A DNA stretch of 64,000 nt from Sphaerolaimus hirsutus (lineage: Eukaryota; Nematoda; Chromadorea; Monhysterida; Sphaerolaimidae): positions 10,286,704 to 10,350,703 of the forward strand of contig OZ038452.1 of assembly GCA_964036195.1 (NCBI GenBank), read 5' to 3'. Both the position numbers and the translations under genes were made by a program. Shown here in pieces: positions 1-64,000 of the stretch. How positions within the stretch are numbered: position 1 is the stretch's first letter; each line of letters begins with the position of its first letter. Under the pieces are notes generated by a model. That model worked only from the letters and a program-made list of their open reading frames with translations. It did not search any database and was not told where the DNA came from.

Positions 1-334
1 ATATTCTACCAAAACTGTCAGCCATGATAACTATGAAATCAAATGACTCAGACTCATGAATGACATACAAATGCACATATGTTAAAGCATTTTGCATTTT
101 TTACTGCCTGGATAATCCCATCCATAATCCGGATTCCCAGGCATTTGACAAAATATTTTTGCTGCATGCATTTTTTAAATGCTGCCTTATCAAAGGTGGT
201 GGGCTTGACTGCACCAGGCGCCAGGCAGATACACTTGCGGATGACATTCAATTAGGGTTATCTGATCGAAACTTTTGTTTGAAAATCAATGCAGTGTTTG
301 CACAAGGAAAGCAGCTAATGCTTGTGTACCTACA

Positions 335-600
335 GGCACTTTTTGATGTATACTCACTTGTAATATACTTGTAAAGTGCACTTTCTTACTTTAAAAAATT
401 ACTTGCAAAGATTAGTGGCAGTTTACTTGTAAAGTGCGTGCAAAATTCAGTTGAAATCTACTTGTAAAGTGCACACAATAATGCAGTGTAATCAACTTGT
501 AAACTGAGGTCTTATTACTTGTAAAGTTGTATATATTTACTTGTAAACTTTCAGGTTTTCTTTACTTGTAAACTTTCATACTTGTAAAGTGGTCATTGCC
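335..600. repeat. Degenerate ACTTGTAAAG tandem cluster
   Basis: About ten diverged copies of ACTTGTAAA(G/C) are spaced 15-50 bp apart. The pattern resembles one end of the motif-array elements described elsewhere in the window (compare 40361-41340, motif AATGTAAAC). The opposite inverted end is not visible, so the element, if any, starts before the window or is broken. Confidence 0.6.
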
Positions 601-1781
601 CGGCAGTACCCGCATTGCAAGTAGTGTGTGAAATGTGATACTTGTGTATATTTTTATACATGTATGTATTGATGTATACAGTAATGCAGTGGAGCAAACA
701 AAAACTGACAGTTTCCACCTGACATGGTTCGCATAAGTATGTAGGATTTAGTGCAATTTGAGAGGCTTTGAATTTCGCAGCGATCAGTAAATTCATCAGA
801 CCATATTGGATGGCCGACATCTGTGTAGCATATGATCTGCAGTATAACAATTCCATCTAAGAATTTCAAAGCGGGCAGCATACTGAATTGAAAGTGGTTC
901 TTCCAGATGCATCTTTCATTTTCAAACAACTATAATATACCAGAACATACCAGAATATAAATACCTACATGTATTTATTTGTTATTAGTATTGTGCTGTA
1001 TACCAATGATGGTTATGTTTACAAACTCTTCCTATGTTTTGAGTTTTAGAAGAAAAAAATATATATCTGTTTTGTGTTTCTACAAAAGCACTCTGTGTTT
1101 ATCTGATAGTTTTGGATGGAAACATGAGTTTTTGATAAAACACAATTATTTGACCAAAACTGTTTTTTTTTCACCAGAAGCAGTGTTAGAAAGAATGCAA
1201 CAACATTGGTTTCCTCATCAAAAATTAGTTCACATTCACTACCAGACCCAGTAACATGTTCTGTAAAATGTAAAAAGCCATGAAAAATTATAGAGTCCTG
1301 GAAAACGGATTCACTCCCTGGGTAGTCCCCAATAACACATCACCAGCTTAAAGCACCATCCACTCCACAGTTGATGATGACACACTAAGCACATACACAA
1401 GAAAATTGTACCAATTGCCAAAGGCAAATTTTCTTCAAAAATTGTTATCAAAACTTTGTTTGCATCTGGAACAGAAACAGTTTGCCTCTGCTTTTACCTT
1501 TGAAAGTGTTTTGTAGGTAGCTGAAGTATGAGTGACCGGGGGTACACTTTTTAGAGCTTTATTACATGTACTTTTCCCATCGTTGCGGTACATAGCTATA
1601 CAGAACTTTTTTGGTTCTTGCCTGACATTATAAATATAACTATGAAAAATATCGCAGTGCGATGAGATTATATAGATGCTCGAACACTCCATGAAAAATA
1701 ATAACGATAAAAATGAAGCGAATAATTATCTATAAATAAAAATTCGTACACTACAAACACTAAATATTCTCACGCTGACAA
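601..1781. other. No supported gene
   Basis: AT-rich sequence with only short chance ORFs. No splice-consistent exon, transposon end or RNA gene was recognised. Confidence 0.5.
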
Positions 1782-2258
1782 TCACCCGATGAAAACAAAA
1801 CAAAAACAACAAAAACCCTCCAAAAAACCGACTTTGTGCTGCGGCTGGGGACTGGGCTCGGCTTGCTCCGGCTGCGACTTGGTGGCCACATCCTGGGAGC
1901 TGACCTGTTTTTCTGCCTGCACATCGCCCGCCACCTCTTGCTGCGGGGTCGACTGCACGACGACCACTTCAGCTGGCACTTGCTGGCTTTCCGCCATGTT
2001 TTGCTGAGCTTCAGATTCCATTGTTTGTGGGTGACCAGGGGGCAGTCCCAGACCCTGTAAAATGCCCTGGGAAATGTCAAATGTCATGCAAAGTGTCAAA
2101 ACTCGTGTAAAATGGCCTGCGAAATGGCAAACGTAGGTTTGCCATTTTCCAGGGCATTTTACATGACTTTTGACACGTTGCATGACATGTGACATTTTAC
2201 AGGGCATTTTGCAGGGTCTGGGATTGGCACCTGGCTGGTCTCCGGTTTGTTGATCCAT
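1782..2258 (-). CDS. Hypothetical 158-aa protein with Q/E-rich body and Cys-rich hydrophobic tail
   Basis: A single uninterrupted minus-strand frame runs from ATG at 2258 to TGA at 1782. The body is rich in Gln, Glu, Ser and Pro (QSTPQQEVAGDVQAEKQV) and ends in a short aromatic/Cys tail, GFLEGFCCFCFVFIG. The tail loosely recalls the Cys-rich C-terminus of small CYSTM-type membrane-anchored proteins, but this is only a resemblance and no family is assigned. Residues about 14-70 are encoded by a palindromic MITE (2050-2220) of 171 bp, exactly 57 codons with no stop, so the frame survives it. Codon third positions are more GC-rich than the surroundings, which favours a real gene over a chance ORF. 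It could also be one exon of a larger gene. Nothing nearby suggests a pathway. Confidence 0.4.
   Translation of the reverse strand: MDQQTGDQPGANPRPCKMPCKMSHVMQRVKSHVKCPGKWQTYVCHFAGHFTRVLTLCMTFDISQGILQGLGLPPGHPQTMESEAQQNMAESQQVPAEVVVVQSTPQQEVAGDVQAEKQVSSQDVATKSQPEQAEPSPQPQHKVGFLEGFCCFCFVFIG
2050..2220. mobile_element. Palindromic MITE, CAGACCCTGTAAAATG ends (family O)
   Basis: Inverted ends CAGACCCTGTAAAATG / CATTTTGCAGGGTCTG enclose repeated words such as AAATGTCA and GGCAAA in inverted order. No convincing target duplication. A second partial copy begins near 50466. Confidence 0.7.
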
Positions 2259-2633
2259 TGGCTTTTCACTGGTGTAATATTTATGATCGAATTAGGTAGT
2301 CAACTTTTCTTCGTTTTTCGGATTGAGGCGTTAGGTTTAGTTGAAATTTATTTCGTAGTTTCTCGTTGATTGTTGGAGATTACCCCGCCTGTGTAGCGGA
2401 AAACTTCGTAAATAGTTTTCTTAAGTTCGATTCGAAAACAAGTTGCATTATATGCAACGCGCTAAATGCCTACATAGGGTACTGCAGTTCCAAACGTTAG
2501 AAACTGTTCTGCAGATTTGAGAACATGATAACACACGACGAGTGATAATGGACACCATTGCATTGCAGCAGTGCAGGAACGCACGAACCGAACGCCAGAA
2601 GTCAGCGGAAGCAACGCTCGTGTATAATGCAGA

Positions 2634-2796
2634 TACCGCCAGATTTTGGTAAACTCATAAATTCGCTTTGCATGCTTTTGAGTTTGCTGGAATGAGTTAT
2701 TCGGAATCTACACCGACTGCAGTTGACAGACACGTCATTTTGGTAAACTCAAATGCGTTCACAGCCGATTTATGAGTTTACCAAAATCTGGCGGTA
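2634..2796. mobile_element. Short hairpin MITE flanked by TA
   Basis: The first and last ~28 bp are perfect or near-perfect inverted repeats (CCGCCAGATTTTGGTAAACT) flanked by TA on both sides, with a further internal copy of TTTTGGTAAACTCA. The TA flanks fit a Tc1/mariner-type insertion, but no coding part is present. Confidence 0.7.
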
Positions 2797-3073
2797 AACT
2801 AGCGTGCGCAGTGCTATTGCCTAGGTAAAATGCTAGATTCATGCAAGCAGTCCAGCATCTACCATAAATATCGACGTGTCGCAGAATAAGTGGCGGGAAA
2901 GATACAAGAAGAGAAGAGCGCCATTTTATTGGATTCGATTTTATATAAATTATCGCATGCCGTTGGTGCGATTCCAAGTTATCTTTTGCGGCACGTCCAC
3001 CGGTCATCAGACAACACGCATGCAGATTGGAGTAACACTAGCTATTTAAAGTGGCAGTGGCTTCTTAGGTGGA

Positions 3074-4133
3074 TACTGTATTTGCTTGAATAATTCCCCT
3101 TGAATAATCTCACTCTGTTAGAAAAAATGATTGCCCCGTGAATAATTATACCCTTAAGGTACATGTTCAATTTGTTGTGTCCAATTTGAACAAAAAATGG
3201 CATGTTATTTTCTTAGACTCCGCTCCGCGTCCGCGGACCGCACACAATGCATTTTTCTTATTAGAGAAACACATCATCATGACGTCATCGTTAATGAAAT
3301 CAAAAATGTTCCAAAAAGGAAGGAAAAACGTTCGTCTCATGTACGCGACGCCGCCTTTTTTGAAATATTTTTCTTCTTTGCAAATTGTGTGCATTAAAAG
3401 GTATCCCGCTCGCGCGTTTTTCCCAAAACATAATTTTAAAAAACACTGTCAGATCGCATATCATCTACTTTTTTGGCATTTTCAGGAAAGTTTTGGCAGT
3501 GAGGGCTAATTGACGAAAACAAATTATGTTGGGTATGTTGGACGCATACTTGGCGGTCCACCGAGTATAATAAAGTATTTACCGTATTGCCTTGAATTAT
3601 CACCTTTGACTCACCCCCCTCGAATTAACCCCCACTCAAAATGAGCTTGAGAAAAAATACCCCCCCCCAAATAAAATCATGTATGCAATGTACATGATGT
3701 ATTTATTACTGCTAATTTGCATTGAAGCCACACATAGACTAGTTTGTGTAGCTATAAATAGAAAAAAATGTTCTCGGCTATTTAAGAATATTTACGTTTT
3801 TATGTCCAAATATATCCTTTTTCGACACATTTATTACCTGTTTCGACACATTTACTACGATTTTTTCAAAATTTCTGACGAAATAATAACACACCTACTC
3901 GAATAAGCCCCCTTGAATTAACGCCCCTCAAATTTTGCTGGCGACTTAATAAACCCCCATGGGGGTATTTCGAGGTAATACGGTATATTTCGTGAAATGA
4001 AACACGAATCGATGACAACGATTTTAACAGGGTTGACAATTTTGATTATACTAATCGCTCCCAAGAACAGTTACCACCGCAAAAAGTCTGATGAAGAATA
4101 ATTCCCAGGGGAATAATTCCAGCAAATACGGTA
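3074..4133. mobile_element. TACCGTA-ended element, GAATAATTCCCC subfamily
   Basis: Left end TACTGTATTTGCTTGAATAA and right end TTCCAGCAAATACGGTA are inverted repeats, followed inward by GAATAATTCCCC-type words on both sides. Another element (3580-3985) is nested inside it. Confidence 0.7.
3580..3985. mobile_element. Nested TACCGTA-ended element, CTCGAATTAACCCCC subfamily
   Basis: Ends TACCGTATTGCCTTGAATTA / TTTCGAGGTAATACGGTA with C-rich terminal words. It lies within 3074-4133 and is therefore the younger insertion. Confidence 0.75.
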
Positions 4134-4650
4134 GCTCTATCGTGTTTTGTGTAGAACGAGCAAGAGGCCTTGCATGCAGCGAGATGTGAGAAAGTTCTAC
4201 GTGTGTGTGGATTACAAACCCGTATTCAAAACTTCTCGGTGAGAGTCGGCGAATACCTCAAACACCTAGCTTTTTAAATGAAATTGATTATCACATCCGT
4301 TATCACACACGGAAATTCGCACTAAAAATATCAGTCTATCTTCTAAAACAGAACGAACACAAACAACATGAACCATGCACGGATTCACGAAGAGTAAGAA
4401 AGAAGCCCTACAGCTACATCAACAACTAAATATAGGCCTTAGTTAAATACACACGCGCGGTGCGCAGAAAAGCGGCAGCTAAGCCATCTCCGCGAGCTAC
4501 AGCTAACGAGGTTATCACAAGCTCGAAGCACATGCACCGCCATGCGCCAATGAAGCGTGAAAGCACAGTAACTAGTCGCGCTACCGCACCGCCGCGCGTT
4601 CCCTCCGAGCGAATAGCCGTGGAATCAACCGCCCATAAGCATGGGCGGAC

Positions 4651-4861
4651 CACACACCAGTTGACGTGACACACATGTGTCAACTGGTTTGTGTCAACTC
4701 AGATTGCGGCTTCACGTGACGCACAATGATCTCCTAATGCACATGCCGCAATGGTGGAATATGAATATTACGGTAAGTGCACTGGAAGATCGCTGTGCGA
4801 CACGTAAAGCCAAAATCTGAGTTGACACAGACAAGTTGACACACTTGTGTCAACTAGTGTG
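4651..4861. repeat. Inverted repeat built from AGTTGACAC words
   Basis: Left arm ACACACCAGTTGACG...GTGTCAACTCAGATT pairs with right arm AATCTGAGTTGACAC...CAACTAGTGTGT around a ~100-bp centre. MITE-like; no clear target duplication. Flanking 4134-4650 and 4862-5212 hold no supported gene. Confidence 0.6.
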
Positions 4862-5220
4862 TATGCCGCCATTGCTGCAGTAGGTCCGTGCTTCGCAAAA
4901 TGTTGTGAGCCTAAGATTAAGAAGTGTTTGCTGGGTTGAAAATTTGGTGGGTATTTAGTGGGTTGGTGAGTTACCGTTTCTCAAAATTTCCCAACAATCA
5001 AAAGCGTAAAAATGTATGTATTTCGGTCTAAATCGGCAATTCATATTTCAGTTCTGGCACGTTGACCGCCACGAATAGTGCATTCGACGCAGGGCACTGC
5101 ACCCGATTGCATTTGATTTGCGCATGGCGCGACCGCACGCTAAGCGCACTTTTATGGCTCCATTGCAGATCGAGGTTCGGTTTTATGGGCGCTGATTACA
5201 TTGCGGCGACAGTTTTGCGC

Positions 5221-5659
5221 CATAGTTGTTAAAAAGTATCTCCGTTTACTTTAAAAAGATGTATACTCGAGTACTGCGTACTAGTACTATGTTTCCTCCC
5301 TGTAGGTAATTACTTACCTTTATGCATACTTTTTGAAAGTACGCGAGTACAGAAGATGTAATTCAAAGATATTAATAGGTTGCATAAAAAGTAGAGATTA
5401 GGTATTCAAATAAATTGAAACAGCCGTAAAAATGGGAGCGGAAATGATCGAAGTTTTGACTGGTAGGGAAAGCGACGACACACACTTTTGAGTTTACTTG
5501 TACTCACTTTTATGTTTTCCAGGGTTCCGAATTGAAAAATACTCACTGTTACGTGTACCCTTAGTAAAATACTGGTTTTCACGTTTACTCAGTGTTAAGG
5601 GTAAACAATTTTTTAACAACGTTTACTTTGACAAAAGTTCAGTACTTTTAACAACTCTG
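5221..5659. mobile_element. hAT-like MITE, family N copy 1
   Basis: Ends CATAGTTGTTAAAA / TTTTAACAACTCTG. Flanks TTTTGCGC (5213-5220) and TTTTGCAC (5660-5667) form a 7-of-8 target duplication. Confidence 0.75.
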
Positions 5660-5939
5660 TTTTGCACCAGCCGTCTAGCCGTCAATGGCGGTGATCACTG
5701 ATCGGCCACTGTGCTCCGCCTGCGAGTAGTGATGGATGGCGAAAGCGCAACGATGTATTTATTCTAAATTGCTGAATTGAACGATGGTTTAAGAGTAAGT
5801 AAAGCTTGACCAGCTTGAACCTTGAGGCGATTTATGTTTTTTTTCTTTATCTTCAGACGGCAACATTTGATGGGGTGAGTGCAACACATCATGGTTATAA
5901 GTACGGTACGCCAACACCATGACGCCACATTCATGTCAC

Positions 5940-6519
5940 CAGAGTTGTTAAAATACCAGTATTTTTGGAAAGCGTAAGCGTAAGCGTAAATATACCTTCC
6001 AAATTTTGAGTATAGATACTGAACGTGTAAGTTTTTTTTAAATACATAGTAAAGCGTAAAAAAGCGTAAGTGTAATTTTTTTAAAAAGAGAGTGATCTTT
6101 GCTCAACAGACACAACAGCACAAGTTTAGACACAACACCATTGCTTTCACTTTTAAATGAATTTACAACATCGTACAACATTGTCGTCTGAATCCATCAT
6201 CAGACCCAAAATTTCCAATCTGACGCCACGATAATAATCGAGAGAGAATTTTTTATGACACACTCATATTTCGACACAATTTTTACTTCTGTCGATATTT
6301 TTAGTGAGTTATTGCGCACACGCAGTTGTTGTTTTTTGACACACGTTCTGGTCCAATTTCTTTTTTGTAGTTTTATGCTTTTTCAAAGGTAATTTGGCTG
6401 GGAAAGCGTAAAGCAAGTGTATGGGTATTTTATAAAAGCGTAAGCATAAGCGTAAATATAAATAGGTACCCATTTACCCGGGTATTTTGGGTAAGCGTAA
6501 ATACACTTTCACAACTCTG
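5940..6519. mobile_element. hAT-like MITE, family N copy 2
   Basis: Ends CAGAGTTGTTAAAATAC / CACTTTCACAACTCTG with the perfect 8-bp target duplication CATGTCAC (5932-5939, 6520-6527). Inside both ends the word AAGCGTAA is repeated many times. Confidence 0.85.
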
Positions 6520-7068
6520 CATGTCACAACGGGGGTGGGTGTTATTCTGCCAGTTATGCCCCGTGGAAGTTGACAATAGTTGTGTATTTACCAACCACCG
6601 ATCTTCGGGTCATTTCAATGCAGCCAAAGACTGGAAATGGATCGAGAAAACGTATTTTCATTAAAAAGAAGAAGTTTTTTAAAACAGAAAATTACGAAAT
6701 TTTAAACGTGAACTACGTACGCTTTTGTGTGAATCGCATCAGTCATGAACATGAACAAGTACATAAATAGAAGTAGGTAATCTCAGTTGTTGACTAGCGA
6801 GCGCGCCGGGCCCGAGGATAGACGCGTTCGTTTGCAGAGAGTGTTCACGCGCAGTGCAGTGCATTGCGTGCGGGCTGCGTAGCCTCGGCCAGAACGCACT
6901 CCATTGAATGTTGATGTATGAGCGGAAGGGGCCGCCTTCGAAGTTCCTCTGCGCATGCCCAACGCTCGCCAGACGACCAGATTACGCGGCAACGAACAGA
7001 CGAGCTTATCGAGCTGTGGGAATGAGATGCGTTCGCTTTTCCATCCACTTCAGTTTCATATTTAAATA
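6520..7068. other. No supported gene; CpG-rich patch near 6790-7010
   Basis: A GC- and CpG-rich stretch stands out from the AT-rich surroundings and gives several overlapping short ORFs in both strands, none with recognisable protein features. Confidence 0.4.
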
Positions 7069-7627
7069 CAGGGTGCGGCAATTTAGACCTGCGCTCTAGA
7101 TTTCGAATAACTTGTCACTGGGTGGTCGGATAAACGTCAGAATGTAGTTCAACATTTACAACTACATAGGAAAGGATCCCTGAAAATATGGCTGCGATAG
7201 CTCCACTCGTTTTCAAGTTATTCATTCAAACGCGTAGTCGTAACTTTACCACCACCCCGTGATAGGTTTCAAACGGGATCCACTTTTCGGGACCCGGATC
7301 GGAATTGGGATTGTTTTTTCAGTTTTTTTTTATCTTTTTTCCGCAGTGGCATGCCAAAATGCGTGCGCGCGCGCCACTAATCCGCTTTACCGATAAGGAA
7401 ATCGACAGACGACGCTTGCGTAATTGGTTGTAAAGCAAGGTGGTAGTAAAGCGACAATTTTTGGTGTTTGCATCAATAATTTGAGAACGAGTGGAGCTAT
7501 CGCAGCCATATTTTCAGTGATTATTTCCTATTTTGTTGTCAATGTTGAACTAAAATTTGACGTTAATCCGACCACCCAGTGACAAGTTATTCGAAATCTA
7601 GAGCGCAGGTCTAAATGCCGCACCCTG
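7069..7627. mobile_element. Mariner-like non-autonomous element with long TIRs
   Basis: TA-flanked ends CAGGGTGCGGCAATTTAG / CTAAATGCCGCACCCTG continue as inverted repeats well over 100 bp inward, through the words for AATATGGCTGCGATAGCTCC. TA duplication and CAGGGTG ends fit the Tc1/mariner superfamily. No transposase. Confidence 0.8.
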
Positions 7628-7629
7628 TA

Positions 7630-10496
7630 CATAGCACTGACTATAGGTAGGTAGGTAGGTTTGACGACGTTGCTGAATGAATTAAAACACTAACCCCTGA
7701 GGAGTAACTAGGTACCTAGGTAGGTATAAGCTTTTTTCATAAGCAACGACCGTTGAAATTTTATCTAAAGTTTCCTCAACTAAATATTCAAATTGACTTC
7801 ATCAGTATTTCACTTAACTTAAGGCCATCTAGAACGGCATTTCTACCTGGGACGAGTTCTAAAGACGGTAATTCTGGTCACTAACCAATTAGAGCACATT
7901 GATATTTATGTATTTATTATGTGGGCACATATTTACACATTGCACTGCGTGTTGCGATGTAAAAGTGCAAAAAACAACCATGATGCATTGAGCCGACACG
8001 ATTCGATAAAAGTAGAATTTTCAGCGCTATTTTGTGTTGGAACCTTTCGCAAGAGATGCCAGGTGTAGTACTTGATTTAACAAACATGTAAATAGTAGAT
8101 TCAATCAACTACTACACGGGCTAGCCCTGCACATTCTTTTCTTATGCATTTTGAAAATCTTGAAAACTCGTTTTCAGATCGCTTCACTAGACACTAACAA
8201 GCAATACAATGCGTGACTTGTAATGCGTGATAGATAGATTGACTGCATTATGACACCATAAAACATAAAATATAACGTAACATAATAAAATGTTAGGTAT
8301 TATACCAACGCTCAGATAATTGGTCGAGCGTCATATGTAATTACACTCGTTTTCCAAGCGAATGCTAGCAGGCGTATTCTCATGGGCACAGTAAAAAGGC
8401 CACACTCTGGTTTCACATTACCGCGGAAATTACCGCCCAACCACGGTAAGGCTGAAAAGTCCATCAAAACGAAATAACCACCATTCGAAAGTGCACAATT
8501 TCCATTCAAACAGCATCCAAATCGCGTGAAGTCTTCAAATGTTAAAACTGCATCGTCACGCGCTTGAAATGATTGATGCATGAAGTAGGGCATCGTTATC
8601 ATGCGTGAAATGAAGTGCGCTGCACCAGCGATTCTACTGGCAGTGCAACCGGCGGTGTAACGGTTTCACATAGGGCGGAGTCGGGATCGCATAGCATTTT
8701 GTGGAATGAGTTGATAACAACATGTTTGGAAATTTTCTCGGAATAATAATTGCCCCTTGACAAAATCCGCCCATCAAAAAAGTCTGACAGAAAAACAATT
8801 CCTAAAGGGAATTATTCAACCAAATACAGTATTTGTACCTACCGAGTGCAGTGGAATATTGTTTGTTGTATTGCAAGGGTCGGTCGTATTTCACTAGGTA
8901 AATTTGGGTGTTGTAGTCATATGCGTATACCTCGGGTAAGACAATTTACTACCTGTTTGTGCCTATAAAAAAAAATCGAAATATGTTACCTTACAGGCGC
9001 TGGCACTAGAGCCATGGCCCATTTCTCATACCCGGACATGGAAACCATACGCCCCAACGCAACTCAAAAACGAATTGAAACCCTCTGGAGGGTTGCAAAT
9101 GCATGTGTTCGAAGTGTGAATGCTTCCACGTGCAATTTCGTTAGGGCAGATATGTAAGCCGAAAACACGCTCGAAGGAGCAAGTAACGAAAGCATAGAAA
9201 AGAGAACCACGAACATATCCTCAAACAGTAAACTTGCGAAGAAACTCGCGAATGGGTTGCCTACCATCCAGTGTCCACTTGGTTTTTAAAGCTTTCCATT
9301 GTCGGCGGCAATCGGGCGAGCTATGGAAACAAAAAGGCCACATGCACTCGAAGGCTGTCACAAGCAATATGCATAAAACGGACACTAAAGCCGCACAATG
9401 GCAGTAGGCACGCTGGGAGCCATTCTGCCGTAAGGACTTTGTCGGAGGCTGGAAATTATGGTTGGGCGGACGTTAGGGCCAGCGATTTTATCTATTTTGT
9501 CATACTCGGCGGATAATTTTAGACTCAAATAGTGCGCGAATCACGAGACAGTTGAATATTGTGTGGTATTATGAATAAGCAAGCAGCCATCATGTATACA
9601 ACGTTTGAGGAAACCGGGCGACGAATCGATTGGCAAAAAACGTGGGCTTTTGTATATTATTCAAGCTGTTGGCAAGCTCTTATCGCCCAATCATGAATAC
9701 AATCGTCAGAATTATGAGGAGAAAGTAAACAAGTCGATTGGCACCTCGCCCCGGGGTTCACCTAGCCGTTTACAGTTTTCAACTCGAATGTATCCAAAAA
9801 TGTAAATTTACAAAAAAGGAAATGTTTGAACAAAATGCAGCATTTGTTCCGTCAATTTTCTCTGTACAATTCTAATGCTAGACCGCTGCTATGCTATTTT
9901 TGGCGTTAGTTAACTGGACGGACTTTTCACTATTTACAATTCTTTGTAAAGTAACGGGTTAGAAGAAACGCGCTTGCGCACGTCGTCCTAGAAGTGCGCT
10001 GTTTCAAATACATTACGAAATGTTGGCACAGAGCCAAAAATTGTTGATAGAATATTTTCTCGTTATAAACTTAGACTTGAATGGAATCAATCATGAACCG
10101 AAACGAATGAGTGCATTCGAATTCAAGACATCCGTCATCGTACTAAATGGAATAAAATTGTGTGGTGTCCATCGACTTTACCTCAAATCCGTTCTCAAAA
10201 TAGCTTAGACAAGTTCTTCACAGGCCGCTGTCCCCACCATCTGGAGGTGCTTCGCGGTCCCGCTGCGCGATCGCTTGCCCATGGTCGAAGAAAGAATGAG
10301 CTAAGTTGATTGTTGTCCATTGTTGTTGTTGCGTTTTATTTACAACATACGGAAGATTATGAATGCGCACCAATTTGGTTTATACGGAAACGAGTGTTTG
10401 GAGAGCGCAACGTGAAAATTTGGATGTGAGCGCGTATTGATACGCAAACATTTATGGGATTAGATCTGATTTGAACGTGTCTTTTGTTGCGTCAAA
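7630..10496. other. Long stretch with no supported gene
   Basis: Includes a short GTAG repeat near 7646-7662 and many short ORFs. A 96-codon minus-strand ORF at 8312-8602 has a fairly protein-like composition but no recognisable domain or splice context and is not called. Confidence 0.4.
8738..8832. repeat. Degraded GAATAATTCCCC-type element
   Basis: Short inverted words GGAATAATAATTGCCCC and GGGAATTATTCAACCAAATACAGTA match the ends of the 3074-4133 subfamily with most of the interior lost. Confidence 0.5.
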
Positions 10497-10498
10497 CT

Positions 10499-10650
10499 AT
10501 TGATGGAATGGCGTCATGGCGCTGGCGCCATTTGAGGGCGCCCCGCCATGGCGCCATTGGCGCTTGGCGCCCTTTTTCCGTGGCGCCCTTGGTGCCCAGT
10601 TTTATGGCGCCTGGCGCCCTTTTTTCTGGCGCTTTTCCATCACTGCGTCG
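10499..10650. mobile_element. hAT-like MITE, GGCGCC family (S copy 1)
   Basis: Ends CTATTGATGGAA / TTTTCCATCACT surround repeated palindromic words GGCGCC and GCCATGGCGCC. Flanks GCGTCAAA and GCGTCGAA form an approximate 8-bp target duplication. Same family as 41939-44113. Confidence 0.65.
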
Positions 10651-11705
10651 AACCCAAAATACTCGGCAGACATGATACTCTACAAATAGATATGATTTAT
10701 GTCTTCGGCTGGCAGACGGCCAACCAAACACTTATGAACCGAGTCCCCACAAAAAAAAGAATATTTGCGCGTATGCTGACTGTTTTGGGTATGACGTCAT
10801 GATGGAGTGTTTCCTCCGGAAAAATGTACGGTGTAATGTCATCCGAGTATAACAGTTAGGTCGATTAGCTGAAATGGAAAGGCTTGGACCGCTTGAATTT
10901 CCCGCTTTAGTTATTTATATTGTCCAATGCATAGATACTCCGGTTACTTTACACCCTGCACGTGTGGATCTCGCTGGAAGTGTGCCAACAGTGGTTAACG
11001 CGTCCGAGTTTCATAAAAAGATGACAAAATTGATTGTTGTTGTAACGTCATTCATTAAAATATTCACATCGATGAATTTTTTTCATATTTTTATAGAAAT
11101 CGCATGATTAAATAATCATTGGCACGCTTCCAACACGAGACATAAATCAGTGCGAGGGCAGAGTATCACGTACGCCGAGTATACTTGTTTCTCAAATGGT
11201 CGATTACATCTCTTGACGTAAAAGGCAGTGCCATCAAATAGGAAAATCTGTTTGCAAAATTTATTCACAAAAGTCAATAACGATACAAGTCTCCAATTTG
11301 TCATGCGGAAGGTGCTACCCAATACCTTCATTGTTGTAAAAACTCTACACGAATGGTTCTCACTGATTCTGGAGATGTAACATTGTTTCATCAATTCTTA
11401 ATTAATATGTAATCTGTCAATATTATGGTAAGTTTACCTACCATATTCTCCTCAACAAACTACCAATATCACACACTATTGCACTGTTCACTCAATCTTC
11501 ACCACTATATTTAGGTAGATAAATATTTACGTTTAGGTATAGTTTTCCTTTTTGGGGTGGCTGGAGTGGAAGGCTAAGGACGAGACCAAAATTTGTTTAA
11601 GTTTATATTACATCATTTTTAGGTTTAGTTAGGTAGAATAAGATGCAGTTGTGTTGTATTTATTATTGCCTTTGTCTCGCGTAGTCTGCCGCATTAACAC
11701 TTATT
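10651..11705. other. No supported gene
   Basis: AT-rich unique-looking sequence with short ORFs only; no transposon ends recognised. Confidence 0.4.
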
Positions 11706-11759
11706 TACCGTATTTCCTCGAAATTTCTCCTCAAATACCCCCTCCTCAAATACGGCAAG

Positions 11760-11905
11760 TTTCGGCAAATCGAAAGTTCGAAAAGTCATCAAAAAAATTC
11801 GAAAATTCGAAAACTATTTTCTGAAAAAATTCAAAATTCGAAAAGTCGTTTTAGAAAAAAACACTTAAAAATTTAAATACTTTTTTCCAGAGTGTTTGCC
11901 ATCGT
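11760..11905. repeat. Fragment of family G (TTCGAAAA words)
   Basis: TTCGAAAA-type repeats followed by ACACTTAAAAATTTAAATAC and TTGCCATCGTTA, matching the right end of the complete G element at 50112-51465. Only one end is present. Confidence 0.65.
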
Positions 11906-12328
11906 TAGCTGCAACTAACATACGTTTTGCATACATTAGTGGTGCATGTTTGTGTGTGTGTGCAGAAGCGGTATTCCCTTTGTGACAAGGTGGTCTATGT
12001 GACTTATTTTTTTGTGTGTCTTTCTGGACAGTGTCCAGTCATCCCCGTGTCCAGTTGTCTCTTGTGTCAAAATGGCTGTGTCAAAGTGTCCCGTGTCAAG
12101 TTTTTTTGTGACAATTCATACACCAACCCTCAAATACCCCCCTCAAAATAGCCACTATGAATTAATACCCCTCTCCCTTGAAATACCCCCCAAATAGTGT
12201 GTAAAGAGAACGTGAAGAGAAAGCTGCAGTTTGTGATCTGGGAAATGCAAAACACACACACAATGATTGTTTTACGTTAGAACAGGGTTTATAACAATCT
12301 AAATTCTTATATACCTAAGCCTATAGAC

Positions 12329-15300
12329 TAGGGCTCGAAACTCGATTTTTTTCAAACTCGAGTTCGAGTCACAACCCCAAAATTTTTCCGGTCAAGTCGG
12401 CGAGTCAAGTCAGTGAAAAGTCGAGTCGAGTCAGGCAAAAATCTCGAGTCTCGAGTCGAGTCATATGCGTTACTTTCTGCTATGACCTTTGCAGAAACCC
12501 GTGCTGAGTATACAAGAGTTTACAAATTAGGGAGTTTACAAGTTAGGGGGTGTTGGATTTGAGTTTTTTTAGCGTGCTGAGTTTACAGGAGTTTTCAAAT
12601 TATGGAGTTTACAGTTTATGGAATGATTGACTTGAGTTTTCTTAGGGTGCTGAATTTATGAGAGTTTACAGATTAGGAGTGATTAAGGGTGCTGAGTTTA
12701 CATGCATTTACAGATTAGGGGGTGTTTGATTTCAGTATATTTGGGGTGCTCAGTTTACATGAGTTTCCAAATTATGGAGTTTAAAGATAAGGGTGTTGTT
12801 TGATTTGAGTTTATTTACGGTGCTGAATTTACATGAGTATTCAAATTATGGAGTTTACAGATATTTGAATGATTAATTTGAGTTTACTTAGGGTGCTGAA
12901 CTTAGAGGAGTTTACAGATTATGGGTTTAACTTGAGTTTATCTAGGGTGCTGGTGTAACATGGCTGTTCAAATCCTGCTGATGAGTGATGGCAATTGTAT
13001 CATGGTACTGGGATGCAAAGAAGTGGCAACAGCTTAGTGTGACAAATTTTTCTATGTGGGACTTTGTATTATTGATTTATGTTATAAATGTCTATTTGTG
13101 TGTATGAATTTTTGGAGATATCCAAAACACGACTGTAGGTCTGCGAGAATCCTGCTATTTAAACATATATGTTGTGAATCAATTGCATGCAAAGTATGCC
13201 TAATGTAAAAGATTGGGAGGCACAATCACACACTTCATTTTACCCAATTTGTGTGTGTTTTTACACACAATGCAGTCACTATTTATTAGCACAATTTGTG
13301 CGTTATTTCTCAAGTGCGCGCGGCGCACTCGCGCCAACCTACATCTTAAAACTGCACGTGAAGTGAATTTCCGTAGGTCCAGTTATGGACTTTGACCATA
13401 TTGGATTTTCGCGGCTGGTGTGTGCGGAAAATTAGGTCCGCGGCCTAAATTATGTACATAATTCACGCGTAGACATATTTATGATTCATATCCGTGATAA
13501 GATAAAGAAACTGAGATCAGCAGAAATAGTGGTGTTTTCAAATTATGAAGTTAAAAAATTAGGGGGGTGTTTGATTCAAGTTTATTTAGGGTGCTGAGTT
13601 TACTTGAGCTTACATATTAGTGGTTTGACTTGAGTTTATTTGGGGTGCTGAATTTACATGAGTTTACAGATTATGGGTTTAACATGAGTTTATTTGGGGT
13701 GCTGAGTTTAGAAGAGTTTACAAATTAGGGAGTTTACAGATTAGGGGGTGTTTGATTTGAGTTTTTAGGGTGCTGAGTTTACGTGATTTGATATATTAGG
13801 GGTTTGACTTGACTTTATTTAGGGTGCTGAGTTTATGGGAGTTTTCAGATTATTGGTTTAACTTGAGTTGATTTGGGGTGCTGATTTTACAAGAGCTTAC
13901 AAATTAGGGAGTTTACAGATTATGGGGTGTTTGATTTGAGTTTTTTTAGGGTGCTGAGTTTATGTGATTTGACATATTAGGGGTTTGCCTTGAGTTTATT
14001 TAGGGTGCTGACTTTACATGGGTTTACAGATTATGGGTTTAACATGAGTTTATTTGGGGTGCTGAGTTTACAAGAGTTTACAAATTAGGGAGTTTACAGA
14101 TTAGGGGGTGTTTGATTTGCGTTTTTTTAGGGTGCTGAGTTTATGTGAATTGACATATTAGGGGTTTGACTTGAGTTTATTTAGGTTGCTGAGTTTATGG
14201 GAGTTTTCAGATTATGGGTTTTACTTGAGTTGATTTTGGGTGCTGTGTTCACATGAGTTTACAAATTAGGGAGTCGACAGATTAGGGAATGATTGACTTG
14301 AGTTTATTTAGGGTGCTGAATTTACATGAGTTTACAAATTAGGGGGTTTACAGATTAGGGGGTGTTTGATTTGAGTTTTTGAGGGTGCTGTGTTTATGTG
14401 ATTTGACATATTAGGGGTTTGACTTGAGTTTATTTAGGGTGCTGAATTTACAGGAGTTTACAGATTATGGGTTTAACTTGAGTTTATTTAGGGTGCTGAG
14501 TTTACAAGAGTGTACAAATTAGGGAGTTTACTGATTGGGGGTGTTTGACTTGAGTTTTTTTAGGGTGCTGAGTTTACAGGAGTTTTCAAATTACAGAGTT
14601 TACATATTATGGAATGATCAACTTGAGTTTATTTAGGGTTCTGATATTACAGGAGTTTACAGATTATGGGTTTAACTTGAGTTTATTTAGGGTGCTGAGT
14701 TTACATGAGTTTACAAATTATGGAGTTTACTGATTAGGGGGTAATTGTCCTGAGTTTATTCAGGGTGCTGAGTTTACATGATTTAACATATAAGGGGTTT
14801 GACTTGAGTTTATTTAGGGTGCTGAATTTACATGAGTTTACAGATTATGGGTTTTACTTGACTTTATTTGGGGTGCTGAGTATACAAGAGTTTACAAATT
14901 AGGGAGTTTACAAGTTAGGGGGTGTTTGATTTGAGTTTTTTAGGGTGCTGAGTTTACAGGAGTTTTCAAATAATGGAGTTTACAGATTATGGAATGATTG
15001 ACTTGAGTTTACTTAGGGTGCTGAATTTATGAGAGTTTACAGATTATGGGTTTACTTGAGTTTATCTAGGGTGCTTAGTTTACATGAGTTTACAAATTAG
15101 GGAGTTTACAGATTAGGGAGTGATTAAGGGTGCTGAGTTTACATGCATTTACAGATCAGGGAGTGTTTGATTTGAGTATATTTGGGGTGCACAGTTTACA
15201 TGAGTTTCCAAATTATGGAGTTTAAAGATTAGGGGGTGTTTAATTTGAGTTAATTTACGGCACTGAATTTACATGAGTTTTCAAATTATGGAGTTTACAG

Positions 15301-16129
15301 ATTTTTGAATGATTAATTTAAGTTTACTTAGGGTGCTGGACTTAGAGGAGTTTACAGATTATGGGTTTAACTTGAGTTTATCTAGGGTGCTGGTGTAACA
15401 TGGCTGTTCAAATCCTGCTGATGAGTGATGGCAATTGTATCATGGTACTGGGATGCAAAGAAGTGGCAACAGCTTAGTATGCCAAATTTTTCTATGTGGG
15501 ACTTTGTATTTTTGATTTATGTTATAAATGTCTATTAGTGTGTATGAATTTTTTTGAGATATCCAAAACCCGACCGTAGGTTGGTGAGAATCCTGCTAGT
15601 TGTTTATATTCACAAAAGACGGGGGGAACTTATTTACCGTATGAATATGATCAGCTACAACCAGGGATTTATCCAGTATTGTTGAATGGGAGTGTCTGTT
15701 CAGCCTCTGTAATGGTTTATGAATGGTGGGGGCTCGTTTACCACACACAAATTTTACCTACACAAATGGATTAATTCCATTACACTGACCCCATCATAGG
15801 CATCACAAAATGGCACTATTGGCAATACAAAACTTGAGTTTTAACATCATTCAATGCATATGGCAAGCCAATCAATGATATATCATTCATGTGGTGTGGA
15901 AATGCGTGCTTGAACATTTTGAAAAATATGTCAAAAAATTCATATGAAAATTGATTTTTTGAGATAAGTCTATGGGAACCCCGACTCGAAATTTGGCAAA
16001 ATTTCGAGTTGAGTCAGGCAAAAACCTCGAGTCTCGAATCAGGGCAATATTTTTCAGGTCGGGCAAGTCGAGTCTATACCCAATTTTACCCTCGAGTCAG
16101 GAGTCGAGTCTAGTCGAGTTCGAGCCCTA
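12329..16129. mobile_element. hAT-like non-autonomous element F (3.8 kb), TCGAGTC ends
   Basis: Ends TAGGGCTCGAAACTCGA / GTTCGAGCCCTA with repeated TCGAGTC words inside each end. The perfect 8-bp target duplication CTATAGAC lies at 12321-12328 and 16130-16137. The interior is mostly a long degenerate tandem array and has no transposase. Confidence 0.9.
12490..15410. repeat. Degenerate tandem array inside F (GGGTGCTGAGTTTACA unit)
   Basis: Units built from TTTAGGGTGCTGAGTTTACA, TGAGTTTACAAATTAGGG and GTGTTTGATTTGAGTTT recur dozens of times at roughly 60-110 bp spacing, interrupted around 13156-13535 by unrelated sequence. A ~205-bp segment beginning TGTAACATGGCTGTTCAAAT occurs near 12953 and again near 15392, bracketing the main block as direct copies. 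TTAGGG words are part of the unit; this is not a telomeric repeat. Confidence 0.8.
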
Positions 16130-16434
16130 CTATAGACTAATACATCGCAGTTTTTGTTACATTTTTCTATGTATGCGTACATTATAAACAAGAGATAAGT
16201 ACTGGAAGTTCAAGAAAGTTCTAGTGAAATAAAAAACCCCTCTTGAAGTACTCTTCCCCTCATCTATCCCCCTCAAAATTTCCGCTCTGAAAAAATAAAC
16301 CCCCATGGGGTAATTTGAGGAAATACGGTAATTGATTGATCGCGCTGCTTTGCGCACAAGTTTTTGTTATAAATGGGGGAGTATTTCAAACAAATACGGT
16401 AAGTAGGTATGACACGTCTTATGTTCATGAGTTT

Positions 16435-16569
16435 TTAGCCCAATGAACTACTTTTTCTTTCACAACAGAGCAACAAGAGTTTTATCAAGGATATGATAGA
16501 AGCACCCAGCCAGAGCCCAAACTGTCCGCCCACATTTCCAATGAATGTAGAGAAAGTCATTGAATGTTT
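16435..16569 (-). CDS. Gene 1 exon 14: TM2, selectivity filter and stop
   Basis: TTTCAG acceptor, then FIGNVGGQFGLWLGAS, the DEG/ENaC pre-TM2/TM2 signature with the G-x-S filter, followed by IISLIKLLLLCCER and TAA. A frame one base away gives a misleading longer ORF; this frame is fixed by the signature and by phase 0 from exon 13. Confidence 0.93.
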   Translation of the reverse strand, partial: KHSMTFSTFIGNVGGQFGLWLGASIISLIKLLLLCCERKSSSLG

Positions 16570-19500
16570 CTGAAATTTCAAAGTGTGTAATACTAAGTAC
16601 AATATTAATTACCTAAATATCAATATATTATGATGCTATTTATTGTATATTTTTTTACCCATTTGGTTCTCAATGTCAGAATGGTAAATGGAGAAATCAA
16701 AATTAGATTGACTTAAGTAGGTAATGTACTTAGGAATTAATTCTAAACAGTTTTTTAAATTGCTTTGTACTTACTAGGGTAATCTTGAATTTTGACCTTC
16801 TGGGGGGGGGTTGGTTAGATAAATAGCAAATCGCTCCTCTGGAGTAGATAACTATACAAAATTTTTAAGGGTGGTTTGTTTCCTGTTTACTGAGCCCTAC
16901 TTTTCTGTATAACCTGTTCTATATAGATGTATTGCATATCACTGTATGCAATCTCCAGCACAATCACATCATCCCTCTGCATGTAATTCTGTGCTCTGTT
17001 TGGTTCGGGCAGCTCATTTGTGTATTTCCACCATTTGAATTGCCTGTTGTACTGATCCCATGTTCGTATACCCATTTCAGACAATGTTCTATTCAGGTCT
17101 GGCTTAAACACTTGCGTTTCATCATAAGGACACCCAACTGAAAAGCGATTTAAAAAAATGTAAACTGGCAAAGTGCAGTTTATGTGGTGACAGTTTTGTG
17201 AACTTCCTTACCATTGCCATTCTTTTCATGTTCAAAGTATTGAATCCAGCAACTGATATTGTGTTCCTCTTTAACTACAATTTGTGACAAATTCACCTCT
17301 CTTGCATGAGGAATGACCAGTGGCGTAGCCAGGGGGGCGGGGGGGGGGGGCGGCTGCCCCCCTCCCTTCCGGGGTGAGACTTGAGAAATGTTTGGAAACG
17401 TGTTCTGGTGCAATGATTTTGAGGTCAATTTACAAAAATTTGGCGCGCATTTTGTAGTCAAATTACAGCCATTTTCCCTTTACAGGTCGCGATAACCTCA
17501 ACTTACGTGAAAATCAGGGCTGTATCCAGGGGGGGGGGGGCGGGGTGGGGCTGCAGCCCCCCCTCCTGGTTCGAGACCAGAAAGTGACCAGAAAATGTGA
17601 CTTTTTCACGTCGCGCATTCTTCACCAGACAAGATTTATTATCATCAGATTTGCTCCATGTGACCGCAAATCATTATAGATACACTCAATATTGTGCTTT
17701 TTGCTATTTTGTATGTATATTTACATACATATACAGTGTTTCATGGTGCTGGCACCAACGCCAATGGTGCCATGGCGTGGCGTATACTAATGACGCCAGC
17801 GCCATGGCACCCTTCCGCCATTATGTAGCTAAACTTTTAGGGGGGGGGGGGCTGAGCCCCCCCCTCGCCGGCCTCAGTAAACAAGCAGCCCCCCACTCAA
17901 AAATCCTGGCTATGCCACTGGGAATGACATAGTCTCTTTGTTCTCCAGACTGTAAATTCTCTTTCTTCTTTCTTTTTTGTCTCTCCAAGTAAAACAACTG
18001 ACTTCCATTGCTCGTTTGATTTGATACTGCTGGGCTATCAAGGTAAATAAACTCAATTTCATGACTTTTTTCATGTGATGATGCTGGTCCATCAAAATTA
18101 GATTCCTGATTTTCATGACTCGTTTCATGTGATTCTGCCGATTTGTTCATAGTAAAAATCTGATTATCATGGCTCTTTTCAAGTGATGCTTCTTGTCCAT
18201 CAGAATTAGATTCCTGATTTTCATGACTCATTTCGTGTGAGACTGCTGATTTCTTCATCATAAAAATCTGATTATCATGGCTTTTTTCAAGTGATGCTTC
18301 TTGTCCATCAGAATTAGATTCCTGATCTTCATGACTCATTTCTTGTGATTCTGCCGATTTCTTCATGATAAAATTCTGATTATCATGGCTTTTTTCAAGT
18401 GATGCTTCTTGTCCATCAGAATTAGATTCCTGATTTTCATGACTCATTTCATATGATTCTCCTGGTTTCTTCATAAAAAAATTCAAATTATCATCGCTCT
18501 TTTCATGTGATGCTTCTTGTCCATCAGAATTAAATTCATGATTTTCATGACTCATTTTGTGTGATTCTGCCGATTTCTTCAAAATAAAAATCTGATTATC
18601 ATGTCTCTTTTCAAGTGATGCTTCTTGTCCATCAGAATTAGATTCCTGATCTTCATGACTCATTTCTTGTGCTTCTGCCAATTTCTTCAACATTAAATCG
18701 TGATAAAATAACCGATCTCCGTGGCTCTGTTGTGATGCTGATAGTCCATTCAATTCCAACCATTTTTCATATCCAAGGCTCTTTTCATGTGATGCTTCTT
18801 GTCCATCAGAATTAGATTCCTGATTTTCATGACTCATTTCATATGATTCTCCTGGTTTCATCATAAAATCACCATTCTGAATAAAACGACCCTGACTATC
18901 AAATCTGGTATTATGATATGCTTCTTGTCCATCAGAATTAAATTCATGACTTTCATGGCTCATTTCATTTGATGCTGATAGTCCATGTAATTCCAACCAT
19001 TCTTCATATGTAAGGCTCTTTTCATTTGATGCTGATAGTCCATTCAATTCCAACCATTTTTCATATCCAAGGCTCTTTTCATGTGATGCTTCTTGTCCAT
19101 CAGAATTAGATTCCTGATTTTCATGACTCATTTCATATGATTCTCCTGGTTTCATCATAAAATCACCATTCTGAATAAAACGACCCTGACTATCAAATCT
19201 GGTATTATGATATGCTTCTTGTCCATCAGAATTAAATTCATGACTTTCATGGCTCATTTCATTTGATGCTGATAGTCCATGTAATTCCAACCATTCTTCA
19301 TATGTAAGGCTCTTTTCATTTGATGCTGATAGTCCATTCGATTCCAACCATTCATCAGATTCGTTATCTTCGGCGATTGCTTCGTTTGATGGCACCGGGT
19401 TGTGCATAATATTATAATGTGTTGGCTGCAAGTCCTTTTCTGTGAATCCCAGCTGGTACAAAGTTTTGTGCATCATATCTTGGTCCAGTCTCTCTGACTG

Positions 19501-22500
19501 AGGTTTGTACAACTGTACACCATTGGTTTTATTCATTTTTGCTTGAAAATTGGTGCTTTTTGTTCCTTGTTGTGGTACCAGTGGTACCGTCGATGTAGAT
19601 GTCCTGTGTAGTGTTTGACTTTGAATTGTGACCAAGCGCATAGTCAACTGGAGCAACATGATAAACATAAGTAATTTATTATTTTTGGCAAACATCAGGT
19701 TTATTGCATTTCAGTATTTCCATTGGGGAAAGATGGAGGATTAGAGACAAAACTAAAAAATGCTCCTTATGTCATGTGCCCCATGGATATTTTTGACAGG
19801 AATCACCGCTTATAATGCTATTCCATGGCTCCATAGCCTTTTTATGCCTATATTTATATATATATATCACGAGAAAATATATATATATCACGAGAAAGTA
19901 CTGCCACATGTCTGATATACCTGTATACCTATGTTGACACAGCCAAAGCTTTTGAATTTCTTTAAAGCATTTTTTGTTGAAAAAATTGTTGGGTTCTGTA
20001 TACAATCCGCCCCCTCCCGCTTCAAAATCTTGCCTACATCCCTGCATGGTATTATCAGTCAATGATGTGCAAAATTGCAGTATATAACCTGATTTATCAG
20101 AAGATCTAATTAACATTCTCTAAAAAGCATGTCATCTGGTTGCATAAAGCTTTGCATATAACTAAAACATGATTTACTATCCATATTGTTCCCTTACAAA
20201 GTACAACAAACTCAAAAATCTGCATGCATGCATACCGAAAAATTTTGTTATTGCATGGTGGTAGACATTGTTCGGTGCACTTTAGCAGCTTGTTTCTCAC
20301 TTCAAGCAGTTGGCCATGATTCACAGCACATTCCTTCATCTGAATAAAATTTTTGGCTGTATTTTACATTGCTCACAAGATGAATATTTTTATTTGAAAA
20401 GCAGCTAACCTGTCGAATGCTGCAAACTGCAGTTTCAGCATATTGCGACCTGAGAACTTGAGATGAGATGGGCCTGATGCAGTTGCACCGCTGGTAAACG
20501 TCGAAGAGAGCACACTGGAGTCTGCACGTGTCCACTGAATAGTGCAGCGACAGCATCTGAAAGTGTAATAATGGTTTGCATTGTGTCAATTATACAAAAT
20601 CACAGTTTCTACCACAAATAGCTGAAAAAGCCGAGACCCAGACTTGCATGCATTCTATCTTGTACATCTTCACTTGTCACGCACAGTTTCTCTGGATGAA
20701 ACAGCTGACTGTGTTGTTTGAGCATTTTCATTTTTGTGAGTGACAGCAGTACTGAGCTGCGTGTGCCCGTTGGTGCCTATGGGTTGAGTTCTACACAATT
20801 CCAAAATATGGTGCTAGTTGCGGTGCTGTAAGTATGGAAAACTTGCATAGATCACACCCTTGTGGGCAGGGTTGTGTGGTGCACTGAGTCTGACCACAAC
20901 ACCATCTATCTGTGTTTTGTCATCTGAGCCATTTTGCTTGCAAAAGTCAATTTTCCGCGTGGGTGTCTGTAGTTCAGAAAGACATACTGCCATCTGTGGC
21001 AGTGACTCAGGGCACTCTGGTTGTTGCAGGCCAGTTCTGTCTTCAGCATCCTGGAAATCATCGCTTGAAATTTGGCATTTTGAATGATGGCCTGTAATGG
21101 TGAAAAATTTGAGTTCATGGTGTGTGTAAAAGTAAATGTATTTTCCATATTTATTCCATTTTACTTACATATGCATATTACTAAAATCCACATACATGCA
21201 CACACTAATTGACACACTAATCTGTTTACATTTGTTGTAAAAGTTGAATTTTTTACTGAGATAGTTTAAATAACAGTTGTATGTGACTTAATTAAAAAGA
21301 ATTTCAAAATGTGACGTAATGATTTGAATTTTGATGCTTTTTCCAATTTCCATAAAAATGTAATTGGCAACTGACATCAATTATTTATCATGCATCGATT
21401 AGTGTGATTATGGCAAATCTAACTATTCAAAATTTTACTCCTTTCGTGTGTACACAAATTATAAATGATTTTCTTGAATAACTATTTAAATGCAATAAAT
21501 TGATTTAACTATTTAAAATTTAATTTGTTTCGTGTGTACACAAATTATAAATGATTTTCTTGAATAACTATTTAAATGCAATAAATCAATTTAACTATTC
21601 AAATTTAATGCCTTTCGTGTGTACACAAATTATAAATGGTTTTCTTGAATAACTATTTAAATGCAATAAATTAATATACAGGGGTGGGAAGGGTTGGGGA
21701 ACCGAACCGAACCGAGCACAATTTTGGAACCAAGAACCGGCACTTAGACCCGGAACCGAACTAAAGAACCGAAATTTTATACAATAATCGGCAACCTCCC
21801 CCCTTCCCGGATGAGAGTAGGAATATGCATTGAAATGTAATTTCCGGCATCAATTTTTTGGGTGATTTGTAAAAATTTTCTTTACAAAAATTTGTAAAAA
21901 GCAATTCTTGCTTCACGTGACGGGTGATTTCATCTCATCGGTCGTGCAGCCTCATGTGTTCACGATGCTGCCTAAAATGTGTATATGTATGTAAAATACA
22001 TATACAGCAGTCTGTGGGGGTCTGTGCCAGTGCGCATGTAAACGTGGTGCACATGAAGGCCCATTTTCCCACATTTTTCCATCACACTGATGTTTTAGAA
22101 GTTCATTGGTAAGCGTACTGGTAATCCTCTATAAAATACAGCGAGTGGGGTGCCAGTCTCTCTATATGTACATGTATTTACTTACATATCAGAGATTTTT
22201 GGCACCAATGCCAATGGCGCCAGCGCCATGATGCCATTTCGTCACCATGTAGGTAAACTTTTAGGGCGGGTGGCTGAATCCTCCTCCCGTACACCAGGCT
22301 CAGTAAACAAACAGACACCATGCTCAAAAATCCTGAATATGTACCTGGCCCCCAAAGCAGGGGTCTACATGCACACTGGGTTTACATGCGCACCAAGTTT
22401 TGGCCATCTGTGGCACCTACGCCAACGCCAATGGCGCCATGGCGTGGTGCCTATGAATGGCGCAAGCGCCATGGCACCATTCTGCCACTACAGGGGCAAA

Positions 22501-25500
22501 ATTTTGGGGTGAGGTGGTTCTATGTTGTTTTTCCTTTGTTCAGCTTATTATTTTCTTATTCCCGATTTTTTCATTACCCAATACCCGACCTTTTCATTAC
22601 CCGGAACCGAAATTTTTGACAATTTGGAACCGAAAGAACCGAACCGTACACGAAAATTTTGAGGATCCGAGAACCGAGAACCGAACCGAAATTTTTTAGA
22701 ACTGAGAACCGAGAACTGGAACCGAAAATTTTGAAATTCCCAACCCTAGGGGTGGACATCTTCAGTTACCGCTGGAAAAACGCGATAGCTTCAGCTACGG
22801 TTGAGCTATCACAGTGAAATTTTGACACAATAGAGTAGACTCCATATGACACCTATTCTGATTTTGGGAGAGTTGTGAAACACACAGTTTTTAGTGTAAT
22901 TTTGGGACTTGACCCCCCTTATCTCAGGACTGGGGGACTATTCGAGAATAAAAAGAATTTGGTTGTAGCCCCGACCCCAAACCTCAAAATACTCAAAGGG
23001 CATCAAAATCGGCCAGAAAATGTATGACAGAATGCAGGGACGTAGCCAGGATTTTTGAGCGGGGGGTCAGATTGTATACGGAGCCCGGCGAACGGGGGGG
23101 CGGCGCCCCCCCCCCCTAAAATTTTACCCCTGTTGTAGGGGAATGGTGCCATGGCACTGGCGCCATTCGTAGGCGCGACGCCATGGCGCCACTGGCGTTG
23201 GCATTGGCGCCAAAACAGCAGTATATGCCTGTATTTTACAGGCATATACAGCAACATGGACAGAAATTGAGTCTATTTTCACTGGCTTTTAGGCCGAGGA
23301 GACTGGTCAGCCAAAAAGATATGTTGTGAAGGGAGAATGCTCGCTTGCGGGCAAATTTTTTTCAAACTGTCGACAAAATCGTCGTCTGAAAGTGCCATTT
23401 ACGGCACATTTTTTGGTCCGGCCCGGGAAGGGGGGGGCGGCCGCCCCCCGCCCCCCCCCCTGGCTACGTCCTTGACAGAATGGGACGACACCAAAGACCG
23501 GTGACCCCCCCCCTTAAAATGTCACCCTCGTTTTATCCTATGGGTGACGCCGAGTCACAAAATTACACAAAAAACTGTGTGTTCCACAACTCACCCAAAA
23601 TGTGGGAGTTTGGGTTGCAAACTTCAGAATAGATGTCCTATGGAATGGAGTCTACTCTATTGTGTTAAAATTTCATTGTGATAGCTCAACCGTAGCTCAA
23701 GCTATCGCGTTTTTCCAGCGGTAACTGAAGATGCCCACCCCTGTATATACATAACCTTTTATCATATGCATTTTGGGATTAGAGTGTTCGTAATTCAAGT
23801 CCAGCACAATGCTGACCCCTCTGCCAGGCACGGTTTGCCTGATTTTGTGTTTATACAGCGCCACCAGAAAGCACTTGCCATACTCTGGGTCAAACACCTG
23901 TGTAGGAATACTGTGTTGAAACAGAGTGATACAATTGGGGTGGTTGTTGAAATTTACTAAACACCTTCCCGGTCACGTCCGGCACCCATTTTTTGGTTTT
24001 ACTTCTTACATCCTATTCCCAGTTCTAGGGCGCCCCAGAGGCTGAAACTTGGGGGGAATATTGGCGCAACCCCCCTCTACTTCGCATGAATTTGCGGGGT
24101 TGCGGCGACCCCTCTCAGGGTGGGTCTCCCTAAGTGCAAAATGTTTTTTGGCTTCTTTGGTGTCTTTACTAAACACCTTCACACTTTGAAATTTACTAAA
24201 CACCTTCACACACAGCAGGTCCGGCACCCGCTGTGGGACACCATAAAAGCCAAAAAAAATCTTGCACTTAGGGTGACTCACCCTGAGAGGGGTCGTCGCA
24301 ACCTCCCAAATTCATGCGAAGTAGAGGGGAGTTGCACCAATACCTCCTCCAAGTTTCAGCCTCTGGCGCGCCCTAGAACTGGAGATAGGGTGTCACAAGT
24401 AAGATCGAAAATAGGGAAGGTGTTTACATTACTGCATCAGTGGCATACAGCTTTATTCTATCACATGGTGAAGTCTTTGACTCACAGTTAAATCACATTT
24501 AAATCAGTTAAGTTCCCATTTTCCTCTTTGACAATGGGACCAGGGGTATTTTGAATTTTGACCCTTCGAGTGGTTGGATAGATAGCAAATCGCTCCTCCG
24601 GAGGGATAGATAGCTGAAAAATTTTCTGGGGGGGGGTTGGGGGTGGGTTGTGGTGGTTCGATATATAGGCTTTTTCGGGGCATAGAAGGAAGAAAAAGGG
24701 AGAAAAATCGCTAAAAGTAGGTGTAAAATAGCTCACAATGGGTATGCAAGAGCATATAGTACTTAAAATAGCTGAAAATAGGCAGTTAGATGCATGAACT
24801 AGTGATTTTGGACGTGAAAATCTATATATAGGTATGAAAAATAGCGATTTTGAGCGAAAATTGGGGTATAGTTTCTGAAAAATCGCTTCAGATAGGTAGA
24901 AAGCTGGGCGATTTGGGGGGGGGGGTTTAGGGGGTAGTAGCCCAAAATTTTGCCTCCGGGATAGATAGATAGCTATAGATAGCTGAGCGGCCTCCGGGAT
25001 AGATAGATAGCTGGGCGGTTTGGGGGGGGGGTAACCCCCCCCCCCCCAACCCCCCATTCGAGACCCCTGAATGGGACCAGGGTGATTGGGGTAAAAAACA
25101 GTGGGTAAAATCATGAAAATCATTGCTTATTTTCACCACTTTTGTTTATTAAAAAAATACACAGGCTGCCCACAAACAGCATGTTTCTGGTTCCATATCC
25201 TATTCCCTTTCCTGGACATTTGCAAAAAAATTTGGAGTCACCTGACTGCTCGTGGCAATTTAGGAACCCTGTTTGATTGAGCTTGATTATTTTTTCAGTT
25301 GGTATGATTTTGAATGTAGGAAAACAAACTGATGTCACATTTGAATTTGCAATTTGCACAAATTTTTTCTAACCAGTGCAATTTACAATTGATTTCACAT
25401 CACCCAAATATTGATTAATCAAGATGACATGTGCATGTCCTCTGGATGAATATTTAAACATAACAATCATGTGAATCTCAAAATTTGTCATATCCAATGA

Positions 25501-28500
25501 AATTAGGGTTTTCAAATCTAATGGTGAAAGTAAGCTCCAATACAATGTGCAAATCTTCAGACTCCCAGGATAACTGGGATGTGTCCCAGATTTATATTAT
25601 AGTTTTCAGTTACTGAGACAGAGTGGCATAGTGAATATGTGACAAAAATAAGTGACAGGAATTGCTGTGAGTGCTAAGAATGGTGGCAGTTATGGCAGCA
25701 TTTATGCTCAGGGTTTGTTGGAGTAAAAGTTGCAGTAAAATGATTTCAAATTCAAGCTGAATGTACCAACCTCAGTGATGTACTTTGTGCAATCTCCCTC
25801 TCCACTTCCATCATCTGGTCCACCAATTTGACACTCTCGTATGAATTGTGAAGCCTTGAAACCAGCCTGCACATTTGGCTTATTTATTCGTACTATAGTC
25901 TCACGTAAATAAATATTAGCTAGAAATCTCCTAATCATTTCCTGACCTTCAAAAAGAATTCTTCTGCATTTTTCGGAGTCCACACTTTGAATGGCGGTGG
26001 CCTGGGAGAGCAACGCCTCCATTTACAGGGATCAAATGGCTCAACTGTCAATGAACTTTCAGTAGTTTTCTTTTGTACATTATCCTTGACTATTCTCCAA
26101 TCGTCTATACTGGAGTCACGGTCAAACACGGTTGACAATGATCTGAAACGAGAGAAGGTTGGAAAGAAGGGGAAAGCTCAAAATCCAAGTGCGCATAATC
26201 CAATCAGGCGTAATCCAATCAATTTTTGCGCATAATCCAAGCACTATCGGTGTAAAGTTACATGCATTTTTGGTTCCGCCAAGTGCAGCATAATCCATAC
26301 AGAAATGAGGCATAATTCAAGCAAGCACTCTTCTTATGTATGAATGTATTTAAGTCAGTACAGTGCACAATACATGTACTGTATAGTTGACATAGTACAA
26401 CGAAAAAAAAAAAAAAAAGAAAAAAGTCGAGAAAACGACCTCCCATCAGAGGGGTGAGTTTGAGGCTTGAAGTTGAGAATAAGAGGGCAGGGTGCATCAG
26501 ACCAGTCATTTTTTAAGACCGCTGATGACTCGGGCCAGATTGATTAATAACTTGGACATAAATGGCCTGTTCCCAAGGTGTAAATACACCGCTCATAAGA
26601 AGCGGGAACAGTGCCAAGAAAATGTCCGCCATTTATTGGCTGGGTATATTTCAAATATGCACGTACGCATTTGCTACCATATCTCGGGCAAACAAGTACG
26701 AGTGTGACATATACCCTAAGAGTTATGGTCTATCTGAAAAAGATATGACATATGAAGTGAGAATTGAAAAAATAGCGAACATATATATTAATAAAGTTCG
26801 GAATGCGTTCGGAAATGCTAATATTATAAATTTCCAGTACGCGGATTGTTGTTACCAATCAATACTAATAACGAACAGAACGATTTTAAAATCTAGTCCG
26901 TATTACTTTCCGATGAATTGCGTATGTATTCGAGATTATTCGAGAAAAGCAAAATATCGGCGAACGTTGAAGCTGAGCGAGACGTTCGGTAAGGCGGATT
27001 TGAGCGATATAATTGGTGAGTGGGCGGTGAAACTGAATGTTTCACATTACGCGGGTCTCTCGTTCGTGCGGGTGCACATACAAAGCCGGTATTTACCGTG
27101 CTTTGTGTCCCAAACGAAAACGAGAGTTTTTTTTGGCTTTACATTTCGATTGAAAGGTTTTTTCGCGATAGAGGTGTTTATATCGCGAAATTTTCCGATA
27201 GTTCAATTCAATTGGTTGAGGAGAACATCTATCAAACGAAATGCGACAAAGTTTTTAACAGTTATCTCGATATCGAAGAAAAAGTATATGTTGGAATTTC
27301 GAAATTCCTGGAAAAGATTTTGGGCATTTGAAGCCAATATTCTAAGCCATTCAGTGCCTCTATCTTGTAGGATTATATGGCGCTCGTTGAGGAGGTGGAA
27401 AACGAAAACGACGGTTTCGTTGACACTTCACAAGATTCCCAAGACCCTGCGGGCACAAAATCGCAGCCGTTGCGACGTTCGGGTCGCAAATCGGGCAGCT
27501 TTCGGGTGCTGGCGAGCAAGGGTGGTGCGGTGCAAAGCGGAGGTCCGAAAAAGCGGAACGCTACCACGGTTAGTGGGACAGTGGGCTAGGCATCTGCGTA
27601 CTGGTGAGAGGCACTCGAGTGTCAGTTCCAGTTCTCAGATGTCATTGAGTTTTGCGATGTTTTCTTCATTCATTAGAAATTCATGGTTACTGTCTTATGA
27701 GTTTTATCCGCCTCGCAGTAGTGGGCGTCATTTGTGGAGCTGGGTATATCGCCAAATGCCGGAAATTAATTATTTATGTACAAAATACCGTCAAAAACAT
27801 TGGCATTTACAATGTGTCCATTCAAACATGCTATACGTATTTAGAGTGAATAAATCTAATACGCATTACTGCGAGGTGGGTATGACTGGGCGCACACCTT
27901 TGATTGACATGTCCTACATGCGGTTTGTTGTGATGCAGGCGCTCTCGCATAAAACAAAGCGTGAAAAGATTTTCACGGCAAACCGCTCGGAAATGGACGT
28001 GGAATTTGAGGGGTTGACAACGTCCCCGATGGCAACCGCGGAAGACACGGTCGCTATGAAGACAAAGTTCGGCACACTGACGCCGCGCGAACGCGTCAGC
28101 TTCGTCAATAACCTGGTGGACACCAGGTCGGGCAAGTACGTAGAGTTGGCGGAGCAGATGAACACGATGGAGACGCTGCTGTCCAAAGGTCCCATTAATG
28201 TTGGTTCCGGGGCATGTTTCTATGATAACAGCTTTAATTTAAGCCTGATTAATAGAAATCTAGTTCATATTGTTGGATATCCTATCGGGTCATATTGTAT
28301 ACATCATCTCAAATTACTGCGAAGAAGGAAAAGGGAATGTTTATTTACAGTAGTTTTCTACTACGTCATAACAATACCATGTGCTGTAATGTTTAATACA
28401 CATTCCGCTTTCTCGCAGGCCGAATCCCTGGGCGCTTACACATGCCAAACCAAGGAGATCCTTGCAAAATTGAAGCATGCCATTTATTTAAGTGGTCAGA

Positions 28501-31500
28501 TCGACTTGGGGCAGGCAATGATTGCCGAGACGATGCTGCTCGACTCAGCGCGTGCAGTCAGAATTATTTGACGAGTTAAAAACGCAGCGCGTGATGATCG
28601 AGCGAATGCAAATGAGTTTGCAAGCCAAGGGGGTGGATCTGACGGCCGATGTGAACAACATATTTATGTTGAGTAGCACCGAACCGCAAGATCCGATGTC
28701 CTTCTTTTATCGGACTGACTTCCTGGCTTTTGGCATCCGTTGGAAGTGTCTAATGTGCGCGCTAATTTGGCACAAAGGTGAGACGTTGGGTGTGCCGGCT
28801 CTCAAAGAAGAAGCCATAAGGTGCAACATTTCCTATACGGAATATGATCCCTTGGCACCCCTAGTCATGGCCAAGTGCTGGGCAGAGTGGCGCAACGAGC
28901 AGTGGAAATTGTATTACGACGATACCGACGACAATCAAGCCGTCTCATGGTATGATAAGACAATTTCCGGTGATTCTGCTCGTATGCGAAGTACACCGGC
29001 CTACCGCTCCCTAATAGCAGTTTTGCAAGTGTGCGTAAAGGGTAACAAGGCTTTCGCCATGTACCTGAAACTGACAGGGGGGCGGCAAATTCAAAATGCG
29101 GCACGCGCGCATCGTTACCTCGGCAACGGCTTTAATAAAACTGCGTGGGATGGCGTGACAAAATCGAGCGACGGCCGGAACATGAATATGTACAGCCTCG
29201 CGTTAGAGGAAGTTCGCGCCTCCCCGGAGTTTACCTCTCTGACTTTCACGTCTGAAGAGGAGCAGGCGTACAATGCCGAGTTTGTGGCCCACGAGGCAGA
29301 CAAAATGTGGACTGTGGGCCCCGGGATATCGGAGCACAAAGAAAGGGCGAAATCCATCCACCAAGGTAGGTTGGGTGGGTTGCATAGTTTCAGTGTGAAA
29401 CGTGGAAAATGGGAGAATACCATCCTTAGTATTCAAAATTACCTTGAATTCGGTATAAAGGAATCTGAGGTAGAAGACGGTGAAATAGTGGAATTTCAAG
29501 TGAAGGATATCGTTATTAAACGCTATAGTAAATGTCCGGAACCAATACGCCACACACATTCCTCTCTCTCGATGGTAACTGTAAACTCCCAATCCCTTTC
29601 AGTGAACCAGTTCAATCAGACGATGAACAAGCGCAAAAAGGGCGGCAAGTCGTCGTCTAGCTCCGCGGGCGCCGCGGTCATTGCGGCGGCGGCGGCTGAT
29701 GCCCCTGAGGAGCTCGGTGAGGCCGTAGATGATGACGGCTCCGTGGACATGGAAAATGAGGTGATTCAGCGTTTTCATCTGGACCATGAAGACAATCCAT
29801 TGCGGTTGTGGGCTGGTAAATTCGCGGAAAAGAGCGGAAGTTTGACCCCTAAAATGGTGGACATACACTCGCCGGCGGCTATCAACGCTGCCAAAATGGC
29901 TGTCACTACTGACGCTATGGGCGGTACCACAAATTGGGACGATAAAGTATTTGTCGCCGATTGTGGATGGTTCACCATTAGGGATCTCTTGCGCTCGTTC
30001 GATCATGACCCCTCTGAGTGGCAGCCCTACCTGCAAAAGGATGTAAAAAGACCGATGACCTGGCAAGCGCCTGTATGGTCACTGTCCCCCCTCCCATCGA
30101 ACTTCTTTTCTGACAAGTTCTCGCGCGATGACAAATACGGTCAGGACCATACTGGTCTGCGCGAGGGTTGGGTGGGCATTTCGGTCGATTTTATCCCTGT
30201 GCGAGTTTGGCTAGTAGGGGACAGCACCGCAAGGTCGGTGAGGGTGTCGCTGCTGGACTTTTTGCGAAAAAGTATTGTCCATACTGAGGCGGCGCACCTT
30301 CCCCATACGGTGTCTGTGTCGAACGTTGCCAATTGCTACTCGGGTTGTAGAATGGCGACAATGAAAGGGGCGTGTGCGCTGATCGATTTTAGCGAAGTGA
30401 AAGTCGTGGTGTGGAAGTCTGTTCTGGACTACATAGACACGGTCTTCTGCACTGTTAAATCGGGCGAATCGGATGGCATTTTCCAGTTCGTGAGGAATGT
30501 TTACGTGACTTTATTACAACTGCGTTTCATCCTCTTTGAGCAGGGCTTGCCGCACATTCCGATAGTGTGTTGCGTGACCCAGCCGTTTTTTCCGGCACAA
30601 GAGGGGATCGCACACAACGCGTACGCCGAAGCTATAATTTGGAGGTTGGGCAGAGACATCGAATCAGCGTTGTCTCGGGTGTGCGCCAATATACCTGGCG
30701 TAACCATCTGCCAACCACTGAATTATATATTGCGAAACAAAAAATCCGCAATAATTCCGCACTTGATGGGGGTGGATACCATGCGCCTATATGAAGGGAT
30801 TGTAGGCACAGACGGCATCCATCTGAGCAAATACGGGGAGTCGTTCTTTGGGCGCTTATTGGCACGGGAGTGCGCGTTCGCGCTGGAAGGTTACAGCGCG
30901 CCAACGCTAGCCAGGTGGGCGAAAGTAGATAACGTGCTAGATATAATAAATAGCCTAGATCACCTGTCATGGATGCATGTTTGTATTAGATCTTATTGTA
31001 CCCTAACTCCTACAGGTGGCGCCAGATGTGCGGCTCAACCGATCCCGATCTCTGCAAAGAGGGGCAAAGGGCGGTGGCGGACCTGTTCACCAAGGCGAAG
31101 GAGGTTTGTTTCTAAGCTACCATGTGTTAACACTGGCCGCTGCGTAAAAGCATCTGACTCGAATATTAATAAATCGGTGCAGGAAGTTCGCATAAGCGTG
31201 GCCGCGGTGCTCGTGGAGTCCCGTACGGGCGCGGAAATGGCGGTGCGGCGCAAATTCGTGGCGCCGGGGGTAGCCGAAACAGTTCGGTGGGCAGCGGATC
31301 CGAGCGCAGAGGAAATCTGCAGCAGAATAACCGGTCCGGGTGAGTTAGTGCCGAGTGAAATTCCGTCTATTCTGCTATTCGTCATAATTTTACTGTGCTC
31401 GTTTACATTGGTTACGTATATTCTAGTAATACAATGCATACCTCAGGGGTTCCGCATCAGCCGGCGCCGGCAACAATCGCGGAGCGAACGGCGGCCGTGG

Positions 31501-34500
31501 TCGCGGCGGCCGAGGTGGGGGCCCACCAGGAGTTCCGCCTGGCGGCAGCGGCAAAGGCTTGTGGTATGTCTACCGCGAATAAAATGGGAGCAAGCAGCTC
31601 GGTTGCAAAGTGATCTGTTTTTTAGGATGTTTCAGCGTGCGCGCCTCTGTTTCAGAAGGCGCGACATCCTGAATTATTTTTGCATTGGCTGCGCCACCAT
31701 GTCACTTTTTTGCTTAGTTAGCAATAAGTTTATATATGGCGTAACTTCACAAGGCGTGGTTACTGGATCATTTACGGCAGTTCCTAAAATGTGCCTTAGG
31801 ATATTTGTGGATAACATGTTAATATTGGCACTACTTTGTGAAGAGACACCTTTTTGCGTTCTGTTCTTATGTCCGAAATACATGGCGATATGTGCATCAG
31901 TCGGTAGAAGACAGTTAATAATATCACTAACTGTTGGGCTGAAGGGTAAAACCATTTTGAACCTGCAACTTGACAGGTTGGCCATGTATTTCAGACAGAT
32001 ATTATCTGTTTTATCATATTACAAGACCGGTAATTTAATTACAACTATAAAATGGTTTCGTAATACATGCCATATTATCATCGCGATACGGGATCTCACG
32101 TGTAATTTAGTGCTTTACCAACCAACGGCATTTTCATTTATGTCATTATATAATTACCTCCGGGTGACGTGCATTTTTTTATGTTGCATGATAAGGCCAG
32201 TAAATATACATCATGCTGGTCTAACTGGGAGAAATGTGGCACAATGTGTTACGGGCATATCACGTAATGTAAATATGCCAAAAGCTGATACTCTACAAAC
32301 AGGTACTGATATTCGGCACCAGAGTGTAGGGTTGGCCTTAAACACAGCCACCGACGAGACAGCGAATGTCCGGTGCGCCTCTGATCTCAAAGTTTTTTAC
32401 CAAAATGTGAACTCAATAAGGCATAAGCATGCGCAGCTTCATAATATTGGGAATATGGACTATGACTGCATTGCTCTTTGTGAAACCAATGCTGTACATA
32501 AAGTCCATCTGCCGGATATACAGGGTTATACGCTAAATGCAATCATGAAGCCGATTGATGGCAATGGCGGTATAGCCGTGTATACCAAAGTGCACTTAGA
32601 ATGTTCCGTTTTGGGAGGTGAATATTGGGAAGACTGTAAAAATGTTTTATGGCTCACTCTGCGATGCCAAAAAACATCAACTTTCATTATGCTTGCAGTA
32701 GTATATCTTTTCGATTCAGGAAAAGTATCCAGGAATCGTACGTATTTAGAGCAAAATGAATGCATCCTATCCCACCTATCGTCTCAGATATCTGAAAATA
32801 TAAAACAGGGCAGTCCTACCTTACTTATAGGGGATTTTAACGGTCACATTGGGAACACTTATCCTGGGCTGGAGCAAAATAATGCTACTGTAAATGACAC
32901 AGGGAGACTAGTGAACTCCTTTATTACGTTGAATGATCTCTATGTAGGCACATCTGTCACTGATATATGGTGGTCTTATGAAGCAGGAGCAATACGCTCA
33001 CTATTAGATATAGCTTTATTCGACTCAAATGCGGAGTGGGTAAGTGAACTCTCGCATCATAGCCCGACCAGTGATAGGTCAATTGCTTCAGATCACTGCT
33101 CGTTGCACTTAAAACTGTCTACGCTACCCTTACATCGTGTACAGCCGACTGGCGATAAATATTCACATGAGTGGGTGGTGAAGGGGGAAGATGTCATCGA
33201 GCCATTCTCAAACTGGCTTGAAGAGTCTTTGTCATCGTTAAGTGATCAAGAATGTACATATGAAACTGTTTTGAGTCGCTTACAAGATGTTGCCTCTAGA
33301 CGTTATAGATTAAAAGCTAGTACAATTCAGCCAACATGCGTGGCGGTAAAAATTCGGCGCATGAAGGCAGAAATACAGAAATTACGGCGGCAACTACATT
33401 TGGATGCCATCGTATATTCTGAGTACAAAGCTAGGGTGTCGGTTCTACGGGACTGTATACGTTCCTGTGAACAAGAGTATGAGAGGGAAATCAAGCGCAA
33501 ACGACTTGACATTGAACTACAATCAAGTAGTACTAAGACGGATTTGTACAGCCTGGCTCGGCGATATAGAGAGGCTGGCATTTTATATCCGATGTTAAGA
33601 TCGAATGTAGGCTTGGCAGATACAAAAGAAAGAATATGTAGTGTACTGCGGGGATTCTGGGATAAAGTTCAAACGGCAAATCCGATGAGCTCAGACCCAG
33701 ATAACTGCAAAACTACACTCTCTGGTATCATCTCAGGTAGCCTTGCGGTCAGTCTCGATGAGGGAATTAGCCCGGTAGAAATAAAACAAGCTATTAAGAG
33801 ACTGAAACTAGGAAAATCTCCAGGTACAACGGGAGTCTATCACGAAATGTTACGTGGTAGTGGTACTCATTTAGTGAGAGTGCTTAAAATACTTTTCAAT
33901 GGTTGGTTTGATGGAAATCCTATACCCCATGCGGCTAAAACCTGTAAGCTGTCTTTACTGCATAAGAAAGGCTCTAAATCGTGTATTGATAATTATCGAT
34001 CTATTGGCCTGCAATGTAACCTATTAAAGCTATACTGCTCTGTATTGAATAATAGGCTACTATCAGCATTCGAGACCGTGGATGGATTCGGAAGTATGCA
34101 GGGGGGGTTTAGGAAAAAACGCCGCACCACGGATAATCATGTTATCATTCAGGGCTGCGTAAATGGTAATGCTACCGTTTCCGCATGTTTCGTAGATGCG
34201 GTTAAGGCTTTTGATAGGGTACCACGTACCAAGCTATGGCCTAAACTGCTGGATTATGGATATCCGGCAAAGTTTGTGAAATCGATATCGAGCACGTATG
34301 ACGATCTGCGGTGCGTGATACAATACGGTTCTACGTACAGCCCTGAGTATATGTATCCTCTTGGCGTACGTCAGGGGTGTTGCCTATCTCCTAGTCTGTA
34401 CGTTCTCTATTTAGCAGATCTACGTACTGATCTAGAAAGTCTGAATATAGGAGCACAACTGGGGCCTTTAAAAGTACCAGCAGTGTTCTTTGTCGATGAT

Positions 34501-37500
34501 ATTGCTCTGCTAGCGAATAGTGCACCCGATCTCCAGATTATAATGGATAAATTTACGGAATGGTCATGGAGATGGGGGGTAGCAATACATCCGGATAAAA
34601 GTAAGATTCTGCACTTCCGTCGTAAATCCAATCCATCATGCCATTGGGCATTAGGAAAGGATAAGAACGGTAGGCTCCAATACATATCTGAGGTGGACGA
34701 GATAAAGTATTTAGGTATTACAATAACGTCAGAAAGGGATATGTTTCGTAGACAGCGTCAGCTGCTGCTCCAACGAGCGCAGACGGCTGCCATAATGGTG
34801 GGAGAACTAGGAAAAATGTCATTACGTCCATTTTGGGCAGTGAACAGATTGTGGACACTATACGCAATGACAAAAGTATTCTACGGTGTAGAAATCTTTG
34901 GCTTGCCAAAGCAAACTTTGGCAAAACTGGTTGGCATACAAATGTCTGTTTACAGAAAGGTATGTCACTCCCCCCTGCACCTTTCAAACAGGTGCCTAGC
35001 TATTGATGGAGATGTTACAACAATGAAGGCTTGGTATACTAGCATAGTTGTTGGTCACTGTCGATACTTGGAGAGTGATAAAGTAAGCTCTACCACTAAG
35101 GTAGCATTTAAACTCTGGGGTAAGACAAAGTCGAACCAACCAAGGCGTTTTAGTCCCACTGGGCGGACTTCTGTACTACTTAATGATGCAAATATTGATC
35201 CTATGTTGGGCTTGAAGAGTATTAAACTGCTAGCTAAACAACAGGCCTGGATGGATGCATCGTTGGGCTCAGTAAGTCGGTCTCGATCACGGGTAGAACG
35301 TTATCTGGGCACATGCCCAGCCCCTTTAAATACCTATGAAATATATATTGATGATCTACCGTGGGTTTTTACTCGACACGGTTTGTTGCAAAACGCGCAA
35401 CAATTCAGATTAAGTAGGACGGGGAAAAAACAGTGGACCTCATGCAAATTATGTAAAAAATATGGCCATGATTTCTGGCCAACCCTACAACATTATTTGT
35501 ACGGATGCCAAGATATGAGTATTATATACTGGCGCGAGAAACTGCTAAGGGAATTATGCTCTGAGTGCTGTGAAGAAAAATGTGCACAAGAGATTTGCTC
35601 TGTGGATCCGATATGCCGCTTTGCACAGATATCACGAGCTATCTGTGCAAAATCGCGAAAATTAATATCGACCAACATCACAGCATTAGATAAGTATATT
35701 ACTAGCCTCTGATCATGATCAAGTAGGTATTTATATACGTATCAAACTGTTCCCTGTTTTTAGATAGATCTTTGATCATAGTAATGTGTATATTGATATG
35801 GCGAAAAGTAGGGTAAAATAATATTATAACCTACACCGTGAGGTAGAGGACACTGGCATCGCTTATATTCGGACAAAGCATGGGATTTTAACTTCCACAT
35901 GCAGCCCGACAGTTTATTCAGCGATACATACACTCTAGACTCACTAGGCCAAAATCGAATACTACATATACCTACCAATCGTTGTACTGTCGTTTAAGAG
36001 TAAAACCAGGGCCCTGGTATCTTAGATTCTCTCTCTCTCGTTTATATTTTGTTATAGATCGCTCGCCTTAGTGGTAAATTTATGTTACTAGTATGTTGAA
36101 CTTGTAGGGCTTAGGATATCTTTGTTCTATATTCGTGGTATCACCTACTATATAGTTCTGTCTATTTGCGTGCAGTGGTATCATGTTAGTCTGCCTTAAA
36201 TATCGATTGTATTCGAATAATTATTACCGGTATTTTAAAAAACAAATGGTTCTCAACTTTTGCTCTTTGTTAAACATGAAATTGTATTTTGATTTCAATA
36301 TTGCTCTCGACTATTTTTCTTTTGTATGTTGTTAGTACATGCCCGTGACTTGTAGAGCCAGTAGCGGTACGAGTGTTAAATAAATAAATAAATAAATAAA
36401 TGTGCATGCAGCATTATTAGGGGTGTGCAAAGTTCACATGAAGGTCAATGGCATTCATTACAGTGTGCATTACAGTTGTGTGAAGGTGCTTATTCTTTTT
36501 AGAATGTATACATATAGTATTGAAATAGATATATAAATATAATATTAATTGTTATGTAGGAAATATGCAATGCAATAATATGTAATAAACGTATGCACCA
36601 CATGCTATGCTTTTTCCTAAGGAAACACTCCATTATGATGTCATCATTAATAAAATTGTTTCAAAAAATGTTTCTGAAAAAATGTTCACCCCCTGTACAT
36701 TGGTTGATTGCTTTCTGATTAGGGTTGGAAAAAAGCTCCCAGATATGACCTAGTGTCAACATATATAGCCACAAATAGGGGTAGCCAATGGATGTACCAT
36801 GTTTTTTGTGTCATTTACTTGCATTTGACTCTAGAGGCCCAAGCCGAGTAAACTTTATTTGATTTGATTTGATATATAGGTATATCAGACAGTGGCAATA
36901 CTCTGTGATGTTAAATATGACCATATAATTGCTGTGGAGCCATGGGATAGCATTATAAATAAGTGGTGATTTGTGTCAAAAATATCCATTTTTTGTCGAC
37001 ATGTTTGTATATCGGCTTATAGTAGAATGTTCGTGACTTCGAGTGAAGTTTGGCACGGAATAGTGATCAAACAAGGTTTTAAAAGGAGGTTGTTACTTTG
37101 GGAGTGATGTTACACACTGGAGGTACATGGAAGCACATTACCTCAATATTTTATACTACAGCAACATATGACTGCTTATTCACCCATGGTAGCACATAGA
37201 AATGGATGCTTTGATAATGAAAATGCCACAAAACCAATGACAACAACCACCAATGTCAATTTGTGTGTGAAATTGCACGTTTGCATGCAAATATTTTGCA
37301 AAATGCCTAGTGCCTCGTACTAAAAGTTTCAGTCAATGTTTAAAAAAAAAACATTTCGGACATCATGTTTTTTTTAAGTATAAAAAAACGTTTTAAAAAA
37401 CCCATCAGCCAACCCTATTTCTGATTGATGTTGATTCCTCTTATTTGTGCTGACATTGGCTATTAGTTACACAAAAAAGGAAATAAACCCAATATAATAC

Positions 37501-40178
37501 ATAAATACAACATACATGCAGTGTGTTAAGTGAGGGGTGCTCAGATTATGCAGCATATTGCATGGATTTCCCTGGTTTTTGCTTGGATTATGCTCGATTT
37601 TGGGTAGGGGTGTTTTGTTTGGGTTATGCGGCATATTGTTTGGATTTTGCTGCTCTTATGCTTGGATTATGTCCCATTTTGTGCTTGGATTATGCCTGCT
37701 TGGATTATGCGCACTTGGATTATGCTGCAGACTCGGAATGAAAGCCTTTCAGTGGCCACAGTTTCTTAGAAAGATTGTCTATAAATACAAGTACCATTGT
37801 ATGGTACAGTGCATGGGACTGTTAAGTAATGAAAAACTCTGAACTTTGCCTCAAAAAATTCTTTTTATGTACATTAAAATAGCAGGAAATATTTTGTGTC
37901 TTTGCAATAGTCATAATTTTTAAGTTGGCTATGCTGGCACACCTGAGAAATGAATCAAAAGTGAGACATAAATCAGTATGCATGTAAAATTAAAGGTTGG
38001 GTATAAATTTGATGATAAAGCCAGAAAATACAAAATAAGAAGATAGGTATGATCAGACTGGGAAATGACTCTATGTCTTAATGCGCATGCCATCTCAAAT
38101 CTCGATGCCAACTTTGCATCATTTGATTATTATGATTATTTTTAACAAAAAATGAATAATTTGACATCCTAACTGCAATTATAAACTTGCAAGCTCTTTA
38201 ATGATAGGTATTCAAAAAATTGAAAAGACATTTTTTGAAGAAACACAATTTGAACATTTAAAGGCTGTATTTCAGAGCCTCTCACATCTTACCCAAGTAA
38301 TCCACTGAAATCATCTTTGCCAACATCCAGTAGCCCAAATACATTGTCTTTCAGCCAAGTCTCATTGATGCTGCCATTTTTTTCCATTGTCTTCCTGAAA
38401 TCAACTTGTTTGTGTCCTTTATTGAGTTGAGTACTATATTTCCTTTAATTCAAGGTTGGTTGTAAAAAAATACATTTTACTAAAATTGTAACTATACTAG
38501 ATGTGTTTCAATTTTAATCTTGCTTTTTATTTTGTTTTATTCCACAATATCATTAATAAAATACAAACAAACCATTGTACAAAAATTCTAAATTATTACA
38601 CAAAAATTGGTAATCTTGCATACAATGCCACAAAACAATGTGCATGCTAGATGCTACAAGCATATAGATGATTACAAATAGGGACAATTGCATTTCTTTT
38701 CCTATAAAACTTGATGTAATTGTCATCACACCATTCACTCACTAACCAGTAGTATTCAAAAGTCATATTGTTTTTGTGCCGATTAGGGTTGGCCGATGTT
38801 TTTTAAAAAAAACATGACGTCCGAAATGCTTTTCTTATTTAAAAAAACATCGTCCGAAATTTTTAGTACTACGCACTAAGTATTTCGCAAAATTTTTGGG
38901 CGCAAGTGCGCAATTTCGCACACAAATTGACATTGTTGGTTGTTTTCATTGGTTTTGTAGCATTTTTAGTGTCAAACCATGAATTTCTATGTGCTACCAT
39001 GGGTGAATAAGCCGTCATAGGTTGCTGTAGTATATAATATTGAGGTAATGTGCTTCCATGTACCTCCAGTGTGTAACATCACTCCCAAAGTAACAACCTC
39101 CTTTTAAAACCTTGTTTGATCACTATTCCGTGCCAAACTTCACTCGAAGTCACGAACATTCTACTATAAGCCGATATACAAACATGTCGACAAAAAATAG
39201 ATATTTTTGACACAAATCACCACTTATAATGCTATCCCATGGCTCCACAGCCATTATATGGTCATATTTAACATCACAGAGTATTGCCAGTGTCTGATAT
39301 ACCTATATATGTTGACACTAGGTCATATCTGGGAGCTTTAAAAAAAAACGTTTTTTATTTAAAAAAAAACGTTTTTTATTAAAAAAACGTTTTTTTAAAA
39401 CGTTGTTTTTAATAAAAAAATATCGAGTTAAAAAAAACGTTTTTCCCCCAACCCTATTGCCGATTTTTACCCTCTGCAAGCAGTGACAAGTATGGATAGT
39501 GCATCTCAGCCAGATTCCTTTCATGAAATTTCATCGGTGGACACATGTAAATATCAGGCAATTCCAATTGTGATTCAATTCGCAAGCTGCAAGTAATGGA
39601 AAATCAGAAAACAGGCCTTTCATGTTCTCTTTTTTGATACTAACTTGTATTCTGAAAGAATGGGTTCCTCAATGAAGTCATTCAAGGTTTCATACAATTG
39701 CCAGACAAGTGCGGCCACCGCTAACACTACGATGATTGTCCAAATTATAATTCCGCGCACTTTCTTTGCCTCTACCGCATTGTACCTGCAGTGAAAGTAG
39801 GTATCCTAAAAATCAGAAAATTCAAAGACATTTTCCTCAAAATATCTCAAAAATTTTGGTCATTGGTTCGGCTATTTTGCCAGGTGCATACAAATTCAAT
39901 ATAGGTATAGCTATTTTGTAAACGGAATGCCCATTTGAAAAAACTGCAACTCACCAGTCCGGCACCGCATGCAGGTCTGTTGTTTTGCAGAAGCTTTCTA
40001 CAAGTGCCGATTTTTTCACTGCGGAGTAGAAGCGCGGCATGTTTCTGCGCTTGTCTTTGTTTTCCGGCGCGATCCGAGTGACGTCACTTGTTCGGTTCTG
40101 CGGTGTCACTCTTCTGCCCCCGTTTCTTATTATTTTGTCGTTCCCTAGTTCTTGTTCGTCTATTTGCAATTGCAACAT
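16435..40178 (-). CDS. DEG/ENaC-family sodium channel gene 1, 14 exons, two exons interrupted by transposons
   Basis: Exons in transcription order: 39955-40178, 39645-39785, 38747-39586 (with MITE 38784-39456), 38293-38394, 25947-26142, 25771-25866, 23756-23897, 20847-21091, 20648-20776, 20410-20556, 20236-20339, 17212-19603 (with MITE 17318-17920), 16914-17137, 16435-16569. With each MITE and one target duplication discounted, all phases agree and the total is 1275 codons including stop. Order of features: ~74-residue cytoplasmic N-terminus with CKTTDLHAVPDW (the family His-Gly gating motif reads His-Ala), TM1 (GIIIWTIIVVLAVAALVW), LPDIYMCPPMKF, the Cys-rich extracellular domain (CRLQCALFDVYQRCNCIRP; CLPPC), a repeat insert, then TM2 with GGQFGLWLGAS. 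The family forms trimeric cation channels in the plasma membrane. The usual acidic residue after the filter is Lys here. As sequenced the gene is probably broken unless the insertions are removed from RNA. Confidence 0.9.
16783..16875. repeat. Fragment of family K in intron 13
   Basis: Matches the left part of the complete K elements (AATTTTGACC, TAGATAGCAAATCGCTCCTC) and ends without the right half. Confidence 0.6.
16914..17137 (-). CDS. Gene 1 exon 13: extracellular domain, membrane-proximal
   Basis: TTCAG acceptor and CAG|GTTATA donor. Encodes VGCPYDE...LNRTLSEMGIRTWDQYN...YMQRDDVIVLEIAYS. Exactly 224 nt, the same as gene 2 exon 13. Confidence 0.92.
17212..19603 (-). CDS. Gene 1 exon 12: very large extracellular exon with repeats and an inserted MITE
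   Basis: CACAG acceptor at 19604 and AATG|GTAAGG donor. It begins RTSTSTVPLVPQQG and contains LYQLGFTEKDLQPT and NISCWIQYFEH, all with clear counterparts in gene 2 exon 12 (515 nt). The excess is the tandem-repeat block (about 17950-19390) plus the J1 MITE (17318-17920). Without MITE and one duplication it is 1781 nt and phase 2 to phase 1, as in gene 2. Confidence 0.9.
17318..17920. mobile_element. hAT-like MITE J1 inside coding exon 12
   Basis: Ends CAGTGGCGTAGCCAGG / CCTGGCTATGCCACTG. Perfect 8-bp target duplication GGAATGAC (17310-17317 and 17921-17928), both copies made of coding sequence. Long G/C runs near the ends and an internal GGCGCC module. The coding frame meets a stop about 30 codons into the element. 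Confidence 0.93.
17950..19390 (-). repeat. Protein-coding tandem repeats in exon 12
   Basis: About ten copies of a 36-residue (108-bp) unit centred on NSDGQEAS, rich in Ser, His, Glu, Asn and Asp. Superimposed is a ~294-bp (98-codon) higher-order unit present twice almost identically (starts near 18733 and 19028), plus part of a third near 19322. The near-identity implies recent expansion. No counterpart in gene 2. Confidence 0.9.
20236..20339 (-). CDS. Gene 1 exon 11: CLPPC segment
   Basis: TTCAG acceptor, TTTCG|GTATGC donor; encodes MKECAVNHGQLLEVRNKL...CLPPC. 104 nt, as in gene 2. Confidence 0.92.
20410..20556 (-). CDS. Gene 1 exon 10: Cys-rich domain
   Basis: Encodes LHYSVDTCRLQCALFDVYQR then CNCIRP, the conserved DEG/ENaC cysteine spacing. 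147 nt, phase 0 to 0, as in gene 2. Confidence 0.93.
20648..20776 (-). CDS. Gene 1 exon 9, with a GC donor
   Basis: CATAG acceptor. Encodes APTGTRSSVLLSLTKMKML. The donor is CAT|GCAAGT, a GC-AG intron; gene 2 has the ordinary CAC|GTGAGT. 129 nt in both. Confidence 0.88.
20847..21091 (-). CDS. Gene 1 exon 8, with a conserved GC donor
   Basis: TACAG acceptor. Encodes ...KIDFCKQNGSDDKTQ... to GVIY. The only phase-compatible donor is TAT|GCAAGT; gene 2 has TAT|GCGAGT at the same place. 245 nt in both. Longer ORFs in other frames are shadows. Confidence 0.87.
21100..21670. repeat. AT-rich intron with a ~90-bp threefold repeat
   Basis: Between about 21420 and 21665, three near-identical units containing TTTCGTGTGTACACAAATTA and GAATAACTATTTAAATGCAA occur in tandem. 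Confidence 0.75.
21689..22748. mobile_element. hAT-like element C1 (GAACCGAA arrays) nested in I
   Basis: Ends AAGGGTTGGGGAACCGAACC and GAAATTCCCAACCCTA. Flanks GGGGTGGG / GGGGTGGA are a 7-of-8 duplication of the I terminus. Dense GAACCGAA words near both ends in inverted order; the interior holds GGCGCC modules also found in J elements. Confidence 0.8.
23035..23474. mobile_element. hAT-like MITE J2 nested in I
   Basis: Ends CAGGGACGTAGCCAGG / CCTGGCTACGTCCTTG with the perfect duplication ACAGAATG (23027-23034, 23475-23482). Confidence 0.9.
23756..23897 (-). CDS. Gene 1 exon 7
   Basis: ACACAG acceptor, AAAG|GTTATG donor. Encodes VFDPEYGKCFLVALYKHK and LDLNYEHSNP, the family G-x-C region. 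Element I ends 13 bp past the donor. Confidence 0.92.
23958..24426. mobile_element. Inverted-repeat element L1 (TAAACACCTTCC ends)
   Basis: Ends TAAACACCTTCCCGG / GGAAGGTGTTTA, with two halves in opposite orientation (GTCCGGCACCC, CTCTACTTCGCATGAATTTG, GTTCTAGGGCG words mirrored). Two extra TTTACTAAACACCTTCAC copies sit at the centre. Target duplication unclear. Confidence 0.7.
24541..25069. mobile_element. hAT-like MITE K1 (GATAGATAGC arrays)
   Basis: Starts CAGGGGTATTTTGAATTTTG, ends CATTCGAGACCCCTG. Perfect duplication AATGGGAC (24533-24540, 25070-25077). Repeated GATAGATAGCTG words near both ends; long G and C runs. A 211-codon ORF across it is non-genic. Confidence 0.9.
25078..25770. 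other. Intron 6 of gene 1, no gene seen
   Basis: AT-rich intronic sequence without recognisable exons or element ends. Confidence 0.5.
25771..25866 (-). CDS. Gene 1 exon 6
   Basis: GTGCAG acceptor, GAG|GTTGGT donor. Encodes AGFKASQFIRECQIGGPDDG ending in YITE. 96 nt and nearly identical in protein to gene 2 exon 6. Confidence 0.93.
25947..26142 (-). CDS. Gene 1 exon 5
   Basis: TTTCAG acceptor, AAG|GTCAGG donor. Encodes SLSTVFDRDSSIDDWRIV...PFKVWTPKNAEEFFLK. Phase 2 in, 0 out, linking exon 4 to exon 6. Confidence 0.87.
26175..26335. repeat. Left inverted array of GCATAATCCAAG words (family R)
   Basis: ATCCAAGTGCGCATAATCCA and similar words repeat here and reappear reversed at 37545-37735. 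They may be the two ends of one element split by the LINE-like unit and other insertions. Confidence 0.55.
26622..27331 (+). CDS. ORF0: unknown protein, likely secreted or membrane, frame broken
   Basis: Begins MSAIYWLGIFQICTYAFAT, a signal-peptide-like hydrophobic start, then a Cys-containing sequence (YECDIYPKSYGLSEKD). The protein-like frame runs to about 27015, then continues in another frame (GGETECFTLRG...VFTVLCVPNEN...KFLEKILGI) to TGA at 27331. At the break sits GTGAGT, a perfect splice-donor word, immediately followed by coding-like sequence, so either an indel or unmodelled splicing separates the halves. No family recognised. It is in the same orientation as, and 46 bp upstream of, the ORF1 start. 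Confidence 0.45.
27377..31582 (+). CDS. ORF1: GDSL/SGNH-esterase and RGG-tail protein, predicted multi-exon
   Basis: Predicted exons: 27377-27568, 27939-about 28188, 28419-29365 (containing a frame change near 28550), 29603-30924, 31016-31103, 31183-31339, 31447-31582; roughly 1030 residues. N-terminus basic (MALVEEVENENDGF...LRRSGRKSG); helical middle part (KLKHAIYLSGQIDLGQAM); a linker with MNKRKKGGKSSSSSAG; then the esterase with VRVWLVGDSTARS (nucleophile motif G-D-S, 30217-30225) and GTDGIHLSKYGESF (Asp-x-x-His, 30811-30822). After splicing, the last three exons share one frame giving KRGRGARG and GGRGRGGRGGG, ending WYVYRE-stop. RGG tails bind RNA. Exon 2's donor is weak and the 28550 frame change is unexplained, so this copy may carry lesions. 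Confidence 0.65.
27569..27938 (+). other. Predicted ORF1 intron 1
   Basis: Donor ACG|GTTAGT, acceptor GATGCAG; joins two phase-0 exons. AT-rich relative to its flanking exons. Confidence 0.55.
28189..28418 (+). other. Predicted ORF1 intron 2 (donor uncertain)
   Basis: The acceptor CGCTTTCTCGCAG is good. The donor AAAG|GTCCCA is poor and does not preserve phase, so the true donor or an indel is unresolved. Confidence 0.35.
29366..29602 (+). other. Predicted ORF1 intron 3, 237 nt, in frame and stop-free
   Basis: CAAG|GTAGGT donor and CAATCCCTTTCAG acceptor with CTAAC-like and pyrimidine-rich sequence before it. Length is 79 codons with no stop, so retention would insert 79 residues. Confidence 0.7.
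30925..31015 (+). other. Predicted ORF1 intron 4
   Basis: AAA|GTAGAT donor and CCCTAACTCCTACAG acceptor with a textbook branch-point/pyrimidine arrangement. Its removal puts the next exon into the RG-rich frame. Confidence 0.65.
31104..31182 (+). other. Predicted ORF1 intron 5
   Basis: GAG|GTTTGT donor, ATCGGTGCAG acceptor, 79 nt, AT-rich; phase 1 junction within the RG-rich frame. Confidence 0.65.
31340..31446 (+). other. Predicted ORF1 intron 6
   Basis: CCGG|GTGAGT donor, ATACCTCAG acceptor, 107 nt; phase 2 junction joining two Gly/Arg-rich segments. Confidence 0.7.
32185..35712 (+). CDS. ORF2: APE endonuclease and reverse transcriptase
   Basis: The likely start is a Met near 32185 or 32275; the frame is also open upstream. 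Endonuclease domain about 32382-33120: VFYQNVNSIRHKH, CETNAV (catalytic Glu), LIGDFNGHIG, LLDIALF, ASDHCSLHL (Asp-His), all key residues present. Reverse transcriptase about 33780-34700: KLGKSPGTTGVYHEML, LLHKKGSKSCIDNYRSIGL, YPLGVRQGCCLSPSLYVLYL, and the catalytic FVDD at 34489-34500. The C-terminus has C-x2-C-x12-H-x4-C (35442-35508), a zinc-knuckle typical of many LINEs. No RNase H domain was seen. The protein nicks target DNA and reverse transcribes the element RNA (target-primed reverse transcription). The domains are intact, so the copy looks young. Clade not assigned; the esterase ORF1 suggests CR1-like affinity. Confidence 0.92.
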   Translation, partial: CMIRPVNIHHAGLTGRNVAQCVTGISRNVNMPKADTLQTGTDIRHQSVGLALNTATDETANVRCASDLKVFYQNVNSIRHKHAQLHNIGNMDYDCIALCETNAVHKVHLPDIQGYTLNAIMKPIDGNGGIAVYTKVHLECSVLGGEYWEDCKNVLWLTLRCQKTSTFIMLAVVYLFDSGKVSRNRTYLEQNECILSHLSSQISENIKQGSPTLLIGDFNGHIGNTYPGLEQNNATVNDTGRLVNSFITLNDLYVGTSVTDIWWSYEAGAIRSLLDIALFDSNAEWVSELSHHSPTSDRSIASDHCSLHLKLSTLPLHRVQPTGDKYSHEWVVKGEDVIEPFSNWLEESLSSLSDQECTYETVLSRLQDVASRRYRLKASTIQPTCVAVKIRRMKAEIQKLRRQLHLDAIVYSEYKARVSVLRDCIRSCEQEYEREIKRKRLDIELQSSSTKTDLYSLARRYREAGILYPMLRSNVGLADTKERICSVLRGFWDKVQTANPMSSDPDNCKTTLSGIISGSLAVSLDEGISPVEIKQAIKRLKLGKSPGTTGVYHEMLRGSGTHLVRVLKILFNGWFDGNPIPHAAKTCKLSLLHKKGSKSCIDNYRSIGLQCNLLKLYCSVLNNRLLSAFETVDGFGSMQGGFRKKRRTTDNHVIIQGCVNGNATVSACFVDAVKAFDRVPRTKLWPKLLDYGYPAKFVKSISSTYDDLRCVIQYGSTYSPEYMYPLGVRQGCCLSPSLYVLYLADLRTDLESLNIGAQLGPLKVPAVFFVDDIALLANSAPDLQIIMDKFTEWSWRWGVAIHPDKSKILHFRRKSNPSCHWALGKDKNGRLQYISEVDEIKYLGITITSERDMFRRQRQLLLQRAQTAAIMVGELGKMSLRPFWAVNRLWTLYAMTKVFYGVEIFGLPKQTLAKLVGIQMSVYRKVCHSPLHLSNRCLAIDGDVTTMKAWYTSIVVGHCRYLESDKVSSTTKVAFKLWGKTKSNQPRRFSPTGRTSVLLNDANIDPMLGLKSIKLLAKQQAWMDASLGSVSRSRSRVERYLGTCPAPLNTYEIYIDDLPWVFTRHGLLQNAQQFRLSRTGKKQWTSCKLCKKYGHDFWPTLQHYLYGCQDMSIIYWREKLLRELCSECCEEKCAQEICSVDPICRFAQISRAICAKSRKLISTNITALDKYITSL
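35713..36401 (+). other. LINE 3' UTR and (TAAA)n tail
   Basis: No ORF. Ends in about six TAAA units at 36377-36401, the kind of short tandem tail left by several APE-type LINE clades. Confidence 0.75.
36720..37417. mobile_element. hAT-like MITE B2 (TAGGGTTGG ends)
   Basis: Ends TAGGGTTGGAAAAAA / CAGCCAACCCTA; perfect duplication TTTCTGAT (36712-36719, 37418-37425). Its interior closely matches B1 and B3. Confidence 0.92.
37545..37735. repeat. Right inverted array of CTTGGATTATGC words (family R)
   Basis: About eight diverged TTGGATTATGC words, reverse complement of the left array at 26175-26335, including the shared stretch for TGCGCACTTGGAT. Confidence 0.7.
38293..38394 (-). CDS. Gene 1 exon 4
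   Basis: TTTCAG acceptor, TTGG|GTAAGA donor. Encodes KTMEKNGSINETWLKDNVFG. Phase 2 in and out. Confidence 0.85.
38747..39586 (-). CDS. Gene 1 exon 3, split by MITE B1
   Basis: TTGCAG acceptor and CTG|GTTAGT donor. Encodes LRIESQLELPDIYMCPPMKF on one side of the MITE and NNMTFEYYW on the other. Discounting 38784-39456 and one target duplication leaves 159 nt with the phase needed by exon 4. A donor-like GTAAAA just before the MITE does not give the right phase. Confidence 0.87.
38784..39456. mobile_element. hAT-like MITE B1 inside coding exon 3
   Basis: Ends TAGGGTTGGCCGATG / CCCCCAACCCTA, AAAACG/CGTTTT runs at both ends; duplication GTGCCGAT / TTGCCGAT (7 of 8) at 38776-38783 and 39457-39464. 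Confidence 0.9.
39645..39785 (-). CDS. Gene 1 exon 2: TM1
   Basis: CTGCAG acceptor, ACAA|GTTAGT donor. Encodes KKVRGIIIWTIIVVLAVAAL then VWQLYETLNDF, a clear first membrane segment with a basic cytoplasmic flank. Confidence 0.93.
39955..40178 (-). CDS. Gene 1 exon 1: start and cytoplasmic N-terminus
   Basis: ATG at 40178, donor ACTG|GTGAGT. Encodes MLQLQIDEQELGNDK...VESFCKTTDLHAVPDW. The upstream overlapping ATG gives only a seven-codon ORF, supporting this start. Confidence 0.88.
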
Positions 40179-40360
40179 TTCATCCAGTTAGAAAGCTAAA
40201 TATACATCCAGTTATCACGGTGAAAAATTGAAATCTGGGTAGAGATATTGCATTGCTTGCCACGTTTTGCACTTGGTATAAATTCGTATTTCCATCAATC
40301 TATGGTAAAGACTTATATGATTGGTACTTAGCGCCATTGTTTATTGCCGACCATTTTTAT

Positions 40361-41340
40361 GGAGGGTGCATCAGTTTACATTCTAGTCAGTTTACATTCT
40401 TCGTATTTGCTCACTTTACATTCCACAGTGCTACCTATGCCGCTTCAGTTTACATTCTACCAAAAAATGTCGCATCCCGCATTTTCTGCACACTTTACAT
40501 TCCACATAGAAGCTACACTTTACATTCTAGAAAAAAAGCAATGACATGAGCAATATAGGGGTCAAAGCTATGTGTAACAGTGCCTCTTGCTATGCTCACA
40601 TTTGATTGACATTTCAAATGAGGAACTTTATGGAAATGTCAATCAAATGTGAACATAGATCTATTGTCAAACATACAAACTTTGATGAGTGTAACAAGAT
40701 ATCTCAAGTGTTACACAACAGATGCGATGAAAAAAAATTGGATTGCAGTTCACTTCACTGTGTCATCATGGATGAAAATGAAGCACTGCATGGCTTACTC
40801 AAATACCTATTTAATACCTACTTTACACTTTCAAATTCCTATTTATATTTATCAATATTTATACCTTACAAATGTTGTATACTCAGCGGACCGCAAAGTA
40901 TGTACAGAATCCTACCATAATTTGATGAATAATATTTTGTGATAAATTTCATACTTGATTATTCCACAGTAAAAACTAAATATTATGATGAAAAAATTGG
41001 ATAACTTTTGGTTCATTATTCAGATGGGTGATGGTAGCTTGTAAATCAACAAAATTCGCACTTGTAAATACATACAAAAAAATTTGATCTGTTGTATTTT
41101 TTTGAAGTACAAATAGAATGTAAACTATAGCGTCTTAAGTTACAAAATGTGTGGCAGACAGCAGGATGTAAACTAAAGCACCGCGGTGGAATGTAAAGTG
41201 TGCAGAAAGTAGGGGATGTCAGATTTCTCCACAGAATGTAAACTAATGCACTGTGGAATGTAAAGTGAAGCAGTACGGGATGTAAACTAGAGCTTTTGGT
41301 CAGAATGTAAAGTAGCTAGGATGTGAAGTGGTCTGGCCTC
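40361..41340. mobile_element. hAT-like element P (AATGTAAAC arrays)
   Basis: The left part carries several AGTTTACATTC words, the right part the reverse (GAATGTAAACT). Flanking duplication ATTTTTAT (40353-40360, 41341-41348). Terminal repeats only loosely alike. Confidence 0.65.
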
Positions 41341-41417
41341 ATTTTTATGGACGGGCGCCAGCGTTCCAGTGCGGCAATTACGCAGTGATGAAAAAAGATT
41401 GCTAGGAATTTTTCTAC

Positions 41418-41640
41418 TGATGGGGTGTCAACTTTCCGTTTACTATTTTCCGAAGGCGAATTTTTGTCATTTTCCGATTTCCGGCCTCCAAATTTTTATT
41501 CTGTTTCTGTTTTTAGGCTCATTTTCTGTTTTCCGGCTCAATTTTCATTACTTGCATTATTTTCCATTTTCAAGCTCAACTTTTTGTTTTTCCAGTATTC
41601 TGCCAACATTTTTCCAGACTGTATTCTAGCCTTTTCTACC
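41418..41640. repeat. Single end of family H (TTTTCCG words)
   Basis: Starts GGGGTGTCAACTTTCCGTTT and repeats TTTTCCG and CCGGCTC words, matching the reverse complement of the H right end at 53663. The other end is missing. Confidence 0.6.
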
Positions 41641-41938
41641 ATAGTATTTTTTGTCTCATTTAATTCAAAATTTCAATTTTGAATGAAGTGAATCAAATGT
41701 AAAGTAATAAAATGAAGTAAATTAATTCAATTTTTCAAAACACCTTTTCCTTCTATATTCCCCAGTTTCTTTTGTTTTGTGTTCTTCTGCCTTCTGCCTG
41801 CTATGTATCTAGCGTATTTTCTCGAAATACCCCTCAAAATGGACTCCATGAATTAATACCCCCCTCGAAATACCCCACCCCCAATTGAGAGTTTTATGAG
41901 AACGTCAATTACAAAAGCTGCAGTTTATGACCTGGGCA

Positions 41939-44113
41939 TACTGATGGAATGGCGCCATGGCGCCCTTATTCCGTGGCGCCCTTGGCGCCTGGCACCCTGC
42001 CCTAACAAGGCGCCAAAATGGCGCCAGCAGGGTTTCGAGATGAGTGCAGCGTAAATGAAAAAAATGAAAAAAGCGTGTCCGTGGATGAACGAAATTCACC
42101 GGAAAATGGGCTAAGTGGTGCGAGTGGATGAAATTATTTCATCCAACAGTTCATACGGATAAGAACCTGAGGATGATGGACTGTTAAATTAGCAAACTCA
42201 AAAAATATATAATTCAAATCGTTGCAATTCTGTTTTTGTCCACTGCAAGGAAACCTCCATGGATAGAGGGAAACACATATAGTGTAGTTTTTTGCATTGT
42301 TTTGTCGAATGACAATTTCCACGTGTTTGAATTGACTGTCACGTGGTGGTGAGATTTTTTCAAATTTTTTGTTGCAAGTCTTGTTTTTGTTGATTACATT
42401 CTGGAGAACATGAAAAAAGAAGTGAGTGTGTGGACTAGGGAACCCGACCCGACCCGACCCGAACCCGATACCCGCACACATTTTGGAACCGAAACCCGAT
42501 ACCCAAACCCGACTCTACTACCCGAACCCGAACCCGATACCCGACCTCACTACCCGAACCCGCACTCAATACCCGAAAATATACGCAAAAATTTCCCACT
42601 GGTCAATCTTTCAGACAGTTTGGGAGCATTGTGAATATAACTTTCAGTTGTTTGGGGCAGTTGTAATTTAGACACTTCAAATTTGTTTGTTTCAATAAGT
42701 TCAGATCTGATTTTATTATGTACTACTTGTCTTCATTCACATTTGAAAAAATTGTATTCAATAGAAGACAATTCAGATAGCTGCATTTCCCTTGGTCAAA
42801 ATGGCTGCCAGATATTTGGGTGCACTTGATTCCAGATTTCTCCTGAAAGTGTGTTCAGTTGCACTGGTTCAGTGAGGTAGACAGTCTGACTGGGTGCAAT
42901 ACTAGGCATGGTAGCAGAGCAACTTAGAGAGTTGATTGCTCAACTGCAGAATGTTCACACAGTTGAGTTTGCAACTTTTTTGTAATCAGGCAATGAGAAT
43001 TCATATCCTGAGTGTGCCAACAGTTGCACTTTATTGGTATCCTGTACTGTCACCACTAAATAAGATGTTTCAAGCACTGTTGAATTTTTTTTGTGGGTTT
43101 ACCATTTATATATAGATATTCTAGTTTGCCACTGGTTTTTGCCCAAATATACTGAGGTAAAAACTGGACCAAAATGAAACCTGCAAAATATATGTTACAC
43201 CATACTTGGGCCTCAGCAGCCATGGCATGACACAATATCCAAAATAACAGAACCTAGAACCCAAAACAGAACCTGGACTGGAAATGATTACTAAGAATCA
43301 TTGAAACATATTTCTGCTATGATCACAGTACAATAATGTCTTTGGCAGTTTTGATTCAAGCATGTTGAGGTAACATTGTCTCCCAATCTGAATCCACCAA
43401 AAATATGTTTAGCTATTTTTGGGGAACTCAGCCACTATAGTGTGATGGTACCCCACTATGTGATGGGCTAAATTACACTAGAACAAATGGAGCTATGTTT
43501 TATATCACAATTCAATGGTCATGCTTTTTCTTGAGCAAGATATCCATGTGTATTTGCACTTAGTTATACACCTTGTGATAGATACACTACACCATGCTGT
43601 ATTTTTGTTGTTCAATCCAATACCCGATGATTTTATTACCTGATATGCAACAATTCTAATACCTGATACCCGGCAATTTTATTACCTGATACCCAACATT
43701 TTAACCTGAAAACCCGACCCGATACCCGACCTCAATACCCGAACCTGAAACCAATACCCAAAAATTTTTTGGAACCGATACCCGATACCCGACCCGAAAT
43801 TTTTAGGACCCGATACCCGATACCCGAACCCGAAATATTTGAAATTCCCAACCCTAGTGTGGACTGAGTCCTGGAGACATAATTTCAACACATGCAGGGC
43901 ATTGTATGCACTTATTTAGTCTGGCGCCCTATATTCAAATGGCGCCATGGCGCCCTCTTTCCGTGGCACCGAATTTCCGAATGGCGCCATGCCGCCATTG
44001 GCGCCTGGCGTCCTTTTCCTGTGGCGCCCATGACGCTTGGCGCCCACTTTCTGAATGGCGCCATGGCGCCATTGGCGCTTGGCGCCCTTTTTTCTGGCGC
44101 TGTTCCATCACTA
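41939..44113. mobile_element. hAT-like element S2 (GGCGCC arrays) nested in A
   Basis: Ends TACTGATGGAA / TTCCATCACTA; perfect duplication CCTGGGCA (41931-41938, 44114-44121). GCGCC(A)TGGCGCC words at both ends. Carries nested C2. Confidence 0.9.
42436..43856. mobile_element. hAT-like element C2 (CCGATACCCGA arrays) nested in S2
   Basis: Starts TAGGGAACCCGACCCG, ends GAAATTCCCAACCCTA; perfect duplication GTGTGGAC (42428-42435, 43857-43864). CCCGA-rich words at both ends in inverted order. Confidence 0.92.
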
Positions 44114-44352
44114 CCTGGGCAATACACGTTAAGAACAGTGATTGTGTTACGTTAGAACATGGTTTATACCATTTACATACTTATATAAGACTGTAAACTT
44201 TATACATGGTGGTTTTTGTCGCATTTTTCTATGTTATTAGTACTGGGAGTTCAAAAAATTTCTGGCGAAATACCCCCCCCTCGAAATACCCCCCCTCAAA
44301 ATTCTTACTCTGAAAAAATAAACCACCTGGGGTATTTCGAGGAAATACGGTA

Positions 44353-44890
44353 AATCAATGTTTTTTTTCCGGCGAAATATCTGCGATTTCTTTCTGTTTG
44401 TGTGCAAATTTTGCTTTCCGTTTTCTGGCATTCCATTTTTCCTACTTCTAATATGGAAAGCGCAAATTTTTTCCCACTTTCATCTTCTGTAAAAAACTTC
44501 CTAGCTAACGTCTTCCCTAGCTACCTAATGATGAACAAACCATTATGATCACTATCACTATGTTTCAGTGAAATGTGGAAATTCAGTTATTGTACACCTT
44601 TATCAATATCATGTGGTACTTATTCGGAGAAATGCGACCTCATCCATTTGTCAGCACTTCTACACAAAACAAGTGGCTAGTATTTTATCTTGGAAAGGAA
44701 TCGTTCTGGATGAGCTGGGCATTACCTGGGCATTAAATTTTCACACATCACTGCACGATAGTGTAAGAATGATTTGTTGTGAATATTCACATCCATTTTG
44801 CACGAGACAGAATTGCCTGCACGGCTGCTTACAGCTTCTATGACATAATTGATGGCGCAGCATCATTTTCTGTATTATTTCATCAGTGTT
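44353..44890. other. Intergenic, no supported gene
   Basis: A 91-codon plus ORF at 44568-44843 shows no recognisable feature. Confidence 0.4.
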
Positions 44891-45140
44891 TATAAACACT
44901 TTCCCCGTCAGATCCGGCAGCCTATTTTTGATTGCATTCCGGATGTCATATCTCCCCTTGTGGGGGGAGCAGAAAGCTGAAAATTGGGTGGTATATAGTC
45001 ATAATTACCCCCTACTCCTTGTGGATGGGCAGAGCCGCGGCGACTCACTACAGCCTGGGTCGCCCTATATAGAACATTTGTTTGGCTTTTTCAGTGTCCC
45101 ACTCAGTTCCGGCTCCCACTCGATTTTTTACACTACGGAT

Positions 45141-45874
45141 TAGGGTTCAAACGATATGACTTTTCGATATCGATATTCGATATTTTTTTCTGAAACTTGA
45201 TATTCGATATCGATACGATATGGAACCTCGATATCGATATTCGACATTCGATATTGAAAAATGGTCGATATTCGATATTGCGATTTGCTTTTGGTATAGC
45301 AGGGCATATTTCAAGTGGTATATTGTATTTTCATGTGGTTGCACATATGGTTAATCATCTCTTTACTGAAATGTGAATGGTACAAGTGATTTTAACAAAG
45401 TTTACATCACTCAAAAGAAGAACATGGCAGAGAAACATGATGAATCAATGTGTATCAGACAAATAAAAAATTGGTAGATATTACAGTTTATACTTATAAC
45501 CTAATTGCTTAAGGGCACGTTGCAAAAAATAGCATATCATCATTTTCTAGCTTCAATTTTAGCACTTCAACAACAATGACATTATAAATACTGTACTTTT
45601 ACTCATCAAATACAATACTATAAGCAAATCAGATCAATCATAAATATCGAAAAATAAAAATGAAAACTTAATTTAGGGACACAATACAGGTTCGATATAT
45701 CGAAAAAATGGTCGATATTCGATATCGATATTTGATATTTTTCAAAATTTTTGATATCGATATTCGATATTCAATATTTTTTCAACATTTTGATATGGAT
45801 ATTCAATATTCGATATGAAAAAATGGTCGGTATCAGATATTCGATATTCGATACGATATATCGTTTGAACCCTA
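45141..45874. mobile_element. hAT-like MITE D (CGATATTCGATAT arrays)
   Basis: Ends TAGGGTTCAAACGATAT / ATATCGTTTGAACCCTA; perfect duplication CTACGGAT (45133-45140, 45875-45882). Confidence 0.93.
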
Positions 45875-46887
45875 CTACGGATGCCATACCTCCAGTTCTT
45901 TGGGTGGTAGAAAGCTGAAATTTTGGGGCAGTGTAGACAACACCCACCCCCACTAAAAACCGGCAGGGCAACTAACAGCGACTCACTATACTTCCCATCG
46001 CCACATTCCAATTCCAATTCCGTTTTTTTAAAGTCCGCAAATGTAAAAAAACAGACATCAAATAAAAACAACCATTAACCAACACCAAAAACAACCAACA
46101 ACAGGTATGTGAGAAAAAGCACTATAACTACACCACATGCAAGGATAAGAATTTTTTTAAACATTCCAAGTTGTAAAAATTAACCCCCAAAACACCGCCC
46201 CCCAAGTGTCAGACAATGAAAGAGACTTTGGCAACTTTTTGTGAGACACTTGAAATGTTGATTTACAGTGATTTACAGGGGAGGGTTTAAGGTTCAAAGT
46301 TGCATAAAAAACATCACCTCTAAAATGCCTCCTTTACAAAATTTACTTGGGGTAAACTCAAAAGTTATGTTTTTGTCAAATGTTGTTCCTGCAATGATGT
46401 CATTATGCTGTCATAAACTTAACCCCAAGTAAATTTTGTTAAGGATGCATTTTAGAGGTTATGTTTTTTACACAATTTTAAGCCTTTAACCCTCTACAGC
46501 ATTTTAAGCCTTACAGAGGGTAAATCACTGTAAATCAACATTTCAAGTCTCTAACAAAAAAGTTGCCCAGAGCGAATTTTTTGTCTGACACTTAGGGGAG
46601 GGGGTTGGTGTACCACTCAAGTATGGTTCAAATGGGGTCAACTTTTTGGGATCTGTTTGGCACTGTTTTTTTTTAGTTTTCAGGGTCGGGATCAGAATTC
46701 AGGCCATTGGGTTGGGATCATTTATTGTTTGTTTTTATGACCTTTTGAAAATAGAAGTGGGTGCCGGAAATAAACGGGACACTTCAATAAAAAAACGAAA
46801 TCGAAACACGGCGACTGGGGCTATAGTGAGTCGCCGGTGGCCGCCCCATCGGTGTATAGTAGGGGTGGGTTTGTCTACACTCGCCCC

Positions 46888-47790
46888 CAGGGCAGGGGTA
46901 TCTTGAATTTTGACCCACCGAGTGGTTGGATAGATAGCAAATCGCTCCTCTGGAGGGAAAGATAGCTGAAAAATTTTCTGGGGGGGTTGGGGGTTTGTGG
47001 TGGTTCTTTTTCAGGGCATAGAAGGAAGAACAGGGAGAAAAATTGCTAAAAGTAGGTGTAAAATGGGTATACAAGAGCATATAGTACTAAATATAGCTGA
47101 AAATAGGCAAATAGGAACCAGAACCATGATTTTGGAAGTGAAAATCTATAAACAGGTATGAAAAATAGCGATTTTGAGCGAAAATTGGGGTAAAGTTTCG
47201 CAAAAATCGCTCCAGATAGGTAGATAGCTGGGCGATTTGGGGTGGGGTTTAGGGGGTAGTAGCCTAAAATTTTGCCTCTGGGATAGATAGATAGCTGGGC
47301 AGTTTGGGGGGGGGGTAACCCCCCCCCCCCATTCGAGGCCCCTGCCCCAGGGACGTAGCCAGGATTTTTCAGCGGGGGGCGGATTGTATACGGAGGCCGG
47401 CGAACGGGGGGGCGGCGCCCCCCCCCAATTTTGCCCCTGTAGTAAAGGGAATGGTGCTATGGCGCCACTGGCGTTGGCGGCATTCGTAGGCGCCACGCCA
47501 TGGCGCCAATGGCGTTGGCATTGGCGCCAAAAACAGCTGTATATGTCTGTATCTTACAGGCATATACAGCGACATGGACAAAAATTTAGGTTTTTCACTG
47601 GCTTAGAGGCTGCGGAGACGCGTCAGCCGAAAATATCTGTTGCGTGAAAGGGAAAATACGCGCTTGCGCACAAAATTTTTTCATACGGCGACAAAATCGT
47701 CTTCGGAAAGTGCCATTTCTGACACATTTTTTGGTCCGGCTCAGGAAAGGGGGGGGGGGGTTGCCGCCTCCCCCCCTGGCTACGTCCTTG
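46888..47790. mobile_element. hAT-like MITE J3, split by K2
   Basis: Left CAGGG (then K2) ACGTAGCCAGG, right CCTGGCTACGTCCTTG; perfect duplication CTCGCCCC (46880-46887, 47791-47798). Confidence 0.9.
46893..47344. mobile_element. hAT-like MITE K2 nested five bases inside J3
   Basis: Starts CAGGGGTATCTTGAATTTTG, ends CATTCGAGGCCCCTG; perfect duplication CCCCAGGG (46885-46892, 47345-47352), formed partly from J3's own first bases. Confidence 0.92.
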
Positions 47791-47982
47791 CTCGCCCCAA
47801 ATTTGAGCTCTAACCCACCCACAGCTGGACACACAGCGCGCACAGTGTAAGAAATCAAGTGGGTGCCGGACCTGTGCAGGACACTGAAAAAGCCAAAAAA
47901 AATGTTTCTAATACAGCGACCCACCCTGTGGTGAGTCGCTGTAGCTCCAGTCATTTAGGGAAAGTAGAGGGGGGGTTACAAC

Positions 47983-48505
47983 TAGGGTTCAAACGGGACC
48001 GCGGTCCTGGTACCCGGTTCGGCAAAAAGTCGGGACTGGGGTGGTCCCGGTCCCGGTCCCGGTCCCGACACCCCAGTCCCGGTCCCGGTCCCGGTCCTGA
48101 CATTCAAAAAATCCTGGTCCCGGTCCCGGTCCTGGTCCCGACCACCCAGTCCCGGTCCCGGTTCCGGTCCCGGAATTTTTCTATGGTTCCGACTTCGATG
48201 ATAAGTGATGGAAAAAATGTCGTTTTTTTCCATCCCTTCTACAAATTTTTTTTCCAACCCTCCTAAATATAGTTGCGAGTCAACAAATATAGGTATACGA
48301 GACAAGCGGTAGTAGTTTGTGATGTTATGTATAGCATTATAAGAGGTGATTTCTGCCAAAAAATACATTTCTAACGACCCAGTCCCGGTCCCGACAATCC
48401 CAGTCCCCGTCCCGACACCCCAGTCCCGGTCCCGGTCCCGGTCCCGACATTGGAAAATTTCTTGTCCCGGTCCCGGTCCTGAAAACTGGTCCCGTTTGAA
48501 CCCTA
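47983..48505. mobile_element. hAT-like MITE E1 (GGTCCCGGTCCC arrays)
   Basis: Ends TAGGGTTCAAACGGGACC / GGTCCCGTTTGAACCCTA; duplication GTTACAAC / TTTACAAC (7 of 8). Shares its first ten bases with D but has a different array. Confidence 0.9.
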
Positions 48506-48870
48506 TTTACAACTATATACTCCCCGATTTTCAGCTTTCTACTCCCACCGCAGTTGGAGATAGAACATCTGTAGTGAAACTAAAAACAGGGTGCCGGATC
48601 TGACCGGGAAGGTGTTTAGTAGGCTGCATGGTCCTGTAGATGGGAAACCTTAGGGTAGATAAATTGCCTCTCTGTTGTGATACATTGGGGAACTATCTAC
48701 ACCTTATTGTTATAGTGTCGCCCACAAATCACTGTGAAAGCATTTGCTTTTACTTCGAGGCTGATATATTCATTAATCTCAACAAGAATGGCCAATTTTC
48801 AACAACAAAATTGCAAATGTTCAATTAAAAATAATGCATGCAAGTAATATCAACCAAATGGATGAACAAC

Positions 48871-49507
48871 TAGGGTTGGAAAAAAACGTTGTTTTTTTTC
48901 ATTGTTTTATTTAAAAAAACGTTTTTTTTAAGCTTCCAGATATGGCACTGGGTCAACATATATAGGTATATCAGACAAGTGACAATACTCTGTGATGTTA
49001 TATAATGACCATATAATGGCTGTGCAGCCATGGGATAGCATTATATTCAAGTGGTGATTTGTGTCAAAAATGTCCATTTTTTGTCGACATGTTCGTATAT
49101 CGTCTTATAAGTCAAATGTTTGTGACTTGAAGTGAAGTTTCGCACGGAATAGTGATCAAACAAGGTTATAAATAATACATAGGATGTTGTTACTTTGGGA
49201 GTGATGTTACACACTGTGGAGGTACATGGAAGCACATTACCTGAATATTATATACTACAGCAACATATGACGGCTTATTTACCCATGGTAGCACATAGTA
49301 ATGGTTGCTTTGATACTAAAGATTCCACAAAACCAATGAAAACAACCACCAATGTCAAATTGTGTGTGAAATTGCAAAATTTTGCAAAATACCTAGTGCT
49401 TAGAAGTAAAAATTTTGGCCGATGTTTTTTTTAAAAACGTTTCAGACCTCGTGTTTAAAAAACTTTTATAAAAAATAAAACGTTCAAAAAAACATCGGCC
49501 AACCCTG
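48871..49507. mobile_element. hAT-like MITE B3
   Basis: Ends TAGGGTTGGAAAAAAACG / CATCGGCCAACCCTG; perfect duplication TGAACAAC (48863-48870, 49508-49515). Confidence 0.93.
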
Positions 49508-50111
49508 TGAACAACTATTTGAAGTAAAAACTCATTTCATGCTTTCATTGTTATCTGTTACTATGTGAGTTTGAAGAAAGATCGGAACAATTTAAAAAAG
49601 CCTTAAAATCACGTTTTTTGCATCCTTGAAATTGTGTCCCCTGAAGATAGCTCTGTTTCTCCGTTTACAAAAATTCACCAAAATTTTTGGGATCACAGTA
49701 AGTAAAATGTTCAAATGAAATAGTTTTACATTTTATTACAATATTTATATATCACGATCAACCAACAACATATTTCTGAAAGACATAAACATCTTCCTGC
49801 TCAAGTTTGGCACTGAAGAAATTTTTTCACTTTGGGTGCCCTATCTCAAGTTATGGGGGTAGGGGAGGGGTAGAAAGCTGAAACGTGGTGTATATATAGT
49901 TGTAACCACCTTCGCCGCATCAATGGGGGAGGCACGATGACTCACTACAGGGTGCGTCCCTATAAATGCAACAATGTTTTGGCTTTTTCAGTGTCACAAA
50001 CTAGTTTGCCGCCCACTTTATTTCTTACACTAGATGGACTCAAGTTCTGAAAGGGCAGAAAACTGAATATTTGGGAAAATGTTGCCAACACTCCCCCTAC
50101 TATAAACCAGC

Positions 50112-51465
50112 TAACGATGGCTCAAAAATATTCAAAAATTCGAAAACATTTTCGAATTTTCGAATTTTTTTGGAATTTTTGAATTTTTATTCCACCCCTG
50201 AAAAAAACACTTAAAAATCGATTTTTTTGGAAAAAATTTGAAAATTCATAAATTCGAGAATAATTTTCGAATTTTTCAGGAATTTCAGGTCCCAAAACGC
50301 ATTCTTACGGTAATTGTGAGCAGTTAAATCAACAATTGATCTGAGGTGTGTCTGAAAAACAGTAATGTAACGAAGAAAAACGTCAAAAAAGCGGTCTTGT
50401 GTTGTTGTTGCAAGTTGTTGAACAGAGCACTGTCCAACAAGTCCATCAATTCCACTTCCAGTTCCAGACCCTGTAAAATGTCCTATAGAGTGTCAAATGT
50501 CATGCAAAGTGTCAAAGTCATGGAAAATGCTCTGGAAAATGGCAAACTTATTAGCAAAATTCACCAAACTACCATATTTGCTTGAATAGTTCCCCCTTGA
50601 ATAATTCCCCCCTCGAATAATCCCCCCTGTTAGATGCGTGAGGCAAAAATGATTCCCCCCTTGAATAATCCCCCCTGTTTGTTTCATCAAATGTAAAGCA
50701 ATACATCCAGTTTGGAGCAACGCAATGGAATGTGCTACCATCAGAGACGGAACATAAATATTATACATGTGTCTGTTTGTATGTATACATTGTACACAAT
50801 GAATGTACGCTGACACTGATCCCGTTGCATATGAATTTTAAGCATTTGATAAATTTGTTGTGTGCACTTTATACAAAAATAGGATGTTATCTTGCTACTA
50901 AAGCATATTTTGTAAAATGAATTGACAGAAAAATGCTCTAAAACTTTGACAAAATAATAATTCCCCCCCCCCCCTCAAAAAAATCCCCCCTCAAAAAAGT
51001 ATGATGAAATAATAATCCCCAGGGAGATTATTGTAGCAAATATGGTATACCAAATCACAGTGAAAATATGGTATTTCTTCAAAATACCCACTCAGAGGGG
51101 TTTTTTTTCAGAGTGGGTGCCTGACCTGGCAGTATTTTGTGGGGAAGGGGCTAATTCAAGGAGTGTGGGGGATATTTTGGAGAAATATGGTAATTGGAAA
51201 AAGTGATCCAACCATTAAAACTATATGAATACGGCATTCAAAGCTTCAAATTCAACATTTCTCTGAAAAAATTCGAAAATTATTTCAAAAAATTCGAAAA
51301 CTACCCCAAAAAAATTCGAAAATTGCCCAAAACAATTCGAAAATTCAAAAATTAAATTCGAAATTCGAAAATTAAATTGTGGAAAAATTCAAAAATTCAA
51401 AAAATCATTTTAGAAAAGACACTTAAAAATTTAAATACTTTTTTTCAGAGGGTTTGCCATCGTTA
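50112..51465. mobile_element. hAT-like element G (TTCGAAAA arrays)
   Basis: Ends TAACGATGGC / GCCATCGTTA; perfect duplication AAACCAGC (50104-50111, 51466-51473). TTCGAAAATT words at both ends; carries an O fragment (from ~50466) and a TACCGTA-type element. Confidence 0.9.
50570..51047. mobile_element. TACCATA-ended element, GAATAATCCCCC subfamily, nested in G
   Basis: Ends TACCATATTTGCTTGAATAG / TTGTAGCAAATATGGTA with GAATAATTCCCCC words on both sides. A short related remnant follows at 51069-51194. Confidence 0.7.
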
Positions 51466-52437
51466 AAACCAGCAGGGCAGGCGCCAGAACTGCCGAACGT
51501 GTTTTTTTCTTCTAAAAATCACTTTTCAAAAACAAATTTGTTAGTCACTAAAAACAGTGGTTTATGATGATTTACATGCAAGGGTTTGGTTTCAAGTTAC
51601 ATAAATTACTTACATCTAAAATGCCTCCATCAGGGAATTTATTTACATCAAATTTTATGATCTCAATGATGCTATTGTTAGAAAAATTGAGGATGTATAC
51701 ATTTCTAAATTCACCCAGAAAAAATCTTCTAATATAGGATTCAAGAAACAAGATTTTTATAATGTAACCTGAAACCTTAAACCCACCTATTGAAAGCATT
51801 GTAAACCAGTGTTTTATGTGTTACAAATTTCATGTCAAGTGTCAAGTTCTGCATTGCCAAACAATTTTGGCAGTTCTGACACTAGCCCTGTTGTGTATAG
51901 CAGGGGGAGTGTTGGCAGCATTTCTCCCAATTTGAGCTCTCTACCTCTTCCAGAACTGGTAGATTCAAGAAATTAGGAGGGTGCTGAACTTGTTTGGGAT
52001 ACTGAATAATCCCCCAAAAATTCTTGTATTTATGGTAACCCATCCGGTAATAATGTTATCGCACCTCTCACATATTGATGTGGAGTGAGGGGCCTTACTA
52101 CGACTAGATACCCGCCAAGTATCAGCTTTCTACCCACACAGCCAGAGAAAGTGTCCACAGTGAAATAAAAAAATATGAGCGTCAGCGGGAAGGTGTTTAT
52201 AAACACAACCTGAACCCTGAGATTAATTGGACTTTGAAGAATAGCAAAGCGATGGCTCTTTGTAAATGTATTGTGCCTTTCTGAATGTTGTGACACTTCT
52301 TATGTAAACATACCTACTAAATACAATCACTACATCAATTTCATGTTGTAAATAGTGTATAGCATGCAATTTGCAGCACCGAAGAAGGCAGAACTTCCAT
52401 TAACTATCAATAATCTGGATCAATGTTTGTGACTCTT

Positions 52438-52575
52438 TCAGCTGACTGCACTACTCTTTCTCCTTTCACAACAGAGCAACAATAGTTTTATCAAGGATAT
52501 GATAGAAGCACCCAGCCAGAGACCAAACTGCCCTCCCACATTTCCAATGAACGTAGACACGGTCATTGAATGTTT
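52438..52575 (-). CDS. Gene 2 exon 14: TM2 and stop
   Basis: TTTCAG acceptor; FIGNVGGQFGLWLGAS signature; TGA stop. 138 nt against 135 in gene 1. Confidence 0.93.
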   Translation of the reverse strand, partial: KHSMTVSTFIGNVGGQFGLWLGASIISLIKLLLLCCERRKSSAVS

Positions 52576-55500
52576 CTGAAATTATAAATAGAGTGTTAAA
52601 ATGGGCACTTACCGTATTTCTTCTAATAGAACGGCATACCTCCAATAGAATGGCACCTCCAATAGAACGGCATGTAAACGACGAAAAAGGCATGTAAACG
52701 ACGAAAAAGTTGACGAAAAAATAGAACGGCACCGTTCTATTAGAAGAAATACGGTATTAAACATTTAGGTACATTTTTTAAATTTAGGCTGGTGAAGGTT
52801 GTGATTTTGCAGCACAATCAACAGATTCTTTTGTGAGATCACTGTTCGAACATTTCCTAAATGTATTTTGAGTTCTTTTCGAATCGAATACGCTAGCAAG
52901 AGATACCTATTTACATGGCAACTTACTGTTTCTGGCAAAATGCCATCAAGTCATTGACTAGCAAGAATGAGTGACCTTGAAATTCTGGTGGGAAGAGAGT
53001 TGGGGATTTACATTAGGGTGTCAAAAATTTTTTTTACGGAAAACGGAAAAAATTTCAGCGGCCAGAAAACGGAAAAAAAATGTGCACTTGGCGGAAAATG
53101 GAAACGGAAATGAAAAAAAAATTTAAGCGGCCGGAAAACAGAAAAAGAGGCCGGAAAAATGGAAACGGAAAAATCAAATTTGCACGGAAATGAAAAAAAT
53201 TGCTGAAATTTTGCTCGAAAACGGATAAAATTTGCTGAAATTTTGCTGGAAGTGGAAAAAAATTGCAGTAATTTTGCTGGAAGCAGAAATTTTTTTTTAC
53301 ATCTATGACAATCTGCATGAATTTTTACCAGTTTGGCTGATCAGAAAACAGAAAGTTGAGCCAGAAAAAATTAAAATGAGGCGGAAAAATTGAAAATTGA
53401 GGCAGAAAAATGGAAAATTGAGGCGGAAAGTGGAAAAAAGGCAGAAAAACTGGAAATTGAGGCGGAAAATGGAAAAAAGGCGGAAAAACTGAAAATTTAG
53501 CCGGAAAACGGAAAATGAGCCAGAAAACCGGAAATGGAAAAAAAAGTTGCTGGAAAACGGAATGGAAAACGGAAAAAAAATTCAGCAGCCGGAAAACAGA
53601 ATGGAAAACGGAAAAAATTTGCCTACGGAAACGGAAAACGGAAAACGGAAATTTGACACCGTAATTTACATCTTGATACCGTCTTGATTTCTCACCTGTT
53701 GTATATCAACAGATTGCATTGCACTGTATGCAATTTCCAGCACAATCACATCATCCCTCTGCATGTAATTCCGTGCTTTGTTTGGTTCGGGCAGCTCATT
53801 TGTGTATTTCCACCAGTTGAATTGCCTGTCGTACTGATCCCATGTTCTTATACCCATTTCTGCCAGTGTTCTGTTCAGGTCTGGCTTGAACTCTTGCATT
53901 TTATCAACGGGACAGCCAACTGAAGTGATTTTAATATCAATGGTGGTGTTGTAAAAGAAGTTCATACTTGAAATTTGGGAGTGTTATTGGTATTGGAACT
54001 TTGAAATGGTTTGAATTTAAATATTTTTAGGATTGTGGACTTAGGATTTGTTAGGAATGTGTTGTCACGATTGGGGTTGGGGCTAACATTTGACATGTCG
54101 AACTTCTCAAAACTACAAACTGAACAATTGAAAATCAGCTTCTTGAAAAACTGGAAATGCAGTAGGCAAGATCATAATCATCAAAATCATAAGATCATTC
54201 TAGCAGCAGCAGAGTAGCAGTACTTTGATCCTAACTAATAAACTCTAATGTGCGATTTGTAGGAATTTAGTTCCTTACCAAGTTTATGGTCTGGATGTTC
54301 AAAGTATTCAATCCAACACGTAATATTGTGTTCTTCTCCAACGTCAATAGCCGAACAGTTGACGGGCGGAGGAAGATCTGTCCATGGGAATGGGACATTC
54401 CTTGGGTCCAATATTTCTTGTTCACTCGATATCGATAGTTTCTCCGAAAGTGGTCCCTGCTCAGAAGTGCCATTTCTTTCCACTTCACTCGTTTTCTCTG
54501 CGCTTCCATCCAAAAACTCCCTACTATCATACGGTAGCGGTGGCTCAAGTTTACCAATAAATTGCCGATGCAAGGGTGGCGGCTGCTTGTTGCATAGAAT
54601 GTTACGGCTCGTCGGCTGCAAGTCCCGCTCAGTGAATCCCAGCTGGGACAATGTTTTCGTCATCATTTCTGGGTCCAGTTTGGCTGATCGTTTTTCGTCC
54701 TTGTGTGACTTTGCCGGATCACTTTTGTCCTTTTGTGGTAAGCGATTGTATGCACCATCCTGGGGAGCCAGTGGAGCTGTAGATATTGACATCCTGTGAG
54801 GTTTTTAAGCATTGCACTTTTGACTGTTTAATTGAACCTCTATGTTTAAATGGCTTTGTGTATCCTATATTTGCATACCGAAAGTCGGAATGATCGCACG
54901 GCGGTATACAGTCCACTGCGCACTTCTGCAGCTTCTTTCTCACTTCGAGTAGTTTATCGTGATTCACGGCACATTCCTCCATCTATGAGTTACAAATTGA
55001 TGGTTTGGTGGAGTATCCCATGTAACAGATGTACACTGGACGGACTCAACGCTATACAATGAATGATACCATATTCTGATGAATAAGGTCATGCGAAAAA
55101 TTGTGCACCAAATTCACTCATAGTGCAGCAATGTGATGTGACGAAAAATGAATTTACACTTTGTTCTTTTATTGAGATTGGATATGGTAGATTTCATTGT
55201 AAAGTGTGACGTCAGTAGACTATATCAAATATTCATACATACAAATACACACAACTGCTACAGCATACAAATTTTGGCAAACCTGCTGAATGGTGCAGAA
55301 CGGAGTCTGAGCATACTGTGACCTGAGAACTTGAGATGAGATGGGTCTGATGCAGTGGCACCTCTGGTAAACGTCGAAGAGCGCGCACTGGAGTCTGCAC
55401 GTGTCCACTGAATAGTGCAGCGACAGCATCTGAGATTGTAAACACTCTCCAGTGGTATTTGGATCGAAAAGTGAAGATTTTTTCCTTTTACTGTCACTTG

Positions 55501-58500
55501 CCATAAATGCAAGAGGGATTGTTGATACTACTGGGTAATGGCGAATGGCGGCAAAAGGAGCCAACGCCATGCCCTGGCTTGGCACCTGGCCCTTTTTCTA
55601 GTGGGCATGGCGCCGTTGGCGTGACACTCCATATTTTCTGGCGGTTTTCCACTTCTGTGGTTGGCCAAATGAGCTGTTTATAAGCACATCTGGCCCTGGG
55701 GCCACCACCAATGACAGGGGCCAGTTCCGCAAGTAGACAAGTTAAGAGTTGAGTTAAAGGTTAAAAGTTGAGACAAAAGTTGAGTTAAAAGTTAAGAGTT
55801 GAGTTAAAGGTTAAAAGTTGAGTCAAAAGTTGAGTTAAAAGTTAAGAGTTGAGTTAAAGGTTAAAAGTTGAGTCAAAAGTTGAGTTAAAAGTTAAGAGTT
55901 GAGTTAAAGGTTAAAAGTTGAGTCAAAAGTTGAGTTAAATGTTAAGAGTTGAGTTAAAGGTTAAAATGTGAGTTAAAAGTTGATTTAAAAGACAAATGGG
56001 TCATTCATTGCAGAAGCGCGATACGCTGATCTTCAATCATATTTTGTCCCCGCACGGCCATTTTGAAACAACGTTCCGCGATTTTTTTTTATAGCGATAA
56101 TTTTTTTGGATACGTTATTTTCAAATGTCGTGCATACAACATTGGCAGCATGCCAGCGAACAGCCTTATCAATACCAATTTCACATTTTTATTTTTTTAC
56201 CATCATTTTCCACTTGTCTTTTAACTCTCAACTCTCAACTCAACTCTTAACTCAACTTTTAACTCAACTCTTAACTCTTAACTCAACTTTTAACCTTTAA
56301 CTCCACTCTTAACATTTCACTCAACTTTTAACTCAACTCTTAAATTTTAACTTTTCTCTTAAACTTTAACTTTTCTTTTAAACTTTCACGTTACTCTTAA
56401 CTCGCCATTTGTCATTTTACTCAACTCTTAACTTTTAACTCTTAACTTGTCCACTTGCGGAACCGGCACCAGGTAAAATAGTTGATATTGTTTGTGCCCC
56501 AGTTTTTTGTTAATTATTTTTAGGAGGAAATGTCTTAAAACTCACGTGCATTCTCTCTTCCAGCTCTTCATCCGTCACACACAATTTATCTGGATCAAAT
56601 AACCAACTCTTTTGCTCCAGCATTTTCATTTTTGTGAGATGTAGTAACACAGAGCTACGTGACCCTGTGGGTGCCTGTAAGCAAAGGGTCGATTACAGCT
56701 TGATCTAAAATGCAATGTCATGAAAAAGTAAAATTTTACAAAAAATTCAATCATACAAGACTGGATGACGATACTGGTCTCCAATTTTTTATGGAGAAAT
56801 TACTCACCAATATCGTTATCGTGTCCACAACTCAGCTAGAAAGGCCAAACATTTTTTCAAACATAAATTTTTTCTTCATTTCAGTCAATTTTACACCATA
56901 AATTATGACCTAACTGAAATTAACACATAATTTATATCCCCTAAAACGGTGTGCACCGTTCACGCTGTGTTTTGGACACGATAAAGCTCTCGGTCAGAAT
57001 GGCCCTACACACACTAGTTTTCACCGTGACCGATGTGAAAACTGAAATGGCGACATGGCGACATCCAGCCTACTCTTTTTGTATGCTATATGTGTTTTAG
57101 TTATCAAATTTTCAAATTTTAACTTTCATTAATTTAAATTCCAATTAAAATTATATAAAATCTTCAACCATGTTCATTTATTTGCATTTGAAAAAATTTC
57201 AGTTTTCACACGAAGTTACGGTGAAAACTAGTGTGTGTAACTGTAAGCACAATGGTGCAAAATGTGAACGAAAACTCGCATAGATTGCACCCTTCATTGC
57301 GGGGTCATGCGGCGCACTGAGTCTGACCACAGCGCCGTCCATATGCGGCTTGTCATCTGAACCTGTCTGATTGCAGAAGTCAACAGTTTGTGATATTTTG
57401 CCCCTACTAGACACAGACAGGCAGGTCGCAGGCGGCGGCAGAGGCACCGGACACGCTACAGTTGGAGTGTTTCCACTTTGACTTTCGTAGTCGGCACTCG
57501 TAAGTACACAACGTTTGGGATTGCCTGAAAAGCTGGGAAATTAAAATTTCTAGTTGTGTGTATGGGTTCATCATTTTTGTATGTCAGGGGATTAAGTTAC
57601 GCATGAAATACATGATAGCGTAGGGTTGGGTGCAAGCAAACCAAAAATGAAAAATATACAAATACTGTATTTCCTCTAAATATGCCCAGGGTTTTTTATT
57701 CTTTTCTTAGTGCAGATTTTAGGGGTTTAATCGAGAGATGGGGCGGGGCGTCTATAGACAACCGTATATCCTTGAATAAGAATCCAGGGAGTTATTTTTT
57801 CATCCAAACTTTTTTTTTTTTTGGGGGGGGGGTAGTTATTCAATGTGGGAGTTACTTTTCCTCAGAACTTACACTTTATCCATTGTGTTAATGCATTCTG
57901 TCAACTCATGTGATCCGGGTATTTAACAGTTCAACAACAACAAAAACAAGGTATTCATGCTGAAATTTGTGTTCATCGGCATCATATAATCCAACAGGGG
58001 GCGTTATTCAAGGGGAGGTCTTTTTCAAGGATATATGGTACCTATATAAGTATGCAGAGGGTATAAGCTTTGTTGGCGCACCGCACACTCAAAAATTTCA
58101 AGGGCGGTTCGAACGTTTTTGAGTTCCGCCAAGGCGGAACTCCAAGGGCGGTTCGAACGGTTTGAGTTCGGCCAAAAACGGTGTCAGGGGCGGAATTCGA
58201 ACAAAGTCCGGACCAAATTAGGATGGATCCACCCAAGTTCGAACACTTTTTGGGCATTTGCTTGTCAACACATGAGCACACCTAACGTTTCAAAAACATA
58301 TGGACACTTTCAATTCCACCCTTGACTAAAGAGATACGCCACTTAGAGAAGGTTGTTATGAGAAACACATCTTATTTATCTTGCCAAAGTTATTTGTAAA
58401 AAAATTTATACAGGTAGATTCAGGCTTTGTCTTCAAAAATGAATAGAGAAATTTTTTTGTAATACCCACTTGTTTTAATGATATTAAAATTCACCGTGTG

Positions 58501-61500
58501 GCATATTTGTGTATACAGAAACTGAATTCCACCCTGGTAGAAAGTGTCCGTATGTTTTCTTGCCTAGATGGCGCACCGCAGACTCAAAAGAGTGCGGACG
58601 TTGTTCAAACACTTTGCGAAGAGTGCAGATGATATCACCAATCAGTGCTTAAAAAGAGTGCGGACATTGTTCAAACGCTTTGCGCTTTTCGACTTGTCGA
58701 AATAATTCCACCCCTGCACAAATCCAGCCAATTCCGCCATTGTGCTAAGTGTTCGAACATTTTGTGTGCGGAATTGAAATCGAGGGCGGTTCGGACGTTT
58801 TTGGATTCCGCCCCCGTTTTGAATTCCACCCTTTTGGATTCCGCCCTTGAAAAAGTGTTTGAACCTCAACTGAAAATTTGAGTGTGCTGTGCAACAATCT
58901 AACATAACTCATTGATTGTTTTTAACGTGTTTTTTGCATTACACAGATCACAAACTGCAGCTTTTGCCAATCACATTCTCTCTGTCAATTTCACTCATTT
59001 CGGGTGGGGATATTTCGATGGGTGTTTATTTTTTCAGAGTGCTAATTTTGAGGGTTGTATTTAGAGGGGGTATTTTGAGGAAATACGGTATACCGTATTA
59101 CCTCGAATTAACCCCCCCCCTTGAATTAACCCCCCCCCCTCGAAATACCCCCCCCCCTAAAGTTCGGCTGAGGAAATAATAACCCCCCCCTCGAAATACC
59201 CCCCCTAAAATTGAGTGTAACGTGAACGTACATGACAAATACCGCAGTTTGTGATCTGTACAATGCAGAACACACGTTAAAACTGATGATTAAGTGACGT
59301 TAGGGAAGGTTTTTTGTGTATATACAGTGATATATGCCTATAAACACATATACATCTATGTAAGTGTTCGATTTTTCTACGTCTGCGTATGGGGAATTTC
59401 CGAAAATTTCTGGCGAAATAATAGACCCCCCCCTCGAATAAACCCCCCCTCGAATTATCCCCCCCCCCTCAAATTTTGCTGGCGAAATAATAAACCCCCT
59501 GGGGGTATTTCGAGGTAATACGGTATTTGTTTTTAAGTGAAATTCTCCACTTAATCCCCTATTTCTTCTAATAGAACGGCATACCTACAATAGAACGGCA
59601 CCTCCAATAGAACGGCAGGTTTTGGCACTTTTTGCACTCACGAAATTAATAGAACGGCAGCCTCCAATAGAACGGCACCTCTAATAGAACGGCAGGCAGA
59701 AATTATTTTGGAAGAGTGCCAGAACACACAAATATTAGAAACATGGGTGGTGTGAACATCCAATATGTTCAGAACTATGATTTAGGGTAATTTTCACATT
59801 TGGTTTTGTTTGAATTGATGCTCTGATAGTAAAGTGTTGTTCATTTTTCATTAAAAAATCATGTTCAAATGAAAAACGTCTGAAAAATTCTGGTGAAAAA
59901 AATAGAACGGCAGCCTCCAATAGAACGGCACCTCTAATAGAACGGCAGGTAAAAAAGTTGACAAAAAAATAGAACGGCGCTCTTCTATTAGAAGAAATAC
60001 GGTAACTGATTTCCCCATGATATATATAAATAAAGTTTAAGTTTAAGTTATGTTTGGACATTTGTCGGATAGGCTGTGCCGGATAGGCCGGATAGGCACT
60101 ACCGTATATCTCCGTGTAAACCGCCCGGGTGTTATACAAAACCGAGGCACTTTTCGGCAACATTAAAAAAAAACTTGTAAATATAACGCCCGGGCGTTAA
60201 GTCATTGCGAGGGGGCGTTATGCAGGGCAAATTTTTGCTTAAATATTTACATATTTTGTATTCACTCCAAGCGTGCAGCGAATTCCATGGAAAGAACGTG
60301 CATACTGCGGAATAACAATGCGTGCCGCAATGCACACCATTCAAACAGTTCAAACCAAGTGGACATTTCATTACAATTCAGCTTATTTGTCATGTGAATA
60401 TTCCAACTTGGCTAACATTTTTTAAACCAAGCATAGCGCCTCGGGGGCGCTATAAAGCTGTATAACGCCACGGGCGTTGTGCACAGGGGGCGGTTTACAC
60501 GGAGAAATACAGTAAACTAGACATAAACTAGGCTGTGCAGCAATGTACGTCGATGTGTACAAATATATCCTTTTTGGTTGCATTTATTACCAGTTTTGGG
60601 TATGTAAATGCGTGTTCTTTATACCACGGTACTTCAAAATAATTTCTGACGAAATAATTAACTCCCTGCTCGAATAAGCCCCCCTCATCAAAATTCCCAC
60701 TCTGAAAAAATGAACCCCTGGGGGTATTCCAAGGAAATATGGCACTTGCTATTTACACAGTGGGAAAGTCACCTTTCTCTGATCGTGGCGGTGGAGACAG
60801 TACAACACAAAGCCGAATTTCAAGCGATGGGATAGCTTCCGCTAACAATAGTCTTGCTGGATATGGTCAACAAAAGGTTGGATATGTCTCACTTTTAGTC
60901 TTTTCAGAGGTTTCGTTGCATTTGTATATTTCTAAAAAGTGATTTCTGCTAAAAGTGAATTCCGATAGGCGCCCAGGCTGACGTATTTCCGCGTACAATT
61001 TGGGGCAGGTCCACGGCATAGGCGGCGCAAGGTCCCAATTTGCGCTTGTGACATTCACATTAGCCGAAATTTCACCTTGTGACACCTTATCGGAGACCTT
61101 ATGTGAAGTTGGCAGCCAGCCAAAAATTTCGAAATCGCTATAAGTATAAAAAATTGGCTAAAAATAGATATATGACCACGTATTTACCGTAAATCCTCGA
61201 ATCAGTCCCCAGGGGAGTTATTTTTTATCAGAATTTTTGTAGGGGGGACTTATTCGAGGGGGGAGTTATTCGAGGGGAGGAGTTATTATTTTGTCAGAAT
61301 ATTACGTAAAATACATTATCAATATATTAATGTGAATGGGGTTAAATTCATACATGAATCCGTATTTAATGCAATGAAATCAATGCTAGTGAACATTAGG
61401 TGCAAAAGGATACATTCTATTTAGTATAAATACACAGATCTTCACAGCGTTTTTATACATTACGTCTTTCCCACCACATAAAGTAAAGGGGAGTTAATCG

Positions 61501-64000
61501 ACGGGGGGGGGTTATTTTTTCCTCAGTCAGCTAACAGGGGGCAGTTATTCGAGGGGGGGGGAGTTATTAAATGAGGAGGACTTAGTCGAGGATTTACTGT
61601 AGATGAAAATAGTTATTATAAAGGTGAAAATTAGCAAAATGGAGCAAATTTTAGCAATTGTGAGCTAATTTTGAGCTTTCACTCTCATTTGTACAATCCA
61701 TGCTTGTGAATGTCACAACGTGACAGTGTAATTTCTGCTTGTGACACCAAAAATTCCACTTGTGACATTCACAAGTGTACAAGCACTTACGCCGCCTATG
61801 GTCCACGGAGATGGACGGAACCTGCACCTTTCACTTGTTTCAATTACAATATATAATAGATATAATACACGCACTTTTCTCCCTGAGCATGTGCATTGTC
61901 GGATTCGAGTGCTCGTAGTTCAAGTCCAGTACGAGACTGATGCCCCTGCCCGGAACTGTCTGCGTAACACTGTGCTTGTGGAGTTCTACCACAAAGCACT
62001 TGCCATACTCTGGGTCGAACATCTGTGGATGGGTGATGCTGGTGTAGCTATCGTCTATCGACTTTATGCCAATTGGTCTTGGGGGCAAGGGCCAATAGTC
62101 TCCAATTCGGGGGGGGGGGGGGGTGGGATGCCCCAAAATCGGCAGATATGTACCTACTTATCCCAGAGGGCACTTATCTATCGATTAATCCAGAGGCAAC
62201 TTTGAAAGAACACATTGATAAACCTTGCCAGAACTTGGAAAAAGCAACAAAAATAGAAGGGCAGCTTCCAATAGAAGGGTGGGTAAAAACGTTGATGAAA
62301 ACCGAGAACCGGAACCAAAAAATTTGAAATTGCCAACCATAGCACCCACCTCAGTAACGTATTTAGTGCAGTCTCTCTCACCACTTCCATCATCTGGTGC
62401 GCCAATCTGGCACTCTCGTATGAACTGTGATGCCTTGAAACCAGCCTGCGTGTTCGCGTACTGATTACATCACAGTTGCTAAAAACTTGCCCGATGGGGA
62501 TCTCCGGTATTTCGAATTCGGTCATCTGGCAGTTTTTATAATAATATAATTTACTGTATTTCCTCAAAATAGCCCCAGGGTGTTTATTATTTCCCAAGGC
62601 ATATTTTAAGGGGGTTAATTCAAATATCATTAAATCAGAAAGTTTTGTGAAAGTTTTTAGTAAAGAATACGTTTTTACATACCGACCAGGGTTGGCAACA
62701 TCCCAGAAAAAAATAAAAATAAAATGGAAAATTGGAGAATAAAAAAAAATAAAATAAAATGGAAAATTAATAAAATAAAAATACAATTTTAGTAAAATTG
62801 TACAAAAATTCGAATTTTCGTACAATTTTAGTAAAATTTTACAAAAGTCGAGTGTCTTCAACATTCTATAAAAAGTTTTCTATCGTGTTGCTTAAGTTCC
62901 TAGCTGCCAATTTGCAGAACTAGTGCCTTGTTGTATCTTTCATTGTTGTGATTGAAAAACATTTTTGCTAAAAATTGCAAATTATCACATTTTGTACAAC
63001 ATTTTCATGTTCAAAATCACTAATTTATGTGATTTTTTTCCCCATTTTCTTTGTTCCATACCTCGAAAAAGCCTATATTTTGAACCCCGCAAGCCCTCCC
63101 CACCCCCCCAAAAAAAACGACAACAAATTTTTAGCTATCTTCCCTCGGAAGGAGCAATTAGCTGCATATTTATCTATCCAGCCCACGTGAGGGTCAAAAT
63201 GCAAGATAAATATTTACCTACCTTGTAACCTGAGTCACAAGTCTACATGAAATCTTTTTTGTATTCATCTGCATGCTTTTAGCGTGCACATTGATTTATG
63301 GCCTTCAATCCAAGATTTCTGAGTTTTTAAATTTGTAAAATTTCCGATTTGTAAAATTTTCATAAAATGGTTTCATTTTATTTTATTAATGACATTTCAG
63401 AATAAAATAAATAAAATAATAAACTGAAACATGAATAAAATAAAAATAAAAATACAATTTTAATAAAAATAAAATACAATTTTAGCAAAAAGAATTTGAC
63501 TAAAACCAACCATGATACCGACACATTGGACGCTTTGTGACGATAGTGATTTTCAATGACATTTTTGATTTACACCTAACATTTACCTAGTTACAATTCC
63601 ACTATTTCTTTTTATGTTCGTTGCTCAATGCTTTTTTCATTGAAAAGCAGTCAAACCCAGGTCGTGGGGTCAAATCAAATCAAATCAAATAGGTTTACTT
63701 GTCTCAGACCTCGAAAGCCAAATGCAAGTAAATATCAATTAGGGTTCAAACGGGACCAGTTTTTCGGACCGGGACCGGGACCGGGACCAGAAATTCTCTA
63801 ATGTCGGGACCGGGACTGGGGGGTCGGGACCGGGTCCGGGACCGGGACTGGCTTTTTTCAATTGTCGGGACCGGGACCGGGACTGGGGGGTCGGGACCGG
63901 GACTAGGATTTGCCGAACCATGTACCAGCACCGCGGTCTTGTTTGAACCTTGTTGGTACGTAATATTCGGCCAATGTTGTTCCACACACCTCCACTGTGT
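52438..64000 (-). CDS. DEG/ENaC-family sodium channel gene 2 (3' part; 5' exons outside window)
   Basis: Exons in transcription order: 62350-62445, 61875-62022, 57280-57524, 56546-56674, 55283-55429, 54879-54982, 54279-54793, 53696-53919, 52438-52575, homologous to gene 1 exons 6-14. They total 1746 nt, 582 codons including stop, all phases compatible and no disruption. The protein ends with the same GGQFGLWLGASIISLIK filter/TM2 segment, then CCERRKSSAVS-stop. Exons with TM1 and the N-terminus must lie beyond 64000. It is probably a plasma-membrane trimeric cation-channel subunit, alone or with related subunits. The orientation and exon match indicate a tandem duplication with gene 1. Confidence 0.9.
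52610..52756. mobile_element. TACCGTA-ended element, TAGAACGGCA subfamily (T1)
   Basis: Ends TACCGTATTTCTTCTAATAG / CTATTAGAAGAAATACGGTA with AATAGAACGGCACCTCC words. It lies 34 bp upstream of the exon 14 acceptor, in the usual branch-point zone. Confidence 0.85.
53014..53663. mobile_element. hAT-like MITE H (GGAAAACGGAAAA arrays)
   Basis: Ends TAGGGTGTCAAAAATTT / AAATTTGACACCGTA; perfect duplication ATTTACAT (53006-53013, 53664-53671). Ends 32 bp past the exon 13 donor. Confidence 0.93.
53696..53919 (-). CDS. Gene 2 exon 13
   Basis: TTCAG acceptor and CAG|GTGAGA donor; MGIRTWDQYDRQFNWWKYTN and YMQRDDVIVLEIAYS. 224 nt as in gene 1. Confidence 0.93.
54279..54793 (-). CDS. Gene 2 exon 12 (no repeat insert)
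   Basis: CACAG acceptor, CTTG|GTAAGG donor. Begins MSISTAPLAPQDGAY, contains LSQLGFTERDLQPT and NITCWIEYFEH. It lacks the tandem repeats and MITE of gene 1, so it shows the likely ancestral form. Confidence 0.9.
54879..54982 (-). CDS. Gene 2 exon 11
   Basis: MEECAVNHDKLLEVRKKLQK...CIPPC; donor TTTCG|GTATGC. 104 nt. Confidence 0.92.
55283..55429 (-). CDS. Gene 2 exon 10
   Basis: LHYSVDTCRLQCALFDVYQR then CHCIRP; CAG|GTTTGC donor. 147 nt. Confidence 0.93.
55530..55655. repeat. Degraded GGCGCC-family (S) remnant
   Basis: AATGGCGAATGGCGG...GGCATGGCGCCGTTGGC words with weak inverted ends, in the intron between exons 10 and 9. Confidence 0.5.
55714..56473. mobile_element. Element Q (GAGTTAAAAGTT arrays)
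   Basis: Left GCCAGTTCCGCAAGTAGACAAGTTAAGAG, right CTTAACTTGTCCACTTGCGGAACCGGC. About 250 bp of a ~61-bp unit (GTTAAGAGTTGAGTTAAAGG...) on the left and the mirrored AACTCTTAACTCAAC words on the right. Target duplication not clear. Confidence 0.8.
56546..56674 (-). CDS. Gene 2 exon 9
   Basis: TTACAG acceptor, CAC|GTGAGT donor; APTGSRSSVLLHLTKMKMLE. 129 nt. Confidence 0.92.
57280..57524 (-). CDS. Gene 2 exon 8, with conserved GC donor
   Basis: TTTTCAG acceptor; encodes NPKRC...VDFCNQTGSDDKPHMDG...GAIY; donor TAT|GCGAGT, matching the gene 1 GC donor position. 245 nt. Confidence 0.88.
57663..58040. mobile_element. TACCGTA-type element with degraded right end
   Basis: Left TACTGTATTTCCTCTAAATATG, right CAAGGATATATGGTA; GGGAGTTATT words in the interior. 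Confidence 0.5.
58073..58893. mobile_element. Inverted-repeat element U (GGCGGTTCGAACG words)
   Basis: Left GCACCGCACACTCAAAAATTT, right AAATTTGAGTGTGCTGTGC; GGGCGGTTCGAACG, GAGTTCCGCC and GCGGACGTTGTTC words mirrored between halves. Target duplication not found. Confidence 0.65.
58990..59090. repeat. Solo right half of an A-type element
   Basis: Ends GTATTTTGAGGAAATACGGTA directly against the next element; no matching left end. Confidence 0.55.
59091..59525. mobile_element. TACCGTA-ended element A copy 5
   Basis: Ends TACCGTATTACCTCGAATTA / TTTCGAGGTAATACGGTA; CTCGAATTAACCCCCC words on the left, TAATAAACCCCCTGGGGG near the right. Confidence 0.8.
59556..60004. mobile_element. TAGAACGGCA element T2
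   Basis: Left CTATTTCTTCTAATAGAACG, right CTATTAGAAGAAATACGGTA; CCTCCAATAGAACGGCA words many times at both ends. Confidence 0.8.
60100..60514. mobile_element. TACCGTA-ended element V (GTAAACCGCCC words)
   Basis: Ends TACCGTATATCTCCGTGTAA / TTTACACGGAGAAATACAGTA; GGGCGTTATA/TATAACGCC words inside. Confidence 0.75.
60600..60755. repeat. Degraded A-type element
   Basis: CTCGAATAAGCCCCCCTC and GGGGGTATTCCAAGGAAATATGG words near the two ends of a ~150-bp stretch. Confidence 0.5.
61017..61799. mobile_element. hAT-like MITE X (CTTGTGACATTCACA words)
   Basis: Ends CATAGGCGGCGCAAG / CTTACGCCGCCTATG; perfect duplication GTCCACGG (61009-61016, 61800-61807). GTGACATTCACA words near both ends. Carries nested W. 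Confidence 0.92.
61185..61601. mobile_element. TACCGTA-ended element W nested in X
   Basis: Ends TACCGTAAATCCTCGAATCAG / AGTCGAGGATTTACTGTA; GGGGAGTTATTCGAGG words at both ends. Confidence 0.75.
61875..62022 (-). CDS. Gene 2 exon 7
   Basis: CCACAG acceptor, AAAA|GTGCGT donor; MFDPEYGKCFVVELHKHSVT and LDLNYEHSNP. 148 nt against 142 in gene 1. Confidence 0.9.
62350..62445 (-). CDS. Gene 2 exon 6
   Basis: ACGCAG acceptor, GAG|GTGGGT donor; AGFKASQFIRECQIGAPDDG...YVTE. 96 nt as in gene 1. Confidence 0.92.
62687..63514. mobile_element. hAT-like element Y (AAAATAAAA arrays)
   Basis: Starts CAGGGTTGGCAAC, ends AAAACCAACCATG; perfect duplication ATACCGAC (62679-62686, 63515-63522). AAATAAAAATAAAA words near both ends. 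Confidence 0.85.
63740..63952. mobile_element. Family E copy 2 (GGACCGGGACC arrays)
   Basis: Starts TAGGGTTCAAACGGGACC and ends with GGTCTTGTTTGAACC; right terminus degraded and target duplication not visible. Confidence 0.7.

Follow-up and report, generated by a model that had tools for sequence, protein, structure and literature searches.

The locus analysed here raises the question of how a LINE can carry introns in its first open reading frame and still be copied from RNA. LINEs are thought to depend on one unspliced RNA, and splicing damages L1 RNA. The element lies in a window of 64,000 nt from Sphaerolaimus hirsutus contig OZ038452.1 (GCA_964036195.1), and all coordinates are window positions. 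A preliminary description of this DNA had reported that the upstream coding region makes sense only when GT-AG segments are removed, and our analysis agrees that ORF1 reads as one protein only after their removal. The outline of the element is as follows.

26411..36398, + strand: full-length LINE, approximately 9.99 kb; ends approximate, limits common to copies L009, L010 and L015
32395..35712, + strand: conserved ORF2, with APE endonuclease at approximately 32437-33096 and reverse transcriptase at approximately 33961-34725
35713..36398, + strand: 3' UTR and (TAAA)n simple-repeat tail

The endonuclease and reverse transcriptase (RT) named in the preliminary description both score above the Pfam cut-off (PF03372 and PF00078), the TAAA tail is present at the element end, and ORF2 has PDB sequence matches to L1 ORF2p and R2. 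The unit has the marks of an APE-class LINE: APE and RT in one protein, dispersed copies, 5' truncation (copies L011 and L013 are alignable only from mid-element onward) and a simple-repeat tail. It is mobile and present in many copies, with at least 43 dispersed ORF2 matches and 84 matches to an ORF1 exon in the genome. No clear target-site duplication was seen at the six copies inspected, which have 7-8 nt repeats or none. An upstream coding region so rich in introns could also belong to a host multi-exon esterase gene lying beside an unrelated LINE. After 14 short fragments were dropped, 31 ORF1 matches of families A-C were counted; 24 of them are followed by ORF2 on the same strand, 20 at a distance of 2.92-3.12 kb. 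This recurrent arrangement argues against a host gene, as do the 84 ORF1-exon matches and the element ends shared between copies, and we consider that explanation extremely improbable. The families discussed below (A, B, C, D and F) all come from this one genome. Outside it, 7 distant ORF2 relatives were found among 7,991 scored candidates (best identity 26%), ORF1 had 0 relatives among 7,997 scored candidates, and no Rfam match was found within the element up to E 0.5.

The preliminary description had taken ORF2 as a separate ORF. It is instead fused in frame to all upstream sequence, introns included, by a feature which that description had missed.

26562..35712, + strand: giant frame (polyprotein frame), stop-free over 9.15 kb, with one frameshift in the window copy
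26622..26643, + strand: end of exon 1, holding the giant-frame start codon; families A and B
31583..32394, + strand: ORF1-ORF2 spacer, diverged, stop-free in the giant frame

From a conserved start codon (26622-26624) to the end of ORF2, the giant frame comprises approximately 3,030 codons and crosses every candidate intron, the spacer and exons for which ORF1 uses a different frame. The single frameshift of the window copy lies between 28522 and 28571, in exon 3; over 28522-35712 the other two forward frames contain 160 and 173 stops versus none in the giant frame. The architecture is conserved: the frame is intact in one copy each of family A (L010; 3,050 codons from stop to stop, 99% ORF2 identity), family B (L019; 3,038 codons, 75%) and family C (C1:2953202; 3,227 codons, 55%), and in family D (40% ORF1 identity) it is open for at least 2,892 codons, up to the end of the sequence examined. 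A different genetic code is unneeded, since the standard code already leaves the frame open. Antisense coding was rejected as a cause, with no antisense frame open over the element.

A frame open throughout could mean that there is no splicing at all, and that the apparent introns are linkers within one giant polyprotein, which would be able to evolve fast. The exon structure bears directly on this alternative. Splice sites were called from GT-AG ends, phase and frame, giving the following exons and introns.

26644..27370, + strand: intron 0, 727 nt, stop-free in the giant frame; its 5' part encodes a hydrophobic, signal-peptide-like stretch
27371..27568, + strand: exon 2, with the ORF1 ATG at 27377-27379; constrained in the spliced frame, merely stop-free in the giant frame
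27569..27938, + strand: intron 1, 370 nt; families A, B, C, D and F share giant-frame phase 2 and a length of 1 mod 3
27939..28199, + strand: exon 2b, ORF1
28200..28418, + strand: intron 2, 219 nt
28419..29365, + strand: exon 3, ORF1; site of the frameshift in the window copy
29366..29602, + strand: intron 3 or exitron, 237 nt; conserved splice signals, protein-coding when retained
29603..30914, + strand: exon 3b, ORF1; candidate SGNH-esterase domain (motifs only)
30915..31015, + strand: intron 4, 101 nt, 2 mod 3; alternative donor 30925
31016..31103, + strand: exon 4, ORF1, read outside the giant frame
31104..31196, + strand: intron 5; acceptor 31196 keeps the RGG frame
31197..31339, + strand: exon 5, ORF1; family B substitutions favour the RGG frame
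31340..31446, + strand: intron 6; acceptor 31446 with RGG exon 5, alternative 31460; membrane-helix-like stretch in the giant frame
31447..31582, + strand: exon 6, RGG tail and stop; Arg-rich in the giant frame

Three of these introns (26644-27370, 27569-27938 and 28200-28418) and the start at 27377 were absent from the preliminary description. The spliced ORF1 encodes approximately 1,010-1,105 aa (approximately 1,020 aa, or approximately 1,100 aa with the exitron), and its Gly/Arg-rich tail does end, as described, at the TAA at 31580-31582. Joining the originally proposed segments in sister copy L010 gives a continuous RGG-rich frame of 1,034 aa, and our joined exons yield homologous ORF1s of 1,026, 1,020 and 1,021 aa with RGG tails at equivalent ends. 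The exon 2 peptide in the spliced frame is MALVEEVENEND. Splicing of intron 0 creates a 13-codon uORF whose TGA (27388-27390) overlaps the ORF1 start; the intron 0 donor is present in A and B, and family C has no donor at that place.

The spliced ORF1 is under purifying selection. In two B pairs, the synonymous changes of exon 2 number 8 and 12 when it is read in the spliced frame versus 0 and 0 when it is read in the giant frame; exons 2b, 3, 3b and ORF2 have dN/dS of 0.07-0.11. Introns 1, 2, 4, 5 and 6, read in the giant frame, have dN/dS of 0.53-1.23 in two B pairs, and the amino acids they encode drift almost freely. The phases and lengths mod 3 (1,0,0,2) of introns 1-4 nevertheless agree across A, B, C and D, and their GT-AG ends are fixed while the sequence between them varies freely; intron 1 ranges over 319-595 nt and agrees in phase and mod 3 in family F as well. 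The silent changes of exon 2, these fixed intron properties and the homologous joined ORF1s make the absence of splicing very unlikely.

Segment 29366-29602 had been described as an intron. Its splice signals are indeed conserved, and the retained segment also codes for protein, with dN/dS of 0.20 and 0.17 in two pairs; because its protein is conserved on retention, it is an exitron. Towards the 3' end of ORF1 the splice sites required revision. The GT of the originally proposed intron 4 donor, 30925, is missing in the B copies L019, L021 and L022, and donor 30915 appears more likely; exon 4 changes, few in number, fit the frame from 30915 better (3 synonymous and 0 nonsynonymous in A; pS 0.079 and pN 0.022 in B). 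With this donor, exon 5 stays in the RGG frame only if intron 5 ends at acceptor 31196 in place of the original 31182, and the end of intron 6 at 31446, as first described, fits both sites. The other AG, 31182, would place exon 5 in the giant frame, and acceptor 31460 fits solely with exon 5 read that way. A frame-by-frame test led us to reject this pairing for exon 5: B is constrained in the RGG frame, and substitutions back the described Gly/Arg-rich frame for exons 5 and 6 in B and, in A, for exon 6. Family C exon 5 fits the giant frame (8/1 versus 0/5 in the RGG frame), which favours the reading without splicing, in four comparisons that all use L024, the only copy with a stop in the RGG frame. 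With two usable acceptors each for introns 5 and 6 and few changes behind the exon 4 frame, the exact sites given here are the probable ones.

Exon 3b holds the candidate SGNH motifs GDS (30217-30225) and DGIHL (30811-30825), and both GDST and DGIHL are unchanged across four families, whereas no residue was assigned as the Asn of block III. The esterase assignment of the preliminary description stands at the level of motifs; the domain was not confirmed, with no match over cut-off in Pfam or among PDB profiles and a single-sequence structure model of pLDDT 31.

If ORF1 is spliced, the open giant frame demands its own explanation. In the leader, introns (minus intron 3) and spacer of families A, B and C, 2,550 codons contain 0 stops in the giant frame and 202 and 194 in the others; the same segment classes of family D add 686 codons with 0, 47 and 51. 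Pooled over the four families, between which most introns are no longer alignable, 3,236 codons have 0 giant-frame stops versus 249 and 245 elsewhere. Substitutions in these segments tell the same story: one pair has 1 stop from 522 changes versus 23.1 expected, another has 1 from 579 versus 25.1, and five further pairs have 0 new stops versus 8.4, 8.3, 2.9, 3.5 and 6.2 expected. Two old B copies have one stop apiece in the segments tested. Selection acts against stops through introns and spacer.

Such selection could serve only the escape of unspliced RNA from nonsense-mediated decay, the giant protein being a by-product and ORF2 being made otherwise. Decay escape would likewise preserve an open frame through introns and spacer as far as the end of ORF2, and agrees with the nearly neutral intron amino acids. 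Against it, no conserved ORF2 start Met was found in the spacer, the spacer shows some amino acid constraint (dN/dS 0.46 and 0.50), and hydrophobic stretches recur at equivalent places among families. We consider it unlikely. Escape by translation would make the fusion anyway, so the decay-escape and polyprotein readings differ only in what is selected.

The genomic copies bear on which RNA moves. The 5'-complete copies in the alignment all retain their introns, and of 55 matches to a query made of the joined exons flanking introns 1 and 2, none crosses a spliced junction. In copy L028 a stretch of approximately 1,025 nt between intron 0 and exon 2b is missing, with breakpoints that do not coincide with splice sites, so that this copy carries a deletion and is not a spliced one. 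Together with the constraint of exon 2 in the spliced frame only, these results support the earlier proposal that the mobile RNA is unspliced while ORF1 is made from spliced RNA.

From the sequence, then, the element is probably a LINE that uses intron retention to obtain two products, and both RNAs would be translated. Full-length unspliced RNA would be read from the exon 1 start through introns, exitron, spacer and ORF2 into one polyprotein of approximately 3,030 aa, consisting of ORF1 parts, intron-coded linkers and the endonuclease-RT, and this RNA would also serve as the template for genomic insertion. Spliced RNA would be read from the exon 2 start into an ORF1p with an RGG tail, ending before ORF2. 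It is because the introns are stop-free that the unspliced message could give a giant second protein with the copying enzyme, and RT would be made only as a fusion. Against this reading, neither a 2A motif nor a protease domain (Pfam) that might release ORF2 was found. Retention, export or template choice may be controlled by a structure within intron 1.

27588..27644, + strand: covarying RNA hairpin, 19 nt inside intron 1

In the RNAalifold structure of this hairpin, 11 of 21 pairs are changed on both sides; it was not seen in family F. It may mark the unspliced RNA or be a splicing or export element. Compared with composition-matched stop-free sequence in four families, the N-terminal part of the giant frame (p=0.00014), intron 6 (p=0.0003) and the spacer (p=0.002) are hydrophobic, p values that are optimistic given the relatedness of A and B and the number of segments tested. 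Introns 1, 2 and 4 were not significant in the same four-family test, and the N-terminal signal in family A alone is weak (p 0.098). A more tentative, and on balance doubtful, extension is that intron retention decides whether the element makes a soluble, RNA-binding ORF1p or an ORF1-endonuclease-RT polyprotein that spans a membrane. The N-terminal signal sequence of the latter would then come from intron and spacer frames, as would one membrane helix (intron 6) and two more in the spacer; the RGG exon, in its giant-frame reading, would form an Arg-rich cytosolic loop, and the Psi-like intron 1 hairpin would pick the unspliced template.

A LINE lineage thus seems to use splicing as an expression switch, for which approximately 800 intron, leader and spacer codons are kept stop-free; these introns would be selected for readability and hardly for encoded content, and the strategy would parallel Gag/Gag-Pol within the LINEs. 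Should the hairpin prove to tag the genomic RNA, a LINE would possess something akin to a packaging signal. In retroviruses, unspliced RNA is both the genome and the mRNA of the RT polyprotein, and the packaging signal is found on the 3' side of the splice donor. The element resembles them in the double role proposed for its unspliced RNA and in a hairpin downstream of a splice donor; it differs in that splicing would give a Gag-like product rather than Env, in apparently having no LTRs and in its LINE-type endonuclease-RT. Penelope-like retroelements, of a different RT class from this LINE, reportedly retain introns in genomic copies (Arkhipova et al. 2003); they are not known to hold these introns open in a single frame.

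Among LINEs, CR1, L2 and RTEX are described in passages of PMC3905857 and PMC4120745 as having an esterase-type (type IV) ORF1; 'intron' and 'splic-' occur 0 times in the main texts of both papers. The present element likewise has SGNH-like motifs, those of the candidate esterase, in the protein upstream of APE-RT; unlike those elements as there portrayed, it has a fused frame and an RGG tail on ORF1. A close parallel to the proposed two-product strategy, with which the layout of the present sequence and the selection on it agree, is that of the Ty1/copia elements BARE of barley and EVD of Arabidopsis, for which sections of PMC3735527 and PMC8892269, respectively, report a one-frame unspliced Gag-Pol RNA and a short spliced RNA for Gag alone. 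BARE and EVD are LTR elements, whereas the present element is a LINE that ends in a TAAA repeat and has no integrase by Pfam, where APE and RT pass the cut-off. In EVD one intron is described in that account; here introns run throughout the leader and ORF1, all of them stop-free, and some ORF1 exons are read in two frames.

The feature that the preliminary description missed is a single giant open frame, which runs through the introns proposed there, through exons that ORF1 reads otherwise, and through an 812 nt spacer into ORF2. On the forward strand of the window copy (family A), one frame is free of stops over 26562-28571 and, past a single frameshift, over 28522-35712, where the other two forward frames hold 160 and 173 stops. 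Intact frames were recovered in three element families, and other copies of these are mostly truncated or stop-bearing. More distant copies, among the matches listed, have open frames of 2,893, 2,927, 2,927 and 3,013 codons.

Giant frame in representative copies
L010, family A: intact; 3,050 codons stop to stop, 3,030 from the conserved start codon
L019, family B (ORF2 75% identical): intact; 3,038 stop to stop, 3,013 from the conserved start
C1:2953202, family C (ORF2 55% identical): intact; 3,227 stop to stop, 3,145 from the conserved start
L043, family D (ORF1 exon 40% identical): 2,892 codons open, up to the end of the retrieved piece

The APE endonuclease and reverse transcriptase attributed to the LINE are both present in ORF2 (Pfam, over cut-off), and its 3' end is indeed a TAAA repeat; PDB sequence matches of ORF2 are R2 and L1 proteins. 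The genome to which the window belongs (348 Mb in 762 contigs) yielded at least 43 ORF2 matches (a lower bound, with 41 of 1,278 candidates scored) and, with one ORF1 exon as query, 84 among those listed. Whether ORF2 copies carry the upstream region had been proposed as a check; a same-strand ORF2 lies downstream of 24 of 31 ORF1 matches in families A-C (short fragments from these families, 14 in all, were set aside), at 2.92-3.12 kb in 20 of the 24, which bears out the pairing. The remaining seven have no downstream ORF2 among the matches listed (again 41 of 1,278 candidates scored). At one locus (L020), two ORF2 matches stand in tandem (2707-4449 and 5951-9139), apparently a copy joined to a copy. 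The element's 5' end in family A (window 26411-26450) and those of family C copies share an A-rich beginning, after which comes a short hairpin-like motif, GTCG...CGAC. Elsewhere, the window contains a large irregular tandem array at 12500-15392 (units of about 54, 73, 127 and 181 nt) where GC skew is strong (0.46 for the interval starting at 13001, 0.43 for that starting at 14001), and tandem repeats of 108 and 294 nt, each a multiple of three, at 18059-19352, possibly a repeat-coding gene. COX1 on contig C762 reads TGA as Trp, ATA as Met and AGA as Ser, which fits an invertebrate animal.

Features of the window copy
~26411-36398, +, LINE with APE endonuclease and RT in ORF2, TAAA end
26644-27370, +, candidate intron 0, GT-AG, equivalent place
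27569-27938, +, candidate intron 1; 370/349/331/319 nt in A/B/C/D; 1 modulo 3
27588-27644, +, RNA hairpin, beginning 19 bases inside intron 1
28200-28418, +, candidate intron 2; 219/228/291/129 nt in A/B/C/D; 0 modulo 3
29366-29602, +, candidate intron 3; 237/237/225/213 nt in A/B/C/D; 0 modulo 3
30915-31015, +, candidate intron 4; 101/101/161/68 nt in A/B/C/D; 2 modulo 3
31104-31182 or 31196, +, candidate intron 5, two candidate acceptors
31340-31446 or 31460, +, candidate intron 6, two candidate acceptors

Candidate introns 0-6 have GT-AG ends at equivalent places across copies, and for introns 1-4 both the phases and the lengths modulo 3 (1, 0, 0, 2) are constant across families A-D. Intron 1 of family F (L045) measures 595 nt, is 1 modulo 3 and in phase 2, and has 0/16/15 stops by frame; it also contains an internal repeat whose 81-nt spacing equals 27 codons and is therefore an in-frame duplication. 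No intron 0 donor was found in family C at the place used in A and B. Joining exons at the candidate splice sites gives an ORF1 of 1,026 aa (A), 1,020 or 1,023 (B), 1,021 (C) and 1,009 (D), lengths that vary with the choice of acceptors; with intron 3 retained it is about 75-79 aa longer in A-C. ORF1 starts directly 3' of the intron 0 acceptor. The giant start codon in A and B sits at the 3' end of exon 1, and splicing would leave it heading a 13-codon uORF overlapping the start of ORF1.

Because all 55 genome matches of a joined-exon query spanning introns 1 and 2 end at exon borders or within exons, no copy of spliced RNA was found over these two introns. One family C copy (L028) has lost approximately 1,025 nt, in a deletion that starts in intron 0 and ends in exon 2b and whose breakpoints are not splice sites.

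dN/dS in two family B pairs (L019 vs L023, L019 vs L021)
Exon 3: 0.11 and 0.08
ORF2: 0.10 and 0.10
Exon 2, spliced frame: 0.07 and 0.04
Exon 2, giant frame: 0 and 0 synonymous vs 9 and 13 nonsynonymous changes
Intron 3: 0.20 and 0.17
Introns 1, 2, 4, 5 and 6, giant frame: 0.53-1.23
Leader: 0.65 and 0.80
Spacer: 0.46 and 0.50

Without intron 3, the giant frame has no stops in 2,550 codons of A, B and C, vs 202 and 194 in the other frames (segment limits at the equivalents of acceptors 31182 and 31460), and none in 686 codons of family D, vs 47 and 51. With observed substitutions placed at random, 23.1 and 25.1 stop-creating changes are expected in the two B pairs and one was seen in each; five A and C pairs show none against 8.4, 8.3, 2.9, 3.5 and 6.2 expected. 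Selection on these introns, the leader and the spacer thus acts on readability more than on content.

Substitutions in the downstream exons were compared in all three frames by setting the copies of each family beside a single reference; the comparisons (6 in A, 7 in B, 4 in C) are non-independent. Exon 4 fits the frame of donor 30915 (A, 3 synonymous/0 nonsynonymous; B, pS 0.079, pN 0.022). The donor originally proposed, 30925, does give a continuous frame in A but is absent from the B copies seen. Exon 5 fits the RGG frame of spliced ORF1 in B (13 synonymous/5 nonsynonymous, vs 2/16 in the giant frame), is uninformative in A, and fits the giant frame in C (8/1), where copy L024 is common to all comparisons. 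For exon 6 the RGG frame is favoured in both A (4/1) and B (6/3). A splice path consistent with these two families would take 31196 and 31446 as acceptors; conclusions other than the exon 4 frame and the intron 5 and 6 acceptors are independent of these provisional choices.

The hairpin lies just 3' of a donor and so would occur only in RNA retaining intron 1. In six sequences of A, B and C it has 21 pairs, 11 of them changed on both sides, and 92% of alignment cells are paired; the structure was derived from the same alignment, which biases these measures in its favour. On four of the five measures no shuffle out of 500 equalled it, on the fifth 66 of 500 did, and slid controls score far below it. 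Folded one at a time, the sequences outdo their shuffles by only a modest margin (z -1.7 to -2.8). A similar fold occurs at this place in family D and was not seen at the equivalent place in family F. In families A-D the giant frame also encodes one membrane-like stretch within intron 6 and a further two within the spacer, and its N-terminus is hydrophobic, though less markedly in A than in B, C and D; these patterns are no more than suggestive.

Among the matches listed in the open-access literature, no LINE with a copia-like splicing strategy was found, and the words intron and splice are absent from the main text of two papers on esterase ORF1s (PMC3905857, PMC4120745). We class the element as a LINE with a probable copia-like strategy, not previously found for a LINE in that literature. 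In copia-type elements, as described for BARE (PMC3735527) and EVD (PMC8892269), spliced RNA yields Gag and unspliced RNA yields Gag-Pol; the present element resembles them in its candidate spliced/unspliced expression strategy but is not a copia member.
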